From positions 1-60,796 of the forward strand of contig JAKVBU010000019.1 of the NCBI GenBank assembly GCA_022446885.1: 60,796 nt of DNA, written 5' to 3'. Shown here one piece after another: positions 1 through 60,796 of the stretch (its first letter is position 1; each line of letters starts with the position of its first letter). The stretch is from Phycisphaerales bacterium. Its GTDB lineage: Bacteria; Planctomycetota; Phycisphaerae; Phycisphaerales; SM1A02. The position numbers were made by a program, and so were the translations under genes. The notes below the pieces were generated by a model. It was given only the letters and a program-made list of their open reading frames with translations, did not search any database and was not told the origin of the DNA.

Positions 1-79
1 CATGACACCATTCTCCCGACCCGCTGGCCAGCGGGCCCTCCATCATCTTCGGCCCATCACGCCATGTCTGTCCAGTGGC

Positions 80-150
80 CCCCGCCCCCCCCCCCCCGCC
101 CCCCCCGCCGCCCCCCGGGGGGGCCCCCGCGCGGGGGGGGGGGGCGGCAT
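80..150. repeat. Low-complexity C-run/G-run block at window edge
   Basis: Runs of up to 13 C are followed by a G-run of about 12, with CCGCC and CCCGGG steps between them. The block begins just beyond the 3' end of the first leftward gene. Nothing codes convincingly across it. It may be a contig-end artefact, a misassembled hairpin, or a true G-quadruplex-prone tract; sequence alone cannot separate these. Confidence 0.6.
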
Positions 151-159
151 GTGGGAGCT

Positions 160-1557
160 TCAACTCTCGGCCCAGTACCAGGCGTTTGCCAGTGTGCGAG
201 CGTCGCAACATGGCTCTGGAGCATATCCGTAGCCGCTGCACTGCAGTGAGCCTATGTGCAGGCGGCCCCGATCGATATGCACGCCGCCTGCTCGGTACAG
301 GTCGCCGTGATGGTGCAGGGCCGACTCGACATCCACTTGGGGCAGATGATCAAGCCCTCGAAAGTAATGATGGCCATTTCGTTCAACATGCTCAATGCCC
401 AGCGCGGCGTTGGTGCACAGGTCCTGTTGTAGCGCAATCACCGGCAGATTCGTGAGATCTTCGCCGCTGAGAAAGAGCGATCCGCCCGAGAGATCACATC
501 GCGCCTTGTTCAGCAGCGCGTGGAACACGCCCTTGCAGTTCTTGATCGATGTACCACCGTATCCAAGCGATGCTGCTTCCGGCAGTGCCTGTGCGCTGCC
601 GTCGGCCTCGTCGATGATCACCGGTGCCCCCAGGCGGTCGATACCTTGATTGCGATGAGGATCGAACGTAACGGTACGGGGCAGAGGCTGTTCAATGAGG
701 AGCAGCCTAGATCGCAACCATCGACCGTGGCTCGAGGCGTCGAGTGTGTGCATCAGCGTGAGCACATCTTCGATCGACTCGAACTGCTCATTGCCATCGA
801 TCGTGACTCGGGCCGATTCGCCCACATGCTCTTGTAGTAGGCTCGCAATCGCCTCCAGTCGCTCCACATCGGAACTGACATCACCGCAGCATTTGAGTTT
901 GAAGCAGGTGAGCCCATGGGCCTTGATGTCGGCCTCCAGTGTTTCAGGCAGGCCGTCATCGATGCGATCACTCGAGGGCAGATCCGACTCGCGGAGCACG
1001 TCGAGCATGCCCACAGTGTGCCTCAGTGTGATGGTGTCGGCCGGAGGCGCCAACATGGCGGGCGTCCAGCCTTCAACCTCTGGATCGAGTCGGGTGAGGT
1101 CCAGACCCAGCAGGTCAGTTTGAAGTGCCTCGGCGAATGAGTGGCCAACAGCGCGGCAGGCTGCATCGATACAGGCCCTCTCAAGCAGGCTTGCGCCCCA
1201 ACCATGCACAAGGGCGTCGGGGGCGTGGGGAGGCACATGCCGCATCTGGTTCTTAAAGACACGGTGCCACAGGTCGAATGCCTTGCCTCGGGCTCCAATA
1301 CTCGCTTCGATCGCCTGGGTTGCACTCTCGACCAGGCGGGCCACGTCCTGCTCCGGAGTCAGATCCGGGTTCTTCTCGAACCACTTGGGCACCAGCAGAT
1401 CGCTGGCGTAACCCTGAACATTGCCCCCCGGAACCTCGACTGTCAGCCGCAACAGGGCAAGCGGCGCCTGGGTCAGCGTGTGCATGCCGAATCTGAACGG
1501 CAGCCGGGTATGGCAGGTATCCAGAAACAACTCGGCATCGGCGATCCACAGTTGCAT
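160..1557 (-). CDS. Enolase-superfamily enzyme (mandelate racemase/muconate lactonizing type)
   Basis: A 465-residue protein with the superfamily barrel signature: a K220-x-K222 pair, metal ligands D254 (in IDGNEQ), E289 (in LIEQPLP) and E317 (in IIDEADG), and a second catalytic-type lysine at K339 (TSIKNCKG). These residues abstract an alpha proton next to a carboxylate, giving racemisation, epimerisation or dehydration; the substrate cannot be read from the sequence. The ATG sits only 6 nt after a TAGGCT box (minus strand, 1564-1569), suggesting a leaderless message, and is divergent from the sulfatase. The 3' end runs to the edge of the poly-C/G block but keeps its own stop. It is longer than the usual ~370-residue muconate cycloisomerases, with an extended C-terminus rich in His and Gly. 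Confidence 0.88.
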   Translation of the reverse strand: MQLWIADAELFLDTCHTRLPFRFGMHTLTQAPLALLRLTVEVPGGNVQGYASDLLVPKWFEKNPDLTPEQDVARLVESATQAIEASIGARGKAFDLWHRVFKNQMRHVPPHAPDALVHGWGASLLERACIDAACRAVGHSFAEALQTDLLGLDLTRLDPEVEGWTPAMLAPPADTITLRHTVGMLDVLRESDLPSSDRIDDGLPETLEADIKAHGLTCFKLKCCGDVSSDVERLEAIASLLQEHVGESARVTIDGNEQFESIEDVLTLMHTLDASSHGRWLRSRLLLIEQPLPRTVTFDPHRNQGIDRLGAPVIIDEADGSAQALPEAASLGYGGTSIKNCKGVFHALLNKARCDLSGGSLFLSGEDLTNLPVIALQQDLCTNAALGIEHVERNGHHYFRGLDHLPQVDVESALHHHGDLYRAGGVHIDRGRLHIGSLQCSGYGYAPEPCCDARTLANAWYWAES

Positions 1558-1563
1558 CGATGA

Positions 1564-1592
1564 AGCCTACCTGATGCCACTGCCGGTAGGCT
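1564..1592. promoter_or_regulatory. Divergent pair of -10-like TAGGCT boxes
   Basis: TAGGCT occurs on the minus strand at 1564-1569 and on the plus strand at 1587-1592. Each lies exactly 6 nt before the start codon of its gene (1557 minus, 1599 plus). Transcription would then begin at or next to the start codon, so both messages would be leaderless. No convincing -35 box is seen. Confidence 0.5.
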
Positions 1593-1598
1593 GGGGGC

Positions 1599-3014
1599 AT
1601 GCTGCACCTGATCACGCTGCTCGTGTCGACTTTGGCCGCTGAACCACAACAGCCCAACATCGTCGTCATGTACGTAGACGACATGGGGTGGGGGGATCTG
1701 CCGTCACAAGGGGCGACGGAGTGGAAGATGCCCAATCTCGATCGGCTTCAGGATGAGGGCACTCGCTTCACCCAGTTCTACGTGGCCCAGCCGGTGTGCT
1801 CGGCATCGCGAGCGGCGCTGCTCACGGGCTGCTATCCAAATCGGCTCGGCATCCACGGCGCGTTGTGGCCCAAGGCCCCGCACGGCATCCATGAAGACGA
1901 AACCACCATCGCCGAGATGCTGAAGGCTCAGGGCTACACGACCGGTGTGTTTGGAAAGTGGCATCTGGGCACGCAACCGTTCTTCCTTCCGCCCAACCAC
2001 GGCTTCGACGAGTTCTTGGGCATTCCCTACTCCAATGACATGTGGCCGGGGCATCCGGAGCGGCCCAAGCAGTGGCCGCCGCTGCCGCTCATTGAAGGCA
2101 GAGACACGATCGAGCGCATTGACACATTGGATGGTCAGGCACCGCTCACCCGTCGTTTCACTGAACGAGCCGTCGAGTTCATTGATCGGGCTGTCGAGTC
2201 TGAAACACCGTTCTTCTGCTACGTGCCCCACCCACAACCGCACGTGCCATTGGCCCGTGGCGAGGCCTTCGCCGGTTCCAGCGAGCAGGGTTGGTACGGC
2301 GATGTGATGCAGGAAATCGACTGGAGCATGGGCGAGATCATGGCGGCACTTGATCGACACGAGATTGCCGATGACACGCTGGTGATCTTTGCTTCCGACA
2401 ATGGACCGTGGCTCAACTATGGGGATCACGCCGGAACGGTCGCTCATCTGCGTGAAGGCAAGGGCACGACTTTTGAAGGCGGCGTTCGGGTGCCTTGCAT
2501 CGCTCGTTGGCCCGGTCGAGTTCGCCCAGATCACATCAGTGACGTGCACTGGATGACAATCGATCTGCTGCCGACGATCGCGGCAATCACCGGCGCGCCC
2601 TTGCCTGAGCGGTCTATTGATGGAGCCGATGCCACTGCGGTGCTAGCCGGCGATCCAGATGCCGGCCCGCCACAGGAGGCCTATCTCTTCTACTACCGAG
2701 AGAATGAACTGCAGGCCATTCGTTCAGGCCGGTGGAAACTGCACCTGCCGCACAGTTACCGATCGCTGGAGGGGCGGCCCGGCGGCAGTGGTGGTGTGCC
2801 AATCAAGTACAACTACGGCATGCACCAGCCGCTGGCCCTCTATGACATCGAGGTCGATCCTGCTGAGTCGATTGATGTGCAGCACGCACATCCCGAAGTG
2901 ATGGCGCACATGTTGAGCCTCGCCGAGGCTGCTCGAAGCGATCTGGGTGACAAACTGACCAAGCGAGCGGGCGCTGGTCGCCGCGAACCCGGTCGCATTG
3001 AGGGCGACGGCTAG
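1599..3014 (+). CDS. Secreted sulfatase (formylglycine-dependent, alkaline-phosphatase superfamily)
   Basis: A 471-residue protein with a short hydrophobic N-terminal signal. The metal-binding start YVDDMGWGD is followed by C67-S-A-S-R71 and AALLTG, the C-x-A-x-R form of the formylglycine-modification motif. GKWHLG and the FASDNGP metal-ligand segment follow. It should hydrolyse sulfate esters after Cys67 oxidation, probably in the periplasm on marine sulfated glycans or similar compounds; the exact substrate is unknown. No sulfatase-maturation enzyme lies in this window. It is read divergently from the enolase-family gene, with a TAGGCT box 6 nt upstream of ATG. Its stop overlaps the 3' end of the opposing GNAT gene by 4 nt. 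Confidence 0.95.
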   Translation: MLHLITLLVSTLAAEPQQPNIVVMYVDDMGWGDLPSQGATEWKMPNLDRLQDEGTRFTQFYVAQPVCSASRAALLTGCYPNRLGIHGALWPKAPHGIHEDETTIAEMLKAQGYTTGVFGKWHLGTQPFFLPPNHGFDEFLGIPYSNDMWPGHPERPKQWPPLPLIEGRDTIERIDTLDGQAPLTRRFTERAVEFIDRAVESETPFFCYVPHPQPHVPLARGEAFAGSSEQGWYGDVMQEIDWSMGEIMAALDRHEIADDTLVIFASDNGPWLNYGDHAGTVAHLREGKGTTFEGGVRVPCIARWPGRVRPDHISDVHWMTIDLLPTIAAITGAPLPERSIDGADATAVLAGDPDAGPPQEAYLFYYRENELQAIRSGRWKLHLPHSYRSLEGRPGGSGGVPIKYNYGMHQPLALYDIEVDPAESIDVQHAHPEVMAHMLSLAEAARSDLGDKLTKRAGAGRREPGRIEGDG

Positions 3015-3478
3015 AGCCGCTTGATCAACTGCAGGGCCGGGTTGGAGGGATCCCAAAGCAGTGGAAACACCTGCAGAGGCTCGAACCCCATCGCCTCGTA
3101 CCAGCGTCTTGACTGCTCGTAGAACTTGCACTCCCGGCTGGGCGCCAGCGTCTTCACCTGCAGCCATCTCACATCGCGTTCTCGTAGCCATGCCTCTGTC
3201 ACTTCCAGCAGACGCCGCCCGACGCCCTGTCGATGATGGGTCTGCACCACACCCAGCACATGGAGTTCGGCAGCATGGGGGAAGTGCTGTTCGATGGTCA
3301 TGAAACCAACAGGCACGGAGTCTTCGGTTGCAACCACCGTAGGCATCCGCTGGGCGGCCGCTATGTAACTGACGATTCCCTCCTCGATGCCGAACCAGTC
3401 CGGCAGAGCCCGCATGATCAACTCGGCTTTTGCCCCGCAGTTCATGGATGGCGCGTGAATGACAACGCTACTCGCCAT
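3011..3478 (-). CDS. GNAT-family N-acetyltransferase
   Basis: A 155-residue protein with the acetyl-CoA loop of GNAT enzymes (GVVQTHHRQGVGRRLLEV) and the usual downstream FYEQ...WYEAMGFEPL segment. It transfers an acetyl group from acetyl-CoA to an amine; the acceptor is unknown. I chose the ATG at 3478 over an upstream TTG at 3487 because a TATGAT box (minus strand, 3487-3492) lies 8 nt before it. The gene converges on the sulfatase with a 4-nt tail overlap and is divergent from rarD. Confidence 0.88.
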   Translation of the reverse strand: MASSVVIHAPSMNCGAKAELIMRALPDWFGIEEGIVSYIAAAQRMPTVVATEDSVPVGFMTIEQHFPHAAELHVLGVVQTHHRQGVGRRLLEVTEAWLRERDVRWLQVKTLAPSRECKFYEQSRRWYEAMGFEPLQVFPLLWDPSNPALQLIKRL

Positions 3479-3486
3479 GGTTGGCA

Positions 3487-3496
3487 ATCATAGAAT
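3487..3496. promoter_or_regulatory. Overlapping divergent -10-like boxes TATGAT (-) / TAGAAT (+)
   Basis: The ten bases 3487-3496 read as TATGAT on the minus strand (3492-3487) and TAGAAT on the plus strand (3491-3496). They stand 8 nt from the GNAT ATG and 9 nt from the rarD ATG. The two boxes share two bases, so polymerase binding for the two genes may be mutually exclusive (inference). Confidence 0.45.
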
Positions 3497-3505
3497 CTCC
3501 GGCGC

Positions 3506-4444
3506 ATGTCCATCAAGACAAATCTCCCCGGAGACTCACAAGCCCCCGCAGGCGTCATCTACGCCGTTTGTGGCTATGGATGGTGGGCACTGGTCACGCC
3601 TCTGTACTTTCATGCAATTCGAGAAGTGCCGGCGCTGGAGCAGTTGTCCTGGCGGGTTGTCTCTGGCATTCCGACGCTGCTGTTCTTCTTGTGGATGTTG
3701 GGCCGGCTGGGTGAACTCAAGCGGGCCCTGCTCGATCGGCGGGTGCTGGGCATGCTGGGCATCTCCAGCTTGCTCATCGGAGCCAACTGGTTCATCTTTC
3801 TCTGGGCGGTGATGACCGATCGGCTCAGTCACGCCAGCCTTGGCTACTACCTCAGCCCGCTCGTCTCCGTGCTGCTGGGCAGACTGGTGCTGGGTGAGCG
3901 TCTCCGAGGCGTCCAATGGTTCGCCATCGCGGTGGCAGCTGTGGGCGTCGGGCTGATGGCAATGGCCATGGACGGTCTGCCTTGGATTGCGCTGGCGATC
4001 TCAGGGAGTTTCGCCTTCTATGGGTTGGTTCGCAAGCAAGTGAATGCGGCCCCCGCACCCGGCTTGGCGGTGGAGATGATCCTGTTGGCCCCGTTGATGG
4101 TGGCATTCATGGTCATCGTGCAGGTTCAAGAGGGAATGGCTGCGCTCGGTCCCGATGCTTTCATCACCACATTGCTCGTCTTGGGCGGCGTGCAGACCAT
4201 GGTGCCGCTGATCTTCTTTGCTGCGGGGGCCAAGCGATTGCAACTGTCCACCTTGGGCATCCTGCAGTACATCTCGCCCACTGGGCAACTGATATTGGCT
4301 GTGCTGGTGTTGGGTGAGTCCTTTGACACCGGCCGGCTCGTGGCCTTCGCCTGTATCTGGGCTGCTGTTGGGCTGTACTCAGGCGACGCCCTGCTTCACA
4401 GTCGCAGGCGGGCTTTCGACCTCGCCATCCCCGGCGAGACCTGA
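3506..4444 (+). CDS. rarD: EamA/DMT-superfamily permease, RarD type
   Basis: A 312-residue integral membrane protein with about ten hydrophobic segments in two EamA halves. The RarD hallmarks are present: a YGWWALVTPLYFHA-like first helix, WRVVSG, GANWFIFLWAV and SLGYYLSPLVSVLLG in the first half, and GILQYISPTGQ late in the second. RarD proteins are drug/metabolite transporters of uncertain substrate in the inner membrane. The ATG follows a TAGAAT box by 9 nt. The gene stands alone; the next gene has its own ribosome-binding site. Confidence 0.93.
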   Translation: MSIKTNLPGDSQAPAGVIYAVCGYGWWALVTPLYFHAIREVPALEQLSWRVVSGIPTLLFFLWMLGRLGELKRALLDRRVLGMLGISSLLIGANWFIFLWAVMTDRLSHASLGYYLSPLVSVLLGRLVLGERLRGVQWFAIAVAAVGVGLMAMAMDGLPWIALAISGSFAFYGLVRKQVNAAPAPGLAVEMILLAPLMVAFMVIVQVQEGMAALGPDAFITTLLVLGGVQTMVPLIFFAAGAKRLQLSTLGILQYISPTGQLILAVLVLGESFDTGRLVAFACIWAAVGLYSGDALLHSRRRAFDLAIPGET

Positions 4445-4481
4445 GGGCTTCTACACTGGCGTTCTGCAATTGGAGGCCTTC

Positions 4482-5702
4482 ATGTTCAAGACGCTCACAC
4501 TGACTCTGACCACGGCGACTTCGGGTACGGCTCAGGATGCCAAGCCGGATGTGGATGCCGTCATCGCCCGTCATCTCGAGGCGACCGGATGGTCGCAGGC
4601 GCCTCTCGACAAGGGGTTGCAGCGCGAGTGGGTCGTCACGTCAGGAGACTTCAAGGGACGACTTGTGACGAACTGGACCCCGGATGTCTGGCGATCGGTG
4701 CTCTCATCCGACGATGGTGCCTGGTCAACCGCATGGGGTGAAGACGCGAAGGGCGCTTGGCAACAAGGTGATGAAGGGAAAGTCGCCGGAACGCCCAAGC
4801 ACAATGCCTTGACTCTTGCGATGAACGCCGATCCGGAGCCGTTTGCTCGGCAGGACACGTACTTCAGACGAATGGCGGTGACGAACAGTGTCGATCTGCC
4901 CGGCGGAGAGGCATGGCGTGTTGTCGCAGCCCCAATGAGTGGAAAGGTGATCGTGTTCTTCTTCGACAAGAAGACCGGTCGGCTGGCAGCATCGGAATTC
5001 TGGCGCATTGGTCACGACGGCCAGCGAACCCATGTTGAGTCCACCATGGGCCAGTGGAAGGCGGCTGTGGGTGATCGACAACTCGCGCATGAGGTGCGTG
5101 AGAAGACGCATCTTGGCAACGCCCGCATGACACTGGAGAAGACTCGCCAACTTGATTTCAATCCGGAAGACCTGGCCCGTATTGCGGGAGGTGCTGCACC
5201 CGACAGTGCGGCCGATCCTGACACCATGCACGCCCGTCTGCTGAACATGATCGGCGACACCGTGACCATGGCTGACGGGTCGAGCGTGCCCAGCGGTTCG
5301 ATCGCAGAGAAGCCCAATGTGCTGCTGTACTTCTCGGCAAAGTGGTGCCCGCCATGCCGAGCATTCACCCCGGATCTCGTGAATCACGTGCGTGCAAACC
5401 CCGGTGACTACACGGTGTTGTTGGTGTCCAGCGACAAGAGTGCAGCCGAGATGCAGCAATACATGGCCCAGTACAACATGCCATTTGCCGCCGTTGACTT
5501 CAATCGAACTGCAGCGGTGAAGTCGGCTTGGGCAGGTGGGGGCATTCCCAACCTCGTCTGGCTGGGGCCCAAAGATGCGGTCATCAAGGGGTCGTATGAG
5601 ACCGACGGGGTCTACACGCCCAAGCAACGCAACAGTTACATCGGCCCCAAGCGTGTGCTGGAGAGCTTCGCCAAGCGTGGCGGCGCCAAGATGCGTGAGT
5701 GA
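4482..5702 (+). CDS. Exported protein with C-terminal thioredoxin/nucleoredoxin-like domain
   Basis: About 406 residues. The ATG at 4482 is preferred over an upstream in-frame ATG at 4314 inside rarD, because GGAGG lies 5-6 nt before it and a weak signal-like N-terminus (FKTLTLTLTTATSGTAQ) follows. The first ~260 residues match no family I recognise. The C-terminal ~130 residues carry a thioredoxin fold with the redox motif W-C-P-P-C (SAKWCPPCRAF), LLVSSDKS and GIPNLVWLGP. It is a likely envelope thiol-disulfide protein. The thioredoxin part is very close to the lipoprotein at 18022-18573. The stop overlaps the GTG of the next gene (GTGAGTGA), so the two are co-translated. Confidence 0.82.
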   Translation: MFKTLTLTLTTATSGTAQDAKPDVDAVIARHLEATGWSQAPLDKGLQREWVVTSGDFKGRLVTNWTPDVWRSVLSSDDGAWSTAWGEDAKGAWQQGDEGKVAGTPKHNALTLAMNADPEPFARQDTYFRRMAVTNSVDLPGGEAWRVVAAPMSGKVIVFFFDKKTGRLAASEFWRIGHDGQRTHVESTMGQWKAAVGDRQLAHEVREKTHLGNARMTLEKTRQLDFNPEDLARIAGGAAPDSAADPDTMHARLLNMIGDTVTMADGSSVPSGSIAEKPNVLLYFSAKWCPPCRAFTPDLVNHVRANPGDYTVLLVSSDKSAAEMQQYMAQYNMPFAAVDFNRTAAVKSAWAGGGIPNLVWLGPKDAVIKGSYETDGVYTPKQRNSYIGPKRVLESFAKRGGAKMRE

Positions 5703-6309
5703 AGATCCGCTCGATCCCTATCGTGTCGCCGCCCTTGAACATGGCGGTGGGTTCAAGGCCACCTTGTGGGGATCGCCCAGAACCCAACGCCTGCGCTTCG
5801 ACGTGTTTGGTGAACTGCTCGGATCAACGCTCGAAGAGGCGAAGCATCTGCTTGACCTTGGATGTGGGGACGGGGCGCTGACGCGCTGGTTGCGCGCTCG
5901 CGGGCTGCAGGCTGAGGTCACGGGGCTTGACGGGCTGCCGGAGATGATCGATGCCGCTCGTGCTTCGGGCGACGCTCATGCCAGGTACGAGTGCTGCGAT
6001 CTGTGCTCAGACATTTGGCCGCTTGACGGCACATTCGATGTTGTGGCGATCTCGGGCACGTTGAACACAATGCAACCGAGTGCCGCCATGGCGCTGTTGG
6101 AGCAGGCATGGAGTTACACGGGTGAAGCGTTGGCATTCAACTTTCTCGGTGATCGCCCTGAGGCAAGGTGGGCCGATGCCCCACTGGGCCCGGCCCGAAG
6201 AGCATCTGTCGAGGCCATGACGGCGTTTGCCCGCAAGCACACTGATCATGCCCATGTGCGCAGCGATTATCTGCAGGGGCACGATGTCACCATCTGCATG
6301 CAACGCTGA
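5695..6309 (+). CDS. Class I SAM-dependent methyltransferase
   Basis: About 204 residues. It carries SAM-binding motif I (LLDLGCGDGALTRWL), the acidic strand-2 end VTGLDGLPEMI and the later FDVVAISGTLN, typical of class I methyltransferases. The substrate is unknown. I chose GTG at 5695, which overlaps the stop of the preceding thioredoxin-domain gene; the upstream ATG at 5536 would force a long nested overlap in another frame. The translational coupling suggests a shared role, but what it is cannot be read. Confidence 0.85.
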   Translation: MSEDPLDPYRVAALEHGGGFKATLWGSPRTQRLRFDVFGELLGSTLEEAKHLLDLGCGDGALTRWLRARGLQAEVTGLDGLPEMIDAARASGDAHARYECCDLCSDIWPLDGTFDVVAISGTLNTMQPSAAMALLEQAWSYTGEALAFNFLGDRPEARWADAPLGPARRASVEAMTAFARKHTDHAHVRSDYLQGHDVTICMQR

Positions 6310-6330
6310 TCACTCTGCGGCTTCTTCGAG

Positions 6331-6747
6331 TCACTGGTAGCCGAGTCGCTCGAGGTCGTCTTCATCGAGGCCGAAGTGGTGCCCCAACTCGTGCAGCAAC
6401 GTGACCCGGATTTCCTCTCGGACAGCCTGTGGCCCACCTCGAACAAGCCCAACGCTGTCGGTGTGAACACTCCAGCCGCCCGCAGCCGCGACGATTCCCA
6501 CTCGATAGAGATTGATGACATCCGGCAGTGTCGGAGTGTCTTCCACGCTGCGGTGTGTGATTGGCACCCCGGTGTGGAGGCCGCAGAGGTCATCGGCATC
6601 GCAGGCGAGTTCTTCAAGCAGCGCTCGGTCTGGAACGTCATCTAGAACTACCGGAACCGCCTCGAAGCGTTCCCTGATGCCCTCAGGGAGTTCGTTGAAG
6701 ACGGCTTCGAACAGCTCATCGAATCTCGCTCGGTCAGCGTCGCGCAT
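6331..6747 (-). CDS. Small zincin-like metallopeptidase (PF06262-type)
   Basis: A 138-residue acidic protein with HELGHHFGLDEDDLERLGY at its C-terminus: the HExxH zinc site, a third ligand region and the conserved LxxLGY ending of the minimal zincin family. Members are soluble and lack the large domains of secreted metalloproteases; their substrates are unknown. I use the ATG at 6747 rather than TTG at 6756, since a TAGGAT box (6756-6761, minus) lies 8 nt upstream. It is divergent from the small basic protein at 6815. Confidence 0.88.
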   Translation of the reverse strand: MRDADRARFDELFEAVFNELPEGIRERFEAVPVVLDDVPDRALLEELACDADDLCGLHTGVPITHRSVEDTPTLPDVINLYRVGIVAAAGGWSVHTDSVGLVRGGPQAVREEIRVTLLHELGHHFGLDEDDLERLGYQ

Positions 6748-6784
6748 TTGTCGCAATCCTAGGGATCCAGCGGCTGGTCGGCGC

Positions 6785-6810
6785 TATCGTTGACCAACTC
6801 AAAGGAGGTG
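6785..6810 (+). promoter_or_regulatory. -10-like TATCGT and full-length Shine-Dalgarno AAAGGAGGTG
   Basis: TATCGT at 6785-6790 is followed by AAAGGAGGTG at 6801-6810, a near-perfect complement of the 16S rRNA 3' end, with ATG 4 nt further on. This is the strongest ribosome-binding site seen in the window and decides the start of the 58-codon gene. Confidence 0.6.
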
Positions 6811-6814
6811 CATC

Positions 6815-6991
6815 ATGAAGCGCCGAACATCAAGAACAACCCAGCGGCGATCCAAGTCCAATCGGGATCGAACATGGGGCGGACGGGGTCGAGCCATCTG
6901 GCCCGTCGCCTGGCCATGGACTGGATTCGGGGTCAAGGGGCAGGGCCCTGGAACTGACCCAGAGTGCCCAGCCGCCGGCGCAGCTCGTTGA
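6815..6991 (+). CDS. Small basic protein, 58 aa, function unknown
   Basis: The reading frame starts MKRRTSRTTQRRSKSNRDRT and ends in a Gly/Pro/Ala-rich tail. The first 26 residues contain about ten arginines and lysines, and a Trp-rich centre (AIWPVAWPWTGFG) follows. The coding case rests on the exceptional Shine-Dalgarno and on its place in a 270-nt gap between a divergent and a co-directional gene. It could bind nucleic acid or ribosomes, or insert in a membrane through the Trp patch; all of this is inference. The stop at 6989-6991 leaves 28 nt to the next gene. Confidence 0.5.
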   Translation: MKRRTSRTTQRRSKSNRDRTWGGRGRAIWPVAWPWTGFGVKGQGPGTDPECPAAGAAR

Positions 6992-7019
6992 GTGCTAGGG
7001 TGTTGGTTGGAGCATCTAC

Positions 7020-7610
7020 ATGTCCCCATTGCCTACTGACACCGTCGCGAACCCAATCGACCTCATGGCTTGGTGCCGGGCCAACAAAGATGAGTTCAAG
7101 CCGCCCGTTTCAAACAAGTACCTGTACGACGGCGAGGACTTTTTCGCCATGGTCATCGGGGGGCCCAATGCCCGAAACGATTTTCACGTGACGAACTCGG
7201 AAGAGTTGTTCTATCAACTACAGGGCGACATTGTGGTCGTGATTCGAGAAGGAGATCGGCTGCGGCCCGTTCCGGTACGTGAGGGTGAGACCTTCTTCGT
7301 GCCTGGCGGGGTGCCTCATGCGCCCACCCGGCCGCCAGGCACCTTGGGGCTGGTCATAGAGCGCCGCCGCCCGGCCGGTGAAATCGAGCATCAGCAGTTC
7401 TACTGCGACAATTGCGAGGCGCTCGTGCATGATCAGGCGTTCGATTGCGCCGATATCGTCGAGCACTTCGCTCAGGCCATGGAGGCGTTCTGGGCCGACC
7501 CAGAGAAGTCCACCTGCCCCGAGTGCGGGCATCGCTGCGGCAAGCCCGCCCCGGTCGCCCGGATCGAGTTCGAACCTGAGATTCGTGTCATACGCGAGGG
7601 TGAAGCGTGA
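7020..7610 (+). CDS. nbaC: 3-hydroxyanthranilate 3,4-dioxygenase
   Basis: A 196-residue cupin that opens the ring of 3-hydroxyanthranilate, leading to quinolinate in the kynurenine route. Matching the known bacterial enzyme, I see the Fe(II) ligands H56, E62 and H100, the substrate arginines R52 and R104, and the second rubredoxin-like iron site C129xxC132 and C166xxC169 (CDNC, CPEC). A TAGGGT box lies about 17 nt upstream of ATG. The stop overlaps the GTG of the DUF1569 gene. No other kynurenine-pathway gene is nearby, so whether the product feeds NAD synthesis or catabolism is not shown. Confidence 0.95.
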   Translation: MSPLPTDTVANPIDLMAWCRANKDEFKPPVSNKYLYDGEDFFAMVIGGPNARNDFHVTNSEELFYQLQGDIVVVIREGDRLRPVPVREGETFFVPGGVPHAPTRPPGTLGLVIERRRPAGEIEHQQFYCDNCEALVHDQAFDCADIVEHFAQAMEAFWADPEKSTCPECGHRCGKPAPVARIEFEPEIRVIREGEA

Positions 7611-8176
7611 GCCAAGTAGACCGACGCAAGGTGGAAGGGCGGCGTGAACTGAAGTTCAACTGCGCGGGGTGTCTGAACTCGGACTTGGATCGAATTCAAT
7701 CGGCCCATGACTCGGGCACACTGCGCACACTGGGCAATTGGTCCGCAGGGCAGATTCTGCAGCACTGTGCCAAGTGGATCGGGTTCGCCATGGACGGCTT
7801 TCCGGCACAGGCTCCATGGATCGTTCGGTTCTTTTTCAAGACCTTTCTGAAGAAGCGTGCTTTGCAGGATGTGGCGATGGATCCGGGCATGAACCTGCCC
7901 AAGCAGGCCGCGTTCATGTTGCCCGACGATCATGTGACATTCGAGCAAGGCATGAGCGAGATGCGCGCGGCAGTGGCCCGGCTCGACGCCGGGGACAAGA
8001 TGGAACAGCCCAGCCCGATTCTGGGCGATCTGACCCATGAGCAGTGGATGGGCATGATGCTGCGCCACAGCGCGATGCACCACTCTTTCATTCAGGTTGA
8101 GGCGCCGGTCCTGGATGAAGTGGTATCGGAGGCAGCAGAGGGCGGGCCTTCAAGCGCTGACTTGATCGAGGCCTGA
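7607..8176 (+). CDS. DUF1569 family protein
   Basis: A 189-residue protein beginning at a GTG that overlaps the dioxygenase stop (GTGA). The pattern LKFNCAGCLNSDLDRI, LGNWSAGQILQHCAKWI and a late LRHSAMHHSFIQ resembles the DinB-like DUF1569 family, helical bundles with metal-binding histidines and no fixed role. Its coupling to a dioxygenase is the only functional hint. The last 85 nt are shared antisense with the 3' end of the DUF2520 gene. Confidence 0.75.
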   Translation: MSQVDRRKVEGRRELKFNCAGCLNSDLDRIQSAHDSGTLRTLGNWSAGQILQHCAKWIGFAMDGFPAQAPWIVRFFFKTFLKKRALQDVAMDPGMNLPKQAAFMLPDDHVTFEQGMSEMRAAVARLDAGDKMEQPSPILGDLTHEQWMGMMLRHSAMHHSFIQVEAPVLDEVVSEAAEGGPSSADLIEA

Positions 8177-8988
8177 ACCGCCTGAGGCAAATCACTCTGT
8201 CTCAGGCATGCCATCACCAGTTCTCGGTGAAGCCTGACCAAGTGGGGGGCGCCTGATCGCAGGGCAACCACGTGTGCCCGAATCGTCTCCACGTCGCCGC
8301 GGGCGACCGGTCCCATGACGACACCACCTCCGGCTCGCTCGGAAAGCATGTCGCCGGCTCGTCGCACCATCGGGCCAAGTGCCCGGGCACCCGTGGCCGG
8401 GTCATGGCCCAATTGCGTCCAAACTGTGGCAGCATCTGCCAGTAGGCCGGACATCAGGCCGCCCACCAGGGCGGCGGAAGCGTGATACAGGGTGCGGTGT
8501 TCAGGGGCGATGAAGACCGGATGCATGCCAAGATCTTCGGCCAGCGCATGCAGCCATGCCCTTGACGCCTCATCGCCGTCGATCGCCGCGGTGGCCCCCA
8601 CGAGTATGTGAGGGTTGGTGTCGGCCTGATTCAGCACCATCAGTGGGTGCAGCGACGCAGTGCTGGCCCCTTTTTCACGGGCGCTATCCAGTGGGGCGCA
8701 GGTTGAGGCGCCCGAGCAGTGCACGACAAGTTGGCCGGGCCCAACCTGCAGCAACGCACACACCTGCTCAATGGCGTCATCTGGCACGCACAGGATCAAG
8801 ACGTCGGATGTTGAGGCCTGTACAAGATCCACGCAGGGCACTTGTAGTGATCGCGCAAGAGGTGCGTCAGCGCTGCGGCTGCTGATACATGCCAGAGGTC
8901 GATTGCATCCTGCGATGCTCCGTGCCAATACGCCACCGGCGGCTCCGGTGCCGATGATGGCGATGGAACTTTGTGCGTCGAGGGCCAT
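8092..8988 (-). CDS. Rossmann-like/DUF2520 oxidoreductase-like protein
   Basis: A 298-residue protein with an N-terminal NAD(P)-binding Gly motif (IAIIGTGAAGGVLARSI), then CISSRSAD, LILCVPDDAI and HCSGAST, followed by ASLHPLM and a helical C-terminal DUF2520 domain (YHASAALVGGLMSGL). The architecture resembles F420-dependent/6PGDH-like dehydrogenases, but the substrate is unknown. The ATG follows a TATTCT box (8996-9001, minus) by 7 nt. The 3' end overlaps the opposing DUF1569 gene by 85 nt. Confidence 0.85.
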   Translation of the reverse strand: MALDAQSSIAIIGTGAAGGVLARSIAGCNRPLACISSRSADAPLARSLQVPCVDLVQASTSDVLILCVPDDAIEQVCALLQVGPGQLVVHCSGASTCAPLDSAREKGASTASLHPLMVLNQADTNPHILVGATAAIDGDEASRAWLHALAEDLGMHPVFIAPEHRTLYHASAALVGGLMSGLLADAATVWTQLGHDPATGARALGPMVRRAGDMLSERAGGGVVMGPVARGDVETIRAHVVALRSGAPHLVRLHRELVMACLRQSDLPQAVQASIKSALEGPPSAASDTTSSRTGAST

Positions 8989-9066
8989 GGCACGCAGAAT
9001 AGTGGTGGACGTGCGCGATCGCCCAACTGGGGCGGCGGGTGATCAGGTGATCAGGCTATCAAGACC

Positions 9067-9651
9067 TCAGCGACGTCGGCGACGTGCGATCAGGCACAGG
9101 CCCACCAGCGCCAAAGTGCCTGGAGCCGGAACCAGCGATTGGTATCGCAGGATCAGCCGCCCGCTGAGGAATGCGCCTGCCGGCTGGCCGGATCCGTCGT
9201 CCCAGTTGCTGGCAACCAGCAGGTCGACGGTACCTTCAGCATCACTGAACAATTCCAAGAGATCGACTGCCAATGAGCCGCTGGTGGGGCCCACCACGCC
9301 ACTCTCGAACGTGTCGGGGAAGGGCTGGGTGAGTACATCGAAAGCGGTGCCGGCTGAGTCAACGGCTCTGAATCCCATCCAAGCTTCGTTGGCCCAGTTG
9401 GGAACACCGATGTTGTTGTAGGTTTCGATGACAACATCTTCCCAGGTGAGCTCGACCAGTCGCGCTGGGCCGATGCCCAGATCTGCGATCACCTGAGGCG
9501 AGCCGGGAAGGTAGAGGTCCTCATTGAACTCGTAGATGACCTCTTCCAACAGGCCCGGGTTGCTGGCTGTGGCCGGTGCGCTCAACAGCGTGATGGCCGC
9601 CATGGCGGCCAACAGCGTGAAGGGGCGTGAAATGGAATTGAGGGCACTCAT
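9067..9651 (-). CDS. Secreted protein with PEP-CTERM-like sorting tail
   Basis: A 194-residue protein with a Sec signal (TLLAAMAAITLLSAPATAS) and a C-terminal sorting signal VPAPGTLALVGLCLIARRRRR-like: a VP-x-P motif, a hydrophobic stretch and an Arg cluster, as in exosortase substrates. The central part is a beta-rich domain of unknown role. The promoter region carries TAGACT 12 nt before ATG, inside a 16-nt block shared with the choice-of-anchor-B gene with one mismatch. No exosortase lies in the window. Confidence 0.8.
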   Translation of the reverse strand: MSALNSISRPFTLLAAMAAITLLSAPATASNPGLLEEVIYEFNEDLYLPGSPQVIADLGIGPARLVELTWEDVVIETYNNIGVPNWANEAWMGFRAVDSAGTAFDVLTQPFPDTFESGVVGPTSGSLAVDLLELFSDAEGTVDLLVASNWDDGSGQPAGAFLSGRLILRYQSLVPAPGTLALVGLCLIARRRRR

Positions 9652-9656
9652 CTCTT

Positions 9657-9672
9657 CAGTCAGAGTCTACCT
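9657..9672 (-). promoter_or_regulatory. Upstream element AGGTAGACTCTGACTG
   Basis: Read on the minus strand, AGGTAGACTCTGACTG lies just before the PEP-CTERM gene and differs by one base from the block at 14430-14445 before the choice-of-anchor-B gene. The inner TAGACT is a candidate -10 box. Confidence 0.4.
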
Positions 9673-9703
9673 TTGGGGGGGCTGCAGACGAAGCCCAAGA
9701 GGC

Positions 9704-10159
9704 TCAACGCAGACCAAGCGTCTCGACGATGGTCCGCGCCGCTTCATTGGGCAGACAGCCGAAGCCCCAGAGTTCACGAAGATCAGTCTGGTTGGTGCCG
9801 GTGGCCTGCATGACTTCGCCCTCGGCAAGGTCGTAACGCGTCTCAGTCTGCCGCAGCAGGCTGTAGACGTGTTCACACCACGCAGGGAAGGGCGTTGATA
9901 GGGGGCCGGTACCAGGTCTGTAGGCTGCCATTGAAGGGAATCCGTGTCTCCAAGACCCACTACGCAAGGGCATCGGCACAGGTGTGCACGAAACCGGGAT
10001 TTTTTCGGCCTCTGCCGGAAGCAAGGCCGAATCGAGCCCAACGAGGGCCCATGTCAGGGGCATCGGCTCGGTTTTGGGGTGCCATGAGGGAGATGGGGCA
10101 AAACGACGCCTCTGGGGGCTTCTGTGCCAGTCCAACTCGACAGGCCTAATCGGTTGCAT
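9704..10159 (-). CDS. Hypothetical protein downstream of the DCC1/LMF fusion
   Basis: A 151-residue frame whose start overlaps the end of the DCC1/LMF gene by 14 nt. The C-terminal third has ordinary coding character (acidic helix with TRYDLAEGEVMQ and NQTDLRELWGFG, then a conserved-looking ending), while the first ~35 residues are Pro/Arg-rich and may be untranslated; an internal ATG (MPLTWALVG) is a plausible start. No domain is recognised. The tight spacing suggests co-transcription with the fusion gene. Confidence 0.5.
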   Translation of the reverse strand: MQPIRPVELDWHRSPQRRRFAPSPSWHPKTEPMPLTWALVGLDSALLPAEAEKIPVSCTPVPMPLRSGSWRHGFPSMAAYRPGTGPLSTPFPAWCEHVYSLLRQTETRYDLAEGEVMQATGTNQTDLRELWGFGCLPNEAARTIVETLGLR

Positions 10160-12083
10160 CCATCCGGATAGGTGGTGATTGCATGATCAGCCGCCGTGTC
10201 CACCACTGATCGCCCGTGTCGGCCGAGTCTGCAGGTGCGTACTGCCAGAGCGACCATCTGAGCCAATTGCCCGCGGTCAGATGGGGTTGATCTGGCGCCA
10301 GGAGGCTTCCAACGGAGGCCGATCGCCTGATGAGCGCCTCGGTCAGATCGGGCAGCACGATGTTGGTGCGGAATCGCTGCCAGGCCGTGGATGCGGTCAA
10401 TACGCCTGCGTCGTGCAGACGTTCGTATGCAAGGGCGTCAAACCACAGTTGCCAGTCGAGGCGAGGCATGCCCGGCTGGCAGAAGCGTGGGGCCTCATCG
10501 AGCGGGCCCGGCTTGTACCTGAACCGCACCGGGGTCCAGTGTTCGTTGTCAGTACTGACCTCAAGCGTTACCTCGGGGCGCGTGGTTGTCATCGTCGCAA
10601 ACAGCCCGTAGTTGGATGCTACGTGCCAAGGCCACCACATCCCGGACCACTGTGCAACCAGATTGGGCATGGCGGAGGCGTGCCAGTACCAACGAGGCAG
10701 GCTGATCGAGCAGATGAAGATGCCTGCGGCCAGCACAAGACATCGCCGCCACCATCGAGGACGGGATGTGACACCCACCTTGAACAGATGTCGCGCCGCC
10801 CGTGGCCACAAGAGCAGCAGCATTGCGTCGTCGATGGCAGCAAGGGCCAACACGATGGTGAGCCAGTTGAAGAACCCGTAGTTGCCCGTTGCCGCGATGC
10901 CAAGTTGCAGGGCGATGATTGAACATGCTGCAATGAGCCTTGGGATGCGACCCAGCAGCAACAGCCACGGCAGCCACAACTCGGCGACAAACATCGCTTC
11001 ACAGGCCAGTTTCAGTACCCATTCGGGCAGCGCCATCGCCCACCAGGCGGGCCACCATGGCAAGGGCTGCGTCCAATAGTGGTAGGACAAGGCCGTGCAG
11101 TCAGCCCAGACGGGGTCTTGCGAACTGAGTTTCACCAACCCCGACAGCACCATGAGCTTGATGAGCAAGAGCGTGAGGAGCAGGCGTATGAACGCCGATG
11201 GCCGCGAGGCGCGAGGGCTGTGCAGCCAGACAACCCCGGGCGAGAAGCACACAGCCAGAAGGCCCGCTTCCAGCAAGAGCATGTCCCACGGGTATCCGGT
11301 GAAGACGCCTGCTGCATTCACCAGTGACAGGTACAGCGCCCAGCACAGGGCGGCGCTCAGAAGGGGAACCAGGCCCACAACCATGCTCAGGGCGGCAACC
11401 ACGCCGATGATCCAGGTCGCCTGCAACAGTCCATCGCCGCCGAACCACTGCAGCGTCGGAAGGTTCATGAAGCCCATGTCCGGGGCTCGGGCCGTGAACG
11501 TCTCGATCAAACCGGTAATGGGCTGCAGCCCATCTGCGCCGATGAGCCCGTCAAGTTGATGCCCCAGCGATAGGAACGCGATCAGCCAGATCAGTCCCAT
11601 GCAGCGAAGAAACACTCGGCGTGTCAACTGCCAGGTGTCCGGAATCTCCACCTTGCCCAGCAGGGCGCGAGAGGCTCGATCACACCCTCCGCGGTGTCGG
11701 GCAACCCAGTTGTAGACGGCTTCGCTCACTCTGGCGACGCCCGGTACGTGGCGATAGAGCACAAGTGGCCAGCCTCTTACGCCACCGCGAGCGAGGATGG
11801 TGCAAACGGCTTCAGCCCCACGCACATGCGTACCGTCAGGCTCAACGAGATGGATGGCGCTGGCAAGCGCCTCACGTTCGATGGAGATTGATCCCGGCCG
11901 TTTTTGCAGAGTGGTCCACGCAAAGGTGTCGCCGGTCAGGGCATACCAGCGGCTGGCCCACCGTCGGCAGAAGGTGCACTCGCCGTCCCAGACAACCAAC
12001 GGACGATCGCCCGGTGTCTGGGAAATTGGGGGACCACTTCCGCAGCCCTTGGCACATCCGGTACATCCGCCGCAGGAGGACAT
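10146..12083 (-). CDS. Fusion of DCC1-like thiol oxidoreductase (DUF393) with lipase maturation factor-like membrane protein
   Basis: A 645-residue two-part protein. Residues 1-20 form a Cys-rich lead (SSCGGCTGCAKGCGSG). Residues ~28-140 match the DCC1/YuxK family (VVWDGECTFCRRWASRW, with a C-x-x-C). From ~155 there are about ten hydrophobic segments, and the soluble C-terminus (EVSTDNEHWTPVRFRYKPG, PRLDWQLWFDAL) matches lipase maturation factor (LMF1) proteins. LMF1 supports folding or disulfide formation of secreted lipases in eukaryotes; bacterial members are uncharacterised. The fusion suggests redox-assisted folding of exported proteins (inference). It lies 79 nt downstream of the choice-of-anchor-B gene, with a strong hairpin between. 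Confidence 0.85.
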   Translation of the reverse strand: MSSCGGCTGCAKGCGSGPPISQTPGDRPLVVWDGECTFCRRWASRWYALTGDTFAWTTLQKRPGSISIEREALASAIHLVEPDGTHVRGAEAVCTILARGGVRGWPLVLYRHVPGVARVSEAVYNWVARHRGGCDRASRALLGKVEIPDTWQLTRRVFLRCMGLIWLIAFLSLGHQLDGLIGADGLQPITGLIETFTARAPDMGFMNLPTLQWFGGDGLLQATWIIGVVAALSMVVGLVPLLSAALCWALYLSLVNAAGVFTGYPWDMLLLEAGLLAVCFSPGVVWLHSPRASRPSAFIRLLLTLLLIKLMVLSGLVKLSSQDPVWADCTALSYHYWTQPLPWWPAWWAMALPEWVLKLACEAMFVAELWLPWLLLLGRIPRLIAACSIIALQLGIAATGNYGFFNWLTIVLALAAIDDAMLLLLWPRAARHLFKVGVTSRPRWWRRCLVLAAGIFICSISLPRWYWHASAMPNLVAQWSGMWWPWHVASNYGLFATMTTTRPEVTLEVSTDNEHWTPVRFRYKPGPLDEAPRFCQPGMPRLDWQLWFDALAYERLHDAGVLTASTAWQRFRTNIVLPDLTEALIRRSASVGSLLAPDQPHLTAGNWLRWSLWQYAPADSADTGDQWWTRRLIMQSPPIRMDATD

Positions 12084-12107
12084 GGGTCCCCAGCCTAGTT
12101 CATGTGA

Positions 12108-12137
12108 CAGCCCGCCGCGGCGAACCGCGACGGGCTG
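12108..12137 (-). terminator. Strong hairpin, 13-bp stem with TTCG loop
   Basis: Thirteen pairs (one G-T) flank a four-base loop that reads TTCG on the minus strand. It follows the stop of the choice-of-anchor-B gene and precedes the DCC1/LMF gene. No clear T-tract follows on the minus strand, so it may be a pause, RNA-stabilising or partial terminator element. Confidence 0.5.
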
Positions 12138-12161
12138 AGATTGTTTGATTGAGCGATGGAA

Positions 12162-14402
12162 TCAGCAGTCGCTGCCGAATGCGCCCAGCACGGCGAGAAT
12201 GTCTTCGACGCTGTACTCATCACCGAACCCGGCGACGGCAGTGAGGATGTCATTGACGTCAACCATACCGTTTCCATCGAGGTCGCCAGGGCAGGCCTCG
12301 TCATCACACTCGATGCTGCTGATCGTGATGGCATCAACAGCAGCCTCAACCACAGATCCGGCATTCAGATCGCCGACGGTGAATCGAAGCCGAGTCATGT
12401 CGCTTGGTGAGTATCCGCTGATTCCGGCAAGATCAAACTCGACCTCGTACCAGCCACCACTGGCTTCGGGGCCGGAGGGGCCGACTTGTTCCAATTGCGT
12501 CCACGTGGCACCACCGTCGTCGGAAATGTCCACGTACATGCTGTCCTCAGATGGGGATGCCCCATAGGTGTTGTCCAGCCAGCGAGCGTAGGAGAGCACG
12601 CCGCCCGCTGCCGCGTCGATCGAGGGCGATGTAAGCACGGTTGTGCCGCCATCGACATCGCTGTTGCAACCGCTGGCCGACGAATTGTCGGTCAGGGCGC
12701 AGGCGCCCGAGCCGTCGAAGTCTGATGGGGGATCGCCACGACCGCAGTCGACAGGCACACCCACGCCCCACTGGCCGTCGGTCGCGTCGCCGGAGGTTTG
12801 CCACCCGGCGGAATTCTGGAAGTCCACGTCGAGAGCGGTGTCCATGCTGTCGGCGGAGACCGCTGACCCGTGGCCAATGGCGGAGGCGTCTCCGGTGTCG
12901 GCCGCGACTCTGGCGTGGTACTCGACAACATCTCCGCAGTGCGAGGCGCCAAAGAGGGCTCGAAGCACAGTCGGGTTGCCTTGACTGATGACCTGCAGTT
13001 GTGACTGGTGCGTGCCGTTGGAGTCTGCCCAACTGAGAACGGACTCGTCTGCATCGAGGGCGACGCCCTCGGCGAAGGTCACGCGGATGTCGAACGAGTC
13101 GCCACCTGCAGGAGTGAGCTGATCAGGCGTTTCGCCGAGCAGTTCGACAGACATGGCCGGCGGCTCGAGCCGCCACACGAAGAGGCCTCGCTCCAGATCG
13201 GAGCCGATCAACGTGCCGCTGGGGAAGTAGGGATAGACCGACCAGAGCCCATTGAAGGCGGCGCTGTCGCCTTCGGGGTAGGTGTCGAACCAACTCACCT
13301 GAACCGGGGAGAGGCGGTTTGAGATGTCGAAGATCCGCACGCCACTCTGGTAGTTGGCCTGATACATCATGTTGCCGTTGATGTACAGATTGTGATCCAC
13401 CGAATTCATGCCCGAAGTGCAGGTGCCGGCTTGGAACGGGGCGGCCAGATTCGAAACGTCGATGATCCGAGTCGTGGTTTGCGAGCCTGTGTTCTGCTCG
13501 TCGAGTTCATCGTTGAGATAGAAGTACTGCAGGTCTTCTGAGAGCCAGCCCTGATGGCTGTAGTTGTTGTTGCTGTGCTGCAGGTGCGACAGTTCAACGA
13601 TGTTGCTCTTGTTTGTGACGTCGAGAATCGTCAGGCCGGTCTCACCCCAGCCGTTGTTGTATCCGGCGCAGCAGAAGGCGATTTCTCGCCCGGCCCACTG
13701 GCCACCATCATCGGGCCATGTGATCACCTGGGCATCGTGCACGTAGCGGTCGGTCCAGTCTGCCACGTGTGGGGGATTGACCGGATTCGCATTGAGGTCG
13801 TAGATTCGCAGCCCGTTGCCGCCACCGCCACATCGGTAGAGGAACCCGCTGTCTTCATTGAGCACGATGTTGTGCGTTGCAGCGGTTCCACCACTTGTGA
13901 CGGTGCCCTCCAGTGTGACCAGCCCGAGATCGACGTTCGTCAGGTTGATCACCTGAATGCCACTGCCACCTTCACTGACAGCATAGGCACGATGCTCGAA
14001 CACCTTGATGTCACGCCACAAAGAGTTGGGGCCGTTGATTTCGGCGACGATGCTGGCGTTGTCCGGATCGGTGATCTCAACCACGGCTGTTCCCGCTTCG
14101 TGGGTGAACAGGGCGTACTCACGCCCGCTCGGTGAGGTGTATCCCCAGCAGTCGGAACCGGTGGAGGGATTGCCCTGAAACTCGCCCAGGGGAATCCACG
14201 AGACCATCTCGATCTCGCCGTCAGCGTCGAACATGCCACGGGGCATCGGGGGATCCACGGCCTTGCGCCACGCCGTTGTGCCGATGGGAGACTGGCGATC
14301 CTGCAACTTGGGGTCGTCCTCGTGAGCCATGCCCACAGAGGTCAGAATCGCCAATGCTGCCGTAAGGCTGACAGCCATCTCTAGAGGACAAGCCTGCTTC
14401 AT
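12162..14402 (-). CDS. Choice-of-anchor B family exported protein with dockerin-like tail
   Basis: A 746-residue protein with a signal peptide (ending near SVGMAHED). Residues ~60-420 form an LVIVD/propeller region with repeated statements such as AVVEITDPDN, IQVINLTNVD, LRIYDLNANP, LTILDVTNKS, RIIDVSNLAA and VRIFDISNRL, typical of choice-of-anchor-B proteins. A jelly-roll-like region with DDGGATWTQLEQVG follows, then the C-terminal tail CPGDLDGNGMVDVNDILTAV with a second half-repeat, a dockerin-like two-helix module. Extracellular or surface location is expected. GGAG lies about 10 nt before ATG. It sits 89 nt downstream of the di-haem peroxidase gene, so it may belong to that unit. Confidence 0.88.
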   Translation of the reverse strand: MKQACPLEMAVSLTAALAILTSVGMAHEDDPKLQDRQSPIGTTAWRKAVDPPMPRGMFDADGEIEMVSWIPLGEFQGNPSTGSDCWGYTSPSGREYALFTHEAGTAVVEITDPDNASIVAEINGPNSLWRDIKVFEHRAYAVSEGGSGIQVINLTNVDLGLVTLEGTVTSGGTAATHNIVLNEDSGFLYRCGGGGNGLRIYDLNANPVNPPHVADWTDRYVHDAQVITWPDDGGQWAGREIAFCCAGYNNGWGETGLTILDVTNKSNIVELSHLQHSNNNYSHQGWLSEDLQYFYLNDELDEQNTGSQTTTRIIDVSNLAAPFQAGTCTSGMNSVDHNLYINGNMMYQANYQSGVRIFDISNRLSPVQVSWFDTYPEGDSAAFNGLWSVYPYFPSGTLIGSDLERGLFVWRLEPPAMSVELLGETPDQLTPAGGDSFDIRVTFAEGVALDADESVLSWADSNGTHQSQLQVISQGNPTVLRALFGASHCGDVVEYHARVAADTGDASAIGHGSAVSADSMDTALDVDFQNSAGWQTSGDATDGQWGVGVPVDCGRGDPPSDFDGSGACALTDNSSASGCNSDVDGGTTVLTSPSIDAAAGGVLSYARWLDNTYGASPSEDSMYVDISDDGGATWTQLEQVGPSGPEASGGWYEVEFDLAGISGYSPSDMTRLRFTVGDLNAGSVVEAAVDAITISSIECDDEACPGDLDGNGMVDVNDILTAVAGFGDEYSVEDILAVLGAFGSDC

Positions 14403-14429
14403 TGTTGGGCATCTCCTTCACCCACTCCC

Positions 14430-14449
14430 CAGTCAGACTCTACCTGATG
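14430..14449 (-). promoter_or_regulatory. Candidate promoter/operator CATCAGGTAGAGTCTGACTG
   Basis: The minus-strand block contains TAGAGT as a possible -10 box 33 nt upstream of the choice-of-anchor-B start. Its left half (CATCAGGTAGAG) recurs before pyrC and, with one change, before the enolase-family gene; its right half recurs before the PEP-CTERM gene. Confidence 0.4.
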
Positions 14450-14490
14450 AATCGGCCTCGCCGAAGCCCAGATCGATGTTCGGGGCCCAT

Positions 14491-15705
14491 TCAGGTGGCT
14501 TTTTCGCCGCTTGCCGCGTCAGGGGCCCCATCTTCGAGGCTCTTCAGGAATGCCTCCAGCGCCTGCAGGTCTTCAGGGGGCAGATTCAATGGCTTCAGGA
14601 TCGTCTCCTGATGGTGATCGAATTGCACCTGCCCCTCGAGCGTGTTGTAGAAGTCGAGCACCTGAGCGATCGTCTCGAAGCGGCCATCATGCATGTAGGG
14701 GCCGGTGATCGAGACGTTTCGAAGGCTCGGTGTTCGCATCGCCCCCCAGTTACCCGGGGCGTCTACGGCATTGGCCGCTCGCCGGGCCGCTGGTGAGGTG
14801 GGATCATCGGACCACTTGCCGTTGAGTCGAAATGCGCTCGCACGCGCCTTTGCAAGCCCGCCTGCTCGGCCCAAATCTGCCGGTAGGAGGCCATCCTTGG
14901 GCGGCAGGCCCAGCGAGTGAAAGGCCCGGTCGGTCATCAATGGTCCCGCATGGCAGTTTCGACAGCCGGCCTCGCCCATGAAGAGCTGCAGGCCGCGAAT
15001 GGCAGGGGGCGAGAGAATGCCATCAGTCGATCGCCCCTCAGCTAACGCCGTTGCGAATCGATCGAATGGAGATGTGCCAGGTTGCAGTGTCCGCTCGAAG
15101 GCCGCGATCGACTTGCCGATGTTCACGAATGCGCCGGTCACGGCGTCGCGATCTGCGTCACTCATGCTGGCCCATGCGTCAGTTCCCGGCTTGGCGCCAT
15201 CGGGCACACCATCGAGGTCGGGCATTGGTCCGAAAAGTGTCTCGTACCGTGATCGGAGTTCAGGCATGGCCGCCAGCGTCTTGACCACATCGCCTCGTGA
15301 CGAATTGAACTCTGCTTCATGCTCAAAGGGGTGCAGCGCCTGGGCCCAGAGCGAGTCCGCTCGACCATCCCAAAAGAACCACCGTTGATGAGCCACGCCG
15401 GTCAGTTGCGGCGTATTGCGCGTGCCAACCCCCTCGCCCTTCGCAACCGGGAGCCCATCGGTGAACCCGCGATCAACCTTGTGGCAAGTCGCGCAGGAAA
15501 CGGTTCCGCTGCTGGAGAACACCGGCAACTTGAAGCACATGGCGCCGAGTTCGATCGCGGTGGGGTGGTCGGCAACTCGATTACTCGTGTCATCTGGAAG
15601 AGCCGGCACCGGACTCATGCGTGCGACGATCCGCCGCTCACGCTCGGTCAGGTCCGAACCCCCGTCGGTGACGCACAGGCAGCCGGCCAGAGCAAGCAGG
15701 ATCAT
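14491..15705 (-). CDS. Di-haem cytochrome c peroxidase / MauG-like lipoprotein
   Basis: A 404-residue protein with a lipobox-like start (LLALAGC). Two c-type haem motifs are seen, C71-A-T-C-H75 and C248-R-N-C-H252, with the family segments FWDGRADSLWAQALHPF, RTPSLRNV and GPYMHDGRF. This is the cytochrome c peroxidase/MauG/MbnH family: peroxide reduction or long-range oxidation of a protein substrate. The start overlaps the stop of the YtkA-like gene (ATGA). The tight pairing with a small exported protein resembles MauG- or MbnH-type systems, which act on a partner protein; a peroxidase role is equally possible from sequence. Confidence 0.92.
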   Translation of the reverse strand: MILLALAGCLCVTDGGSDLTERERRIVARMSPVPALPDDTSNRVADHPTAIELGAMCFKLPVFSSSGTVSCATCHKVDRGFTDGLPVAKGEGVGTRNTPQLTGVAHQRWFFWDGRADSLWAQALHPFEHEAEFNSSRGDVVKTLAAMPELRSRYETLFGPMPDLDGVPDGAKPGTDAWASMSDADRDAVTGAFVNIGKSIAAFERTLQPGTSPFDRFATALAEGRSTDGILSPPAIRGLQLFMGEAGCRNCHAGPLMTDRAFHSLGLPPKDGLLPADLGRAGGLAKARASAFRLNGKWSDDPTSPAARRAANAVDAPGNWGAMRTPSLRNVSITGPYMHDGRFETIAQVLDFYNTLEGQVQFDHHQETILKPLNLPPEDLQALEAFLKSLEDGAPDAASGEKAT

Positions 15706-16079
15706 TCCAGAATGACATCCGACTCGGCTCGGTGAACGACACCCTCTTCATCGGTGATGTTGAAGTGCACACGCCACAGACCCGGCATGTGGAAGAGCAT
15801 GTCGCTGGCCAACCAGGTGTCATGCGAGAGTTGTCTGACGTCACTCTTGTGCAGCATGCCGTGGCGATGGTCCGGCATGGTGGCATCGATGTCTACCGTT
15901 TTGGGGGCGGGCTCCACTCGGGCCCGAACCACGAAGTACTCATCCACCACGATGTCCTGCTGGGAAGCCGTGTCCCAATACACCGTGAAGGACTCGTCAT
16001 GTGTGCTCGCCTTGTGGCCACGCAGCGATGTCGTGCAGGCTGCGCACAGCAGAGGCAGAGTGAACAGGAGCGTCTTCAT
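15702..16079 (-). CDS. YtkA/FixH-like small lipoprotein
   Basis: A 125-residue protein with a lipobox signal (TLPLLCAAC). The mature part is one immunoglobulin-like beta domain with ATMPDHRHGMLHKSDVR and MLFHMPGLWRVHFNI, as in the YtkA-like family. The His-x-His-x-Met cluster (DHRHGM) could bind copper. Three tryptophans lie in YWD, DTWL and GLWRV. It overlaps its neighbours by 4 nt at both ends, between the NHL protein and the di-haem enzyme, and is thus a natural candidate partner or substrate for that enzyme (inference). Confidence 0.8.
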   Translation of the reverse strand: MKTLLFTLPLLCAACTTSLRGHKASTHDESFTVYWDTASQQDIVVDEYFVVRARVEPAPKTVDIDATMPDHRHGMLHKSDVRQLSHDTWLASDMLFHMPGLWRVHFNITDEEGVVHRAESDVILE

Positions 16080-17584
16080 GGCGAGGCCTTTCGCATAGAT
16101 GGCGTGTTCGCCGGCGTGTAGGCGCGGCCGGTTCCGAACGTCATCAACCAGTTGCCATTGGCGTCGAAAGCCTGCAGGCGGTGGTTGCCGTGATCCAGCA
16201 CGAGGATACGGCCATGATGGTCTACAAGCAGTTCGGATGCGTTCCAGAATTCGCCGTGGTTCGACCCGTGGGCACCGACAGTAATCGGTTCGTCGTGTTC
16301 GATGACCAGCGTGTCGTCTACGAGCCTCGCTTGCGAGCCGTCGGGCAGGATGGCCTCGCGGCGAAGTTCGGGTGACTGCACGGGCCCATCCTCGGGTGCC
16401 GTCGTGCGGAGGAGCCTCGCCGCATCGGGAGCAAACTTGGGCTTGTGGGTGGGGGGCAGGTCGAAGCGCCAGGCGTGGGTGCGGCCGTCAGCGGCATCAG
16501 TGACATGGCAGTGGACTGTGCCGTCCACTTGCTCCAATCTAATTTTAATCGGGCGCTGTACGCATCCGGGACCAGGCGTGTGGCTCCCGAAGGTGGTCAG
16601 GTGGATGGGCGTCGGCCGATCGATGTCGAGTACATGGAACTGCCGCTGTTCTGGTTCGTGCACGACCAGCACTCGGCCCTGCAACGCCATGCGCGGGCCA
16701 AAATGCGACTTGGGGCCGCCGGGCACTTCGAGGGCCCGCGGCCGAAGCGGTGGTCCGGGTACGAAGCCCTGCAGGCGTCTCTCGAAGGGTTCGGCCACAA
16801 CACAGCCCTCGTCGGTAAAGGCGACATCTTCCGGATAGTGGATTCGCCCCTCGCCTTCTCGGGGCTTGATGGCGTGCATGCCCCAATAATCGATGACTTC
16901 GCCCGTGTCGGCATCAAGGGCCTGGATCCGGTGATTCATGCGATCAGCTATCAGCAGAACGCCGTCTTGAACATCAAGCCCAGAAGGTTCAGCCATGCGG
17001 CCGGGCGTTCTCCCCCAACCGCCTGTTGTCCAGCGGTGGGCCCCGTCCGGGCCGATGGCGTGCACGAGGTGCGTGCCCTCATCAGCAATGTAGAGGTTTC
17101 CTGATTCGTCCATTGCGACGGATGAGGGCAGTAACAACTCAGTGCCGTTGATCTCGTCGTAGAGGCCCATGTTGCCACCAACCATGTCGAAGAGCAGAAC
17201 CCTGCGATTGCCCGTATCTGCGACAGCAATTCGATCGCCGTTTGAGGCAACATCGTCGGGATCGTGAAACTGGGTGAGACGGTTGCCGCTGGTGCCGAAC
17301 TCATGCTGGATGATGCCATCTGAATTCAGCACGAGTACGCGGGCACCTGGTCCGTTGAGCAGAATGATCCTTCCATCTGGAGTCACGTCTAGGGCGGAGG
17401 CCGCGTAGGGTAGATGGCCACGAAGCGCATCATCTTCACGAATGCCCCAGTTGATCACATGGTCACATGCGATGACGCCGCGTTCGGGGTGAAACGCGAC
17501 AGCCCTGCTGGGCAGACTCGACTCCGTCCAAGCGTACTGCCCCGGAATCTGGGTCAGCAGCGTCAGCATGAGCGAAAGAAGCAT
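16076..17584 (-). CDS. NHL-repeat beta-propeller protein (exported)
   Basis: A 502-residue protein with a hydrophobic N-terminus and several NHL repeats, for example FHDPDDVASNGDRIAVADTG, LPSSVAMDESGNLYIADEG, EPSGLDVQDGVLLIADRM and ASELLVDHHGRILVLDHGNH. Such propellers act as binding or scaffold surfaces; no catalytic residues are evident. Its position inside the redox unit, with a 4-nt overlap to the YtkA-like gene and 21 nt after the HMA gene, suggests it organises or recognises the other exported components. Confidence 0.88.
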   Translation of the reverse strand: MLLSLMLTLLTQIPGQYAWTESSLPSRAVAFHPERGVIACDHVINWGIREDDALRGHLPYAASALDVTPDGRIILLNGPGARVLVLNSDGIIQHEFGTSGNRLTQFHDPDDVASNGDRIAVADTGNRRVLLFDMVGGNMGLYDEINGTELLLPSSVAMDESGNLYIADEGTHLVHAIGPDGAHRWTTGGWGRTPGRMAEPSGLDVQDGVLLIADRMNHRIQALDADTGEVIDYWGMHAIKPREGEGRIHYPEDVAFTDEGCVVAEPFERRLQGFVPGPPLRPRALEVPGGPKSHFGPRMALQGRVLVVHEPEQRQFHVLDIDRPTPIHLTTFGSHTPGPGCVQRPIKIRLEQVDGTVHCHVTDAADGRTHAWRFDLPPTHKPKFAPDAARLLRTTAPEDGPVQSPELRREAILPDGSQARLVDDTLVIEHDEPITVGAHGSNHGEFWNASELLVDHHGRILVLDHGNHRLQAFDANGNWLMTFGTGRAYTPANTPSMRKASP

Positions 17585-17605
17585 GTGTCCGAGGGTGTGC
17601 CCGGA

Positions 17606-18025
17606 TCAGGCGTCAGAGGTCTCGTCGGATTCCACTGGGGCAGTTGAGTCTTCCACCGGAATCGGTTCCAGATCTCCAACCGTATAGCCCTGTTCACGGG
17701 CGGCCCGAATGGCGCAGTCCATGGCAGCGGCACTCTGGGCGTGGATCGTCGCGCTCTGATCGGCGTAGGACACAGCCACCGAGAACACGTCCGGGCAGGC
17801 GTTCATGGCCCGTTGAATCGATGCGGCGCAGCGATCGCAATGCATCCCTTCAACAGAGACCACCCCGGACATCTCGCGAAATGCGGCCGGTGTGTCGTCA
17901 GTGGATGCAGTTGAGGCGGCGTTATCCGGGTCGGACGAATTGCCGCAGCCGGTCAGAATGAGTGTGGCGGCCAAAAGGGTCAGGCGGAGCATTCGACGAT
18001 GATACAGGTCTGAAAGTGCCATCAT
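17606..18025 (-). CDS. Lipoprotein with heavy-metal-associated (HMA) domain
   Basis: A 139-residue protein with a lipobox (TLILTGC) and one HMA fold carrying the M-x-C-x-x-C site (GMHCDRCAASIQRAM), followed by SVAVSYADQSATIHA. HMA domains bind Cu(I) or other soft metals and hand them to partners. Membrane anchoring outside the cytoplasm is unusual for this fold and suggests a periplasmic metallochaperone or sensor. The start (ATGATG) overlaps the stop of the thioredoxin gene; a later ATG at 17992 would give a more typical signal length. The acidic C-terminal tail contains no cysteine. Confidence 0.85.
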   Translation of the reverse strand: MMALSDLYHRRMLRLTLLAATLILTGCGNSSDPDNAASTASTDDTPAAFREMSGVVSVEGMHCDRCAASIQRAMNACPDVFSVAVSYADQSATIHAQSAAAMDCAIRAAREQGYTVGDLEPIPVEDSTAPVESDETSDA

Positions 18026-18573
18026 GGATTCTGGTCGGCAAACGCCTTGAGGACAGGCTGCGGGCCGATGAACTTGCCACCTTTGTACGACCCTCGAATC
18101 ACCTCGTCATCTGGCCCCAGCCAGACCAGATTGGGAATGCCACGCTCGCCCCAGGAGTCCCGGATCTTGCCGGTGGCGGCGTAATCAACCGCCGAGAAGG
18201 GCATCTCGTAGTCTTTCATGTAGTCCCGCATGGCCTCTTCGGACTTGTCAGAAGACACCAGCAGTACAGCGACGTCGGCGTCGGGGTTCTCATCGACCCA
18301 CTTGACCAGCGTCGGCGTGAATGCCCGGCACGGCGGGCACCACTTTGCGCTGAAGTAGAGCAGCACGTTCTTCTTGCCCGCGATGTAGTCGCTGGGGCTT
18401 TGCTCACCGGCTGGTGTCGTGACGGTGCCGCCCAGCAAACTGAGCAGTTTGGCATGATGGCGAGCGGTGCTCTCGGAGGCACCCTTGGGCACAGCAGTCT
18501 GTTCTTCCTGCTTGGTCTGCTCGGCACAACCGGCAATCAGCAACGCGAATACGGCAAGAGCGAATCGAATCAT
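18022..18573 (-). CDS. Thioredoxin-fold lipoprotein (TlpA/nucleoredoxin-like)
   Basis: A 183-residue protein with a lipobox (ALLIAGC) and a thioredoxin domain with SAKWCPPCRAF, LLVSSDKS and GIPNLVWLGP. It is probably a membrane-anchored periplasmic reductant for haem or copper-site cysteines, as TlpA/ResA proteins are. It is first in the five-gene unit; a TAGGAT box (18580-18585, minus) stands 6 nt before its ATG. Its thioredoxin part is near-identical in motifs to that of the larger protein at 4482-5702, so the two are paralogues. Confidence 0.9.
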   Translation of the reverse strand: MIRFALAVFALLIAGCAEQTKQEEQTAVPKGASESTARHHAKLLSLLGGTVTTPAGEQSPSDYIAGKKNVLLYFSAKWCPPCRAFTPTLVKWVDENPDADVAVLLVSSDKSEEAMRDYMKDYEMPFSAVDYAATGKIRDSWGERGIPNLVWLGPDDEVIRGSYKGGKFIGPQPVLKAFADQNP

Positions 18574-18579
18574 GGCCCG

Positions 18580-18585
18580 ATCCTA
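18580..18585 (-). promoter_or_regulatory. -10-like TAGGAT at the head of the redox unit
   Basis: TAGGAT on the minus strand ends 6 nt before the start of the thioredoxin lipoprotein, placing the likely transcription start at the start codon and separating this unit from the DUF1501 gene, whose stop is only 9 nt further on. Confidence 0.45.
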
Positions 18586-18593
18586 GCGTGTTC

Positions 18594-19868
18594 TCAGGAG
18601 ATCACGTTGATCTTCTGGAATCGGTGTCGCAGAACGGGCATTGAGTCTGTCTTGAGCCAATCTTCGAGCACACTCGCGTAGACCTGACGGAAGTCGGTCG
18701 TATAACGGAGGTCTCCGTCGTCGAGGTTGACCAGATCGGGGTGCCGTCCGTGCACGCCCGGCCGCACCATGGGGCCGATCAGGTACAGCGGCGCTGCCGT
18801 GCCGTGATCGGTCCCGCCTGATCCGTTCTGGGCGACTCGGCGTCCAAACTCGGAGAACACCATTGTCAGCACACGTCCATCATTGCCCTGGGCCTTGAGG
18901 TCGTCTTGGAAGGCCTTGAGGCTGTCGCCAACCTGCCGCAGCAGGCGGCCGTGTTGCCCGGCTTGATTGGCGTGCGTGTCGAAGCCGCCCAGCGTGACGT
19001 AGTAGACGCGAGTGGGCAGCCCGGAACGAATCATCGCAGCGACCATGCGAAGTTGGTCCGAGAGATTGCCGCCGGGGAAGGTGGCCAAGGGAGACAGACT
19101 TGCGGCCTTGCGAACTTGGGCCGATGAGACTTGGGCGTCGAGCGCGGTTCTTCGAAGAAAGGCCAGGGTGTCCTGTGCCTGATCAGGGTCGCCCGGCACG
19201 GTCTTGTATGCCTGCTTGAGATCGTCGTCGATGTCCTCGCCGAGCCATCGGTACAGATCTGGGGTCTCGAACTGCACAGGTCGAGAGCGGCGACCTTCAA
19301 GTGCCAGCGGAGAGGTGCGCCCCAATGCGACGGACGCCTGTGGATCGGGAGTGCCTGAGCATGTGTTGTCGAAGTACCGTCCCAGCCACCCTTCGCTGCG
19401 GCCACCGGGATCTGCCGAGTGCCAGATGTCCATCGACGAGAAGTGCGACCGATTGGGGTTGGGATAGCCGGTGCCCTGCACGATTGCCGCGAGACCGTCG
19501 TCCATCAGGGAGCGCATGCCTTCGAACTCCGGGTGCAGCCCCAGTCCATCGGCCCCGCGTACCGGCAACCGAAGTGCGCCGTTCGTGGCGCCCGGCTGGC
19601 CGACGGCCAGATTTGGTCGAGCCCGGTAGTAGGCGTCCAGTCCGAATGGAACCACGGTGTTCAGCCCGTCATTGCCACCGCCCAATTGGACGACCACAAA
19701 CACTCGGTCTTGCGGCACACCCGCGATCGATGAGGTCATTGCGCCCAGTGGTGTGCAGACCCCTTGCGCTGTCTGTTGGAGGAAGATCGGTGCGGTTCCG
19801 GCCAGAGACGCGAATGCTGTGCCTCGTTGCAGGAAGTGGCGTCGGCTCCAAGGTGTGGTGTTGGTCAT
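18594..19868 (-). CDS. DUF1501 family protein with Tat signal
   Basis: A 424-residue protein beginning with a twin-arginine signal (WSRRHFLQRGTAFASLAG). It has VFVVVQLGGGNDGLNTVVPF, SHFSSMDIWH, VYYVTLGGFDTHANQ and MVFSEFGRRVAQNGSGGTDHG, the hallmarks of DUF1501, a family related to sulfatase/phosphatase folds and abundant in planctomycetes. Export folded through Tat suggests a cofactor or metal. It follows DUF1800 by 12 nt, the usual partner pair. The function of the pair is not established. Confidence 0.93.
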   Translation of the reverse strand: MTNTTPWSRRHFLQRGTAFASLAGTAPIFLQQTAQGVCTPLGAMTSSIAGVPQDRVFVVVQLGGGNDGLNTVVPFGLDAYYRARPNLAVGQPGATNGALRLPVRGADGLGLHPEFEGMRSLMDDGLAAIVQGTGYPNPNRSHFSSMDIWHSADPGGRSEGWLGRYFDNTCSGTPDPQASVALGRTSPLALEGRRSRPVQFETPDLYRWLGEDIDDDLKQAYKTVPGDPDQAQDTLAFLRRTALDAQVSSAQVRKAASLSPLATFPGGNLSDQLRMVAAMIRSGLPTRVYYVTLGGFDTHANQAGQHGRLLRQVGDSLKAFQDDLKAQGNDGRVLTMVFSEFGRRVAQNGSGGTDHGTAAPLYLIGPMVRPGVHGRHPDLVNLDDGDLRYTTDFRQVYASVLEDWLKTDSMPVLRHRFQKINVIS

Positions 19869-19880
19869 GGCGACCTCGCT

Positions 19881-21365
19881 TCAGCAGAGTTGATATTCGG
19901 GGGCTGCGGTGATCAGGGCGATCAGCCGGGTGACAGTGGCGGCATCCATGTCCCGCCCACGAGCCAGATCGGCCCACTGGCCCAGTCGAGTCGAATCGGG
20001 CATGGTGCCCAGCAGGAATCGAGACAGATAGGTCGCTGCATCGGTGGGGCGATCTCGTTGGGGGATGTCCGGCAAGTGAGCGACCAGGCGCGACAGGTCG
20101 TGATCGAGTCCGCCACCGTCCCAAGGATTGCTGCCAGGCTCTCGGCCGGTCAACAGATACACCAGCGTGTTCTGTCTGGTGAACAGCGTGGATGTGTTGA
20201 TCCAGCCTGTGCCACCGTCCCATCCCTTCACGCTGGGTGGGGCGAAGAGCGACTGGCCCATGAACGTGCAGGCTTCCGCCAACCGTGTCAAGTTGCGTGC
20301 GGGCAGGTCCATCGAGCGACAGGCCTGCACCACCAGTTGTACCGGGCTCTTGACCATCATGCCCCGGCGGGTTGGGTGATAGAAGTGCTGCGATTTGAAC
20401 ACCTCTTCAAGTACAGGTCGAAGGTGCCAGTTGCGTCGCCGCAGTGTCTTGCCCATGGCGTTGACAACCGCCATCGACTTGTCGGTCGAAGCGTCAGCGT
20501 CGTCCACGAAGAACCGGTAGAGCTTCCAGCAGATCCAGGTGGAACTTGTGGGGCGGGTGAAGATCAGTTCCACAAAGTCGTCGGCGCCCCAATTGCCGCT
20601 GCGGCCGAAGATGGTCTTGGTGTCGTCATCATGATTGCGGGCGTTGAACGTGAAGTCGTCATCGCGGAACGTGAACCCCGTCAGGGCTCGGGCGCCTTCC
20701 TTGATGTCCTCTTCGGAATACCCGTTGCCTTCGCCCAGCGTGAAGAGTTCCATGAGTTCGCGGGCGAGGTTTTCGTTCGGCGCGCCCTTGCGATTCTGAT
20801 TGTTGTTCAGGTACTTGATCATCGCCGGGTCACGGATGATCCCGTGCACGAGCGTGTTCTTGAAGTTGCCCGCCGCGTTGTCGCGGAACATCTGATTCTG
20901 CTTGAGCAGGTGCCAAGAATCTTCCACCGCCCGATAGCCGGTGGCGAAGTGCCCGTGCCAGAAGAGTGTCAGCTTCTCCTGCAGCGGGCGCGATGTCTCG
21001 ATCATCCGCTTGAGCCACCATGCTCGGGCCTCAGCGATCTGGCGTCTGTCTTCGCGCTGGCGTTGCTGCCTGATCATGCGGGCCCGTTCCCGTGCGGCCT
21101 CGCTGTCGGACCGACGCATCATGCGGTACTCCTGCCGCTCCGCCTCGGTTGCCGGTCGCATGATGTCACTGCGGAAACCCGGATCGGGAACCGGGTCGGG
21201 CACTGCGGTCCAGTTCAGCACGTGGTCTACGGCCCCATCAAGTCCCATCTCAGTCAACGTCAGAACCTGCTCAGGCGTACCGCCGAATCCGGCACGCTGA
21301 AGCAGGTGGTGCGCTTCCCAATACCCAAAGTCGTCGTCTTTCAGCGGCTGAAGTGGGCGTGGCAT
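19881..21365 (-). CDS. DUF1800 family protein
   Basis: A 494-residue protein with the DUF1800 pattern: HHLLQRAGFGGTPEQV near the start, MTLFWHGHFA-like LTLFWHGHFATGYRA, NENLARELMELFTLGEG, YSEEDIKEGARALTGF and PPSVKGWDGGTGWINTS. No obvious signal peptide precedes the domain. It is the upstream partner of DUF1501. A GGAG lies 10 nt before ATG and a TAGACT box at 21420-21425 (minus), so this pair probably starts its own transcript 96 nt after the CopA gene. Confidence 0.93.
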   Translation of the reverse strand: MPRPLQPLKDDDFGYWEAHHLLQRAGFGGTPEQVLTLTEMGLDGAVDHVLNWTAVPDPVPDPGFRSDIMRPATEAERQEYRMMRRSDSEAARERARMIRQQRQREDRRQIAEARAWWLKRMIETSRPLQEKLTLFWHGHFATGYRAVEDSWHLLKQNQMFRDNAAGNFKNTLVHGIIRDPAMIKYLNNNQNRKGAPNENLARELMELFTLGEGNGYSEEDIKEGARALTGFTFRDDDFTFNARNHDDDTKTIFGRSGNWGADDFVELIFTRPTSSTWICWKLYRFFVDDADASTDKSMAVVNAMGKTLRRRNWHLRPVLEEVFKSQHFYHPTRRGMMVKSPVQLVVQACRSMDLPARNLTRLAEACTFMGQSLFAPPSVKGWDGGTGWINTSTLFTRQNTLVYLLTGREPGSNPWDGGGLDHDLSRLVAHLPDIPQRDRPTDAATYLSRFLLGTMPDSTRLGQWADLARGRDMDAATVTRLIALITAAPEYQLC

Positions 21366-21460
21366 GCACGAACTCCTGACTCGATGACCTGATCGCTCCC
21401 GAGGGCGGCGATCTGCCAGAGTCTACGATTCATCCGGGTTGGTGCATCCCCGGATCGCCG

Positions 21461-23614
21461 TCAACCGCCCAGACGCCGCTTCAGAGAGGCGCTCAGCCGC
21501 ACCGTATTGCCTATCACGCTGACATCGCTCACCGCCATGGCACCGGCGGCGATGACCGGCCCCCAAGGGCCCAGCAGCCCGAATGCCGCCACCGGAATCA
21601 TGGCGGTGTTGTAGACGAAGGCCAAGAACAGGTTCTGTTTGATGGCACGCAGCGTGCTGCGCGAAATCTTCACGAGCAGGGGGACGGCCGAGGGGCGGTG
21701 GGCCGGAATCACGACGTCGGCGGCATCGATCGCCACATTGGTGCCCGAGCCCACGGCCATGCCCACGGTGGCGCCCGCCAGGGCGGCAGCGTCGTTGAGC
21801 CCGTCGCCAACCATGATGGTCGTCTCGGATCGCTCCGTGACCCAATTCGCTTTCGACTCAGGCGTTTGACCTGCGATGACTGCGTCTCTTGGCAGGCCGA
21901 TGTCGTCAGCGATGGCTTCTGCGGCGTCCTGTCGATCGCCCGAGAGCATGGTGACTTGAAGTCCCATTTCCGTCAGGCGCTGAACCGTCTGGGCGGCGTC
22001 TGGAAGGGGGGTGTCGCGCACGTCAATTCGACCGATCTCCACACCACCATGCCGCACGACGCAAGCAGCTCGTGGGTCGCGCATCACCTCAACTGGCTTC
22101 CCCTGCAGTGTCGCCTGCACGCCCTGCCCCGGCACGGCCAGAAAGTCGTCTACCGCTTCGGGCGTGATGCCTCTCTGGTGTGCCTCCGCCAGCACGGCTC
22201 GGGCGACGGGATGCTCGCTGGGCGCTTCGGCGGCGGCGGCGATGCGAACCACGTCGTCTTCGCTCGATCCCTCTTCCGCGATCACCGTCGTGACACTCGG
22301 CTCTCCCTTGGTGAGCGTGCCGGTCTTGTCGAAAATCACTCGCTCAACGGACGCCGCATGTTCCAGCGCCTCGGCAGACTTGATCAGGATGCCGCGGCGC
22401 CCTGACTCACCTGTGCCCACCATGATGGCCATGGGCGTCGCCAGCCCAAGCGCACACGGGCAGGAGATGATCAGAACGGTCACCGCCGAGATGATGCCGG
22501 TTCGGAAGGGGGCCCAGTCGTCGGTCACGCCCGCGAGGATCGACCATCCGATCACTGTGCACACGGCGACCGCGAGCACGATGGGTACGAAGATCGAACT
22601 CACCTTGTCGGTGAGCCTCTGGATCGAGGCCTTGGAACCCATTGTGTTTGAAACGAGTTCGGTGATGCGAGCCACTGTTGAATCAGCTCCACTTGCCGTC
22701 GCCTCGATGATCAGGCGGCCGACGGTATTGAGCGAACCGCTTACGACAGGATCTCCCACGCCTCTCGCCACTGGCTCCGACTCGCCTGTGATGAGTGACT
22801 CATCGATTTCAGATGCCCCCTCCAACACGGTTCCGTCCACCGGGAGTCGGCCCCCGGGCCGAACGACAAGATGATCGCCCGGAGAGATCTGATCGAGCTC
22901 CACGACTTCCGTTGCGCCGTCATCGAGCCGCCGCTCGGCGGTATCGGGTTGCAGTTCGAGCAGTTCTCGAATGGCCGAGCCGGCGCGGCGTGAAGACCTT
23001 GCCTCAAACCAGTGCCCCAACGAGATCAGGCCGAACAGCACCGATGCTTCGGTGAAGTACATGGGCTGCCCGGTCTCGATCTGCATTCGCTCCAGTACGA
23101 AGAGCACCACCGAGTAGACGTACGCCGTGCCCGCTCCGATGCTGATGAGTGTGTCCATGTTGGTCGTGCGCCGCTTGGCCGCGGCCCAGGCCGAGGTGAA
23201 GAACCCCGGGCCGACCAGCACAGTCACAATCGTTCCCGCAGCCAACTGCACCCATTGCAACCAGAGCAGGTCTTCGCCCAGCGTCCAGTTGAGCACCGCA
23301 GTGGGCACCCAGATACCAAGGCCGATCGCAGCTCGGCGGGCCCAGCGTCGCTCCTTGGCGATTGCAGCTGCTTCTCGGTCTCCTTGACGGGCCGGGGCCA
23401 CCTGATCGGCCGGCATTGCAGGGAAGCCTGCGTCCGTCACGATGCTCGCCGCCGTAGCCTGATCGATGGTGCCTGTCACGGTCACTGTGGCCCCCGGGAC
23501 GTTCACAGAGACATCCTCAACGCCGTCATGGCGCATCAGGGCCGTCGTGATCGACCCGGCGCAGCTGGCACAACTCATGTCGGGAGCGGAGAGGCGAAAT
23601 GAGGGGGCGGTCAT
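21461..23614 (-). CDS. copA: CopA-type heavy-metal P1B ATPase
   Basis: About 717 residues, an inner-membrane pump for Cu(I) or a similar soft metal. Seen: an N-terminal HMA domain with C15-A-S-C18, TGES at about 276, the metal-transport CPC at 385-387 (SCPCALGL), the phosphorylated D429 in DKTGTLT, the SEHP motif and GDGLND at 603-608. The TM7 Y-N pair is present; the TM8 segment reads MAVSDVSV, so the second Ser of the common MxxSS is Asp. I placed the start at 23614 (TAPSFRLSAPDMSC) because the 43 residues upstream are Arg/Pro-rich and not family-like. It is divergent from the small exported protein at 23698. Confidence 0.92.
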   Translation of the reverse strand: MTAPSFRLSAPDMSCASCAGSITTALMRHDGVEDVSVNVPGATVTVTGTIDQATAASIVTDAGFPAMPADQVAPARQGDREAAAIAKERRWARRAAIGLGIWVPTAVLNWTLGEDLLWLQWVQLAAGTIVTVLVGPGFFTSAWAAAKRRTTNMDTLISIGAGTAYVYSVVLFVLERMQIETGQPMYFTEASVLFGLISLGHWFEARSSRRAGSAIRELLELQPDTAERRLDDGATEVVELDQISPGDHLVVRPGGRLPVDGTVLEGASEIDESLITGESEPVARGVGDPVVSGSLNTVGRLIIEATASGADSTVARITELVSNTMGSKASIQRLTDKVSSIFVPIVLAVAVCTVIGWSILAGVTDDWAPFRTGIISAVTVLIISCPCALGLATPMAIMVGTGESGRRGILIKSAEALEHAASVERVIFDKTGTLTKGEPSVTTVIAEEGSSEDDVVRIAAAAEAPSEHPVARAVLAEAHQRGITPEAVDDFLAVPGQGVQATLQGKPVEVMRDPRAACVVRHGGVEIGRIDVRDTPLPDAAQTVQRLTEMGLQVTMLSGDRQDAAEAIADDIGLPRDAVIAGQTPESKANWVTERSETTIMVGDGLNDAAALAGATVGMAVGSGTNVAIDAADVVIPAHRPSAVPLLVKISRSTLRAIKQNLFLAFVYNTAMIPVAAFGLLGPWGPVIAAGAMAVSDVSVIGNTVRLSASLKRRLGG

Positions 23615-23680
23615 GGCTGTTTTTACCCTCACAGGGCGCTCCGAGGCAGGTTTGGGCGATGGCCCTGCCAATGCTGGTGC

Positions 23681-23686
23681 TAGACT
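23681..23686 (+). promoter_or_regulatory. -10-like TAGACT
   Basis: TAGACT on the plus strand lies 11 nt upstream of the ATG at 23698 with no Shine-Dalgarno between, consistent with a very short or absent leader. Confidence 0.4.
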
Positions 23687-23697
23687 ATCGCTTCGCC

Positions 23698-23985
23698 ATG
23701 TTGACCGCTGGATCCATTTCCGCCGCCCGCCTCGTCGCCGCATTGAGTGTGCTGTCGATGGTGCTGCTCGCTTCGACGACGCCGCTGGAGACAGGGGCCG
23801 TTTCAGAAGTGCGCGTCAACTGGGTATCGGCGGAATTGGCCGAGGCCGACATCGAGTCGCTGGGCTCGGTGCAGACGCATGTCGCGCAAGCCACGCCCGC
23901 CCCACGGGCTGGCCGGTTGCGCGTGCGTGAGTCCGACCGCATCGGTCCGGCTCGGCTGCACCTGCCACCGCCAGTGCTGAACTGA
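23698..23985 (+). CDS. Small exported hypothetical protein, 95 aa
   Basis: The N-terminus (SAARLVAALSVLSMVLLAST) is signal-peptide-like; the mature part is short, with VRVNWVSAELAEADIESLG and a Pro/Arg-rich end. No family is recognised. I take ATG at 23698 over 23599 because it gives a clean signal and has a TAGACT box 11 nt before it. It lies 93 nt before secA on the same strand and is divergent from copA. Confidence 0.55.
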   Translation: MLTAGSISAARLVAALSVLSMVLLASTTPLETGAVSEVRVNWVSAELAEADIESLGSVQTHVAQATPAPRAGRLRVRESDRIGPARLHLPPPVLN

Positions 23986-24078
23986 GCACGCTTCAGTTCA
24001 CAGGCCCGCTGCATCAGTGCGGGCATCACCAGCACAGCACCCCCGTACGAATACAACTTCTCTCCTGGAGGCCACGTC

Positions 24079-27000
24079 ATGGCCATTCCTCTCGTTTCCC
24101 CCCTCGCCCGCAAGCTCTTCGGTACCCGTAATGACCGGTTGGTCAAACGCTATCTGAGCATCGTGGATGAAGTCTCATCACACGAGTCGGTTGTCCGCTC
24201 GCTCGATGACGCCCAATTGCGGGCGAAGACCGAGGAATTCCGAACCCGCATCGACGAAGGGGCTTCGGCCGAATCGTTGATTCCAGAAGTCTTCGCGGTC
24301 GCTCGTGAGGCCATGGACCGAAATGTGGGCATCAGAAACATCTTCGACCCGGCTCAGGACTTCGATCCCTCGTCCTTCGACGCCGACATTCGAGCGATGT
24401 ACGACGAGACAAAGGCCGCCATGGAGGCTGCGGAAGATCACAAGCCCACCGGCGATTGTCTCGGATGCATGCAGGGCGTACCCGCTTGGCAGGTCATGGA
24501 CATTCCCACGCCGATCTATGACGCGGTGCGAGCCTTGTACCCCCAGTCGCGACCACCATTTCGGGCACGTCCCTTCGACGTGCAGATCATCGGCGGCATC
24601 GTGCTGTACGAAGGCCGTATCGCCGAGATGAAGACCGGTGAAGGCAAGACCATCGTCGCACCGCTCGCCTGCTATCTGGCGGCGCTGCAGCGAAAGCAGG
24701 TGCACGTGGTGACCGTGAACGACTACCTCGTGCAGCGTGACCGCGACTGGACCTTCCCGTTCTTCCGGTCTCTTGGCCTGACAGTGGGGGCGATCCACCC
24801 GCAGCACATGCTTCCGCCGCAACTCAAGCAGGTGATGTACCACTGCGACGTCGTCTATGGCACCACGTCTGAATTCGGCTTCGACTATCTGCGCGACAAC
24901 ATGAAGATGTCCAAGCACGAGCAGGTGCAGAAGCGTCGGCAGGTGGCGATCGTGGACGAGGTCGATTCAACACTCATCGACGAAGCCCGTACCCCGTTGA
25001 TCATCTCAGGGCCGGCGCATGATCATGAGCCCCGCTATGAGTTGGCCGACACGCTCGCCCGACATCTGATCGAACGGCAAAAGCAGTGGAATGTCGCTGA
25101 TGAGAAGGTGCAGTCGTGCCAGTTGGCGGTGTCCACCCTTGAGGGTGACATTCGCAACGCTCGCGACAAGGCTGCGATCCCTCAGTTGAAGGCCAAGCTA
25201 GATGAGACGCGGGCGAAACTGCCTGATCTGGAGGCGGTTCGTGATGAGCACACCCAGTTCTACGAGGTGGAACTCGACAAGAAGCGGGCTACGTTGACGC
25301 ATGAGGGCATCGCCGAGGCGCAGACCGAGTCGGGCCTTGGCTCGTTCTATGTCGGGGAGAACCTCGACATGCCCCACCTGCTCGAGCAGGCGATTCGGGC
25401 CCATGCCGTGTATCAGCGGGATCGGGATTACATCGTTGCGCCTGATGAGCAGGGCCAGCAGACGGTCGTGATCGTTGACCAGAACACGGGCCGAAAGATG
25501 GTCGGCCGCCAGTGGTCTGACGGGCTGCACCAGGCCGTGGAAGCCAAGGAACGCGTTCCTATCAAGCAGGAAACGCAGACCATGGCCACGATCACCATTC
25601 AGAACTTCTTCAAACTCTATGAGCGGCTGTCGGGCATGACGGGCACCGCCGACACGGAAGCGACCGAGTTCTACGAGATCTACAAGCTGGACGTGGTGGT
25701 CATTCCAACGAACGTGCCCGTCGAGCGTGTGGATCACCAAGATGTCGTCTATCTGACCGAGAAAGACAAGACCGCAGCGATCCTCGAGGAGATTCGACGG
25801 TTCCACGACGTGGGGCTACCAGTGCTCGTGGGCACGACGAGTGTGGAGAACAGCAAGATGCTCTCCGACGAACTCACAAGGCGGCACGGTGTCAGGCACG
25901 AGGTGCTCAACGCTGAGCAGCACGAGCGTGAGTCGGAGATCGTCAAGAGCGCCGGTCAATTGGGGGCGGTGATGGTCGCCACGAACATGGCGGGCCGTGG
26001 CACCGACATCAAACTGGGCGAGTTCGATCGAAACGCGCTCGTTTCTCACTGGAAGCAGCGTGATCTGCTGCCGCGAGATGCCGGCCCGTCGATGGATGAC
26101 GAGGCATTGATTGCGGCCGTGTTTCGCCATCTCGCTGCCCGTGATCTGAAGTTGCCCAAGGCCGAACTGGAGGCAATGGATGACGCCGCCGTCGAGCATG
26201 CCATGCTCGCCCACTGGTATGTGGAGTTGGCGTGGGGCAAGGAGGGCAAGGCCAAAGGCATGACGAGCGAGGCCCTCCGAGATGCATTGGACAAGACCGG
26301 CTCAACCGCCATGCACCGAATTCGTGTGTTCGATCACATCGAGGACATGGGAGGCCTGCATGTGGTGGGCACGGAGCGCCATGAGTCGCGGCGGATCGAC
26401 AACCAGTTGCGTGGTCGATCCGGGCGTCAGGGCGACAACGGTTCATCGCGATTCTTCCTGAGCCTCGAAGATCCGCTCATGAAAATGTTCGCTGGCCCGA
26501 CCACGCTGCGCATTCTCAGCAAGTTGGGTATGAAGGAAGGCGACGCCATCGAGCACTCGATGCTCACGAAGGCGGTGGGCCGCGCTCAGCGAAAGGTGGA
26601 AGAGCGGAACTTCCTCATTCGCAAGAACATCCTCGAGTACGACGAGGTCATGGATCACCAGCGGCACGACTTCTACGGCACACGCCAGCGGGTGCTCGAA
26701 GGCGATGAACTGCGCGAGTTGATCTTCGACTATCTGGGTACGGCGGTGGAGGATGCCTGCTGGCGATTCCTCGACGCGGGATACCGGGCGGCCTGTGTGA
26801 CCGAGTGGATCCGTGAGCATCTGAATGTGACCATCGAGCCGGAGCGGCTCAAGTTCGAAGATCGCGACCGGCTGCATGAGAGCATCCGTCGAGCGGCCGC
26901 CGAGGAAGTCGGTCAGATGATCCGCATTTCGATCGGTGAGTTCATCGCCGAAGAGATCGATCTGGGCACCGGCAGCGTGACCGACGGTGGCGCCAATGAC

Positions 27001-28203
27001 TGGCAGGGACTGGTCAACTGGGTGAATGGGCACTTCGGCATCGATCTGAAGGTGGAGGACATCCACGATCTGCCTCGCGACGAGATCATCCGAACGGTCG
27101 AGGCCCGAGCTGAAGCAGCGACCGAGGCTATCGAACTGGATGGGCTCGACACATTCCTTGTGGAGACCTATCCCCATGAGGAACTCGCCAAGTGGGTCAC
27201 CACCCGGTTCGGACAGGAACTCGACCCGTCGGTATTCAAGGATGTGCAGTCGCCCGATGAGGCGGTCGGTGTCATCATCGACGAGGCCCGTGATCTATAT
27301 CACAAGCGAGAGCGCTTCTACCCGATCGATTTCGCCATCGAGATGACCACAGCCGGCATGCAGCAGGACCCGGCGCAGGCCATCGCGAAGTTCTGCGCCT
27401 GGGTCAAGGCCCGCTATGAACTGGATTGGACACCCGAGACGCTGCCGTCAACCAACCCGATGGAGATTCGACAGCACGTCGCCGACGAGGCGATCACCTG
27501 GGACGACGCGAAGGTAGAAGATCGCGCCCGCCGATTGACCGACGGTGTTTCCTCGGTTGATGAGCTCGACGAACGGCTCAAAGAGCAACTTTCCGCCTCG
27601 TTGTTCGACGACGAGCGTGAGGCCGCCGAATCCGACATGCACGCAGCCACAGTCGCCAAGATCCGCTCGGTGATGCGGCTGGAGGTCGAGCAACTGGAGC
27701 GATGGGTGCTGCTGCAGATCCTCGATGCTGCCTGGAAGGAACACCTCCATCAGATGGACCAGTTGCGTGAGGCCATCGGCTATCGCAGCTTCTCCCAGCG
27801 CGACCCCCGGATCGAGTTCAAGCGGGAAGGCGCTAAGCTCTACGAAGACATGCAGGAGAACGTGCGTGATCGCCTCGTGGACATGGTCTTCAAGGTGCGG
27901 CTGTCTCCGCAGGTTCAGCAGCAGGGCGGGGCACAACCCGGTGCTCAGCCCGCGGCCCCCGGCGCCCCGGCCCAGCAGGCACCTGGGCCCCAGCAGCCAC
28001 CAACGCAGCAGGACCCGGCCCAGGCGGCCGTTCGGGCCGCAGCGGCCGCTGCTTCCGGCGACGCGAGCCAGTCCCGATCAACCTCGCGTTCGCGTCAGCC
28101 TGCCTCTGGAGGCGCTGGTGCTGCACTCGCAGTCGGGCGGAACGAGCCTTGCCCCTGCGGGTCGGGCAAGAAATACAAGAAGTGCTGCGGGGTCAAGAAG
28201 TAG
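24079..28203 (+). CDS. secA: Preprotein translocase ATPase SecA, enlarged
   Basis: A 1374-residue SecA (usual length ~850-950) that drives Sec export. Seen: Walker A at 184-191 (MKTGEGKT), VDEVDSTLIDEARTPLIISG near 290, NMAGRGTDIKLG near 642, GGLHVVGTERHESRRIDNQL near 757, and the C-terminal zinc/SecB tail NEPCPCGSGKKYKKCCG. There are three insertions: a predicted coiled coil at ~335-405, about 90 residues between GTDIKLG and GGLHVVG, and ~970-1150 with three tandem ~63-residue units (WVNGHFG, WVTTRFG, WVKARYE). A Gln/Pro/Ala-rich linker precedes the zinc tail. GGAGG lies about 8 nt before ATG. Confidence 0.98.
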   Translation: MAIPLVSPLARKLFGTRNDRLVKRYLSIVDEVSSHESVVRSLDDAQLRAKTEEFRTRIDEGASAESLIPEVFAVAREAMDRNVGIRNIFDPAQDFDPSSFDADIRAMYDETKAAMEAAEDHKPTGDCLGCMQGVPAWQVMDIPTPIYDAVRALYPQSRPPFRARPFDVQIIGGIVLYEGRIAEMKTGEGKTIVAPLACYLAALQRKQVHVVTVNDYLVQRDRDWTFPFFRSLGLTVGAIHPQHMLPPQLKQVMYHCDVVYGTTSEFGFDYLRDNMKMSKHEQVQKRRQVAIVDEVDSTLIDEARTPLIISGPAHDHEPRYELADTLARHLIERQKQWNVADEKVQSCQLAVSTLEGDIRNARDKAAIPQLKAKLDETRAKLPDLEAVRDEHTQFYEVELDKKRATLTHEGIAEAQTESGLGSFYVGENLDMPHLLEQAIRAHAVYQRDRDYIVAPDEQGQQTVVIVDQNTGRKMVGRQWSDGLHQAVEAKERVPIKQETQTMATITIQNFFKLYERLSGMTGTADTEATEFYEIYKLDVVVIPTNVPVERVDHQDVVYLTEKDKTAAILEEIRRFHDVGLPVLVGTTSVENSKMLSDELTRRHGVRHEVLNAEQHERESEIVKSAGQLGAVMVATNMAGRGTDIKLGEFDRNALVSHWKQRDLLPRDAGPSMDDEALIAAVFRHLAARDLKLPKAELEAMDDAAVEHAMLAHWYVELAWGKEGKAKGMTSEALRDALDKTGSTAMHRIRVFDHIEDMGGLHVVGTERHESRRIDNQLRGRSGRQGDNGSSRFFLSLEDPLMKMFAGPTTLRILSKLGMKEGDAIEHSMLTKAVGRAQRKVEERNFLIRKNILEYDEVMDHQRHDFYGTRQRVLEGDELRELIFDYLGTAVEDACWRFLDAGYRAACVTEWIREHLNVTIEPERLKFEDRDRLHESIRRAAAEEVGQMIRISIGEFIAEEIDLGTGSVTDGGANDWQGLVNWVNGHFGIDLKVEDIHDLPRDEIIRTVEARAEAATEAIELDGLDTFLVETYPHEELAKWVTTRFGQELDPSVFKDVQSPDEAVGVIIDEARDLYHKRERFYPIDFAIEMTTAGMQQDPAQAIAKFCAWVKARYELDWTPETLPSTNPMEIRQHVADEAITWDDAKVEDRARRLTDGVSSVDELDERLKEQLSASLFDDEREAAESDMHAATVAKIRSVMRLEVEQLERWVLLQILDAAWKEHLHQMDQLREAIGYRSFSQRDPRIEFKREGAKLYEDMQENVRDRLVDMVFKVRLSPQVQQQGGAQPGAQPAAPGAPAQQAPGPQQPPTQQDPAQAAVRAAAAAASGDASQSRSTSRSRQPASGGAGAALAVGRNEPCPCGSGKKYKKCCGVKK

Positions 28204-28240
28204 GCACAGGTTGGGGCGGCCACCTGTGCCATGGCATCGG

Positions 28241-29344
28241 CTACGACGTCGAGGCTTCGGTCGGTCGCCCCAGTCGCCACAGCACCAGCAGGATCACAAC
28301 GCTGCCCATCGCCGCCCAGGCTGGCCCATGGAGCAGGCCCGTTTCTGCGCAGGCCGCGGCCGCGACCATGGCCACGATGATCAGGGCAATGCGGCCCGGT
28401 CGTAGCGGCCATGGGGGGCCCATGGCCCGGAACAGCACGATGCCGGGAAAGACGACTGCATATAGCGCAAGGAAACGCAGATAGGTGTGCCACGTGGCAT
28501 TCCATGGGTCGGACATGAGCAGCCCGGTGGCCCATGGCAATAGTGGCGCCAGCAGTGGCAACATGAGCGAGATGCCCGCTCGCCCGCCCACGACACCGGC
28601 CGGGGAAACCTCCCGCAGATTCGCAGCCAACGTGAAGATTGACTGTACGAGCACGTGAACCAACACGCCCATCCGCATCAGTTCCGGGCCGAGTCTGGAG
28701 TATGTGGCGGTGATGAAGAGCAACAGGAAAAAGGCCACGCCGACGACGAGGAACGCCCTGCGGTCATCGGTCGCCTGCAGCGTCTGGTGGAAGGGGGCAT
28801 CAAGCCAAGGGCTCAGGCCGAATCCAAGGCAGAAGATGGGCGCGAGCCAGATCACATCGATGGGGTCACGGGTTGGGGTGGGGGTGGTGAACCCTTCATC
28901 CAGCCGAACGCCCAACACGCTCATGGAAACGACGAACGTGGCGACCCCCAGCCAGGGCCAGAGGGCGCGGGGAAGCATGGCCAGCAGCCAGGCCAGTGCA
29001 AAGGCCAGCAGCGGCACCACGTACAGATTGCTGATCAGCGGGTGGGTCTCGGGCAGGAACCACGTCGTGACCATCGACAGGAAGAGCAGTTGAAAGCCGA
29101 CAGTTGCGATGGCGAACCATCTGATCGCGGTGGCATGTCGGCGGCAGAACGTCCTGGACGCATCAGCAGTACGAAGACGCCAGCCCATCCAGGTGCAGCC
29201 GATCACATTGGGCACGGCAATGAGTACGAAGCCCCACCAGCCATACCACTGCATGAGCAGCACCGGCAGGTACATGCCGATGCACCAGGTCCACGCTGAT
29301 GCGCCATACATTCCCCACCCGAGATTGCGCAGCATTGCCCGCAT
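28241..29344 (-). CDS. Polytopic membrane protein of unknown function
   Basis: A 367-residue protein with roughly ten hydrophobic segments, Trp-rich at the start (NLGWGMYGASAWTWCIGMYL) and with a short charged loop near DDRRAF. No transporter or enzyme motif was recognised. A TACACT box (29352-29357, minus) lies 7 nt before the ATG. It converges on secA, with stops 37 nt apart. Confidence 0.75.
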   Translation of the reverse strand: MRAMLRNLGWGMYGASAWTWCIGMYLPVLLMQWYGWWGFVLIAVPNVIGCTWMGWRLRTADASRTFCRRHATAIRWFAIATVGFQLLFLSMVTTWFLPETHPLISNLYVVPLLAFALAWLLAMLPRALWPWLGVATFVVSMSVLGVRLDEGFTTPTPTRDPIDVIWLAPIFCLGFGLSPWLDAPFHQTLQATDDRRAFLVVGVAFFLLLFITATYSRLGPELMRMGVLVHVLVQSIFTLAANLREVSPAGVVGGRAGISLMLPLLAPLLPWATGLLMSDPWNATWHTYLRFLALYAVVFPGIVLFRAMGPPWPLRPGRIALIIVAMVAAAACAETGLLHGPAWAAMGSVVILLVLWRLGRPTEASTS

Positions 29345-29380
29345 GGCACCCAGTGTAGTTGGTGATTGACGCGGGCCGAT

Positions 29381-29989
29381 TCAGCGTCGGCGACGCTGGG
29401 CGTGGGTCTTTGGTGTGCAGTGGAAGGTCATCGTGCACTCGCCTACGCGGCGGGGGGTACGTCTTCCACGTACAGCCTGCTGAATCTGCAGAACCACATC
29501 GATGTTGAACTCGCCGCCCTGAGCTAGATCCCCGTGCAACTGCTTTCGCAGGTTGTCCTGATCGGCCACCTCATACACGGCGGGGCCATGGCAGGGGCGA
29601 AGGAATCGGTAGTTCAGATTCTTGCACACGACCTGGTAGTCACTGCCACACTCGGCGAAGAGAAACATGCCGCCAGCCACTTCCGAATTGCCCAGCAGGG
29701 CAGCACCGGCCATCGCGTTGTACCAATTCCGATTGAATCGACGGAAGGGCAGGATTGCTCGGAATCGAGCATTTCGCTTGTGCGTACCTTCTTCCCGTCG
29801 AATCGAAATGCCACTCCGCCAGGCATAGGGCAGCCAGATGAGTGAGCACACGCGGTGCCAGAAGTTGTTCTTGGTACTCAACCGACTGATGAACGCCTCC
29901 ATGCGGGCATAGAGCGACCGCTTGCGGCGGGCCGATGTGCCTGCAGCGGCAGCGAGATGCTTGTCAGGTTTGGGGGCAGTGATAGACAT
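29381..29989 (-). CDS. Hotdog-fold, DUF4442-like protein
   Basis: About 202 residues from the ATG at 29989 (SITAPKPDKHL); the upstream frame to 30103 is poor and lacks a signal. Core features LPYAWRSGISIRREEG, RNWYNAMAGAALLGNSEVAGG and YQVVCKNLNYRFLRPCHGP match the DUF4442/YiiD-C thioesterase-like hotdog family, acting on acyl-CoA-like compounds. The final ~35 residues are basic. It lies 36 nt upstream of the polytopic protein gene and may be co-transcribed with it. Confidence 0.75.
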   Translation of the reverse strand: MSITAPKPDKHLAAAAGTSARRKRSLYARMEAFISRLSTKNNFWHRVCSLIWLPYAWRSGISIRREEGTHKRNARFRAILPFRRFNRNWYNAMAGAALLGNSEVAGGMFLFAECGSDYQVVCKNLNYRFLRPCHGPAVYEVADQDNLRKQLHGDLAQGGEFNIDVVLQIQQAVRGRRTPRRVGECTMTFHCTPKTHAQRRRR

Positions 29990-30152
29990 TGGGGCGGTGA
30001 GCAATGGGGCGAGGGCAGCCACATCTGCCGTCTCAATATCGTCATTGTAGCACCTGCACGGACAGGACCACTTGCTGAGTGTGCCAGTTTCAGACCTCGG
30101 CAATGAGCCCCCGGCAGGCTCATCAGCCGCTCCGCTCGATTATCGTTCCCGC

Positions 30153-30980
30153 ATGCCACTTTCTCGACTCGGTGTGTGTTCTTGGAGCCTCAGGCCTACC
30201 TCTCCAGATGATCTCGTTCAGCAGGTGTTGGGCACGGGCCTCAAGGCCGTCCAACTGGCTCTGTCGCCAATCGTGAGCGATAGGGACACATGGGGTGAAT
30301 GCATCAGCCGCCTCCTGGAGCATGATGTGCAACTGCTCAGCGGCATGATCGAGCCGGTCGGGGAGGACTACAGCACCATCGATCGGATACGCGAAACGGG
30401 GGGCGTTCGGGTGGACGCCCACTGGGGGGCCAATGAGGCGATGGCTCGGGCCTCAGCCGTGCTCGCGGCCAACGCAGGCATGGGGCTTATCACCCTGCAC
30501 GCAGGCTTCTTGCCCCATGACCCATCCGACCCAGAGCGGGCGACGATGGTGAAGCGGCTGCAGACGCTGGCCGACATCTGCGTCCAACAAGGCATCAGTC
30601 TGGGGCTGGAGACGGGGCAGGAGAATGCCATCACATTGTTGGAGGTGCTCGGGGAGATCGATCGACCGAATCTGGGCGTTAACTTCGACCCCGCCAACAT
30701 GGTGCTGTACGGAATGGGCGATCCCATCGAGGCGTTCAAGCTCCTGCGGCCTCACGTTGTTCAAGTGCACATCAAAGACGCCCGGTGGCCAGCTCAAGCC
30801 GGCGAGTGGGGAACCGAGGTGCCGGTGGGCGAGGGGGTCGTCGACTGGGACGCCTTCATGCAGGTAGCCGCATCCGTTGATCGCGAGATCGACGCCATCA
30901 TCGAACGCGAGGCCGGAGACAATCGCGCCGGCGACATTCGAACAGCCGTCGAGGCGACTTCAGGATTTCTGGGCTCGTGA
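30153..30980 (+). CDS. Sugar-phosphate isomerase/epimerase-like TIM barrel
   Basis: About 275 residues. LGVCSWSLRPTSPDDLV, LITLHAGFLPHD, GISLGLETGQE, NLGVNFDPANMVLYG and VVQVHIKDARW are the metal-site strands of the xylose-isomerase-like (AP endonuclease 2) barrel; E, D, H and E ligands are present. The substrate is unknown. I use the ATG at 30153, 6 nt after TATCGT, instead of the upstream ATG at 30072. The stop overlaps the GTG of the ggt gene, so the two are coupled. Confidence 0.85.
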   Translation: MPLSRLGVCSWSLRPTSPDDLVQQVLGTGLKAVQLALSPIVSDRDTWGECISRLLEHDVQLLSGMIEPVGEDYSTIDRIRETGGVRVDAHWGANEAMARASAVLAANAGMGLITLHAGFLPHDPSDPERATMVKRLQTLADICVQQGISLGLETGQENAITLLEVLGEIDRPNLGVNFDPANMVLYGMGDPIEAFKLLRPHVVQVHIKDARWPAQAGEWGTEVPVGEGVVDWDAFMQVAASVDREIDAIIEREAGDNRAGDIRTAVEATSGFLGS

Positions 30981-32716
30981 AGTCTTCCACGGGCAACTGG
31001 GCAGCATTGCTTGTGCTGTGCACGCTGGTCGGATGCACTTCAGCGCCCCGGCAGGCGGTTTTCACGGGTGGGGCAGTCGCTGCAGATCATCCGGTGGCAT
31101 CCGAGGCGGGTGTACGCATGTTGCGTCTGGGGGGGAACGCCGTAGATGCCGCAATCGCCGCCAGTTTCACGCTGTCAGTCACTGACCCATTCAGTTGCGG
31201 GGTAGGTGGCGGTGGGTTCATGGTTGTCTACGCACCACCCAGCGACGCTCGACCCGCCGTGGAAGCCGTGCTCAATTACCGTGAGACGGCCCCCGGGGCG
31301 CTGGGGCCGGACTTCTATCCGTCGCTTGATCGCACTGATGCCAGTCGCATAGGAGGGGCCGCAGTGGGCGTACCTGGCACGGTGCGGGGCCTGGAGGCCG
31401 CCCACCAACGCTGGGGCACGCTGCCATGGCCGACGCTCCTGGCGCCGGCGATTGAAGCGGCCCAGCAGGGTGTTGCGGTGAATGAGGCGTGGTGTGCTGC
31501 CGCCCGATGGCTCGGTGAGGCACGATCAGATCAACCGCACCTGGCCCGATGCAGCGAGTGGATCTGGAAGCATCTGTGCGGCTCGGGCACACTCCAGCCA
31601 GGAGATGTTGTTCGGCAACCGGAGCAGGCTCGTCTGCTTCGTCGGATTGCCGGGCGGGGGGCTGACTTCTTCTACACCGGTGAAGTTGCCCGCGACATCG
31701 CATTGGCAGCGCAGGCAGCCGGCGGCGTGATGCAGATCGAGGACATTGAGGGGTATTCCACGCAGGATCTGGCCCCGCTCGTCGCGGACGAGATCTTTGG
31801 TCGCTATCGACTGCTCACCATGCCGCCGCCCAGCAGCGGAGGTGTCGCCGAGATTCAGGTCCTGCGCATGCTCTGGCGGCGATGGGGTGATCTGCACGAT
31901 CCCGGTCCGGATGATCCCGCCTATCTGCATCTGTTGGCATCAGCCATGCAGCAGGCATTTGCCGATCGGGCCCGTTGGTTGGCGGACGGCACATTCGCAC
32001 CTGTGCCGGTTAGTCACCTTTTGAGTGATGCCCATGTCCAGGCCGCCGCGGATCGAATCGATCCTGATCGAGCCCTAGAGCCCGTCGATGCCCACGTGCT
32101 GCCTCCCCCCGATGATGCGGGCACATCGCATCTGTCTGTTGTTGACGCCGACGGAATGGCCGTGGCGTGTACCGAGACCATCAATACGCTCTGGGGATCG
32201 TGTGTGGCCGTTGAGCCCTGGGGCATCGTTCTCAACAATGAGATGGACGACTTCACCACGAACCCCGGCGGGTCCAACGCATTTGGGTTGCGGCAAAGCG
32301 ACCGCAATGCCCCTGAGCCGGGCAAGCGGCCGCTCTCGAGCATGTCGCCGACCATCGTGCTCGAGGGTGATGAAGTTCGACTGGTTGCCGGTGCCTCCGG
32401 AGGGCCACGCATCATCTCCGCCACGATCAAGGCGATCGTCGATGTGCTGATATTCGGCATGACCCCGGAGGAGGCGCTCGCCGTGGGTCGGGTGCATCAA
32501 CAGTGGAGCCCGGATGTGTTGTGGCTGGAGCAGGGTCGTTTCGATGAATCAGTCCATGCGGATTTGCGTTCGCGAGGTTGGGATGTGCGCGAGCGCACCG
32601 GCATGGGGGCCGAACAACTGCTGGAAGTGCTTCCGGATGGGAGCATGTTGCCCGCAAGCGACCCGCGCAAAGGTGGAGCACCCGCAGGCGTACGGTCGGT
32701 GACGACTGCTGACTGA
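30977..32716 (+). CDS. ggt: Gamma-glutamyltransferase, lipoprotein form
   Basis: A 579-residue precursor starting at GTG that overlaps the preceding stop. It has a lipobox (VLCTLVGC), GGNAVDAAIAASFTLSVTDP, CGVGGGGFMVVY and the autocleavage/nucleophile site around T383 (GTSHLSVVD), which splits the chain into two subunits and transfers or hydrolyses gamma-glutamyl groups such as those of glutathione. Later WGSCV and LNNEMDDFT are conserved. Periplasmic lipid anchoring is expected. Confidence 0.95.
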   Translation: MKSSTGNWAALLVLCTLVGCTSAPRQAVFTGGAVAADHPVASEAGVRMLRLGGNAVDAAIAASFTLSVTDPFSCGVGGGGFMVVYAPPSDARPAVEAVLNYRETAPGALGPDFYPSLDRTDASRIGGAAVGVPGTVRGLEAAHQRWGTLPWPTLLAPAIEAAQQGVAVNEAWCAAARWLGEARSDQPHLARCSEWIWKHLCGSGTLQPGDVVRQPEQARLLRRIAGRGADFFYTGEVARDIALAAQAAGGVMQIEDIEGYSTQDLAPLVADEIFGRYRLLTMPPPSSGGVAEIQVLRMLWRRWGDLHDPGPDDPAYLHLLASAMQQAFADRARWLADGTFAPVPVSHLLSDAHVQAAADRIDPDRALEPVDAHVLPPPDDAGTSHLSVVDADGMAVACTETINTLWGSCVAVEPWGIVLNNEMDDFTTNPGGSNAFGLRQSDRNAPEPGKRPLSSMSPTIVLEGDEVRLVAGASGGPRIISATIKAIVDVLIFGMTPEEALAVGRVHQQWSPDVLWLEQGRFDESVHADLRSRGWDVRERTGMGAEQLLEVLPDGSMLPASDPRKGGAPAGVRSVTTAD

Positions 32717-32815
32717 ACGCTCCTCATGGGGCGTGACTGAAGCAGCGATCAGATCGTCATACTCTGGCAGTTGCCGGGGCTGTGGCATCATCTTCGGAAT
32801 CCTGCACATCGCCAG

Positions 32816-32821
32816 TACACT
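32816..32821 (+). promoter_or_regulatory. -10-like TACACT before the FmdB homologue
   Basis: TACACT ends exactly 6 nt before the GTG at 32828, with no Shine-Dalgarno. The spacing fits a leaderless transcript starting at the GTG. Confidence 0.45.
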
Positions 32822-32827
32822 GCAGGT

Positions 32828-33109
32828 GTGCCCACGTACACCTACCAGGTTGTGACAGATGACGACTCTGGTGAGATCTTCGAGGTCTTCCAGCCAATGA
32901 GTGATCCTCCGCTCAAGTCACATCCGGAGACCGGAGAGCCGGTGCGACGCATTCCCAGCGTGCCCAACATCAACACGCAGTGGAATGAGAAGGGTGGCAA
33001 ACTCTCGAACAAGAATCTCGATCGACTCGGCTTCACCAAGTACGAGAAGGCCGGTGACGGGGTGTACGAGAAGAAGGCCGGCGACGGGCCGGACACCATT
33101 CAGCGATGA
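32828..33109 (+). CDS. FmdB-family-like small protein lacking the zinc-ribbon cysteines
   Basis: A 93-residue protein starting at GTG. PTYTYQVVTDDDSGEIFEVF, MSDPPLKSHPETGEPVRRI and PNINTQW follow the FmdB pattern (PTYEYRC.xCG.xFEVFQ and CPxCG), but the two C-x-x-C pairs are absent: the positions read VVTD and SHPE. There is no cysteine in the protein. FmdB proteins are putative zinc-ribbon regulators; this one must fold without zinc or bind something else. The C-terminus (LDRLGFTKYEKAGDGVY) is basic and acidic mixed. The gene is isolated. Confidence 0.8.
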   Translation: MPTYTYQVVTDDDSGEIFEVFQPMSDPPLKSHPETGEPVRRIPSVPNINTQWNEKGGKLSNKNLDRLGFTKYEKAGDGVYEKKAGDGPDTIQR

Positions 33110-33204
33110 GGCGCTAGGCAGGGGGGCAGTCTGTGGATCGGCTCAGGGCACAGACGTCACTGAGCGGGTGCCGGATCATTGCGCACATCAGCAGCTGGAC
33201 CAAC

Positions 33205-33240
33205 AAAAAAACGACGCCGCATGTCTGGAGACATGCGGCG
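33205..33240 (-). terminator. Rho-independent terminator of rpsB-tsf
   Basis: An 11-bp perfect stem (33215-33225 with 33230-33240) and a four-base loop are followed on the minus strand by seven T (33211-33205). It lies 33 nt beyond the tsf stop. A T7 run on the plus strand at 33256-33262 could let the same hairpin also stop plus-strand transcripts. Confidence 0.88.
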
Positions 33241-33272
33241 CCGGTCAATCTTGCGTTTTTTTCAGCTGCTGA

Positions 33273-34061
33273 TCAGCCCCCTAGGGTGTAGCGGACGAAG
33301 TTCTTGATGGTGCAGCCATCGGGCAGCACATCTTCGACCCGCTGAGACTCATCGAGCACGTACTTCTGCTTGATGAGCGTCGATTCTTCGAGGAACTTCC
33401 GCACCTTGCCCTCGGCCATCTTGGTGGCGATGTCTTCGGGCTTGCCCGTGTCCTTGGCCTCCTGAATGGCGGCCGCGCGGATCTCATCGAGCTTCTCGGC
33501 GGGCACGTCGTCCGGGCCGATGGCTGCCGGATCGTAGAACACGATGTGCTGGCAGATGCCCTTGAGGACATCCTCGCCAGCATCGCCGTCAACCTGCAGG
33601 AGGCAGGCACGCTTGCCATCGTGATGCACGTACTGGCCGAAGGTGCCACCCTCGAGTTTGAGCCCGCGGGTGTAGTTGGCGTTCTCGCCGGTCTTGATGC
33701 GGATGTTGTCTACGGCTGCAGTGATGGCGTCAGACGCTGCGACATCACCGGCGGGGGCGCCCATTGCTTCGGCCACCACCGTGTCCATCATGGCAATGAA
33801 GTCTTCATTGCGAGCGGTGAAGTCGGTCTCGGTGGCGACCTCAACGATGGCGGCGGTGGGCCCATCGATACAGATGGCCACTCGACCTTCGCCGGTGGTC
33901 CGCTCTGTTCGGGTGTCCATCTTGCCCTTGCGCTTGGCGCGAATCCACTCTTCAGCGGCGGTCATGTCGCCGTCACAGGCGTTGAGGGCTTCCTTGCAGT
34001 CCATCATGCCCAGGCCAGTCTTCTGACGAAGGGCCATGACGTCCTTGGCTGCGATACTCAC
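33273..34061 (-). CDS. tsf: Elongation factor Ts
   Basis: A 262-residue EF-Ts that regenerates EF-Tu-GTP in translation. The N-terminal UBA-like ALRQKTGLGMMDCKEAL and the core IVEVATETDFTARNEDF are diagnostic. GTG at 34061 is chosen because SIAAKDVMALR is the family start; the upstream frame is Pro-rich read-through into the rpsB 3' end. It follows rpsB by 37 nt, the classic rpsB-tsf operon, and ends at a strong terminator. Confidence 0.96.
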   Translation of the reverse strand: MSIAAKDVMALRQKTGLGMMDCKEALNACDGDMTAAEEWIRAKRKGKMDTRTERTTGEGRVAICIDGPTAAIVEVATETDFTARNEDFIAMMDTVVAEAMGAPAGDVAASDAITAAVDNIRIKTGENANYTRGLKLEGGTFGQYVHHDGKRACLLQVDGDAGEDVLKGICQHIVFYDPAAIGPDDVPAEKLDEIRAAAIQEAKDTGKPEDIATKMAEGKVRKFLEESTLIKQKYVLDESQRVEDVLPDGCTIKNFVRYTLGG

Positions 34062-34098
34062 GGGTCTGTCTCCAGCAGGGAAAAAGAAAGGCGCCGGC

Positions 34099-34956
34099 TC
34101 ACTCGGCAGCGGCGTCGGTGGTGGGTTCGTCGGAGGTTTCCGGTTCGGCGACGGCAGTGGCTGAGGCCGATCGTTCACCACGGAAGGCGGCTCGGGAAGA
34201 ATTCGCGGCCCGAGGCTTCTCGGCCATTTCGGCGGTGACGTCGGCCATGTCTTCACCTTCGGCGGAGGCGCTTCGGCCAGCGAGGCCGTTGCGGACAGCG
34301 GTGGTGAGGAAGCGAATGACCACGTCGATGCTCCGCATCGAGTCGTCGTTGCCGGGAATCGGGATGTCAACGATGGTGGGGTCGCCATCGGTATCCACGA
34401 GGCCGATGGTGGGAATACCAAGCGTCTTGGCTTCACGCAGGGCGTTCATTTCACGCACGGTGTCGATCACGACCAGGGCGCCGGGCAACTTGTTCATGTT
34501 GCGGATGCCTGCGAGGTTGCGCGTGATCTTGCGCTTCTCCCGCTGCAATTGGGATGCCCGCTTCTTGGAGTAGGACTCGATTTCGCCACTCTCGACCAGC
34601 GTCTCGAGTTCTTCAAGTCGCTTGAGCCGCTCACGGATGGTGCGGAAGTTCGTGAGGGTGCCACCGAGCCATCGCTCGACAACCCAGGGCATACCTACGT
34701 CTGTCGAGTGTTGTTCGATGGCGCCCTTGGCCTGTCGCTTGGTGCCGATGAAGCACACGTCGCGCCCCTCGGCCACGGTGCGCTGAATGAAACGTGAGGC
34801 GGTCAGGAGGCCCTTGACCGTCTCGCGGATGTCGATGATGTGGATGCGGTTGCGCTGCCCCCAGATATAGGGCTTCATCCGCGGGTTCCATCCGCTGCGT
34901 CGCTGGCCAAAGTGAATGCCGGCGTCGAGCAGATCCTGTACGAGCGTCTCGGACAC
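34099..34956 (-). CDS. rpsB: Small-subunit ribosomal protein S2 (uS2) with C-terminal extension
   Basis: About 285 residues. LLDAGIHFGQRRSGWNPRMKPYIWG, VCFIGTKRQAKGAI, RWLGGTLTNFRTI, PGALVVIDTVREMNALREA and IPTIGLVDTDGDP are canonical S2. I prefer GTG at 34956, 9 nt after AGAGGA, over ATG at 34974. A ~50-residue Ala/Thr/Glu-rich extension follows the core, as in several planctomycetes and alphaproteobacteria. It is the first gene of the rpsB-tsf unit. Confidence 0.96.
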   Translation of the reverse strand: MSETLVQDLLDAGIHFGQRRSGWNPRMKPYIWGQRNRIHIIDIRETVKGLLTASRFIQRTVAEGRDVCFIGTKRQAKGAIEQHSTDVGMPWVVERWLGGTLTNFRTIRERLKRLEELETLVESGEIESYSKKRASQLQREKRKITRNLAGIRNMNKLPGALVVIDTVREMNALREAKTLGIPTIGLVDTDGDPTIVDIPIPGNDDSMRSIDVVIRFLTTAVRNGLAGRSASAEGEDMADVTAEMAEKPRAANSSRAAFRGERSASATAVAEPETSDEPTTDAAAE

Positions 34957-35062
34957 GTGTCGTGTTCCTCTCATGCAGCGTCACCGACGACCTGTGCGGG
35001 GGCCGTCCGAGGGACGCTTCCTTGGGTGCAGGGGCCGTAGCGGCGTTCCTGCCAAACGAGGG

Positions 35063-35094
35063 CTCACGGGGGGCCGCACACCCCATCCCGTGAG
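35063..35094 (-). promoter_or_regulatory. Hairpin in the rpsB leader / pyrC-rpsB spacer
   Basis: CTCACGGG at 35063-35070 pairs with CCCGTGAG at 35087-35094, with further G/C pairing possible inside. It lies between the pyrC stop and the rpsB start on the same strand. It could end pyrC transcripts or be an S2-type autoregulatory leader; no T-tract decides this. Confidence 0.3.
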
Positions 35095-35146
35095 GGTTGA
35101 TTGGGCTCCGCTCGAGCGCGGAGGTGAATCGAGGATTCTAGTGGAT

Positions 35147-36472
35147 TCAGGCCGCCGGCTCAATGCCTGAGTCAAGCCGATCGCCCAGCGTGGCGTGTGT
35201 CAATTGACCCCCTCGCATGGTGGCCAAGGCCCTGCCTCGCAGGGCTCGCCCCGAAAAGGGGGTATTGCGGCCCATGGAGGTGAATGTGGGCGTATCGACG
35301 GTCCACTGGGCGTCCGGATCGATGATGGTCAGATCGGCCGGGCCGCCGGGAGAAAGCTGTCCGAGCCCCTTGGCCTCCAGCCCAGCAAGCCGCGCCCCCT
35401 CGATCGTCATCATGGCGATGAGACGCGGCCAGTCGATCGCCCCGGAGTCGATCAACGCCTCTCGATAGAGCGGCAGGCAGATTTCGATCGCCGACATGCC
35501 GAAACTCGCCTGTTGGAACTCTCGTGCCTTGCTTGAGGCCGGATGGGGCGCGTGGTCAGTGGCGAGCACGGTGATCACACCATCAGCCACGGCTTGCCGA
35601 AGCGCCTGTACGTCGGCTTGGGTTCGCAGTGGGGGATTCACCTTGGCCATGGTGTTGCCACCGAGGCATGCTTCTTCTGTCAGCAGCAAGTGGTGGGGGG
35701 CCGCCTCACCTGTGACCTGCTGGCCTTGGGCTCGGGCCGCAGCGATGACGTCCATCGATTCAGCCACGCTCATGTGTTGGGCGTGATAGCGGGCGCCAAT
35801 GTCCCGGTTGAGATCGATATCGCGCTGGAGCATCGCCACTTCGGCTTCGCGTGGCCAGGGGCCAACACCAAGAGATTGGGCGATGGCGCCGGCGTTCATC
35901 GCCGCGCCTTGTGTCATGGCTGGATCCTGGCAGTGCTGCATGAACACGGTGCCGGCCTTCTGTACATCCTGCAGGACGCGGGCCATCACGCTGTCGTCTG
36001 CAATACCGTCGCCATCGTCGGAAATGCCAACGGCGCCCGCCGCTACCAGCTCATGGATGTCGGTTGGCTCGAGGCCCGCTCGCCCCTTGGTGCCGCACGC
36101 CACCGGAAAGACGCGGGCGCTTGCCGGAGCCTGCAGCACATGGTTCACCACCTCGGTGCTGTCCAGCGCCGGGGTGGTGTTGGGCATGCAGCAGACGGTC
36201 GTAAATCCACCGGCCGCTGCGGCCCGGGTGCCGGTGGCGATCGTCTCTTCGTGGTGCCCACTGGTGTCGGGATCACGCAGATGCACGTGGGTGTCGATCA
36301 GGCCGGGGGAAATCAGGCAGCCTTCGGCGTCGATGACTGCTGCGTCGGCGGGGCACTCGAGATCAAGCCCGATCGCCGTGATCGACGCACCCTGCACCAG
36401 CACATGGGCAACTGCATCGACCCCGCTGGCTGGATCGATGACGCGGCCTCCCTGAATGAACCAGTCAGTCAT
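35147..36472 (-). CDS. pyrC: Dihydroorotase (class I)
   Basis: A 441-residue amidohydrolase that cyclises carbamoyl-aspartate in pyrimidine synthesis. Metal ligands H62 and H64 lie in DTHVHLRDPD; CMPNTTPALD, GISDDGDGI, GEAAPHHLLLTEE, KVNPPLRT and LATDHAPH follow, all typical of class I dihydroorotases. The C-terminal NTPFSGRALRGRALATMRGG is also conserved. A TAGAAT box lies 10 nt before ATG, and a CATCAGGTAGAG block is a little further upstream. It is followed on the same strand by rpsB-tsf. Confidence 0.94.
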   Translation of the reverse strand: MTDWFIQGGRVIDPASGVDAVAHVLVQGASITAIGLDLECPADAAVIDAEGCLISPGLIDTHVHLRDPDTSGHHEETIATGTRAAAAGGFTTVCCMPNTTPALDSTEVVNHVLQAPASARVFPVACGTKGRAGLEPTDIHELVAAGAVGISDDGDGIADDSVMARVLQDVQKAGTVFMQHCQDPAMTQGAAMNAGAIAQSLGVGPWPREAEVAMLQRDIDLNRDIGARYHAQHMSVAESMDVIAAARAQGQQVTGEAAPHHLLLTEEACLGGNTMAKVNPPLRTQADVQALRQAVADGVITVLATDHAPHPASSKAREFQQASFGMSAIEICLPLYREALIDSGAIDWPRLIAMMTIEGARLAGLEAKGLGQLSPGGPADLTIIDPDAQWTVDTPTFTSMGRNTPFSGRALRGRALATMRGGQLTHATLGDRLDSGIEPAA

Positions 36473-36494
36473 AGGCCTTGAATTCTACGCGGCC

Positions 36495-36506
36495 TCTACC
36501 TGATGA
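36495..36506 (-). promoter_or_regulatory. CATCAGGTAGAG element upstream of pyrC
   Basis: On the minus strand this 12-mer is identical to part of the block upstream of the choice-of-anchor-B gene (14438-14449) and nearly matches 1564-1576. It could be an alternative -10 region (TAGAGG) or a regulator site. Confidence 0.35.
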
Positions 36507-36514
36507 GCCTGGAC

Positions 36515-36559
36515 GCAAAAGGACATCTCCCCGCTCACTAGAGGCGAGCGGGGAGATGC
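36515..36559 (-). terminator. Rho-independent terminator of the Cys-rich lipoprotein gene
   Basis: A perfect 13-bp stem (36525-36537 with 36547-36559) and a nine-base loop are followed on the minus strand by TCCTTTTGCG. It lies 58 nt beyond the stop of the leftward Cys-rich lipoprotein gene and isolates it from pyrC. Confidence 0.8.
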
Positions 36560-36616
36560 ATCAGGATTCGATTCGTCTCGGTCCCTGACCGAGAACAAGT
36601 CAAGACAGAGGTCAGG

Positions 36617-36988
36617 TCACTCTGACTTCTTGCTGAAGGGGCAGCAGGAGGCGGCCTTCATCTTGCTGGAGCAACTTGAGGCGGTGCCCTCGGTGGCGCT
36701 CAAGGCGGGCTTGTCGGCTGCCTTCTTGGCACCGCAACTGGAGGCGCAGCTTGAGGCACAACCTGAGGTGCTGCCCTCGGTGGCGCTCAGGGCGGGCTTG
36801 TCGGCAGCCTTGTTGGCGGATGAGCAAGCGGCTTGTTGCTGAGGCGTGCAGTCGGCTTTCCCGGCGCAGCAACTGCTGCTGCTACTGACTGCGCCAAGCG
36901 AGGCCTGATTACTGGTGGAGTTGGGGGAGTTGCAACCGGCGGCGAATACCAGGGCTGCGGCGGCAAAGAGGGTCATCAGAGGCTTCAT
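36617..36988 (-). CDS. Cysteine-rich repeat lipoprotein, 123 aa
   Basis: A lipobox (ALVFAAGC) precedes a mature part with ten more cysteines in SSCC, DC, AC, GCASSCASSC, SSC and SCCPF clusters, with Ser, Ala and Lys filling between. A 12-residue unit KPALSATEG-type (AADKPALSATEG) occurs twice, 29 residues apart, matching an 87-bp DNA repeat. No family is recognised; the clusters suggest metal binding or dense disulfides on the membrane surface (inference). It has its own strong terminator and shares a palindrome-containing intergenic region with uvrC. Confidence 0.72.
   Translation of the reverse strand: MKPLMTLFAAAALVFAAGCNSPNSTSNQASLGAVSSSSSCCAGKADCTPQQQAACSSANKAADKPALSATEGSTSGCASSCASSCGAKKAADKPALSATEGTASSCSSKMKAASCCPFSKKSE
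36685..36816 (-). repeat. Two imperfect direct repeats, 87-bp period, inside the Cys-rich lipoprotein gene
   Basis: The ~45-bp segments 36685-36729 and 36772-36816 differ at only a few positions and encode the AADKPALSATEG units. High identity at the DNA level points to recent internal duplication. Confidence 0.75.
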
Positions 36989-37030
36989 TCGAGGTTCTCC
37001 AAATGCGGCCTGTATGCCGCGGGGTTCGTT

Positions 37031-37088
37031 TCTAGGCGTTCCAGCCTAGACAGGAACGTTGTCCCATGCAAGGTTTCCAGCCTAGGAT
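37031..37088. promoter_or_regulatory. Palindrome TCTAGGC-N6-GCCTAGA, direct repeat and uvrC promoter
   Basis: A perfect 7-bp inverted repeat spans 37031-37037 and 37044-37050. TTCCAGCCTAG occurs twice, at 37039-37049 and 37075-37085. A candidate uvrC promoter is TTGTCC (37059-37064), an 18-nt spacer and TAGGAT (37083-37088), 9 nt before the ATG. The palindrome lies between divergent genes, so it may be an operator for either. Confidence 0.45.
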
Positions 37089-37097
37089 CGTCTCAAC

Positions 37098-38504
37098 ATG
37101 GGCCCTGATTGCAATTCCAACGCGGAGAATCGCAGAAATCGGCTCGCCGAGATGGCAGCGGCCTTGCCCCGCACGCCCGGCGTCTACCTGTTCAAGGACG
37201 CCCGGCAGGAGGTGCTCTACGTCGGAAAGGCCAAGGCGTTGCGGGATCGGGTTCGTACCTATTTCCTGCCGTCTACCGATCTGGGCCCCCGGAAGGGTGC
37301 CATGCTCGACAAGATCGACTGCATCGACACCGTGGATGCTGCCACCGAAGCCGAGGCGCTCTTCCTGGAGAGCCGCCTAATCAAGGACCTCAGGCCTCGC
37401 TACAACGTGCTCGCCACCGACGATCGCACCTTCCCCTATCTGGCGGTGACAGTGCGAGATGCGTTTCCGGGTGTGTTCATTACGCGCAATCCTCAAGACG
37501 ATCAGTTCAAAGGAGCCCGAATTCTGGGCCCGTTCGTTTCCAGTGGGGCTTTGCGGGAGGCGGTGGGTGTGATGCAGCGCATCTTCAAGTTCCGCACATG
37601 TCATCTGGACATTGTTCCCGATGACCCGGCTAATCGGTTTTTTCGCCCCTGTCTGCTGCATGCGATCGATCAGTGCTCAGCGCCATGCGCCGATCAGGTG
37701 AGCCCCGAAACGTACGGTGAGGACATCAGACGCCTGCTCGCCTTCATTGGCTCGCAGCGCAGCAAGGTGCTGTGTGAGTTGCAGGAGCAGATGGATGAAG
37801 CCTCGGCCACCCGCGATTACGAACGAGCGGCCTGCATGCGTGATCAACTCCGGGCGATCCAACAGCTTGACGAACGAGAGCACGATGCCCGTGCCGGTCG
37901 CGACTGGCAGCCCGAGGTGACTGTGTTCGCCACCGATCCGGCCGCCTCGCTGCGTTCATTGAATCGGCTACTTGGTACAGAGGCGTCCATTCGAACCATG
38001 GAGGCGATCGACATCGCCCATCTGGCTGGATCGGAGACTGTCGCATCCAAGGTAAGTTTCATTGACGGGAGGCCCTTCAAGAACGGGTATCGGCACTACC
38101 GCATTCGCACGGCGACTAACGACGACGTCCAGTCGATGCGCGAGGTGGTGACTCGGGCATACAGCAGCGCCGGCACCGGAACAGCGCTCTTCCCCGATCT
38201 GATTTTGATCGATGGGGGCAAGGGGCAACTCGACGCAGTGCTGGAACAGTTCGCGACCATGAACTACCAGCCTCCGCTAGTGGTCTCTCTTGCAAAGCGT
38301 GACGAGGTCCTCTGGATCCAAGACCGCCCCGAGGCCCTAAAACTGAGTCGCACCCACGGTGGGCTCAAACTATGTCAGGCCATACGGGACGAGGCCCATC
38401 GCTTCGCGGGGCGATACCACGCCACCCTGCGCCGAAAAACGCTGCTGGAGGGAGATGGGCCGCCGTTTGGGAATTCCACTGGCGATTCGGCCTCCGTCGA
38501 TTAG
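37098..38504 (+). CDS. uvrC: UvrC-like excinuclease subunit lacking the C-terminal HhH domain
   Basis: A 468-residue protein (UvrC is usually ~600). The GIY-YIG domain (PGVYLFKDARQEVLYVGKAKALRDRVRTYF within 27-56, TEAEALFLESRLIKDLRPRYN), a UVR/UvrB-binding helix pair (EQMDEASATRDYERAACMRDQL) and the RNase H-like nuclease half (AIDIAHLAG, LILIDGGKGQLDAV, IRDEAHRFAGRYH) are intact with their acidic residues. The (HhH)2 DNA-binding domain that normally follows is missing; the frame ends in a short Gly/Ser tail. It should make both incisions in UvrABC repair or be a Cho-like variant; no second uvrC is in view. Confidence 0.9.
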   Translation: MGPDCNSNAENRRNRLAEMAAALPRTPGVYLFKDARQEVLYVGKAKALRDRVRTYFLPSTDLGPRKGAMLDKIDCIDTVDAATEAEALFLESRLIKDLRPRYNVLATDDRTFPYLAVTVRDAFPGVFITRNPQDDQFKGARILGPFVSSGALREAVGVMQRIFKFRTCHLDIVPDDPANRFFRPCLLHAIDQCSAPCADQVSPETYGEDIRRLLAFIGSQRSKVLCELQEQMDEASATRDYERAACMRDQLRAIQQLDEREHDARAGRDWQPEVTVFATDPAASLRSLNRLLGTEASIRTMEAIDIAHLAGSETVASKVSFIDGRPFKNGYRHYRIRTATNDDVQSMREVVTRAYSSAGTGTALFPDLILIDGGKGQLDAVLEQFATMNYQPPLVVSLAKRDEVLWIQDRPEALKLSRTHGGLKLCQAIRDEAHRFAGRYHATLRRKTLLEGDGPPFGNSTGDSASVD

Positions 38505-38564
38505 GCTCTACTTTGGAGAACACTTCGTCCATTTACGCGGGGTGGTGGAGAAGGAGATCTGATC

Positions 38565-39413
38565 ATGTGCACCAAGCGTTGTGTCGTAACCAGGTTGACG
38601 ACGAGTCTGGCCATGGGAGCAGGGCTCATTATTGGAGCAGCCCTTGCTATCACATCACCGGTCGGAGCCGATGTTGTCAATATCGGGGTGGGCAACACCT
38701 ACTACAACCCGCCGTATCCCGTGGTACAGCCGGGCGACACGATTCACTGGTTCCGCGTTGCCGGCAACCATGATGTGACAAGTGGTAGGCCTTGTGACGA
38801 GGAAGATGGCTTGTTCTATGCTCCGATCACATCTAGCAATCCGACGTTCGACTGGACCGTCCCTGCAGACGCCTCGGGCGCGATCGTGTACTACTGCGGA
38901 GTAGGCGGCCATTGTGTCAGTGGTGATCAGTACGGGGCGTTGCTAGTTGGTACTGGACCGGCACATGTCATTGAAACAAATGGCATGAACTTCGATCCAG
39001 CTGACATCACTGTCGAAGCTGGCGATGTTGTGGTTTGGCACAACACGGGTGGATTCCACGATGTGACGTTTGGAACGAATTGCACCGATGAGGGAGTTTT
39101 TTCAGAACCACTGACCGCAGAGTTGCCTCACGTTGTTTATGTGGTCCCAGCTGATCATCCAGGTGGCGTGATCGACTACTTCTGTACACCTCACTGCGGG
39201 GCGGGCATGGTGGGAACGATCACGGTCGAGGGATCCGGTACAGACTGCCCTGGCGATGCTGACGAGAGTGGCGATGTAAACGTTGATGACGTGCTGGCCG
39301 TGATCACGGTCTGGGGCCAGAGCTGCGACTGCTCAGAAGATGTCACCGACGATGGACAGGTCAACATCGATGACCTGCTGCTGGTGCTGTCCGCATACGG
39401 GCAGTCCTGCTGA
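38565..39413 (+). CDS. Secreted two-domain cupredoxin with dockerin-like tail
   Basis: A 282-residue protein with a signal peptide and strong RBS (GAAGGAGAT before ATG). Domain 1 has GNHDVTSG and YYCGVGGHC but no Met in the last loop. Domain 2 has the full type 1 copper set: H in FHDVTFG, then C, H and M in YFCTPHCGAGM. The C-terminus is a dockerin-like pair (CPGDADESGDVNVDDVLAVI, DVTDDGQVNIDDLLLVLSAYG). It is likely an extracellular electron carrier or copper binder. Confidence 0.87.
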   Translation: MCTKRCVVTRLTTSLAMGAGLIIGAALAITSPVGADVVNIGVGNTYYNPPYPVVQPGDTIHWFRVAGNHDVTSGRPCDEEDGLFYAPITSSNPTFDWTVPADASGAIVYYCGVGGHCVSGDQYGALLVGTGPAHVIETNGMNFDPADITVEAGDVVVWHNTGGFHDVTFGTNCTDEGVFSEPLTAELPHVVYVVPADHPGGVIDYFCTPHCGAGMVGTITVEGSGTDCPGDADESGDVNVDDVLAVITVWGQSCDCSEDVTDDGQVNIDDLLLVLSAYGQSC

Positions 39414-39506
39414 TTCGAAGACCACATTCCATCGGGCAGTACATCCCACTGCAGGAGTTGGCCGCATCGCTGAGGAAAGACCCTGTCGACCGACAGCGAG
39501 GCAGGC

Positions 39507-41600
39507 TCAGGCCGGGCTGGGCACGAAGCCCTGACCTGTCTCTTCGTCTGTATCCGTATCGGGCGAGGGATCAGTTGTCTTGCTGGTCGCCGGCGGATCG
39601 CTTCGCTCGGCTTCCAGCAGGTCGGCGACGGTGGGGCGATCGAGTCGGCCACCGTCGACCAGCGTCATCACTTCATCGCTCTGGAGCGTCTCGTATCGCA
39701 GCAGGGCCTCGGCGATGGCGCAGACCTTGTCCCAGTGATCGTCGATCATCCGCTCGGCGTCCTCGAAGGCGGCGTCGATGATCGACTTGACTTCCTCGTC
39801 GATGATGCGGGCGGTGTCCGGTGAGTAGTCCTTCTCGGGAACGAAGACTTCCTGCGTGTCCGTGCCGGCGTAACGCACGAAACCCAGACGATCAGACATG
39901 CCCCACTCGAGCACCATGTGGCGGGCGTAATTGGTCGCCATCTGGATGTCCATTGCGGCGCCGGAGCTGACTTCGCCCGTCTTGCGGCCTTCAGCGATTC
40001 GCCCGGCGCAAAGCACCCGCAGCGTGGCCTCGAGGTAGGCTCGCCCGAAGCCGTAGCGGTCTTTCTCCGGCAGGCTGAACGTGGCACCCATCGCCTGACC
40101 GCGCGGAATGATCGTGACCTTGTGTACCGGGTCAGCGTGCTCGAGCAACGCCTGAACGGCGGCGTGGCCTGCTTCGTGCCAGGCAGTAGCGCTGCGCTCC
40201 TGTTCCTCGACCTTTCGGCTGCGGCGAGCTCGCCCGAAGCGGATCTTGTCGCGTGCCTCTTCCATGTCGGCCTGATCGACCGCTTCCTTGTCGTGCATCG
40301 TGGCGAGGATCGCGGCCTCGTTGATGAGGGCGGCCAGATCGGCGCCCGAGAACATCGGCGTACCGCGGGCGACACGCTCGAGGTCTACCTCAGGTGACAT
40401 GGTCACTTCGGTGGCGTGTACTTCGAGGATCTTCATGCGGCCGGCGAGATCGGGAAGCGAGACGTGCACCTGGCGGTCGAATCGGCCCGGCCGCGTCAAC
40501 GCCGGGTCAAGCACGTCCGACCGGTTCGTTGCCGCGATCACGATCACCTGATCGGTGGCTTCGAAGCCGTCCATCTCAACCAAGATGGCATTGAGGGTTT
40601 GCTCTCGTTCGTCGTGACCGCCGGAGGAGAAGCCACTTCCGCGCCGGCGACCGACGGCATCGATCTCGTCGAGGAAGATGATGCACGGGCTGTTCTCTTT
40701 GGCTTGCTTGAAGAGGTCACGCACGCGGCTGGCGCCTACGCCCACAAACATCTCCACGAAGTCTGAACCCGAGATTGAGAAGAAGGGGGCGTCTGCTTCG
40801 CCAGCAATGGCCTTTGCCAGCAGTGTCTTGCCGCAGCCGGGCGGGCCGACCATCAAGACGCCCCGTGGAATTCGCCCACCTAGCCGCTGGAACTTCTTGG
40901 GGTTCTTGAGAAACTCGACGATCTCGAGCACCTCATCTTTGGCTTCGTCGATGCCGGCCACATCAGAGAACCGAATCTCGGTGTTCTCCTTGGTGGTGAC
41001 ACGGTGCCTTGACTTACCGAAATTGCCCAGCATGCCACCTGGTCCACCGCCGGCGCTGCGCACTGATCTGGCGATCAGGAACCACACCAGCAGCACGAGC
41101 AGCAGGAAGGGCCCCATGGTCAGCAGCAGATTCATCCAGATGCTCTGGCCGGTATCGGCGCTGTGGTCAACCTTGAGCGCCTCCAGCTCGGCCAGATAGT
41201 GGGTTCGACTGTCCGCGTCGATCTTCACCCAGACTGGGGCGGGTTCCTTGCCGGGATTGAGCCCGGCCGTATTGGGGGCGATTGTGGCGACGATGCGGTC
41301 GTTCTTGATCACAACCGGCTCGGGCGAGCCGGGCGTGGGCTCCCAGCGGCGACCGGTATCAGGGTCGATCAGGGCCTTGAACCGCTCCCAAGAGGTGATC
41401 TGCGTGCCGCTGCGGCCGGAACTCATCACGGCGAGCATGATCGCCAGCAGCCCGAGAATGAAGATCCACGACATCAGCCCGCGGCCTGGCGAGCCCTGTG
41501 GGCGTTGGCGGTTGGGGTCCTGCTGTGGGCCCTGACCTTGTGGGCCCTGCCCTTGCGGATCTTGCCCTTGTGGTGCGTTTGGTTGCTGTTGATCTGACAT
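39507..41600 (-). CDS. ftsH: ATP-dependent zinc metalloprotease FtsH
   Basis: A 697-residue membrane AAA protease that degrades unassembled or regulatory membrane proteins. After a Gln/Gly/Pro-rich N-terminal tail come TM helices at ~45-62 and ~158-178, Walker A at 252-259 (GPPGCGKT), Walker [12 protein letters not shown], the [13 protein letters not shown] and the zinc site H475EAGH479. The hydrophilic PQGQGP-repeat tail before TM1 is longer than in E. coli. A TACAAC box lies about 9 nt before ATG. Confidence 0.97.
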
Positions 41601-41701
41601 CGGAGGCAGTTGTATTTCCGGTGTGTTCAGGCAGCGTGCACTGCCCAGAGCCCCATGGTACCAGCGTCCTTGCCCTGGTGATCGAAGGCTTTTGCTTGGC
41701 C

Positions 41702-42244
41702 CTACCAGGCGGCGTGCATTCGATCGACGAGATCGGCCGCCAGACGATTGGCAACCTGACGCTGTCCTATCTCAATCGGCTCATGTGACGGCTGAGTTGG
41801 CACGAACAGCCCGGATCCCGTGAAACCGCGGCTGCCGGCCAGCAGGCGATTGTCATCGAGGTCTTCCCACCGCCAGTCGATGGTCAGTTCCACGATGACC
41901 TCCTGCGACAAGCCGGTGTAGGACGACTGCGAGAGATTTCGCAGTTTCACGTCCCGCAACTCGACCGTGAGGATCGAGTCGGCATGGAGTTCATCAGTGA
42001 CCTTATAGGGCGTTCGCCGCTCTATGGCCTCGATGATCGCTCTGGTGAGCTCCGGTGCCACCTCGCGGTAATAGGTGGAATTGGTAACGGCAGGTACGGC
42101 CACCGTGCGAACGGTGTCGTGCCAGACATCTGCCGTGGACCAGCCCTTTGAGGGGTGATCAGCGCAGCCGCCCAGCATGGCGATGGTCAATGCGCTGCAA
42201 ACTGCAACAGCCGCCACAGAGCGCCGCTTGGTTGATGCACTCAC
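41702..42244 (-). CDS. LptE-like outer-membrane LPS-assembly lipoprotein
   Basis: A 180-residue protein starting at a GTG that overlaps the stop of the BamD-like gene. It has a lipobox (IAMLGGC), then VRTVAVPAVTNSTYYREVAPELTRAI, EAIERRTPYKV and SILTVELRDVKLRNLS, the LptE-family pattern. LptE plugs LptD in LPS insertion. Presence supports a diderm envelope. LptD is not in the window. Confidence 0.8.
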   Translation of the reverse strand: MSASTKRRSVAAVAVCSALTIAMLGGCADHPSKGWSTADVWHDTVRTVAVPAVTNSTYYREVAPELTRAIIEAIERRTPYKVTDELHADSILTVELRDVKLRNLSQSSYTGLSQEVIVELTIDWRWEDLDDNRLLAGSRGFTGSGLFVPTQPSHEPIEIGQRQVANRLAADLVDRMHAAW

Positions 42245-43296
42245 GGTGTCACCTCTTCGTCAGCGGCCACACTCGTCAGGGCTCGCTGGAGCAGGGCGTA
42301 ATCGGGTGTCTTGGCCCGCACGCCTTCAGGCAATTGTGCCAGCAGACTCGGCGCCCAAGCCAGCCCCCTGGCGGTTGCAGCAGAGCGGGGGAAGCGGCGC
42401 ACCAGCGCCCGCAGCGTGACCTCTGCTGCGATGGGGTCTCCGGTTCGCTCGTACCACTGTGCCGTCGTGAGCAATTTGACGGCCTCAGACTCTTCAACCC
42501 GAGTGATCAAGGCGGCAGCCCCGATCTTCTCGGCCTCTACCGGGCGAATCGCCTGCAATTGCTGCAACTCAGCCTTCGCCTCCAGCAGGCCTACGATGTC
42601 GAAGCGGGGGCCCTTGAACGCGGCGATGTTGGCGTAGATCAAACGCCTGCGTGCCAGTTCGCGGTGGGGGGACCTTGGGTACTTCTCAATGAAGATGGCG
42701 TACGCCTCGGCTGCCAGTTCCATGCGTCGCTGTCGAAAGTACAGGTCGCCGAGGCTCAAGGCCGCCTGTTCGGCCAATTGGCTGCCAGGCATGCGTTCCT
42801 GAATGCGAATGAGCAGTTCTTCGGCTTCATCCACCGCGGAGGCGATCCGAAGCCCCAGCCACTTGCGGCGGGTGCCGTGGGCAAACTTCACCGCGATTTC
42901 GTACTCACGCTCCAAGGCGATGGCAAATTCCGGGCTGCCGGGATACCTGCGAGCGATGTACTCATAGTCGTAGAGCGACTCATAGAGGTCGCCCATGGCC
43001 ACCAGGGCATCGGCCTTGATCAGGTAGGCCCCGGCCAATTCTGGGGCCGCTGGATAGCGTTTGATCCATCGAAGGGCGAGGTTGTAGGCCCGCTCTGGCC
43101 GCCCCTCGGCCAGAAGTTTCCTCGCCACAGCGAGTTGCGCTCCAATCGAGGAGGGATCTGGTGCGTGGGTCAGCGACCACTCATCATCTGGCCCCAGTTC
43201 ATAGATGTCCTGTGCCCCAATTGGGCCTGAGAGGCACGCAATGGCCGCACATGCCGCGAACAGGTGCCTGCAGGGGTGGTTGAGCATGTATCGCAT
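42241..43296 (-). CDS. BamD-like TPR protein
   Basis: A 351-residue exported protein (signal ending near SGPIGAQD) with TPR helices: YNLALRWIKRYP, YESLYDYEYIARRYPGSPEFAIAL, ALSLGDLYFRQRRMELAAEAY and IFIEKYPRSPHRELARRRLIYANIA, as in BamD/YfiO, which assists beta-barrel assembly in the outer membrane. It is longer than BamD, with an extra TPR-like C-terminal third. AGGAG lies 5 nt before ATG. Its stop overlaps the lptE-like start, so these outer-membrane genes are coupled. Confidence 0.78.
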   Translation of the reverse strand: MRYMLNHPCRHLFAACAAIACLSGPIGAQDIYELGPDDEWSLTHAPDPSSIGAQLAVARKLLAEGRPERAYNLALRWIKRYPAAPELAGAYLIKADALVAMGDLYESLYDYEYIARRYPGSPEFAIALEREYEIAVKFAHGTRRKWLGLRIASAVDEAEELLIRIQERMPGSQLAEQAALSLGDLYFRQRRMELAAEAYAIFIEKYPRSPHRELARRRLIYANIAAFKGPRFDIVGLLEAKAELQQLQAIRPVEAEKIGAAALITRVEESEAVKLLTTAQWYERTGDPIAAEVTLRALVRRFPRSAATARGLAWAPSLLAQLPEGVRAKTPDYALLQRALTSVAADEEVTP

Positions 43297-43607
43297 GGTA
43301 CTCCTGCGCGTGTGTTCCGATAACTGGTGCCGATACAGGGGTTGGAGTTTCTACCCGCTGCCGGTCGAGCACCCCAGAGGTCACGGGTGCATTTGTACCA
43401 CGGACCCCCGTTCGGAGTGAGCGGGTACAGAGGAGTGCCCTGTTCGCCGCGCACCAATCGAGGACCTCGATGCGGGTTGTGCGGGTCATGCGGAATCGAG
43501 TTGGCGTGTGTCACGCAAGCAGCGTGAAAGCACACATCGATCGGTGGATTGAATCGCATGATCCTCATCCCGATCTCGTCGCAGGTCCGATCATCCATCC
43601 CGCCAAC
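43297..43607. other. Intergenic stretch with no gene recognised
   Basis: About 310 nt between the divergent BamD-like and sigma-factor genes. Frames here lack coding character. A short inverted repeat TCACGC/GCGTGA lies near 43510-43527. I see no RNA gene. Confidence 0.4.
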
Positions 43608-43636
43608 GTGACGCACGACTGATCTTGTGCTATGTT
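43608..43636 (+). promoter_or_regulatory. Promoter of the sigma-28-type gene (GTGACG-17-TATGTT)
   Basis: GTGACG (43608-43613), a 17-nt spacer and TGC-TATGTT (43631-43636) resemble a sigma-70 promoter with an extended -10. CTATGTTCG recurs before the Cys-rich secreted gene at 59035-59043. The leader to the ATG is ~110 nt, much longer than usual here. Confidence 0.5.
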
Positions 43637-43688
43637 CGAGTCGTCGCACGTTCGAAAGAAGCGTCCAAGGATGGGCACAGGTGCGACA

Positions 43689-43723
43689 AACCGGTACCGG
43701 CACGCAAGCGTGCACAACCGGTT
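43689..43723 (+). promoter_or_regulatory. Structured leader hairpin before the sigma factor
   Basis: Outer arms AACCGGT (43689-43695) and ACCGGTT (43717-43723) pair perfectly; inner arms GCACG (43700-43704) and CGTGC (43709-43713) close a CAAG loop. The structure lies between promoter and RBS (AAGGAG, 43741-43746), so it could tune translation or stability. Confidence 0.4.
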
Positions 43724-43753
43724 CATTCGGCGAGAAGGTCAAGGAGCGGACCA

Positions 43754-44638
43754 ATGCCGACCAGTACGACAACGGCGCCTGAGATGATTCAGGCGGAAGC
43801 ACCGAAACCTGCAACCGGCCCTGTGATGGCTGCGCCTCCACAGCGGGCCCCACGCCGAAACGGCATCGAGGACACCCTCGACGGGCGTCCGATCGGCGAT
43901 GTGTGGCGTGAGTATCGCGACGCACCCACCGAGGTCATGCGCAACAAACTGGTGGAGCACTATCTCCCGCTCGTGCGTAGTGTGGCCGAGCGTCTGCACA
44001 GCCGTCTGCCCAATGAGGTCGATGTTGACGATCTGAGTTCGTCAGGCCTGTTCGGCCTGCTGGATGCGATCGCCGCCTATGACCCCGAACGGGGGGTTCG
44101 GTTCGAGACCTACTGCACGCAGCGTGTACGAGGTGCCATCTTCGACGAGCTGCGGGCCATGGACTGGGTGCCTCGGCTGGTGCGATCGCGAACCTCAAAG
44201 GTTGATCGCTGCCGCAAGGAACTCGAGATGGAACTCGGTCGGGCCGCTACCGACGATGAAATCTCGGCCCGCCTGGGCGTAGATGACGCCGAATACAAGA
44301 AGATCACCCGTGATGCGAAGCCGGTGGGCGTGGTGTCGATGAACCGCCGCTGGTCCAGCGATGGCGACGGCCGCGAAGGCCGCGAGGTGGATGTCGTCCG
44401 CGATACCCGCCAGGTCAATCCGGTGATGAAACTGCAGCGTGATGACCTCAAGCATCTGCTCACCAAGGGGCTCTCACGGGCCGAGCGTTTGATCATCGTC
44501 CTCTACTACTACGAGGAGATGACGATGAAGGAGATCGGCGTCACGCTTGACCTGAGCGAGTCCCGCGTCTCGCAGATGCACTCATCCGTGCTCGCGCGAC
44601 TCAAGGCGCAGATGCAGCATCGGACCAAGGACGTCTGA
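43754..44638 (+). CDS. FliA/WhiG-type alternative sigma factor
   Basis: About 294 residues. Region 2 (LVRSVAERLHSRLPNEVDVDDLSSSGLFGLLDAI, YDPERGVRFETYCTQRVRGAIFDELR), region 3 (RCRKELEMELGRAATDDEISARLG) and region 4 (LSRAERLIIVLYYYEEMTMKEIG, LSESRVSQMHSSVLARLK) match the sigma-28 group, which directs flagellar or development genes. ATG at 43754 follows AAGGAG by 7 nt and is preferred over the ATG at 43625, which lies upstream of the TATGTT -10 box. No flagellar or anti-sigma gene lies nearby. A clean terminator ends the unit. Confidence 0.92.
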   Translation: MPTSTTTAPEMIQAEAPKPATGPVMAAPPQRAPRRNGIEDTLDGRPIGDVWREYRDAPTEVMRNKLVEHYLPLVRSVAERLHSRLPNEVDVDDLSSSGLFGLLDAIAAYDPERGVRFETYCTQRVRGAIFDELRAMDWVPRLVRSRTSKVDRCRKELEMELGRAATDDEISARLGVDDAEYKKITRDAKPVGVVSMNRRWSSDGDGREGREVDVVRDTRQVNPVMKLQRDDLKHLLTKGLSRAERLIIVLYYYEEMTMKEIGVTLDLSESRVSQMHSSVLARLKAQMQHRTKDV

Positions 44639-44673
44639 TCGCTCCCGGCAACGCCCAAACATGATCATTGACG

Positions 44674-44706
44674 CAGAGGCCGCTCCTACGAGCGGCCTCT
44701 GTGTTT
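44674..44706 (+). terminator. Rho-independent terminator after the sigma factor
   Basis: A perfect 12-bp stem (44674-44685 with 44690-44701), loop CTAC, followed by TGTTT. It lies 36 nt beyond the stop. Confidence 0.85.
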
Positions 44707-44751
44707 ACTGTGAGATGGCGTTGTTTGATGATCGACCTCGATCGACAGCAC

Positions 44752-45402
44752 TCAGCCTACGGGCAATTGGCAGTCGAAGGCTGCAGTGGTCTTGGCCCGC
44801 ACCTCATCAATTGAGACATCCGGCGCCAGTTCCACCAGATCAAATCGGCCGCTGTCGGCATTGCGCTCAAACACACCCAGGTCGGTCACGATCATGTCTA
44901 CGCACGTCTGACCTGTCAGCGGAAGCGTGCATGCAGGAATGAACTTGGGTGCGCCCTTGCGATTGCAGTGGTCCATCATGACCACCACCCGACGCACACC
45001 AGCGACGAGATCCATCGCCCCGCCCATACCCTTGACCAGTTTGCCGGGGATCATCCAATTAGCGATGTCGCCACGCTCAGACACCTCCATGGCACCCAGA
45101 ATGGCAAGATTGATGTGCCCACCCCGGATCATGGCAAATGACTCGTGGCTGGAGAAGAAGGCCGCCCCCTCAACCGCCGTCACGGTCTGTTTGCCGGCAT
45201 TGATGAGATCCGCATCCACGGCATCCTCAGTGGGGAAGGGCCCCATGCCCAGCAGCCCATTTTCCGACTGCAGCCAAACCTGCATGCCCTCGGGCACGTG
45301 ATTCGCCACCAGCGTGGGCATACCGATACCGAGATTGACATAGAAGCCATCCTGCAATTCAGCAGAGGCTCGCTGGGCGATCTGATCGCGTGTCCAAGGC
45401 AT
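44752..45402 (-). CDS. scoB: 3-oxoacid (succinyl-type) CoA-transferase subunit B
   Basis: About 216 residues. [36 protein letters not shown] with the catalytic Glu of [27 protein letters not shown] and [15 protein letters not shown] are the B-subunit hallmarks. It moves CoA between succinyl-CoA and acetoacetate or similar acids. ATG at 45402 ([11 protein letters not shown]) follows a TATCCT box by 7 nt; the longer frame upstream is Cys/Arg-rich nonsense. The A subunit, normally adjacent, is not in the window. The gene is divergent from the aldehyde dehydrogenase. Confidence 0.93.
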
Positions 45403-45409
45403 GCGGGCA

Positions 45410-45473
45410 AGGATACCCGGCAGCCCGGTGAATCGGCACAGCCCGCATCGTCGGGCTCTACAAGCTCTACAAT
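45410..45473. promoter_or_regulatory. Divergent -10-like boxes TATCCT (-) and TACAAT (+)
   Basis: TATCCT on the minus strand (45410-45415) is 7 nt from the CoA-transferase ATG; TACAAT on the plus strand (45468-45473) is 9 nt from the dehydrogenase ATG. Both spacings suggest leaderless messages. Confidence 0.45.
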
Positions 45474-45482
45474 GCTCGGTCC

Positions 45483-47039
45483 ATGACACTACTCACCACA
45501 CCGATCCAGACCCTCTGTGCCCACGATCTCCTGCTGGAGGACACAAGTGCCCGCGATGGCGTTTGTGTTTCGACCAACCCCGCAACCGGCGAGGTGCTCG
45601 GGGCCGTGCGACTGCAGACACGCGAAGAATACGAAGCCGTCATCGAACGAGCCGCCATCGTGCAACGGCACTGGCGCATGCTGCCTGCGCCCAAGCGGGG
45701 TGAGTTGGTTCGTCGTATCGGAAACGCCTTCCGCGAACACGAGGAAGACCTCGGTCGTCTGGTGACACTCGAAATGGGCAAGATTCTGCCCGAGGGCATC
45801 GGGGAAGTGGTCGAGTGCATCGATATCGCTGACTTCGCCGTGGGTCTGTCGCGGCAGCTCTACGGCCTGACCATGCACTCGGAGCGACCCACGCACCGCA
45901 TGTATGAGCAGTGGCACCCGCTGGGCACGATCGGCATCATCACAGCCTTCAACTTCCCCGTGGCCGTGTGGGCATGGAACGCCATGATCGCCGCCGTCTG
46001 CGGCGACGCGATGGTGTGGAAGCCCAGCCTCGTCACGCCACTGTGTGCGCTGGCGATGAACAACATCGCCCGAGATGTGATGCGTGATCAGGACATCTTC
46101 ACACCCGAACTGCCCGAGGGCTGCTCACCAGAAGACATCTTCGGCCTCATCATCGGCACCGACGACGAGATCGGCGAGACAATGATCGCCGATCGCCGAC
46201 TGCCCCTGATCAGTGCCACTGGCTCGTGCCGCATGGGACGGCACGTGGGCACCGTGGTCGCCTCCAGGCTGGGCAAGTGCCTGCTGGAGCTTGGCGGCAA
46301 CAACGCCATCATCGTCGGCCCAACGGCCGACATCGATCTGGTTGTTCGTGGCACGCTCTTTGGCGCCGTGGGCACGGCCGGCCAGCGCTGCACGACGACA
46401 CGTCGCATGTTCTGCCACTCGTCGGTGGTCGATGCCATCACCGATGGTCTGGTGAAGGCCTATGGCAGCGTGCCGATCGGTGATCCGCTTGAGGCCTCGA
46501 CGCTGGTTGGCCCGCTCATCGATCAGCGGAGCGTGGATGCCATGCGAGCAGCCATCGAACAGGCCGCTGACGAAGGCTGCCAGGTGCTCTGCGGCGGCGT
46601 CGAGGGCATCGACGCCTTCGCCGACAACCCGGGCAATTTCGTCACACCCACCATCATTCGCGTTCCCAAGGGTTCGACGCCGTCTATCACGAAGGAAGAG
46701 ACGTTCGCGCCGGTGCTCTACATCTTCGAATACGACGATCTGGAATCGGCCATCGCCGCCCAGAACGACGTCGATCAGGGCCTCTCCAGCGCCATCTTCA
46801 CCGACAGTGTGCGTGAGGCCGAGCGCTTCCTGTCACACGACGGCAGCGACTGCGGCATCGCAAATGTGAACATCGGCACCAGCGGCGCCGAGATCGGCGG
46901 TGCTTTCGGTGGTGAGAAAGACACGGGTGGTGGTCGAGAGTCGGGCTCAGACGCCTGGAAGCAGTACATGCGCAGGCAAACCTGCACCATCAACTGGGGC
47001 GACGACCTGCCCCTGGCCCAAGGCATCGAGTTCGGTTGA
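45483..47039 (+). CDS. Aldehyde dehydrogenase, ALDH7-like (aminoadipate semialdehyde type)
   Basis: A 518-residue NAD(P)-dependent dehydrogenase. [41 protein letters not shown] with the general base E, and the nucleophile Cys in [14 protein letters not shown] are seen; the last is characteristic of ALDH7 (antiquitin), which oxidises 2-aminoadipate-6-semialdehyde in lysine breakdown. The substrate is inferred from family only. It is divergent from the CoA-transferase B gene, so both may serve amino-acid or ketoacid breakdown. Confidence 0.9.
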
Positions 47040-47093
47040 TGCGGGCCGGCAGTTGATACCCCCAACCGCTCGAAGATTGCATGGGACCGAGTT

Positions 47094-47738
47094 GTGAGCG
47101 GTGTACACCCCATCGTGCTGCGCCGACCGGCACTGGTGCAGGTGACGGACACCCCGTGGCAGCCTGAGGGCCACCTCATCGAGGCCGCATCACGCCGATG
47201 GGACCTCATGTGCGCAGCCAACGAACACCTGTTCGACGGCACACTGCTTCAAGTGACGGGTGTCCATCGAAATGGCTACGCAGGTGCGGTCATTCACGCA
47301 CGGCCCTGCGCCTTTCGCTGGTATGCCGTGCAGGCCGACGGGCCCGACTGCGGTTGTCGGCCATTGGGTGTGAAGGGGCTTGTGCGGCGAGGCGACACCA
47401 TGCTCATGGGCCGCCGCGCGAACTGGACCACCTTTCACGGAGGGCTGTGGGAGTTCGCACCATCAGGCGGCGTAGAGCCGGGCCAGTCGCCCGAACAGGC
47501 GATCGCACGGGAGTTGCAAGAGGAGACGGGGCTTACAAGCGTGCACCCACCGAGGGCTCGAGCCGTGCTCTTTGACGACACCGCCATGTCGTGGGAAGTG
47601 CTGATGGAATTGTCGGTTGACGAGGCCTTTCAGGTGCGACAAGGCGAGGAGTACACCCAGCTTCGTTGGTGCGCAGCAAACGACCTGCCCGGGCCGATGA
47701 CGCCGGTGGCTCGTCAGATGGTGATGCTGGCTGGATGA
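47094..47738 (+). CDS. Nudix hydrolase
   Basis: A 214-residue protein starting at GTG. The Nudix box GGVEPGQSPEQAIARELQEE with TGL fits GX5EX7REUXEEXGU, the Mg-binding site for hydrolysis of nucleoside-diphosphate-X bonds. The ~90 residues before it (SRRWDLMCAANEHLFDG) form an extra N-terminal part seen in larger Nudix proteins. The substrate is unknown. It follows the dehydrogenase by 54 nt. Confidence 0.88.
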   Translation: MSGVHPIVLRRPALVQVTDTPWQPEGHLIEAASRRWDLMCAANEHLFDGTLLQVTGVHRNGYAGAVIHARPCAFRWYAVQADGPDCGCRPLGVKGLVRRGDTMLMGRRANWTTFHGGLWEFAPSGGVEPGQSPEQAIARELQEETGLTSVHPPRARAVLFDDTAMSWEVLMELSVDEAFQVRQGEEYTQLRWCAANDLPGPMTPVARQMVMLAG

Positions 47739-47805
47739 GCGATCCCTGGATGATCACCAGCCCAGTTGAGGCGCCAGGATCAGGCGGCAACCTGAGGCGG
47801 AGGCC

Positions 47806-48120
47806 TCAGCGGGCTTCGAGGTATCGCTCGACACTCTTGAGATCGCCCATGATCTGGGGCGTGACCCGAATGGAGAACTCGGCACCGGGCACGCAACGAA
47901 CAACCTTGGTCGCACGGGCGCGATTCACCCAAGGGCGACCAGCGCGGATGTACTTGACGTTGTCCTTGAGGGCACGCTGCCGGGCAACCTTCTGACGGGC
48001 TCGCTGAGCGTCGGTGTGCATGCCCATCAGACGCTCGATGGTTTTCACCGGGGCGCTACGGGTGGGCATCGTCGCTACGACGAAGGTCATGTCGGTGTTG
48101 GGCGTGATCTGAGCGGCCAT
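47806..48120 (-). CDS. Conserved-looking small basic protein, unknown
   Basis: A 104-residue protein with a basic middle (AQRARQKVARQRALKDNVKY, GRPWVNRARATKVVRC) and a beta-like end (SIRVTPQIMGDLKSVERYLE). No family is recognised; the charge suggests nucleic-acid or ribosome contact. AAAGGA lies about 8 nt before ATG. A 7-bp hairpin (47792-47809) overlaps its stop. Confidence 0.65.
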   Translation of the reverse strand: MAAQITPNTDMTFVVATMPTRSAPVKTIERLMGMHTDAQRARQKVARQRALKDNVKYIRAGRPWVNRARATKVVRCVPGAEFSIRVTPQIMGDLKSVERYLEAR

Positions 48121-48222
48121 CGCGAGGTCCTTTCGGCAACGCCCGAGCGATCGGGCGAGCCGGGCAGTGTAGCAGAATCCCCCCTTTATCCCAGCGCCCT
48201 CTTGATTGCGGCGTACAGAGGC

Positions 48223-49932
48223 CTATTCGCTGCCTGCGACCCGGTCGATTTCCTCAAAGGGGGTCTCACCTTGGGCCACGAGCTCGAATCCGAACTCCTC
48301 CAGCGTCGTAAACAGCCCCGCGCGGGCCAGATCGCGGATGGCCCCGATCGTGGGCCCCTTCATGATGACATCACGGATGGCATCTGTGACTTCCAGCAAC
48401 TCGTACAGCCCTCTGCGGCCCACAAAGCCCGTCTTGAGGCAGCGGGGGCAGCCCACCGGTACCTGCACCCGCTTGAGGCCCCGCACCTGGTCTCCCATTC
48501 GCATGGACTGGTTCGGGCTCGGGGCGACGGCCTTGCGGCAGGTGGTGCACAGCAGCCGCACCAGCCGCTGGGCGATGACCAGATTGAGGGCGTTGGCGAC
48601 GAGTGGGGGGTCGATACCCAGATCCAGCAGCCGGAAAATGGCGCCGATGCTGTCCTTGGCATGTACCGTCGAATAGACCAGATGGCCGGTCATTGACGCC
48701 TGCATGGCGACCGTGGCCGTCTCGGTATCGCGAATCTCACCGACGAAGATCACGTCAGGGTCTTGCCGCAGCACACTGCGAAGAATGCTGTGGAAGGAGT
48801 TGCCCTGCTGGGCGTCTACGGGAATCTGGGTGGCCCCCTCCAGGTAGTACTCAACCGGGTCCTCGATGGTGATAGCGTTGCGTTGTTCAACGTTGATCTC
48901 GCGCAGGCAAGAGTAGAGCGTGGTGGTCTTGCCAGAACCGGTGGGGCCACAGGCCAGCAGCAGACCGGCATCGCGGGTAGCGATGGTGCGGATCTTCTCG
49001 TACATCCAGGGCACCAGCCCCAATTCATGCAGGCGGCTGGGGCTGTTGGACGCATCGAGAATGCGCACCACCAACTTCTGACCATGCACACTGGGTGTGA
49101 GGCTCACGCGGAAATCCACACGCTTTCCTCGGGCTGTGAGGGCGAAGTGCCCATCTTGCACCTGGTTCTTCTGCGATGTCTCCAACTGGCAGAGCACTTT
49201 GACTATGCCCAGCAGTCGCTGGTGCAGCCTCGAGGGAAGGTGGGCCGCGGTGACCATTGTGCCATCGACACGCAGCCGAATGACGGCGTCATCAACACGG
49301 GCCTCCACGTGGATGTCAGTGGCCCGGGCCCGCAACGCCGAGTAGATCAACCGCCTGAACAGCCGCGTACTCTCACCTGCCTCAGCATCGCTCTCATCGG
49401 CCTCACGGGCTTCATGCACCACGATGCCCCGGGCATCGAGAATGTCCATGTCCCGTTCCTTGAAGCCTCGATCCACCCCGTTATCGATGATCTCCTGAAG
49501 CCGCTTCTCCCAGCGGGCCCGTGCGTCGTTCTCGCCGGCGATTTCGTTCAGATCGATGTCGATCGTGCCCACGTCCACGGGGAAGAGGTCATCCAGATCG
49601 GGTTCGCCACTGTCGCCCTCGCTGTCGCGCGGTGCATGGGCTGCTTCGGGATCGATGAATCTGATTTCGGCTCGCCCGATCTGAATCACGTCACCGTTTG
49701 AAAGCTGCTCGGGCCGCTTGAGCGCTTCGTCATTCAGTTGGGTGCCGTTGCGCGATTTGAGATCACGAACACACCAGCGCTCATCGATCACCTCGACGCG
49801 ACAGTGCTCACGGCTCGCTCTGGAGTCAGGCAGCACGAGCGTGTTGTCGGGCCCCCTACCAATAGTGACGGGTTTCCCGGATAGTTCGAGCCGCTTCTGG
49901 CCCTGCTTGGTTCTGATTTCAAGAGCAGGCAT
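48223..49932 (-). CDS. FHA-domain fusion to GspE/PilB-type secretion ATPase
   Basis: A 569-residue protein. Residues ~1-95 form an FHA domain (VTIGRGPDN, S40-R41-xx... with REHC, SRNGTQLN), which binds phosphothreonine. An acidic linker is followed by the GspE/PilB core: ATDIHVEARVDDAVIRLRVDG, Walker A GPTGSGKTTTLYS, the Asp box TIEDPVEYYLEGATQ, Walker B PDVIFVGEIRDTETA and STVHAKDSIGAI, and a zinc-type C-x-x-C pair (LCTTC, GCPRC). It would power a type II secretion or type IV pilus machine. The usual N-terminal GspE domain is replaced by FHA, suggesting control by Ser/Thr kinases. Confidence 0.93.
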   Translation of the reverse strand: MPALEIRTKQGQKRLELSGKPVTIGRGPDNTLVLPDSRASREHCRVEVIDERWCVRDLKSRNGTQLNDEALKRPEQLSNGDVIQIGRAEIRFIDPEAAHAPRDSEGDSGEPDLDDLFPVDVGTIDIDLNEIAGENDARARWEKRLQEIIDNGVDRGFKERDMDILDARGIVVHEAREADESDAEAGESTRLFRRLIYSALRARATDIHVEARVDDAVIRLRVDGTMVTAAHLPSRLHQRLLGIVKVLCQLETSQKNQVQDGHFALTARGKRVDFRVSLTPSVHGQKLVVRILDASNSPSRLHELGLVPWMYEKIRTIATRDAGLLLACGPTGSGKTTTLYSCLREINVEQRNAITIEDPVEYYLEGATQIPVDAQQGNSFHSILRSVLRQDPDVIFVGEIRDTETATVAMQASMTGHLVYSTVHAKDSIGAIFRLLDLGIDPPLVANALNLVIAQRLVRLLCTTCRKAVAPSPNQSMRMGDQVRGLKRVQVPVGCPRCLKTGFVGRRGLYELLEVTDAIRDVIMKGPTIGAIRDLARAGLFTTLEEFGFELVAQGETPFEEIDRVAGSE

Positions 49933-50001
49933 GTGCGTGACCGACCGTCCATGTTAGCCGAGGCATTGGACACTGGCCGAGGAAGCGGGTTGAATAGGCA
50001 C

Positions 50002-51072
50002 ATGGACTCAATGGCGGCAACTGGGGTGATTCTGGCTCAACTCCTGATGGGCGTGCATGCCTTCGCGGCGGACATCGCCGTTCCAGGTGATGCCCCCACC
50101 ATTCAACAGGCGATCACACAGGCCTCGCCCGGCGATCGAGTGCTGGTAGGTCCAGGTCAGTGGGTTGGTTCAATCGACTTCGGCGGCAAGCCGCTGACTG
50201 TGGAGTCAACCCACGGTCCTGACCGCACGGTGCTCGATGGCGATGGGGGTGGTTCAGTCGTGCTGATGATGTCGGGTGAGGGGCCGCGGTCAATTCTGCG
50301 GGGCTTCCGGATCACCGGCGGGCAGGGGAGCCCAATGGTGCACGACCAGCACTCGACCGTAGGCGGGGGCATTCTGGTGCTGGGCGGCGCCCCGACGATT
50401 GACGGGTGCGTCATCGCTGGCAATGGGGCGTCCTATCGCGGTGGCGGCGTGTTCGCAGCTCGCTCGGCGCTGCAGTTGGTCAATTGCACAATCACAGGGA
50501 ATGAAGCTGAAAAAGGGGGCGGTGTCTACTTGTACGGCGGCACACCATCCATCACAGGTGGAACGGTGAGCTTCAATGAGGCCAGATATGGCGGAGGCGG
50601 TGTCTTTGTTGACCGGTCCAAACTCGAGGTGGAGGGCGCGCTCTTCGATGAGAACGAGGCTCGCTACGGAGGTGGCGCCATGTTCGTGCTGGACGCCCGA
50701 CCCACGATCAAGGGCTGTCGCTTCCTGAACAACCGCGTCGGGCAGGGCGGCGGCGCCGTGCATCTGGGCTGGGGGGCATCGATGACGTCGATCGACAACG
50801 AGTTCGTGCAGCAGGGAGACGACGTGCTCGGCGGCCACAGTGGCCGCCTGCGGGCCGCCAAGGGGGCCTGTTGCTTCGGCGATCTATGCATCGAGGTGCT
50901 GGAACAGGCCTGCCTCGAGGCAGGAGGGCAGTGGGAAGGGTCGGAGACCGACTGTGTGGGCATTCTCGCTTCCAGATGCCAGGCTCTTCGGCCCGGCGAC
51001 CTCGATCGAAACGACACTGTGGACATTCGTGATCTGGGGCGACTGATGATGATCTGGGGCGATCTCAAGTAG
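50002..51072 (+). CDS. Secreted right-handed parallel beta-helix protein with dockerin-like tail
   Basis: About 356 residues. A signal (TGVILAQLLMGVHAFA) leads to the pectin-lyase-like start AVPGDAPTIQQAITQASPGDRVLVGPG and then repeated coils GGGIL, GGGVFAA, GGGVYLYGG, GGGGVFVD and GGGAMFVLD. A small Cys segment (GACCFGDLCIEVLEQACLEAGG) comes before the tail PGDLDRNDTVDIRDLGRLMM. It may be a surface adhesin or polysaccharide-binding protein; no lyase residues were identified. ATG at 50002 gives a normal signal. Confidence 0.85.
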   Translation: MDSMAATGVILAQLLMGVHAFAADIAVPGDAPTIQQAITQASPGDRVLVGPGQWVGSIDFGGKPLTVESTHGPDRTVLDGDGGGSVVLMMSGEGPRSILRGFRITGGQGSPMVHDQHSTVGGGILVLGGAPTIDGCVIAGNGASYRGGGVFAARSALQLVNCTITGNEAEKGGGVYLYGGTPSITGGTVSFNEARYGGGGVFVDRSKLEVEGALFDENEARYGGGAMFVLDARPTIKGCRFLNNRVGQGGGAVHLGWGASMTSIDNEFVQQGDDVLGGHSGRLRAAKGACCFGDLCIEVLEQACLEAGGQWEGSETDCVGILASRCQALRPGDLDRNDTVDIRDLGRLMMIWGDLK

Positions 51073-51147
51073 ACGGCTCTCAACAGGGGGGCAACGTCTA
51101 CAATTCGCCGGAGGCCGCGCCGGATAGCGGCCATCTGGAGCCAAAGC

Positions 51148-53046
51148 GTGCCCACAGACACGATCGTGCCGACCGACTCCATCGAACAGGCGCCCATCGC
51201 GGTAGAAGCAGTGGCGGTTCGCTTCGCCGGTGACTCCGGCGACGGCATGCAATTGGCTGGGGGCCAATTCACGGTGACCACTGCCTTCGTGGGCAACGAC
51301 TTTGCAACGTTTCCCGACTACCCCGCCGAGATTCGAGCCCCTCGAGGCACGACGTTTGGTGTGTCGGGCTTCCAAGTGCACTTCTCCAGTCAGGAGATCC
51401 ACACGCCCGGTGACGAGGTAGACGTGCTGGTGGCGATGAACCCCGCTGCCTTCAAGACCAACATCGAAGACGTCCGCCCCGGCGGCATCGTGCTGGCCGA
51501 CGAGGATGAGTTCTCAAAGGTCGGGCTGAAGAAGGCCGGGTACGCCCCCGACGTGAATCCGCTCGACGACGAAGACCTCCAGCGTCGATATCGAATTGTG
51601 CCAGTGCCGCTCTCGCGCATGGTGCGTGAGTCGCTGGCCGACGATGACCACGGAGCCAAGGAGGTGATGCGGTGCCGCAACATCTTCGCCTTGGGCGTGG
51701 TCAGTTGGCTGTACGACCGGCCGCTCGAGCCGGTGATCGATCATCTGAACGAGAAGTTTGGTGCGAAGAAGGGCCGCCAAGACCTCGCCGATCTGAACAT
51801 TCGCGCCCTCAAGGCCGGCTGGAACTTCGGTGAGACGGCCGAGCTGGTGGGCGAACGCTACACGGTGGCGCCGGCCAAGCTGGAGCCGGGCACCTATCGC
51901 AGCATCAGTGGCAACGAGGCGCTGGTACTGGGTCTGACAGCTGCGGCGGTCAAGGCATCGAAGGCGATGGTCTACGCCAGTTATCCGATCACGCCTGCGT
52001 CAGATGTGCTTCACGGCATGGCCGGAATGAAGCGATTCGGCGTGACTACGTTCCAAGCGGAAGATGAGATCGCCGCCGTGTGCGCCGCGATCGGGGCGTC
52101 ATTTGGCGGATCAATTGGAGTCACCGGTACCTCAGGCCCCGGCCTTGCCCTCAAGGGAGAGGCAATGGGGTTGGCGGTGATGCTGGAACTGCCGCTGGTG
52201 GTCGTCGATGTGCAACGAGGCGGCCCTGCGACAGGCATGCCCACCAAACCCGAGCAGGCCGATCTGCTGCAGGCCATGTTCGGCCGCAGCGGTGAGGCGC
52301 CGGTGATCGTGCTGGCAGCCTCGTCACCAAGCGACTGCTTCCAGACAGCGATCGAGGCGGTGCATCTGGCCACTCGACACATGTGCCCGGTGATCCTGCT
52401 CTCCGATGCAGCCGTGGCCAATGGTGCGGAGCCTTGGAAGTTGCCCGATCTCGATGCGATCGAGCCCATCACGATCGAGCATCCCACCGAGCCAAACGAC
52501 GGGGACGCATTCCGCCCTTACTTGCGTGACGAGGCCACAGGCGCCCGGCCGTGGGCGATTCCAGGAACACCCGGTTTGGAACATCGCGTTGGCGGGCTGG
52601 AGAAGGAGGCGGTCACCGGCAACGTCTGCTACGACGGCGAAAACCACGAAGCGATGGTGCACGTCAGGCAAGCCAAGATCGAGGCAGCCCAAGCCGTGAT
52701 CCCACCGATGGAGATCGGAGGCGCAGTCGAAGCCGACACGTTGGTGCTCGGCTGGGGCGGCACCCGCGGCGCGATTCTCGAAGCGGTTGATCGGCTGGCG
52801 CAGGAGGGCATCGAAGTGGCCCACGCCCACCTGCGACACCTGAACCCCTTCCCGGGAGATCTCGGCGAGGTGCTGGGCAGATACAGACGGGTGATCGTGC
52901 CTGAGATCAACTCCGGGCAACTGCGATTCCTGCTGCGGGGGAAGTACATGTGTGATGCCAAGGGCGTGAACGTGTTGCGCGGGCGATCATTTCAGGTGCA
53001 GGAGCTCATCGATGGCATCAAAGGGCATCTGGAGGTGACGGCATGA
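51148..53046 (+). CDS. korA: 2-oxoacid:ferredoxin oxidoreductase, fused gamma-alpha subunit
   Basis: A 632-residue protein starting at GTG. The N-terminal ~190 residues are the gamma part (VRFAGDSGDGMQLAGGQF); from ~240 is the alpha part (GNEALVLGLTAAAVKASKAMVYASYPITPASDVLHGMA, GTSGPGLALKGEAMGLAVMLELPLVVVDVQRGGPATGMPTKPEQ). With KorB it oxidises 2-oxoglutarate, or a similar 2-oxoacid, to the acyl-CoA and reduces ferredoxin. A TACAAT box lies ~45 nt upstream. The stop overlaps korB (ATGA). Confidence 0.95.
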   Translation: MPTDTIVPTDSIEQAPIAVEAVAVRFAGDSGDGMQLAGGQFTVTTAFVGNDFATFPDYPAEIRAPRGTTFGVSGFQVHFSSQEIHTPGDEVDVLVAMNPAAFKTNIEDVRPGGIVLADEDEFSKVGLKKAGYAPDVNPLDDEDLQRRYRIVPVPLSRMVRESLADDDHGAKEVMRCRNIFALGVVSWLYDRPLEPVIDHLNEKFGAKKGRQDLADLNIRALKAGWNFGETAELVGERYTVAPAKLEPGTYRSISGNEALVLGLTAAAVKASKAMVYASYPITPASDVLHGMAGMKRFGVTTFQAEDEIAAVCAAIGASFGGSIGVTGTSGPGLALKGEAMGLAVMLELPLVVVDVQRGGPATGMPTKPEQADLLQAMFGRSGEAPVIVLAASSPSDCFQTAIEAVHLATRHMCPVILLSDAAVANGAEPWKLPDLDAIEPITIEHPTEPNDGDAFRPYLRDEATGARPWAIPGTPGLEHRVGGLEKEAVTGNVCYDGENHEAMVHVRQAKIEAAQAVIPPMEIGGAVEADTLVLGWGGTRGAILEAVDRLAQEGIEVAHAHLRHLNPFPGDLGEVLGRYRRVIVPEINSGQLRFLLRGKYMCDAKGVNVLRGRSFQVQELIDGIKGHLEVTA

Positions 53047-54038
53047 CAACGCTCACGCCCAAAGACTTCACGACGGATCAGGATGTGCGTTGGTGCCCCG
53101 GGTGCGGCGACTATGCGGTGCTCGCCGCCGTGCGTAAGGCACTACCGGCGATTGGAGGCGCACGTGAGCATCAGGTGTTCGTGTCCGGCATCGGGTGCGC
53201 CGCGAGGTTTCCCTACTACATGGAAACCTATGGCATGCACTCCATCCACGGGCGTGCACCAGCCTTTGCGACCGGCATCAAATTGTCCAACCCCGCGTTG
53301 GATGTCTGGTTGGTTTCAGGCGACGGCGATCTGCTTTCGATCGGCGGCAACCACACGATGCACGCCATGCGTCGAAACGTCGGCATTCGGGTGCTGCTGC
53401 TGAACAACCGCATCTACGGCTTGACCAAGGGGCAGTATTCACCCACCTCAGAGGTGGGCAAGATCACCAAATCCACGCCAATGGGGTCAATTGACGAGCC
53501 CGTCATGCCGCTGGCCATCGCCATTGCGGCTGAGTGCAGTTTCGTCGCCCGTTGTCTGGACATTGATGCCAAGCCACTGGTGGGCATCATGGAACGGGCC
53601 GCGGGGCACCCGGGCACCGCGTTCGTTGAAGTGCTGCAGGACTGCAACATCTTCAATCACAAGGCGTGGTTCCACGCATCGCAGAAGGACTCCCGCAAGG
53701 CCTGCACGATCGAACTTAAGCATGGCGAGCCCATGCTCTACGGCGACGAACAGGAGCGGTGCATCGTTCGATCCAGCAGTGGGCTGGAGACTGCGGCCGT
53801 TGCTGACGTCGATGCCGGTGCGATCGTCGTGCACGACGAATCCAACCGTACGCAGGCCTTCGAGATTGCGAGCATGCGATTTCCCGAGTTCCCCGAGCCT
53901 CTGGGGGTGCTGTATGTCGATCAGTCCCGTCCGGTCTACGAACAGGCCTGCGCCGGGCAGGTGGCCGCGGCCAAGAGCGATCGCCCGGCAGATCTGGACT
54001 CGCTCGTTCGCGGGCCAGACACATGGCAGGTGACCTGA
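53043..54038 (+). CDS. korB: 2-oxoacid:ferredoxin oxidoreductase, beta subunit
   Basis: A 331-residue TPP-binding subunit: WCPGCGDYAVLAAV, VSGIGCAARFPYYM, the TPP/Mg motif VSGDGDLLSIGGNH and NNRIYGLTKGQYSPTSE. The conserved cysteines bind the iron-sulfur cluster. It is translationally coupled to korA. No ferredoxin-like delta subunit is encoded beside it, as in the two-subunit type. The acid specificity is inferred from family. Confidence 0.95.
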   Translation: MTTLTPKDFTTDQDVRWCPGCGDYAVLAAVRKALPAIGGAREHQVFVSGIGCAARFPYYMETYGMHSIHGRAPAFATGIKLSNPALDVWLVSGDGDLLSIGGNHTMHAMRRNVGIRVLLLNNRIYGLTKGQYSPTSEVGKITKSTPMGSIDEPVMPLAIAIAAECSFVARCLDIDAKPLVGIMERAAGHPGTAFVEVLQDCNIFNHKAWFHASQKDSRKACTIELKHGEPMLYGDEQERCIVRSSSGLETAAVADVDAGAIVVHDESNRTQAFEIASMRFPEFPEPLGVLYVDQSRPVYEQACAGQVAAAKSDRPADLDSLVRGPDTWQVT

Positions 54039-54116
54039 TCTTCTGTTCACCTGTGACTCGAGTCGATTGATCACCTGATCACGAGGCTGATCAAGCTCGG
54101 AGCATCCGAACCACCA

Positions 54117-56078
54117 ATGCTGCAACAGACCTGGGATGTAATCGTGATCGGCGGGGGGCACGCCGGAATCGAGGCGGCTCGGGCGGCCTCCGCTGCGGGC
54201 GATCTACGTGTGTGCCTGATCACCATGGATCCATCGAAGATCGGTGAGATGTCGTGCAACCCCGCCATCGGGGGGTTGGCCAAGGGGCAGATGGTGCGCG
54301 AGATCGACGCATTGGGCGGCATCATGCCGCTGGCGGCAGACCGCAGCGGCATCATGTTCCGCATGCTCAATACATCTCGTGGCGCCGCTGTCCGTGGGCC
54401 ACGATGTCAGAACGACAAGCACGCCTACGCCGCTCATGCACAAGTGCTCCTTGCCGGCTGTGACGTGACGGTCATCGCAGGCACGATCGACGACATCTGT
54501 GTGAACAAAGGCCGCGTCGTAGGCGTGCGGTTGCCTGCAGGCGCAGGCGTGGTGCAAGCGAGGACCGTTGACGTGGCATCGTTCGCTGACACCATGCCCG
54601 ATCGACCATTCGCCGGCGCTGTCGAAGATCGCCTTTCTGAGCCGTGCACATTGCAGGGGGGCGCCGTTGTGCTGACAACCGGCACCTTCATGCGGGCCCT
54701 CATGCACACGGGCGAGCAACAGGTGGCGGGGGGGCGAGTGGGCGAGGGCGTCGCGGCGGGCATCGCCGGTTGCCTGCTGGGCCTGGGCTTGGAATTGACT
54801 CGGTTCAAGACCGGTACTCCGCCGCGGCTGAGTCGTGCGTCGCTGGATTGGGACAGTTTGCCCGAGCAATTCGGTGACGAGTCACCAGTTCGTTTCAGCG
54901 ATCGCACTGCGGCGGCAAGTTTTCCAATGTTGCCACAGGTGTGCTGCCGTGTAACGAACACGACGGCCGAGGCCCACGCCCTGATTCGCGACAATCTGCA
55001 TCGGGCGCCCATGTATGCCGGTGCCATGACGGCCGTCTGCGGCCCGCGCTACTGCCCGAGCATCGAAGACAAGGTGGTGCGATTCGCTGATCGCGACCAA
55101 CACCACGTGTTCCTCGAGCCCGAGTCGCTGCACACCGACGAGGTCTACTGCAACGGGATATCCACGAGCCTGCCCCCTGAGGTGCAGATCGAGATCGTAC
55201 GTTCGATGCCTGGCTGTGAACGAGCCCAGATCATTCGGCCTGGCTATGCCGTGGAGTACGACCTCGTTCAGCCCTGCCAACTTGATGCCACAACCATGGT
55301 CAAGTCGATCGAGGGGCTGTTTCTGGCCGGACAGATCAACGGCACCAGCGGCTATGAAGAGGCGGCGGGGCAGGGGCTGCTTGCTGGACTGAATGCGGCC
55401 CGACGTGTGCGTGGAGATGCACCGGTTCGATTGGGCCGCGATGAGGCATACATCGGTGTGATGCTCGATGATCTGGTGACGCGCATGCCCGAGGAGCCCT
55501 ATCGCATGTTCACGAGCCGGGCGGAACATCGCATGCGATTGCGGGCTGACAATGCAGACGAGCGGCTCACTGCGATCGGTCGCGACTGGGGGCTGATCGA
55601 CGACGAACAGTGGGATCAGTACAGGGCCCAAACTGAGGCGATCGCGGCGCTGCACCAGAGGTTTCAAACCACAAAGGGTGAGGGCGGGCGAGTGCTTGCC
55701 CAGCTCTGTCGCCGTCCCGAGATGCAACTGGCCTCGGTGATGGCCCAATTGGGTGGGGGCGACGACCCCCTCTTGGTCGAGCGGGTGATGAACGACTGTC
55801 GGTACGCGGGGTATCTCGTGCGGCAGCAAGCTGAGATCAAGCGGCAGCGTGAAGCCGACGGCGTATCGATTCCGGCATCACTCGACCCGAATGCGATCAG
55901 TGGGCTGCGCTCGGAGGCCCGTGATGTTCTGGGGCGTATGCGGCCCGCAACGCTGGGGCAGGCCTCGAGATTGGCGGGCATCAATCCGGCCGATGTGACT
56001 GTGCTTCGAGTGGCCTTGGATCGAATGCCCAAGCCGGGCCGCCCTGAAGGCACATCAGCCTCCGTCGAGGCTGGCTGA
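54117..56078 (+). CDS. mnmG: tRNA uridine-5-carboxymethylaminomethyl modification enzyme MnmG
   Basis: A 653-residue FAD protein that with MnmE makes cmnm5U34 in tRNA. VIVIGGGHAGIEAA, MSCNPAIGGLAKGQMVREIDALGG, RMLNTSRGAAVRGPRCQ, PGYAVEYDLVQP, GLFLAGQINGTSGYEEAAGQG and the C-terminal YRMFTSRAEHRMRLRADNAD are diagnostic. No clear SD precedes ATG. MnmE is not in this window, and there is no dnaA or oriC sign beside it. Confidence 0.97.
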   Translation: MLQQTWDVIVIGGGHAGIEAARAASAAGDLRVCLITMDPSKIGEMSCNPAIGGLAKGQMVREIDALGGIMPLAADRSGIMFRMLNTSRGAAVRGPRCQNDKHAYAAHAQVLLAGCDVTVIAGTIDDICVNKGRVVGVRLPAGAGVVQARTVDVASFADTMPDRPFAGAVEDRLSEPCTLQGGAVVLTTGTFMRALMHTGEQQVAGGRVGEGVAAGIAGCLLGLGLELTRFKTGTPPRLSRASLDWDSLPEQFGDESPVRFSDRTAAASFPMLPQVCCRVTNTTAEAHALIRDNLHRAPMYAGAMTAVCGPRYCPSIEDKVVRFADRDQHHVFLEPESLHTDEVYCNGISTSLPPEVQIEIVRSMPGCERAQIIRPGYAVEYDLVQPCQLDATTMVKSIEGLFLAGQINGTSGYEEAAGQGLLAGLNAARRVRGDAPVRLGRDEAYIGVMLDDLVTRMPEEPYRMFTSRAEHRMRLRADNADERLTAIGRDWGLIDDEQWDQYRAQTEAIAALHQRFQTTKGEGGRVLAQLCRRPEMQLASVMAQLGGGDDPLLVERVMNDCRYAGYLVRQQAEIKRQREADGVSIPASLDPNAISGLRSEARDVLGRMRPATLGQASRLAGINPADVTVLRVALDRMPKPGRPEGTSASVEAG

Positions 56079-56198
56079 CGCTCCAGATAGAAGTGGGCTA
56101 TTGGCCCCGACCACACCGCTGCGGGCGGTCTGATGGTGCTTGAAGGACAGAATCTGAAGCAAGCGTCCTGCGCGAGACCGCGCCGGACCGCAGGTGGG

Positions 56199-56204
56199 TA
56201 TCCT
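56199..56204 (+). promoter_or_regulatory. -10-like TATCCT of tRNA-Thr
   Basis: TATCCT ends 11 nt before the tRNA-Thr 5' end. No clear -35 was found at the usual distance. Confidence 0.35.
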
Positions 56205-56215
56205 GCCCCACCCAC

Positions 56216-56288
56216 GCCGCTGTAGCTCAATTGGTAGAGCGCCTGACTTGTAATCTGGAGGTTGGGGGTTCAAGTCCCCCCGGCGGCT
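56216..56288 (+). tRNA. tRNA-Thr (anticodon TGT)
   Basis: A 73-nt cloverleaf without encoded CCA: acceptor GCCGCTG/CGGCGGC (one T-G pair), D stem GCTC/GAGC, anticodon loop CTTGTAA, T arm GGGGG-TTCAAGT-CCCCC. Position 29-41 of the anticodon stem reads T-T, a mismatch. It reads ACA/ACN codons. Confidence 0.95.
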
Positions 56289-56295
56289 GTTGCAG

Positions 56296-56348
56296 CCTGC
56301 GGGCACAAGGGGCCCCATCACGGGGTGAGGGCCCCTTGGTCCCGCAGG
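56296..56348 (+). terminator. Long hairpin after tRNA-Thr
   Basis: Outer stem CCTGCGGG (56296-56303) with CCCGCAGG (56341-56348), inner stem 306-315 with 329-338 of the same block (56306-56315, 56329-56338). No T-tract; likely processing or termination signal. Confidence 0.55.
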
Positions 56349-56393
56349 CCACCCATCGTGCCGTTCCTCACTCGATCACCGCTGGGCGGCGTC

Positions 56394-56462
56394 CAAGTCC
56401 CCCCGGCGGCTTTTGCGTCCGGTGTGACCGGGGTCCCCATCACAGGGTGAGGGCCCCCGGTC
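56394..56462 (+). repeat. Duplicate of the tRNA-Thr 3' end plus following hairpin
   Basis: CAAGTCCCCCCGGCGGCT at 56394-56411 is identical to the tRNA-Thr 3' end (56271-56288). It is followed by a second hairpin (56426-56433 with 56455-56462) whose loop region 56435-56457 matches 56313-56335 with one change. The period is ~122 bp. The 5' part of a second tRNA is degenerate, so this is a pseudo-tRNA or att-like duplication. Confidence 0.7.
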
Positions 56463-56554
56463 CCCCCGCCCCAGCGCGGCGTTCAGATGCTCCCGTGCGG
56501 GACGTTCAGTTCATCCGGATCGTCAGGTCAGATCAGGGCTGTGATTCCGATGAC

Positions 56555-58834
56555 TCAGCACGGACCCCAGTTTCGAAGCACGTCGATGAGGTCGAGGATG
56601 GTTGTTACCCCATCGCCGTCGATATCGGTCGAGCCGGGTTGGCCCCAATTGTCGAGCACGGCCGTCAGATCAGGCATGCCCACGTCGCCCGAGCCGGTGA
56701 TGTCGCCCACACACTGGGGCGTTCCAGCGCCGTCGGGGTATTCATCAGGCGTCGCCCAACCTCGGTTTGGCACCGTCTCAGATTCCCATGTATCACGGGG
56801 ATTGCTGATGGGCTCAATCTTGACCGAGGCGATGTAGCAGGCGCCCGAGTCGAAGTCGGGTGTGCCTGCCCATCCTGCGTCACCGAAGTAGGGATTGCCG
56901 GGAAACCACACACCAAGCCAGAATCGGGCACCCCGATAGGGCACGTTGCCCTGCCCAAAGCTCACACCATCAAGTTGATCGACCAGAACAGGCTCGGCCC
57001 AATCAGTGTCGTCGATGTACCACTTGACCGACCCCACCGTGTCACGGGTGAGCATGTTGTCACTGGCTACCTCGCCGCTGTTCCACTCGATGATGAAGTC
57101 GTAGTACTTGCCGTTGTTGGCTGCGGTTGCCAGGTCGATCACATTGCCGTCGGGATCGACGAGCACCTTGCGACCACCGTAGTTCCCACCTTCGCCGCCG
57201 AATTGCCCGCCCCAGGCGTTGCAGCGGGCGTTGGTCATGGCGATGGCATCGGGGTCGATGCCGAGAGACGTGCCTTCGTCGGGGTCAGTTCGAAGGTCTG
57301 TGGGGAACTCCCAGTCGATCTCAGTGTTGCGCCGCGGATTGGCCTCGTACCAGTACTGCTCTTGGGAGTTGTAGAAGTTTTGGTACATGAAGGGCCAGAA
57401 TGCCGTGCACGCCCCCAGTTGCGGCGTGATCTTCGCTCGAACCGTGTACCGCCCGGAGGCGAAGAACTGTCTGGTTGCTACCGCAGACCCGACCCGATGC
57501 TTGGCGCCGCCTGCATTGACGATCGGGCCGTCATACAGATCGCCGTTGGCCTGCAGGCGAAGGGCCTTGATGGCAACCCCGTCGTCGGTGTCATCCACCA
57601 CACTCACATTCTCCCACCAGACGCCACCATTGTCGCCGCCCCAGCCCTTGTTTGAGACCAGCCAGTCGTTCATCGACAGCCCGCTGGAGAAGTCGTCTTC
57701 AAACGTCTCATGTTGCGGCACCGGTAAGAGGTCGGTGGTTGCAGTCCACTCCGACCCGGTTGCGATCCATGACACATTTCGGAAGTAGGCACTGCCGCCC
57801 TGATCCTTCCAGCAGGAGATCTTGATGTTGGGTGAGTTCACCCAAGCGTCTCCCGTCGTGAAGGTGAAACTGTATGGCGTCCATGCCTGAGCACTGATGG
57901 ATGCTGTGGCCTCGGGTGGAACGCCCTCGCCTTCCAGTGCAATCGTGCCGACCACGTTCTCGTCGACTTTCCCCTCACAGGTGATGGTCCACGTACTGTT
58001 GGGCGGGAAACTCATCTCGACGGCCTGGCTGCACGTTGCAGTGGTGTCGGTTGAGTCGGCCTTCAAGAATGGTGTGCCGCCGTCGGCGATCACCGAGCAT
58101 TGGTACCAGACCCAGTTCTCATCGCCTTTGTCGGTGTAATCGTCGGCGGTGAAGCCGCCATCACGCACGATTTCGCCGCCGGCTTCGGGGGCGATGATGA
58201 TCTCCGGCGGCTGTGTCCATCCGCCGGTGGCGGCTCGCCAGGGTTCAGGGTCAGGCATGGAACCGAGGCGGCCGTAGAACACCCTGATGTCGGCAAAGTC
58301 GATCTGCGGTGTTCCAACGGGTTCGCCCTGGTCCTGGGGCACCTTCGCCGAAATGAGGGCGACATCCACACTCGTAGAGCCACTACCTACGAAAAACTCG
58401 AATCGCCACTCCACCCACTGATTCACTTCAACGGTGTCGAGGTATCCCTTGGCCTTGTTTAGGGGCACCATGAGCGACCCGTACGGGATCTCCTGAACAC
58501 CATTGGACACGGTCAGGGTCGGCGGAAGATCGGTGCTGGCACCACGCACTTTGGCGCAGATGGTGTACCGGTTCATCGCCTGCAGTCCACTGATGGTCTG
58601 CGTCAGGCTGGTGGCTGTTTCGACGGTGGAGGTCAGTCGAACGAATGAGCCACCATCAGGGCCGCCAGTCGATTCATGTGTGATGTCTCCGGGAGACTCC
58701 AGCGTCCATCCTGTCGTGTCATCTGAGAAATCGCCGTTCTGCACAAGATTGGTGAGGCCTCCATTCGTAGCGGCAGTTGCGACGAAGAGAATGCAGGTCG
58801 TCGCCGCAAAATCAGTCAGTGTGTTGAACGGCAT
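56555..58834 (-). CDS. Secreted GH16-like glycoside hydrolase with N-terminal CBM-like domains and dockerin-like tail
   Basis: About 759 residues. ATG at 58834 is chosen because GGAG lies 8 nt upstream and a signal follows. Two CBM4/9-like beta domains (VQNGDFSDDTTGWTLES; VRDGGFTADDY) come first; then the GH16 lectin-like fold with the catalytic E505-I-D507-W-E509 (NTEIDWEFP), AFWPFMYQNFY and YRGARFWLGVWFPGNPYFG. The tail CVGDITGSGDVGMPDLTAVL...DIDGDGVTTILDLIDVLRNWG is dockerin-like. It should cleave a beta-glucan or galactan such as laminarin or agar-type glycans; which one is unresolved. Confidence 0.87.
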   Translation of the reverse strand: MPFNTLTDFAATTCILFVATAATNGGLTNLVQNGDFSDDTTGWTLESPGDITHESTGGPDGGSFVRLTSTVETATSLTQTISGLQAMNRYTICAKVRGASTDLPPTLTVSNGVQEIPYGSLMVPLNKAKGYLDTVEVNQWVEWRFEFFVGSGSTSVDVALISAKVPQDQGEPVGTPQIDFADIRVFYGRLGSMPDPEPWRAATGGWTQPPEIIIAPEAGGEIVRDGGFTADDYTDKGDENWVWYQCSVIADGGTPFLKADSTDTTATCSQAVEMSFPPNSTWTITCEGKVDENVVGTIALEGEGVPPEATASISAQAWTPYSFTFTTGDAWVNSPNIKISCWKDQGGSAYFRNVSWIATGSEWTATTDLLPVPQHETFEDDFSSGLSMNDWLVSNKGWGGDNGGVWWENVSVVDDTDDGVAIKALRLQANGDLYDGPIVNAGGAKHRVGSAVATRQFFASGRYTVRAKITPQLGACTAFWPFMYQNFYNSQEQYWYEANPRRNTEIDWEFPTDLRTDPDEGTSLGIDPDAIAMTNARCNAWGGQFGGEGGNYGGRKVLVDPDGNVIDLATAANNGKYYDFIIEWNSGEVASDNMLTRDTVGSVKWYIDDTDWAEPVLVDQLDGVSFGQGNVPYRGARFWLGVWFPGNPYFGDAGWAGTPDFDSGACYIASVKIEPISNPRDTWESETVPNRGWATPDEYPDGAGTPQCVGDITGSGDVGMPDLTAVLDNWGQPGSTDIDGDGVTTILDLIDVLRNWGPC

Positions 58835-58945
58835 GTCGTGTTCTCCATCAATACCTGATGCGAGTTGTGGTCCGACTGGTGGCGTGAGACAGCACGGGGC
58901 GAGCATACGAGCCAAATGGTTCGGTAGTCGGTACACGAATCCGTG

Positions 58946-59029
58946 TCATTTGATGTGGCTGCCTTTTTGCCGGCACAGGCCGACCTGTACATACGGCCTC
59001 GTAGGGTGGCGAGCCGTCAAATCAAATGA
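58946..59029. promoter_or_regulatory. Nine-bp inverted repeat TCATTTGAT/ATCAAATGA in a divergent promoter region
   Basis: TCATTTGAT (58946-58954) and ATCAAATGA (59021-59029) are perfect reverse complements 66 nt apart, between the GH16 gene and the Cys-rich gene. TATGTT at 59036-59041 is a possible -10 for the latter. A DNA-looping operator is possible. Confidence 0.35.
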
Positions 59030-59056
59030 ATCCACTATGTTCGCAAGGAGTTTCAC

Positions 59057-59461
59057 ATGTCATTCGTTTCTGCTCTTGTGCTGGCTGTTGCGGCATCGCC
59101 AGGTTGTGATTTCCAGGTGGGTTCTGTCGAATGGACGGCGTGCATCATGCCGCCTATGGAGTGCCCCAACGGGCTCTTCACATCGGTGGAGGAGTGTGCT
59201 CGGGCAGCTTCGACGCCCGGATGCGGCGCTCAGCGGACCACACTGGGTTGGGCCATGGGTGTTGAGACCAATCGGCAGGAAGTGGTTCACCCATGTGGCA
59301 GCCGATACAGCGCCACCTTCGCTCGCTGTCAGTGCACCGGCAATCTCTTTGGGTTCTGCATGGGCCCCTGTCGGCCAGTGGGCGGCATCGTTCGGCTGAT
59401 GCCCTGCCCCGGCAGCTTCTCAACGGTGAAAGTGTGCAAGACAGTCTTTGAAGGGTCCTGA
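59057..59461 (+). CDS. Small secreted cysteine-rich protein, 134 aa
   Basis: A short signal (SFVSALVLAVAAS) is followed by a mature part with about twelve cysteines (MECPNG, EECARA, PGCGAQ, ARCQCTGN, GFCMGPCRPV, MPCPG, KVCK) that would form disulfides. AAGGAG lies 7 nt before ATG. No family recognised. It precedes the next gene by 6 nt, so both form an operon. Confidence 0.68.
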   Translation: MSFVSALVLAVAASPGCDFQVGSVEWTACIMPPMECPNGLFTSVEECARAASTPGCGAQRTTLGWAMGVETNRQEVVHPCGSRYSATFARCQCTGNLFGFCMGPCRPVGGIVRLMPCPGSFSTVKVCKTVFEGS

Positions 59462-59467
59462 CTCGAC

Positions 59468-60475
59468 ATGTCTTTGTGTTCACTGGCATGTCTGTGCGCT
59501 TTGTCTGCAGTTTGCATGACTGGGTCGACTGAAGCGCTGACCCAGACGCTGTCTGAGATTCGGCGGCGCGGCGCCAGCCTCGACAGTGACGGCTTGCTGT
59601 CATTGGTCGATGCGAATTTTGCCGGCATCTCCATTGAGCATGAGCAGCAGACGATCGACACGCTGCTGCGGGCATGGGATCGCGTGCGTGATGTGCCTGA
59701 TGTGTCTGTCAACGAGATCGTTGCATCAACGGCATTGAAACGTGATGCGCTCAAGTGGCTGGATGTTGTCTACCACGCTTCGATGTACATCGATCCGGCC
59801 AACGCCGGCCCGCTGGAGGCACAGTTCGAGTCGGGCGGCCTGCGGCAGTGGTGGGGTCGTTGGACACGAGGGCCCCATCGGATGCGTCGTCTGGCAGCAA
59901 CCAGTTTGCTCAGTTTGCTCGACGAGGGGCCACCGGAGTCCATCGTGGCCCTGGGATGTGATCGCGGCGGGCTCTGGTCGTCTCGTGCAGATGGTCTGCT
60001 CGTGCACGACGGCGAGGCGTGTCGCCCCTCGGGCGTACTTGGCCTGGAGGGCCCTTGGGCTGGAGTGGGCATGCTCGCCACCGATGCCGCTCGGGGGCTG
60101 GCCGTTGTTCCCTCCCATGATCTGGCAGCTTGGATCGAGTCGCTCGACCCGGGCGCCGCTGTTGTCGAGCGTGATGGGCCGCTGTTGCGACTGCGGGTGG
60201 GATGGACAAGCCCTTGTTTTGTCTGGATGGATCCAGACAGAGACATGCGGGTGCAACGAGTGATTCGGCGCTGGATGGAAGGCGACGTTGAGTTTGAGTT
60301 GGAGACAACCCCGTCGGCGTGGTTAGAGACGGCGTCGGGCGTGTCAGTGCCAATGCGCGTCGTGCTGGAGCAGCGTGTTCGAGGGTGGCCCCGACCAATG
60401 TTGGAACTGGATCTGAAGGCGCTGCAGGTGACCGTTGGGGAGGGGGTCGATGTGCGATTCCTGGAACCACCCTGA
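59468..60475 (+). CDS. Hypothetical exported protein, 335 aa
   Basis: An N-terminal Cys-rich signal-like stretch (CSLACLCALSAVCMTGSTEA) precedes a helical part (EIRRRGASLDSDGLLSLVDANFAGISIEHEQQ) and a beta-rich second half (VGWTSPCFVWMDPDRDMRVQRVIRRW). No family recognised. It is co-transcribed with the Cys-rich protein at 59057. Confidence 0.62.
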   Translation: MSLCSLACLCALSAVCMTGSTEALTQTLSEIRRRGASLDSDGLLSLVDANFAGISIEHEQQTIDTLLRAWDRVRDVPDVSVNEIVASTALKRDALKWLDVVYHASMYIDPANAGPLEAQFESGGLRQWWGRWTRGPHRMRRLAATSLLSLLDEGPPESIVALGCDRGGLWSSRADGLLVHDGEACRPSGVLGLEGPWAGVGMLATDAARGLAVVPSHDLAAWIESLDPGAAVVERDGPLLRLRVGWTSPCFVWMDPDRDMRVQRVIRRWMEGDVEFELETTPSAWLETASGVSVPMRVVLEQRVRGWPRPMLELDLKALQVTVGEGVDVRFLEPP

Positions 60476-60530
60476 GGTGTGTCGTGGGGGTGGTTTGCAG
60501 GCCCCTCGGGCGGCGAGATGCCAAGTGGTC

Positions 60531-60560
60531 TTGCCTGCCCGGGGGGTCGTGCGGTACCCT
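60531..60560 (+). promoter_or_regulatory. tRNA-Tyr promoter (TTGCCT-18-TACCCT)
   Basis: TTGCCT (60531-60536), an 18-nt spacer and TACCCT (60555-60560) lie 11 nt before the tRNA-Tyr 5' end. Confidence 0.5.
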
Positions 60561-60571
60561 GCCCGGCCCCC

Positions 60572-60654
60572 GGGCGAGTACCCAAGTGGACAAAGGGGGC
60601 AGACTGTAAATCTGCTGGCGTACGCCTTCACAGGTTCGAATCCTGTCTCGCCCA
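60572..60654 (+). tRNA. tRNA-Tyr (anticodon GTA)
   Basis: An 83-nt class II tRNA with acceptor GGGCGAG/CTCGCCC, anticodon loop reading CTGTAAA with GTA, a long variable arm (TGGCGTACGCC) and T arm CAGG-TTCGAAT-CCTG. No encoded CCA. Confidence 0.95.
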
Positions 60655-60661
60655 TTCCCGC

Positions 60662-60697
60662 CCCCGGAAGTCGCCTCCTGCAGGCGAGTCCCGGGCT
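60662..60697 (+). terminator. Hairpin after tRNA-Tyr
   Basis: CGCCT/AGGCG inner and CCCGG/CCGGG outer stems without a T-tract; may be a processing signal between tRNA-Tyr and tRNA-Pro. Confidence 0.35.
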
Positions 60698-60721
60698 CCA
60701 TCGTGTCATGAGGGCACAGCA

Positions 60722-60795
<74 letters not shown>

Positions 60796-60796
60796 T

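Follow-up and report, generated by a model that had tools for sequence, protein, structure and literature searches.

Here we describe a planctomycete gene cluster whose functional heart would be a YtkA-like lipoprotein and a MauG-type di-haem enzyme (CCP) acting as a copper-protein maturation pair, a reading to which sequence evidence leads us to give an even chance. The genes that evolution keeps together are those of an NHL beta-propeller, the YtkA-like lipoprotein, the di-haem enzyme and a choice-of-anchor-B (LVIVD) propeller, which accompany one another at 47 of the 55 planctomycete loci that could be tested. Within this four-gene core, the YtkA-like/di-haem pair is the tightest part. The cluster was found in a window (the whole stretch of DNA analysed) of 60,796 nt, for which a sequence-only reading had proposed a unit of five genes at 14491-18573. 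All five open reading frames (ORFs) are present at these coordinates on the minus strand, and the cluster extends to both sides of them. From upstream to downstream, its genes are as follows.

21461-23743, minus strand: CopA-type copper P-ATPase (TIGR01511, 521 bits; cut-off 397)
19881-21365, minus strand: DUF1800 protein (Pfam E 2.9e-111), 12 nt upstream of DUF1501
18594-19868, minus strand: DUF1501 protein (Pfam E 6.6e-27), 20 nt upstream of TlpA
18022-18573, minus strand: TlpA/ResA-like thioredoxin lipoprotein (Pfam Thioredoxin_8/AhpC-TSA, E 1.6e-14)
17606-18025, minus strand: HMA lipoprotein with CxxC (Pfam E 4.3e-10), start at 18025 or 17992
16076-17584, minus strand: NHL beta-propeller (Pfam E 9.1e-21)
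15702-16079, minus strand: YtkA-like lipoprotein (PF13115 at E 0.05 only)
14491-15705, minus strand: MauG-type di-haem enzyme (CCP_MauG, Pfam E 2.8e-39)
12162-14402, minus strand: choice-of-anchor-B (LVIVD) propeller (TIGR04312, 326.6 bits; cut-off 100)
10146-12083, minus strand: DCC1/lipase-maturation-factor (LMF1) fusion protein (Pfam E 1.1e-13 and 4.3e-41)

The genes are closely packed. The NHL and YtkA-like genes overlap by 4 nt, as do the YtkA-like and CCP genes, and 21 nt separate HMA from NHL, all as previously claimed. The 4-nt overlap claimed between TlpA and HMA depends on the start codon: it requires the ATG at 18025, whereas the ATG at 17992, directly before the lipoprotein signal, leaves a 29-nt gap. 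Between the CCP gene and the start of the choice-of-anchor-B gene downstream lie 88 nt. Export signals had been assigned to all five products; read by eye, the N termini of TlpA, HMA, YtkA and CCP carry a lipobox-type Cys, and that of the NHL protein is a short hydrophobic stretch. A TAGGAT hexamer had been taken as the head of the unit. It lies at 18580-18585 (minus strand), inside the 20-nt gap behind DUF1501. As 12 nt separate DUF1501 from the preceding DUF1800, the start of the unit need not be at the hexamer. TAGGAT occurs three times on the two strands of the window, where chance predicts 6.2, and a search of the minus strand between 12000 and 24200 gave no sigma-70-like site; the hexamer was accordingly rejected as the promoter of the unit.

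As a set, the five genes are not what evolution conserves. The NHL-YtkA-CCP order is widely kept, whereas the TlpA-like thioredoxin gene was seen in the source genome only (0 of 20 family loci) and the HMA gene is patchy (12 of 20). The cluster is also larger than had been supposed: DUF1501 and DUF1800 are each present in 18 of 20 family loci, CopA adjoins DUF1800 in 18 of 20, and the DCC1/LMF1 member is found downstream in 16 of 20. The choice-of-anchor-B gene, suspected earlier of being connected with the set, does belong to the cluster. Four NHL loci (L066, L071, L092 and L104) have room for a CCP gene and none nearby. For these comparisons, 80 of 100 relatives were kept, 4 of 107 reference rows were dropped as short or partial, and two of the 56 rows of a second alignment were dropped (L082 and L092, both of sufficient length); the family conservation tables exclude over-long or fused ORFs. 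Separately, at the 61 loci without DUF1800 the neighbours outside the core are different ones (a divergent CitMHS_2 transporter and ThiG) and do not suggest a mechanism, and many ORF clusters at such loci are antisense shadows.

The pairing itself was followed through 148 planctomycete genomes. At 35 of 38 CCP places (E<=1e-80), a YtkA-like gene lies immediately upstream in the same orientation; each of the 28 genomes that have a CCP at this threshold also carries a YtkA-like gene (Fisher p 3e-28 for co-occurrence among genomes that are not independent). These phylum scans scored up to 27, 7 and 12 candidates per genome, so that absences in them count as lower bounds. Conversely, 5 of 40 YtkA places had no detected CCP; at two of them (G248 and G281) a CCP is present on the locus as read, one lies at a contig end and two remain. 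The NHL gene was not detected in three sampled genomes that keep the pair. Of the 248 plasmid records that matched CCP, 11 of the 12 listed were read. Five of these loci, from Pseudomonadota and Gemmatimonadota, place a YtkA-like gene immediately before CCP; in the other six, whose CCP is a weaker relative, no YtkA-like gene lies within 3 kb. The pair thus occurs in three bacterial phyla and is sometimes fused to its neighbours.

Fusions were found on both sides of the YtkA-like domain. NHL and YtkA share one ORF at 13 other loci (11 among 80 loci, together with L048 and L162), and YtkA and CCP are fused in one ORF at L153; together, these fusions suggest physical contact between the products. 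Most of the relatives are metagenome-assembled genomes, so a single fusion could be an assembly error. An AlphaFold2 model of one NHL-YtkA fusion reached a pLDDT of 91.9 and a pTM of 0.92; Foldseek returned low TM values for it, probably because the repeats misregister, and the VIA rows for it mainly cover residues 258-546.

The di-haem enzyme of the window has two CxxCH motifs, Tyr353, Trp120 and a lipoprotein-like N terminus. Tyr353 is conserved throughout (69/69) and, by alignment only, falls on position 294 of the MauG chain, a Tyr that we take to be the axial ligand of the second haem. Tyr occupies this column in 35 of 35 YtkA-paired rows and also in 6 of 7 unpaired enzymes; a Rhizobium enzyme annotated as a cytochrome-c peroxidase has Met. 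In classical bacterial cytochrome c peroxidases, Met is the axial ligand of the high-potential haem. Judged by the alignment, the window enzyme thus has the Tyr of MauG in place of the Met of the classical peroxidases. In a phylogenetic tree, the 35 paired enzymes all lie on one side of a branch with 100/98 support. Trp120 is present in 95 of 95 YtkA-paired rows (one more row is gapped) versus 3 of 11 unpaired ones, a count that covers loci L051-L130 and L138-L180 and in which one species may occur twice. The three unpaired carriers are L157, at a contig end, and L166 and L167 (both in G214), which are true exceptions; all three are absent from the tree. Trp120 was hence rejected as a strict marker of pairing: it marks the clade, not every pairing.

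Members of the group are labelled 'cytochrome c peroxidase' where annotated, and in profile comparison the nearest solved structures prove to be di-haem peroxidases (1iqc, E 5e-47). The latter would suit a peroxide-removing pair, that is, a periplasmic di-haem peroxidase with the YtkA-like copper protein as its electron donor and the propellers as scaffolds. Azurin-type proteins supply electrons to bacterial cytochrome c peroxidases in this manner, the tight pairing and the fusions fit a donor and acceptor as well as an enzyme and substrate, and Trp120 could be the point of electron entry. We nevertheless regard this account as somewhat unlikely, since the MauG-type Tyr is invariant where the Rhizobium enzyme has Met, and MauG-type enzymes are poor peroxidases. 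Moreover, the role suggested for YtkA-like domains is copper delivery rather than electron transfer (PMC13344008).

The partner encoded in the window is a distant relative of YtkA/CtaK, scoring 14.7 bits against PF13115, below the gathering cut-off of 25.9; five plasmid homologues, retrieved with the window family profile, pass it at 26.1-64.4 bits. It differs from YtkA/CtaK in its MPxHxHG motif and in its di-haem neighbour. The motif reads MPxHxHGM ... HMPGxW in the window protein, and its residues (MPxHxHG ... M-x-G-x-W) are conserved in 75 of 75 rows; in the five plasmid relatives, H97 is replaced by N, S, T or Q and M75 by L. The family profile also matches a 'Copper resistance protein' (PDB 9ll2, E 7.4e-07). 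We propose from these features that the YtkA-like lipoprotein is the copper-binding partner of the di-haem enzyme. Two of its tryptophans were considered as modification sites and set aside: W102 is conserved across the wider YtkA family and is also Trp in 9ll2, and W89 is kept in 19 family rows but is not conserved across 76.

TlpA-type and HMA proteins are suited to copper handling, and the cluster could on that basis be a copper chaperone set for CuA assembly in a haem-copper oxidase, the di-haem enzyme being unrelated to the substrate. In Bacillus subtilis, a part in CuA assembly has been attributed to YtkA-domain proteins, with YtkA/CtaK proposed to work together with Sco (PMC13344008). 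However, neither an oxidase nor a Sco gene is among the 10 cluster genes scanned, and the close pairing of YtkA and CCP is left unexplained, making this account very unlikely.

The fourth core gene encodes a protein modelled as a seven-bladed propeller with C-terminal beta domains and a dockerin-like tail. In the model and alignment, the seven innermost strands start, in one register, at W86, W129, H177, H222, H283, H337 and W387, a ring that resembles a metal-plus-Trp cavity. The Sphingobium TCM1 phosphotriesterase (5hrm) is a seven-bladed propeller with a metal site. The model superposes on it with Z 30.4 (328 residues, 2.9 Å, 16% identity), a Z tied with those of WD40 folds, and 5hrm was not among the sequence-profile matches. 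Nor was an SBP56-like fold among the 50 rows listed by Foldseek or VIA-align, a result that excludes nothing.

The sequence-only reading proposed that the set would reduce, load and oxidatively mature a site on an exported protein, possibly this propeller; such a site would then sit in its central channel. The kept gene order and the resemblance of the ring to a metal-plus-Trp cavity are consistent with this, as is co-occurrence: a YtkA-like protein and a full-length choice-of-anchor-B protein are found together in 26 genomes, one without the other in 4 + 4, and neither in 114. However, four genomes hold the propeller but lack a YtkA-like match and any relative of NHL or CCP at E<=1e-20. Copies from three of them were aligned and all preserve the His/Trp ring, so we rejected the ring as proof of MauG-type maturation. 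The pair, in turn, occurs without a full-length copy in G229, G235, G243 and G267 (weaker LVIVD-type proteins are nearby in G243 and G267), and at the five plasmid loci the same profiles found no choice-of-anchor-B within 6 kb. These cases speak against an obligate substrate, and maturation of this protein as the purpose of the set seems improbable; we retain it as a candidate client.

Comparison with characterized systems supported the earlier doubt that any named system has this exact set; the enzyme falls below the MauG and MbnH cut-offs and the cluster departs from the mto arrangement. MauG of methylamine dehydrogenase (TIGR03791) shares the di-haem character and, by alignment, the axial Tyr, but the window enzyme scores 127.4 bits against a cut-off of 443.85 (120.7-181.6 bits for six YtkA-paired relatives scanned), and none of the 10 cluster genes scanned gave a match to another mau family. 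SBP56, the copper enzyme of the mto cluster, has a propeller fold; the propellers here are NHL and LVIVD, and the cluster genes scanned gave no Pfam match to SBP56 or SCO1/SenC. The mtoX-SCO1-MauG methanethiol oxidase cluster combines a copper enzyme, a copper chaperone and a MauG-like enzyme, and in Methylophaga a SCO1/MauG fusion lies beside the gene of a TlpA-like metallochaperone (PMC5739008, PMC6548844). The window cluster resembles it in this combination; the chaperone is YtkA-like here and SCO1 there. The MbnP/MbnH pair is represented by TIGR04052/TIGR04039 and GenProp0940 (PMC3621798). A Trichormus plasmid MbnH, which serves as a control (559 bits against the TIGR04039 cut-off of 362.85), adjoins an 'MbnP family copper-binding protein'; the window enzyme scores 130.4 bits, lies across the tree branch and has a YtkA-like partner rather than MbnP, with no TIGR04052 match for the neighbours of the enzyme among the 10 genes scanned at E<=0.01 (for CopA, among 25 of its 30 families). 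In MopE/SACCP and CorA/CorB, the gene neighbour of a surface copper protein is a di-haem enzyme that is suspected to form the kynurenine of this protein (PMC3912023); the window cluster, with its YtkA-like partner, matched no MopE/CorA-type family and showed no evidence of kynurenine. The papers found on di-haem peroxidases, planctomycetes, copper and propellers included none on this gene set by title and abstract; the matches listed for YtkA with MauG were unrelated, YHYH with MauG gave none, and searches returned neither a paper on the function of planctomycete NHL and choice-of-anchor-B propellers nor biochemistry of any cluster member.

Our best reading is that the YtkA-like/di-haem pair may parallel MbnP/MbnH, MopE/SACCP and mtoX-SCO1-MauG, and the theme of copper and MauG-type maturation put forward earlier is supported. 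CopA, together with the HMA lipoprotein where present, would move copper across the membrane. Outside the inner membrane, the YtkA-like protein and the di-haem enzyme probably form a complex, in which the YtkA-like domain would hold or deliver copper, docked in planctomycetes on the NHL propeller. With its Tyr-ligated haem and W120 as a hole relay, the enzyme would use oxidation to complete a site, either of copper or derived from the protein, in the YtkA-like domain or in NHL. The choice-of-anchor-B propeller may be a further planctomycete partner or the end user, and in the source genome a TlpA-like thioredoxin would have joined, reminiscent of the TlpA-like protein in the Methylophaga mto cluster. 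More tentatively, and with the balance tilting against it, the pair could be a further, as yet unnamed kind of copper-protein/MauG-like pair alongside MbnP/MbnH and MopE-CorA/SACCP-CorB. It would write a protein-derived copper site, for example one based on Trp or His, into the YtkA domain with W120 as hole relay; in planctomycetes it would be built onto NHL, with this propeller contributing to the active complex.

MauG-like enzymes are common and, as far as we are aware, mostly without an assigned substrate. A recurrent partner, natural fusions and a marking residue turn one unassigned di-haem group into a testable enzyme/partner pair. YtkA-type copper proteins, hitherto associated with oxidase assembly, would be linked to oxidative maturation and, if this is true, the planctomycete NHL and choice-of-anchor-B propellers would gain their first functional setting.

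The pair formed by the gene for a YtkA-like lipoprotein (window 15702-16079, -) and that for a MauG-type di-haem enzyme (CCP; 14491-15705, -) is the tightest part of the cluster. Among 148 planctomycete genomes, 30 had a YtkA-like protein, 28 a CCP of the window type (E ≤ 1e-80) and 30 a full-length choice-of-anchor-B protein. All 28 CCP genomes have the YtkA-like protein, and for the two YtkA genomes in which no CCP was listed, reading the locus revealed one in each. A YtkA-like gene lies directly upstream at 35 of 38 CCP places, and CCP directly downstream at 35 of 40 YtkA places; in one pair (locus L153) the two form a single ORF. Of the 30 YtkA genomes, 26 also have choice-of-anchor-B, and in 22 it lies no more than 4.5 kb away. 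Four genomes, G229, G235, G243 and G267, carry the pair but no full-length choice-of-anchor-B. The last three also gave no NHL match at E ≤ 1e-20; in G229 a partial NHL match lies on a separate contig, and a long, weakly NHL-similar ORF adjoins the pair. Choice-of-anchor-B is present in four genomes, all of one genus, that gave no YtkA-like match and, at E ≤ 1e-20, neither NHL nor CCP relatives. In G235, G202 and G296 a YHYH protein adjoins the pair as an alternative neighbour.

YHYH proteins adjoining the YtkA-CCP pair
L143, 6204-9185: YHYH protein (PF14240)
L146, 15679-18998: YHYH protein (PF14240)
L160, 7527-10629: YHYH protein (by profile)

The sequence-only reading had proposed a five-gene TlpA-HMA-NHL-YtkA-CCP unit headed by a TAGGAT box. 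The coordinates and domains of the five ORFs were confirmed. For the YtkA-like protein of the window, the Pfam match on its own is weak (14.7 bits against a cut-off of 25.9); judged through its relatives, the assignment holds despite this score. The box occurs no more often than expected by chance. On the same strand the cluster runs on upstream through DUF1501 (20-nt gap), DUF1800 (12-nt gap) and a CopA-type copper ATPase (95-nt gap), beyond which secA is divergent, and downstream through choice-of-anchor-B (88-nt gap) and a DCC1/LMF1 fusion.

Features downstream of the cluster core in the window
10146-12083 (-): LMF1 (lipase-maturation-factor) membrane protein with a fused DCC1-type thiol-disulfide domain
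9704-10159 (-): short ORF without a Pfam match, its final ~61 residues conserved beside the cluster in the family; the real start is probably internal
7020-7610 (+): 3-hydroxyanthranilate dioxygenase (PF06052), near a cluster for which tryptophan chemistry is suspected; the proximity is probably coincidental

With the NHL protein as query, 168 of 181 family genomes gave some match, and 20 family loci, each around a strong NHL match, were read. In 18 of these, CopA, DUF1800 and DUF1501 lie ahead of NHL-YtkA-CCP; choice-of-anchor-B was detected in 19 (the remaining locus is truncated by a contig end) and DCC1/LMF1 lies downstream in 16. At two loci, L048 and L050, the only cluster genes seen are NHL, YtkA, CCP and choice-of-anchor-B. 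The NHL-YtkA-CCP order of the proposed unit is widely kept, but its other two genes are not constant: the small HMA gene is present in 12/20, and phmmer with the window TlpA protein found its gene in 0/20. In the two congeners, gaps of just 25 and 21 nt separate DUF1501 from HMA, leaving no space for a TlpA gene. The thioredoxin gene is therefore an addition known, among the loci read, from the window genome only.

Searching GTDB genomes with the NHL profile gave 100 relatives; the 80 loci retained have planctomycete or unspecific titles (one is isolate Poly30). YtkA-like genes were found at 75, CCP at 69 and choice-of-anchor-B at 60, contig ends limiting many others; among the 55 loci extending 8 kb or more from the NHL start, 47 had all four core genes, choice-of-anchor-B being accepted on either strand. 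DUF1800 (18/52), DUF1501 (18/52) and CopA (17/52; loci with enough upstream sequence) occur at closer loci only. NHL and YtkA form a single ORF at 11 of the 80 loci, as well as at L048 and L162. The AlphaFold2 model of one such fusion (pLDDT 91.9, pTM 0.92) is confident across almost its entire length, which suggests a defined contact between the modelled domains. At L061 a reprolysin-like metalloprotease with a dockerin-like tail (7134-9740, +) is inserted between DUF1501 and NHL. A divergent ORF cluster lies upstream of NHL at 47 of the 61 loci without DUF1800; the member scanned is a CitMHS_2 citrate-type transporter, and some members are antisense shadows.

The pair also occurs outside the phylum. 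The window enzyme matched 248 of 72,556 plasmids (tblastn), and the loci of 11 of the 12 records listed were read. In five of them (Sinorhizobium, Gemmatirosa, Polaromonas, Cereibacter and Photobacterium) a YtkA-like gene with MPxHxHG lies directly upstream of CCP. All five proteins pass the PF13115 cut-off, that of Cereibacter is annotated 'FixH family', and the Gemmatirosa protein, searched against the plasmids by tblastn, matched precisely these five records. No YtkA-like gene was found within 3 kb of the weaker CCP relatives of Burkholderia, Hymenobacter, Novosphingobium, Tritonibacter and Rhizobium. The Trichormus plasmid enzyme is MbnH above cut-off and adjoins an MbnP family protein.

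Fusion on the Polaromonas plasmid pPNAP03
L172, 5021-5869 (+): DUF3703-YtkA-like fusion upstream of CCP

In a tree of 42 enzymes, whose several long branches leave the inner order unsure, a branch with support 100/98 parts 35 YtkA-paired from 7 unpaired enzymes. Trp120, in the motif DGRxDxLW, is present in 35/35 paired and 0/7 unpaired members of this set, which leaves out L157, L166 and L167. Across loci L051-L130 and L138-L180 it occurs in 95/95 paired but also 3/11 unpaired rows, so it is a marker of the clade. The three exceptions are L157, at a contig end, and two copies in G214, which has paired copies too.

Trp120-clade enzymes without a YtkA-like neighbour in G214
L166, 9622-11022 (+): di-haem enzyme
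L167, 783-2261 (-): di-haem enzyme

The L166 copy adjoins an opposite-strand Kelch/galactose-oxidase-like E-set protein. The other eight unpaired rows have Glu or Lys instead and score below these three against the family profile; in the three highest-ranking solved peroxidases that were aligned, the position holds Lys or Ala. Tyr353 (69/69) aligns with position 294 of MauG chains, the axial Tyr of MauG. Since 6 of the 7 unpaired enzymes in the 42-enzyme set also have it, Tyr353 is, by alignment, a marker of the MauG-like group rather than of the pair. Neither the window enzyme nor any of the six paired relatives scanned reaches the cut-off of MauG, of MbnH or of the His-Xaa-Ser MauG-like family.

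In the YtkA-like protein, M68, P69, H71, H73, G74, M75, H97, M98, G100 and W102 are conserved at 75/75 planctomycete loci; the plasmid relatives retain MPxHxHG, M98, G100 and W102, with H97 and M75 variable. Conserved NHL residues are H237, H249 and H294 (81/81) and Y250 (80/81). The innermost strands of the seven choice-of-anchor-B blades start with W86, W129, H177, H222, H283, H337 and W387, a four-His three-Trp ring that is also seen in copies from genomes that gave no CCP relative at E ≤ 1e-20. The fold is matched about equally well by WD40 propellers and the Sphingobium TCM1 phosphotriesterase. The C-terminal part of choice-of-anchor-B (about 411-751; window 12162-13200) is found again on four or more further contigs of the window genome (G000; C12, C15, C16 and C87) and looks like a shared surface-sorting region.

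No publication on the YtkA-CCP pair was found in the open-access literature searched. The tight pairing, the fusions that join YtkA to either neighbour and the common clade, computed results like the gene facts and residues, suggest a complex, inferred here, in which the di-haem enzyme has the YtkA-like domain as its direct partner. The strongest rival for the reaction is that the enzyme acts as a peroxidase with a copper protein as donor. By analogy with mtoX-SCO1-MauG, which combines a copper enzyme, a copper chaperone and a MauG-like enzyme and includes an SCO1/MauG fusion and a TlpA-like neighbour, and with MbnP/MbnH and CorA/CorB, oxidative maturation is preferred: the di-haem enzyme would most likely oxidatively mature a copper-associated site, with copper presumably bound by a partner protein. 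The candidate substrate would be, in order of preference, the YtkA-like domain, then NHL, then choice-of-anchor-B.
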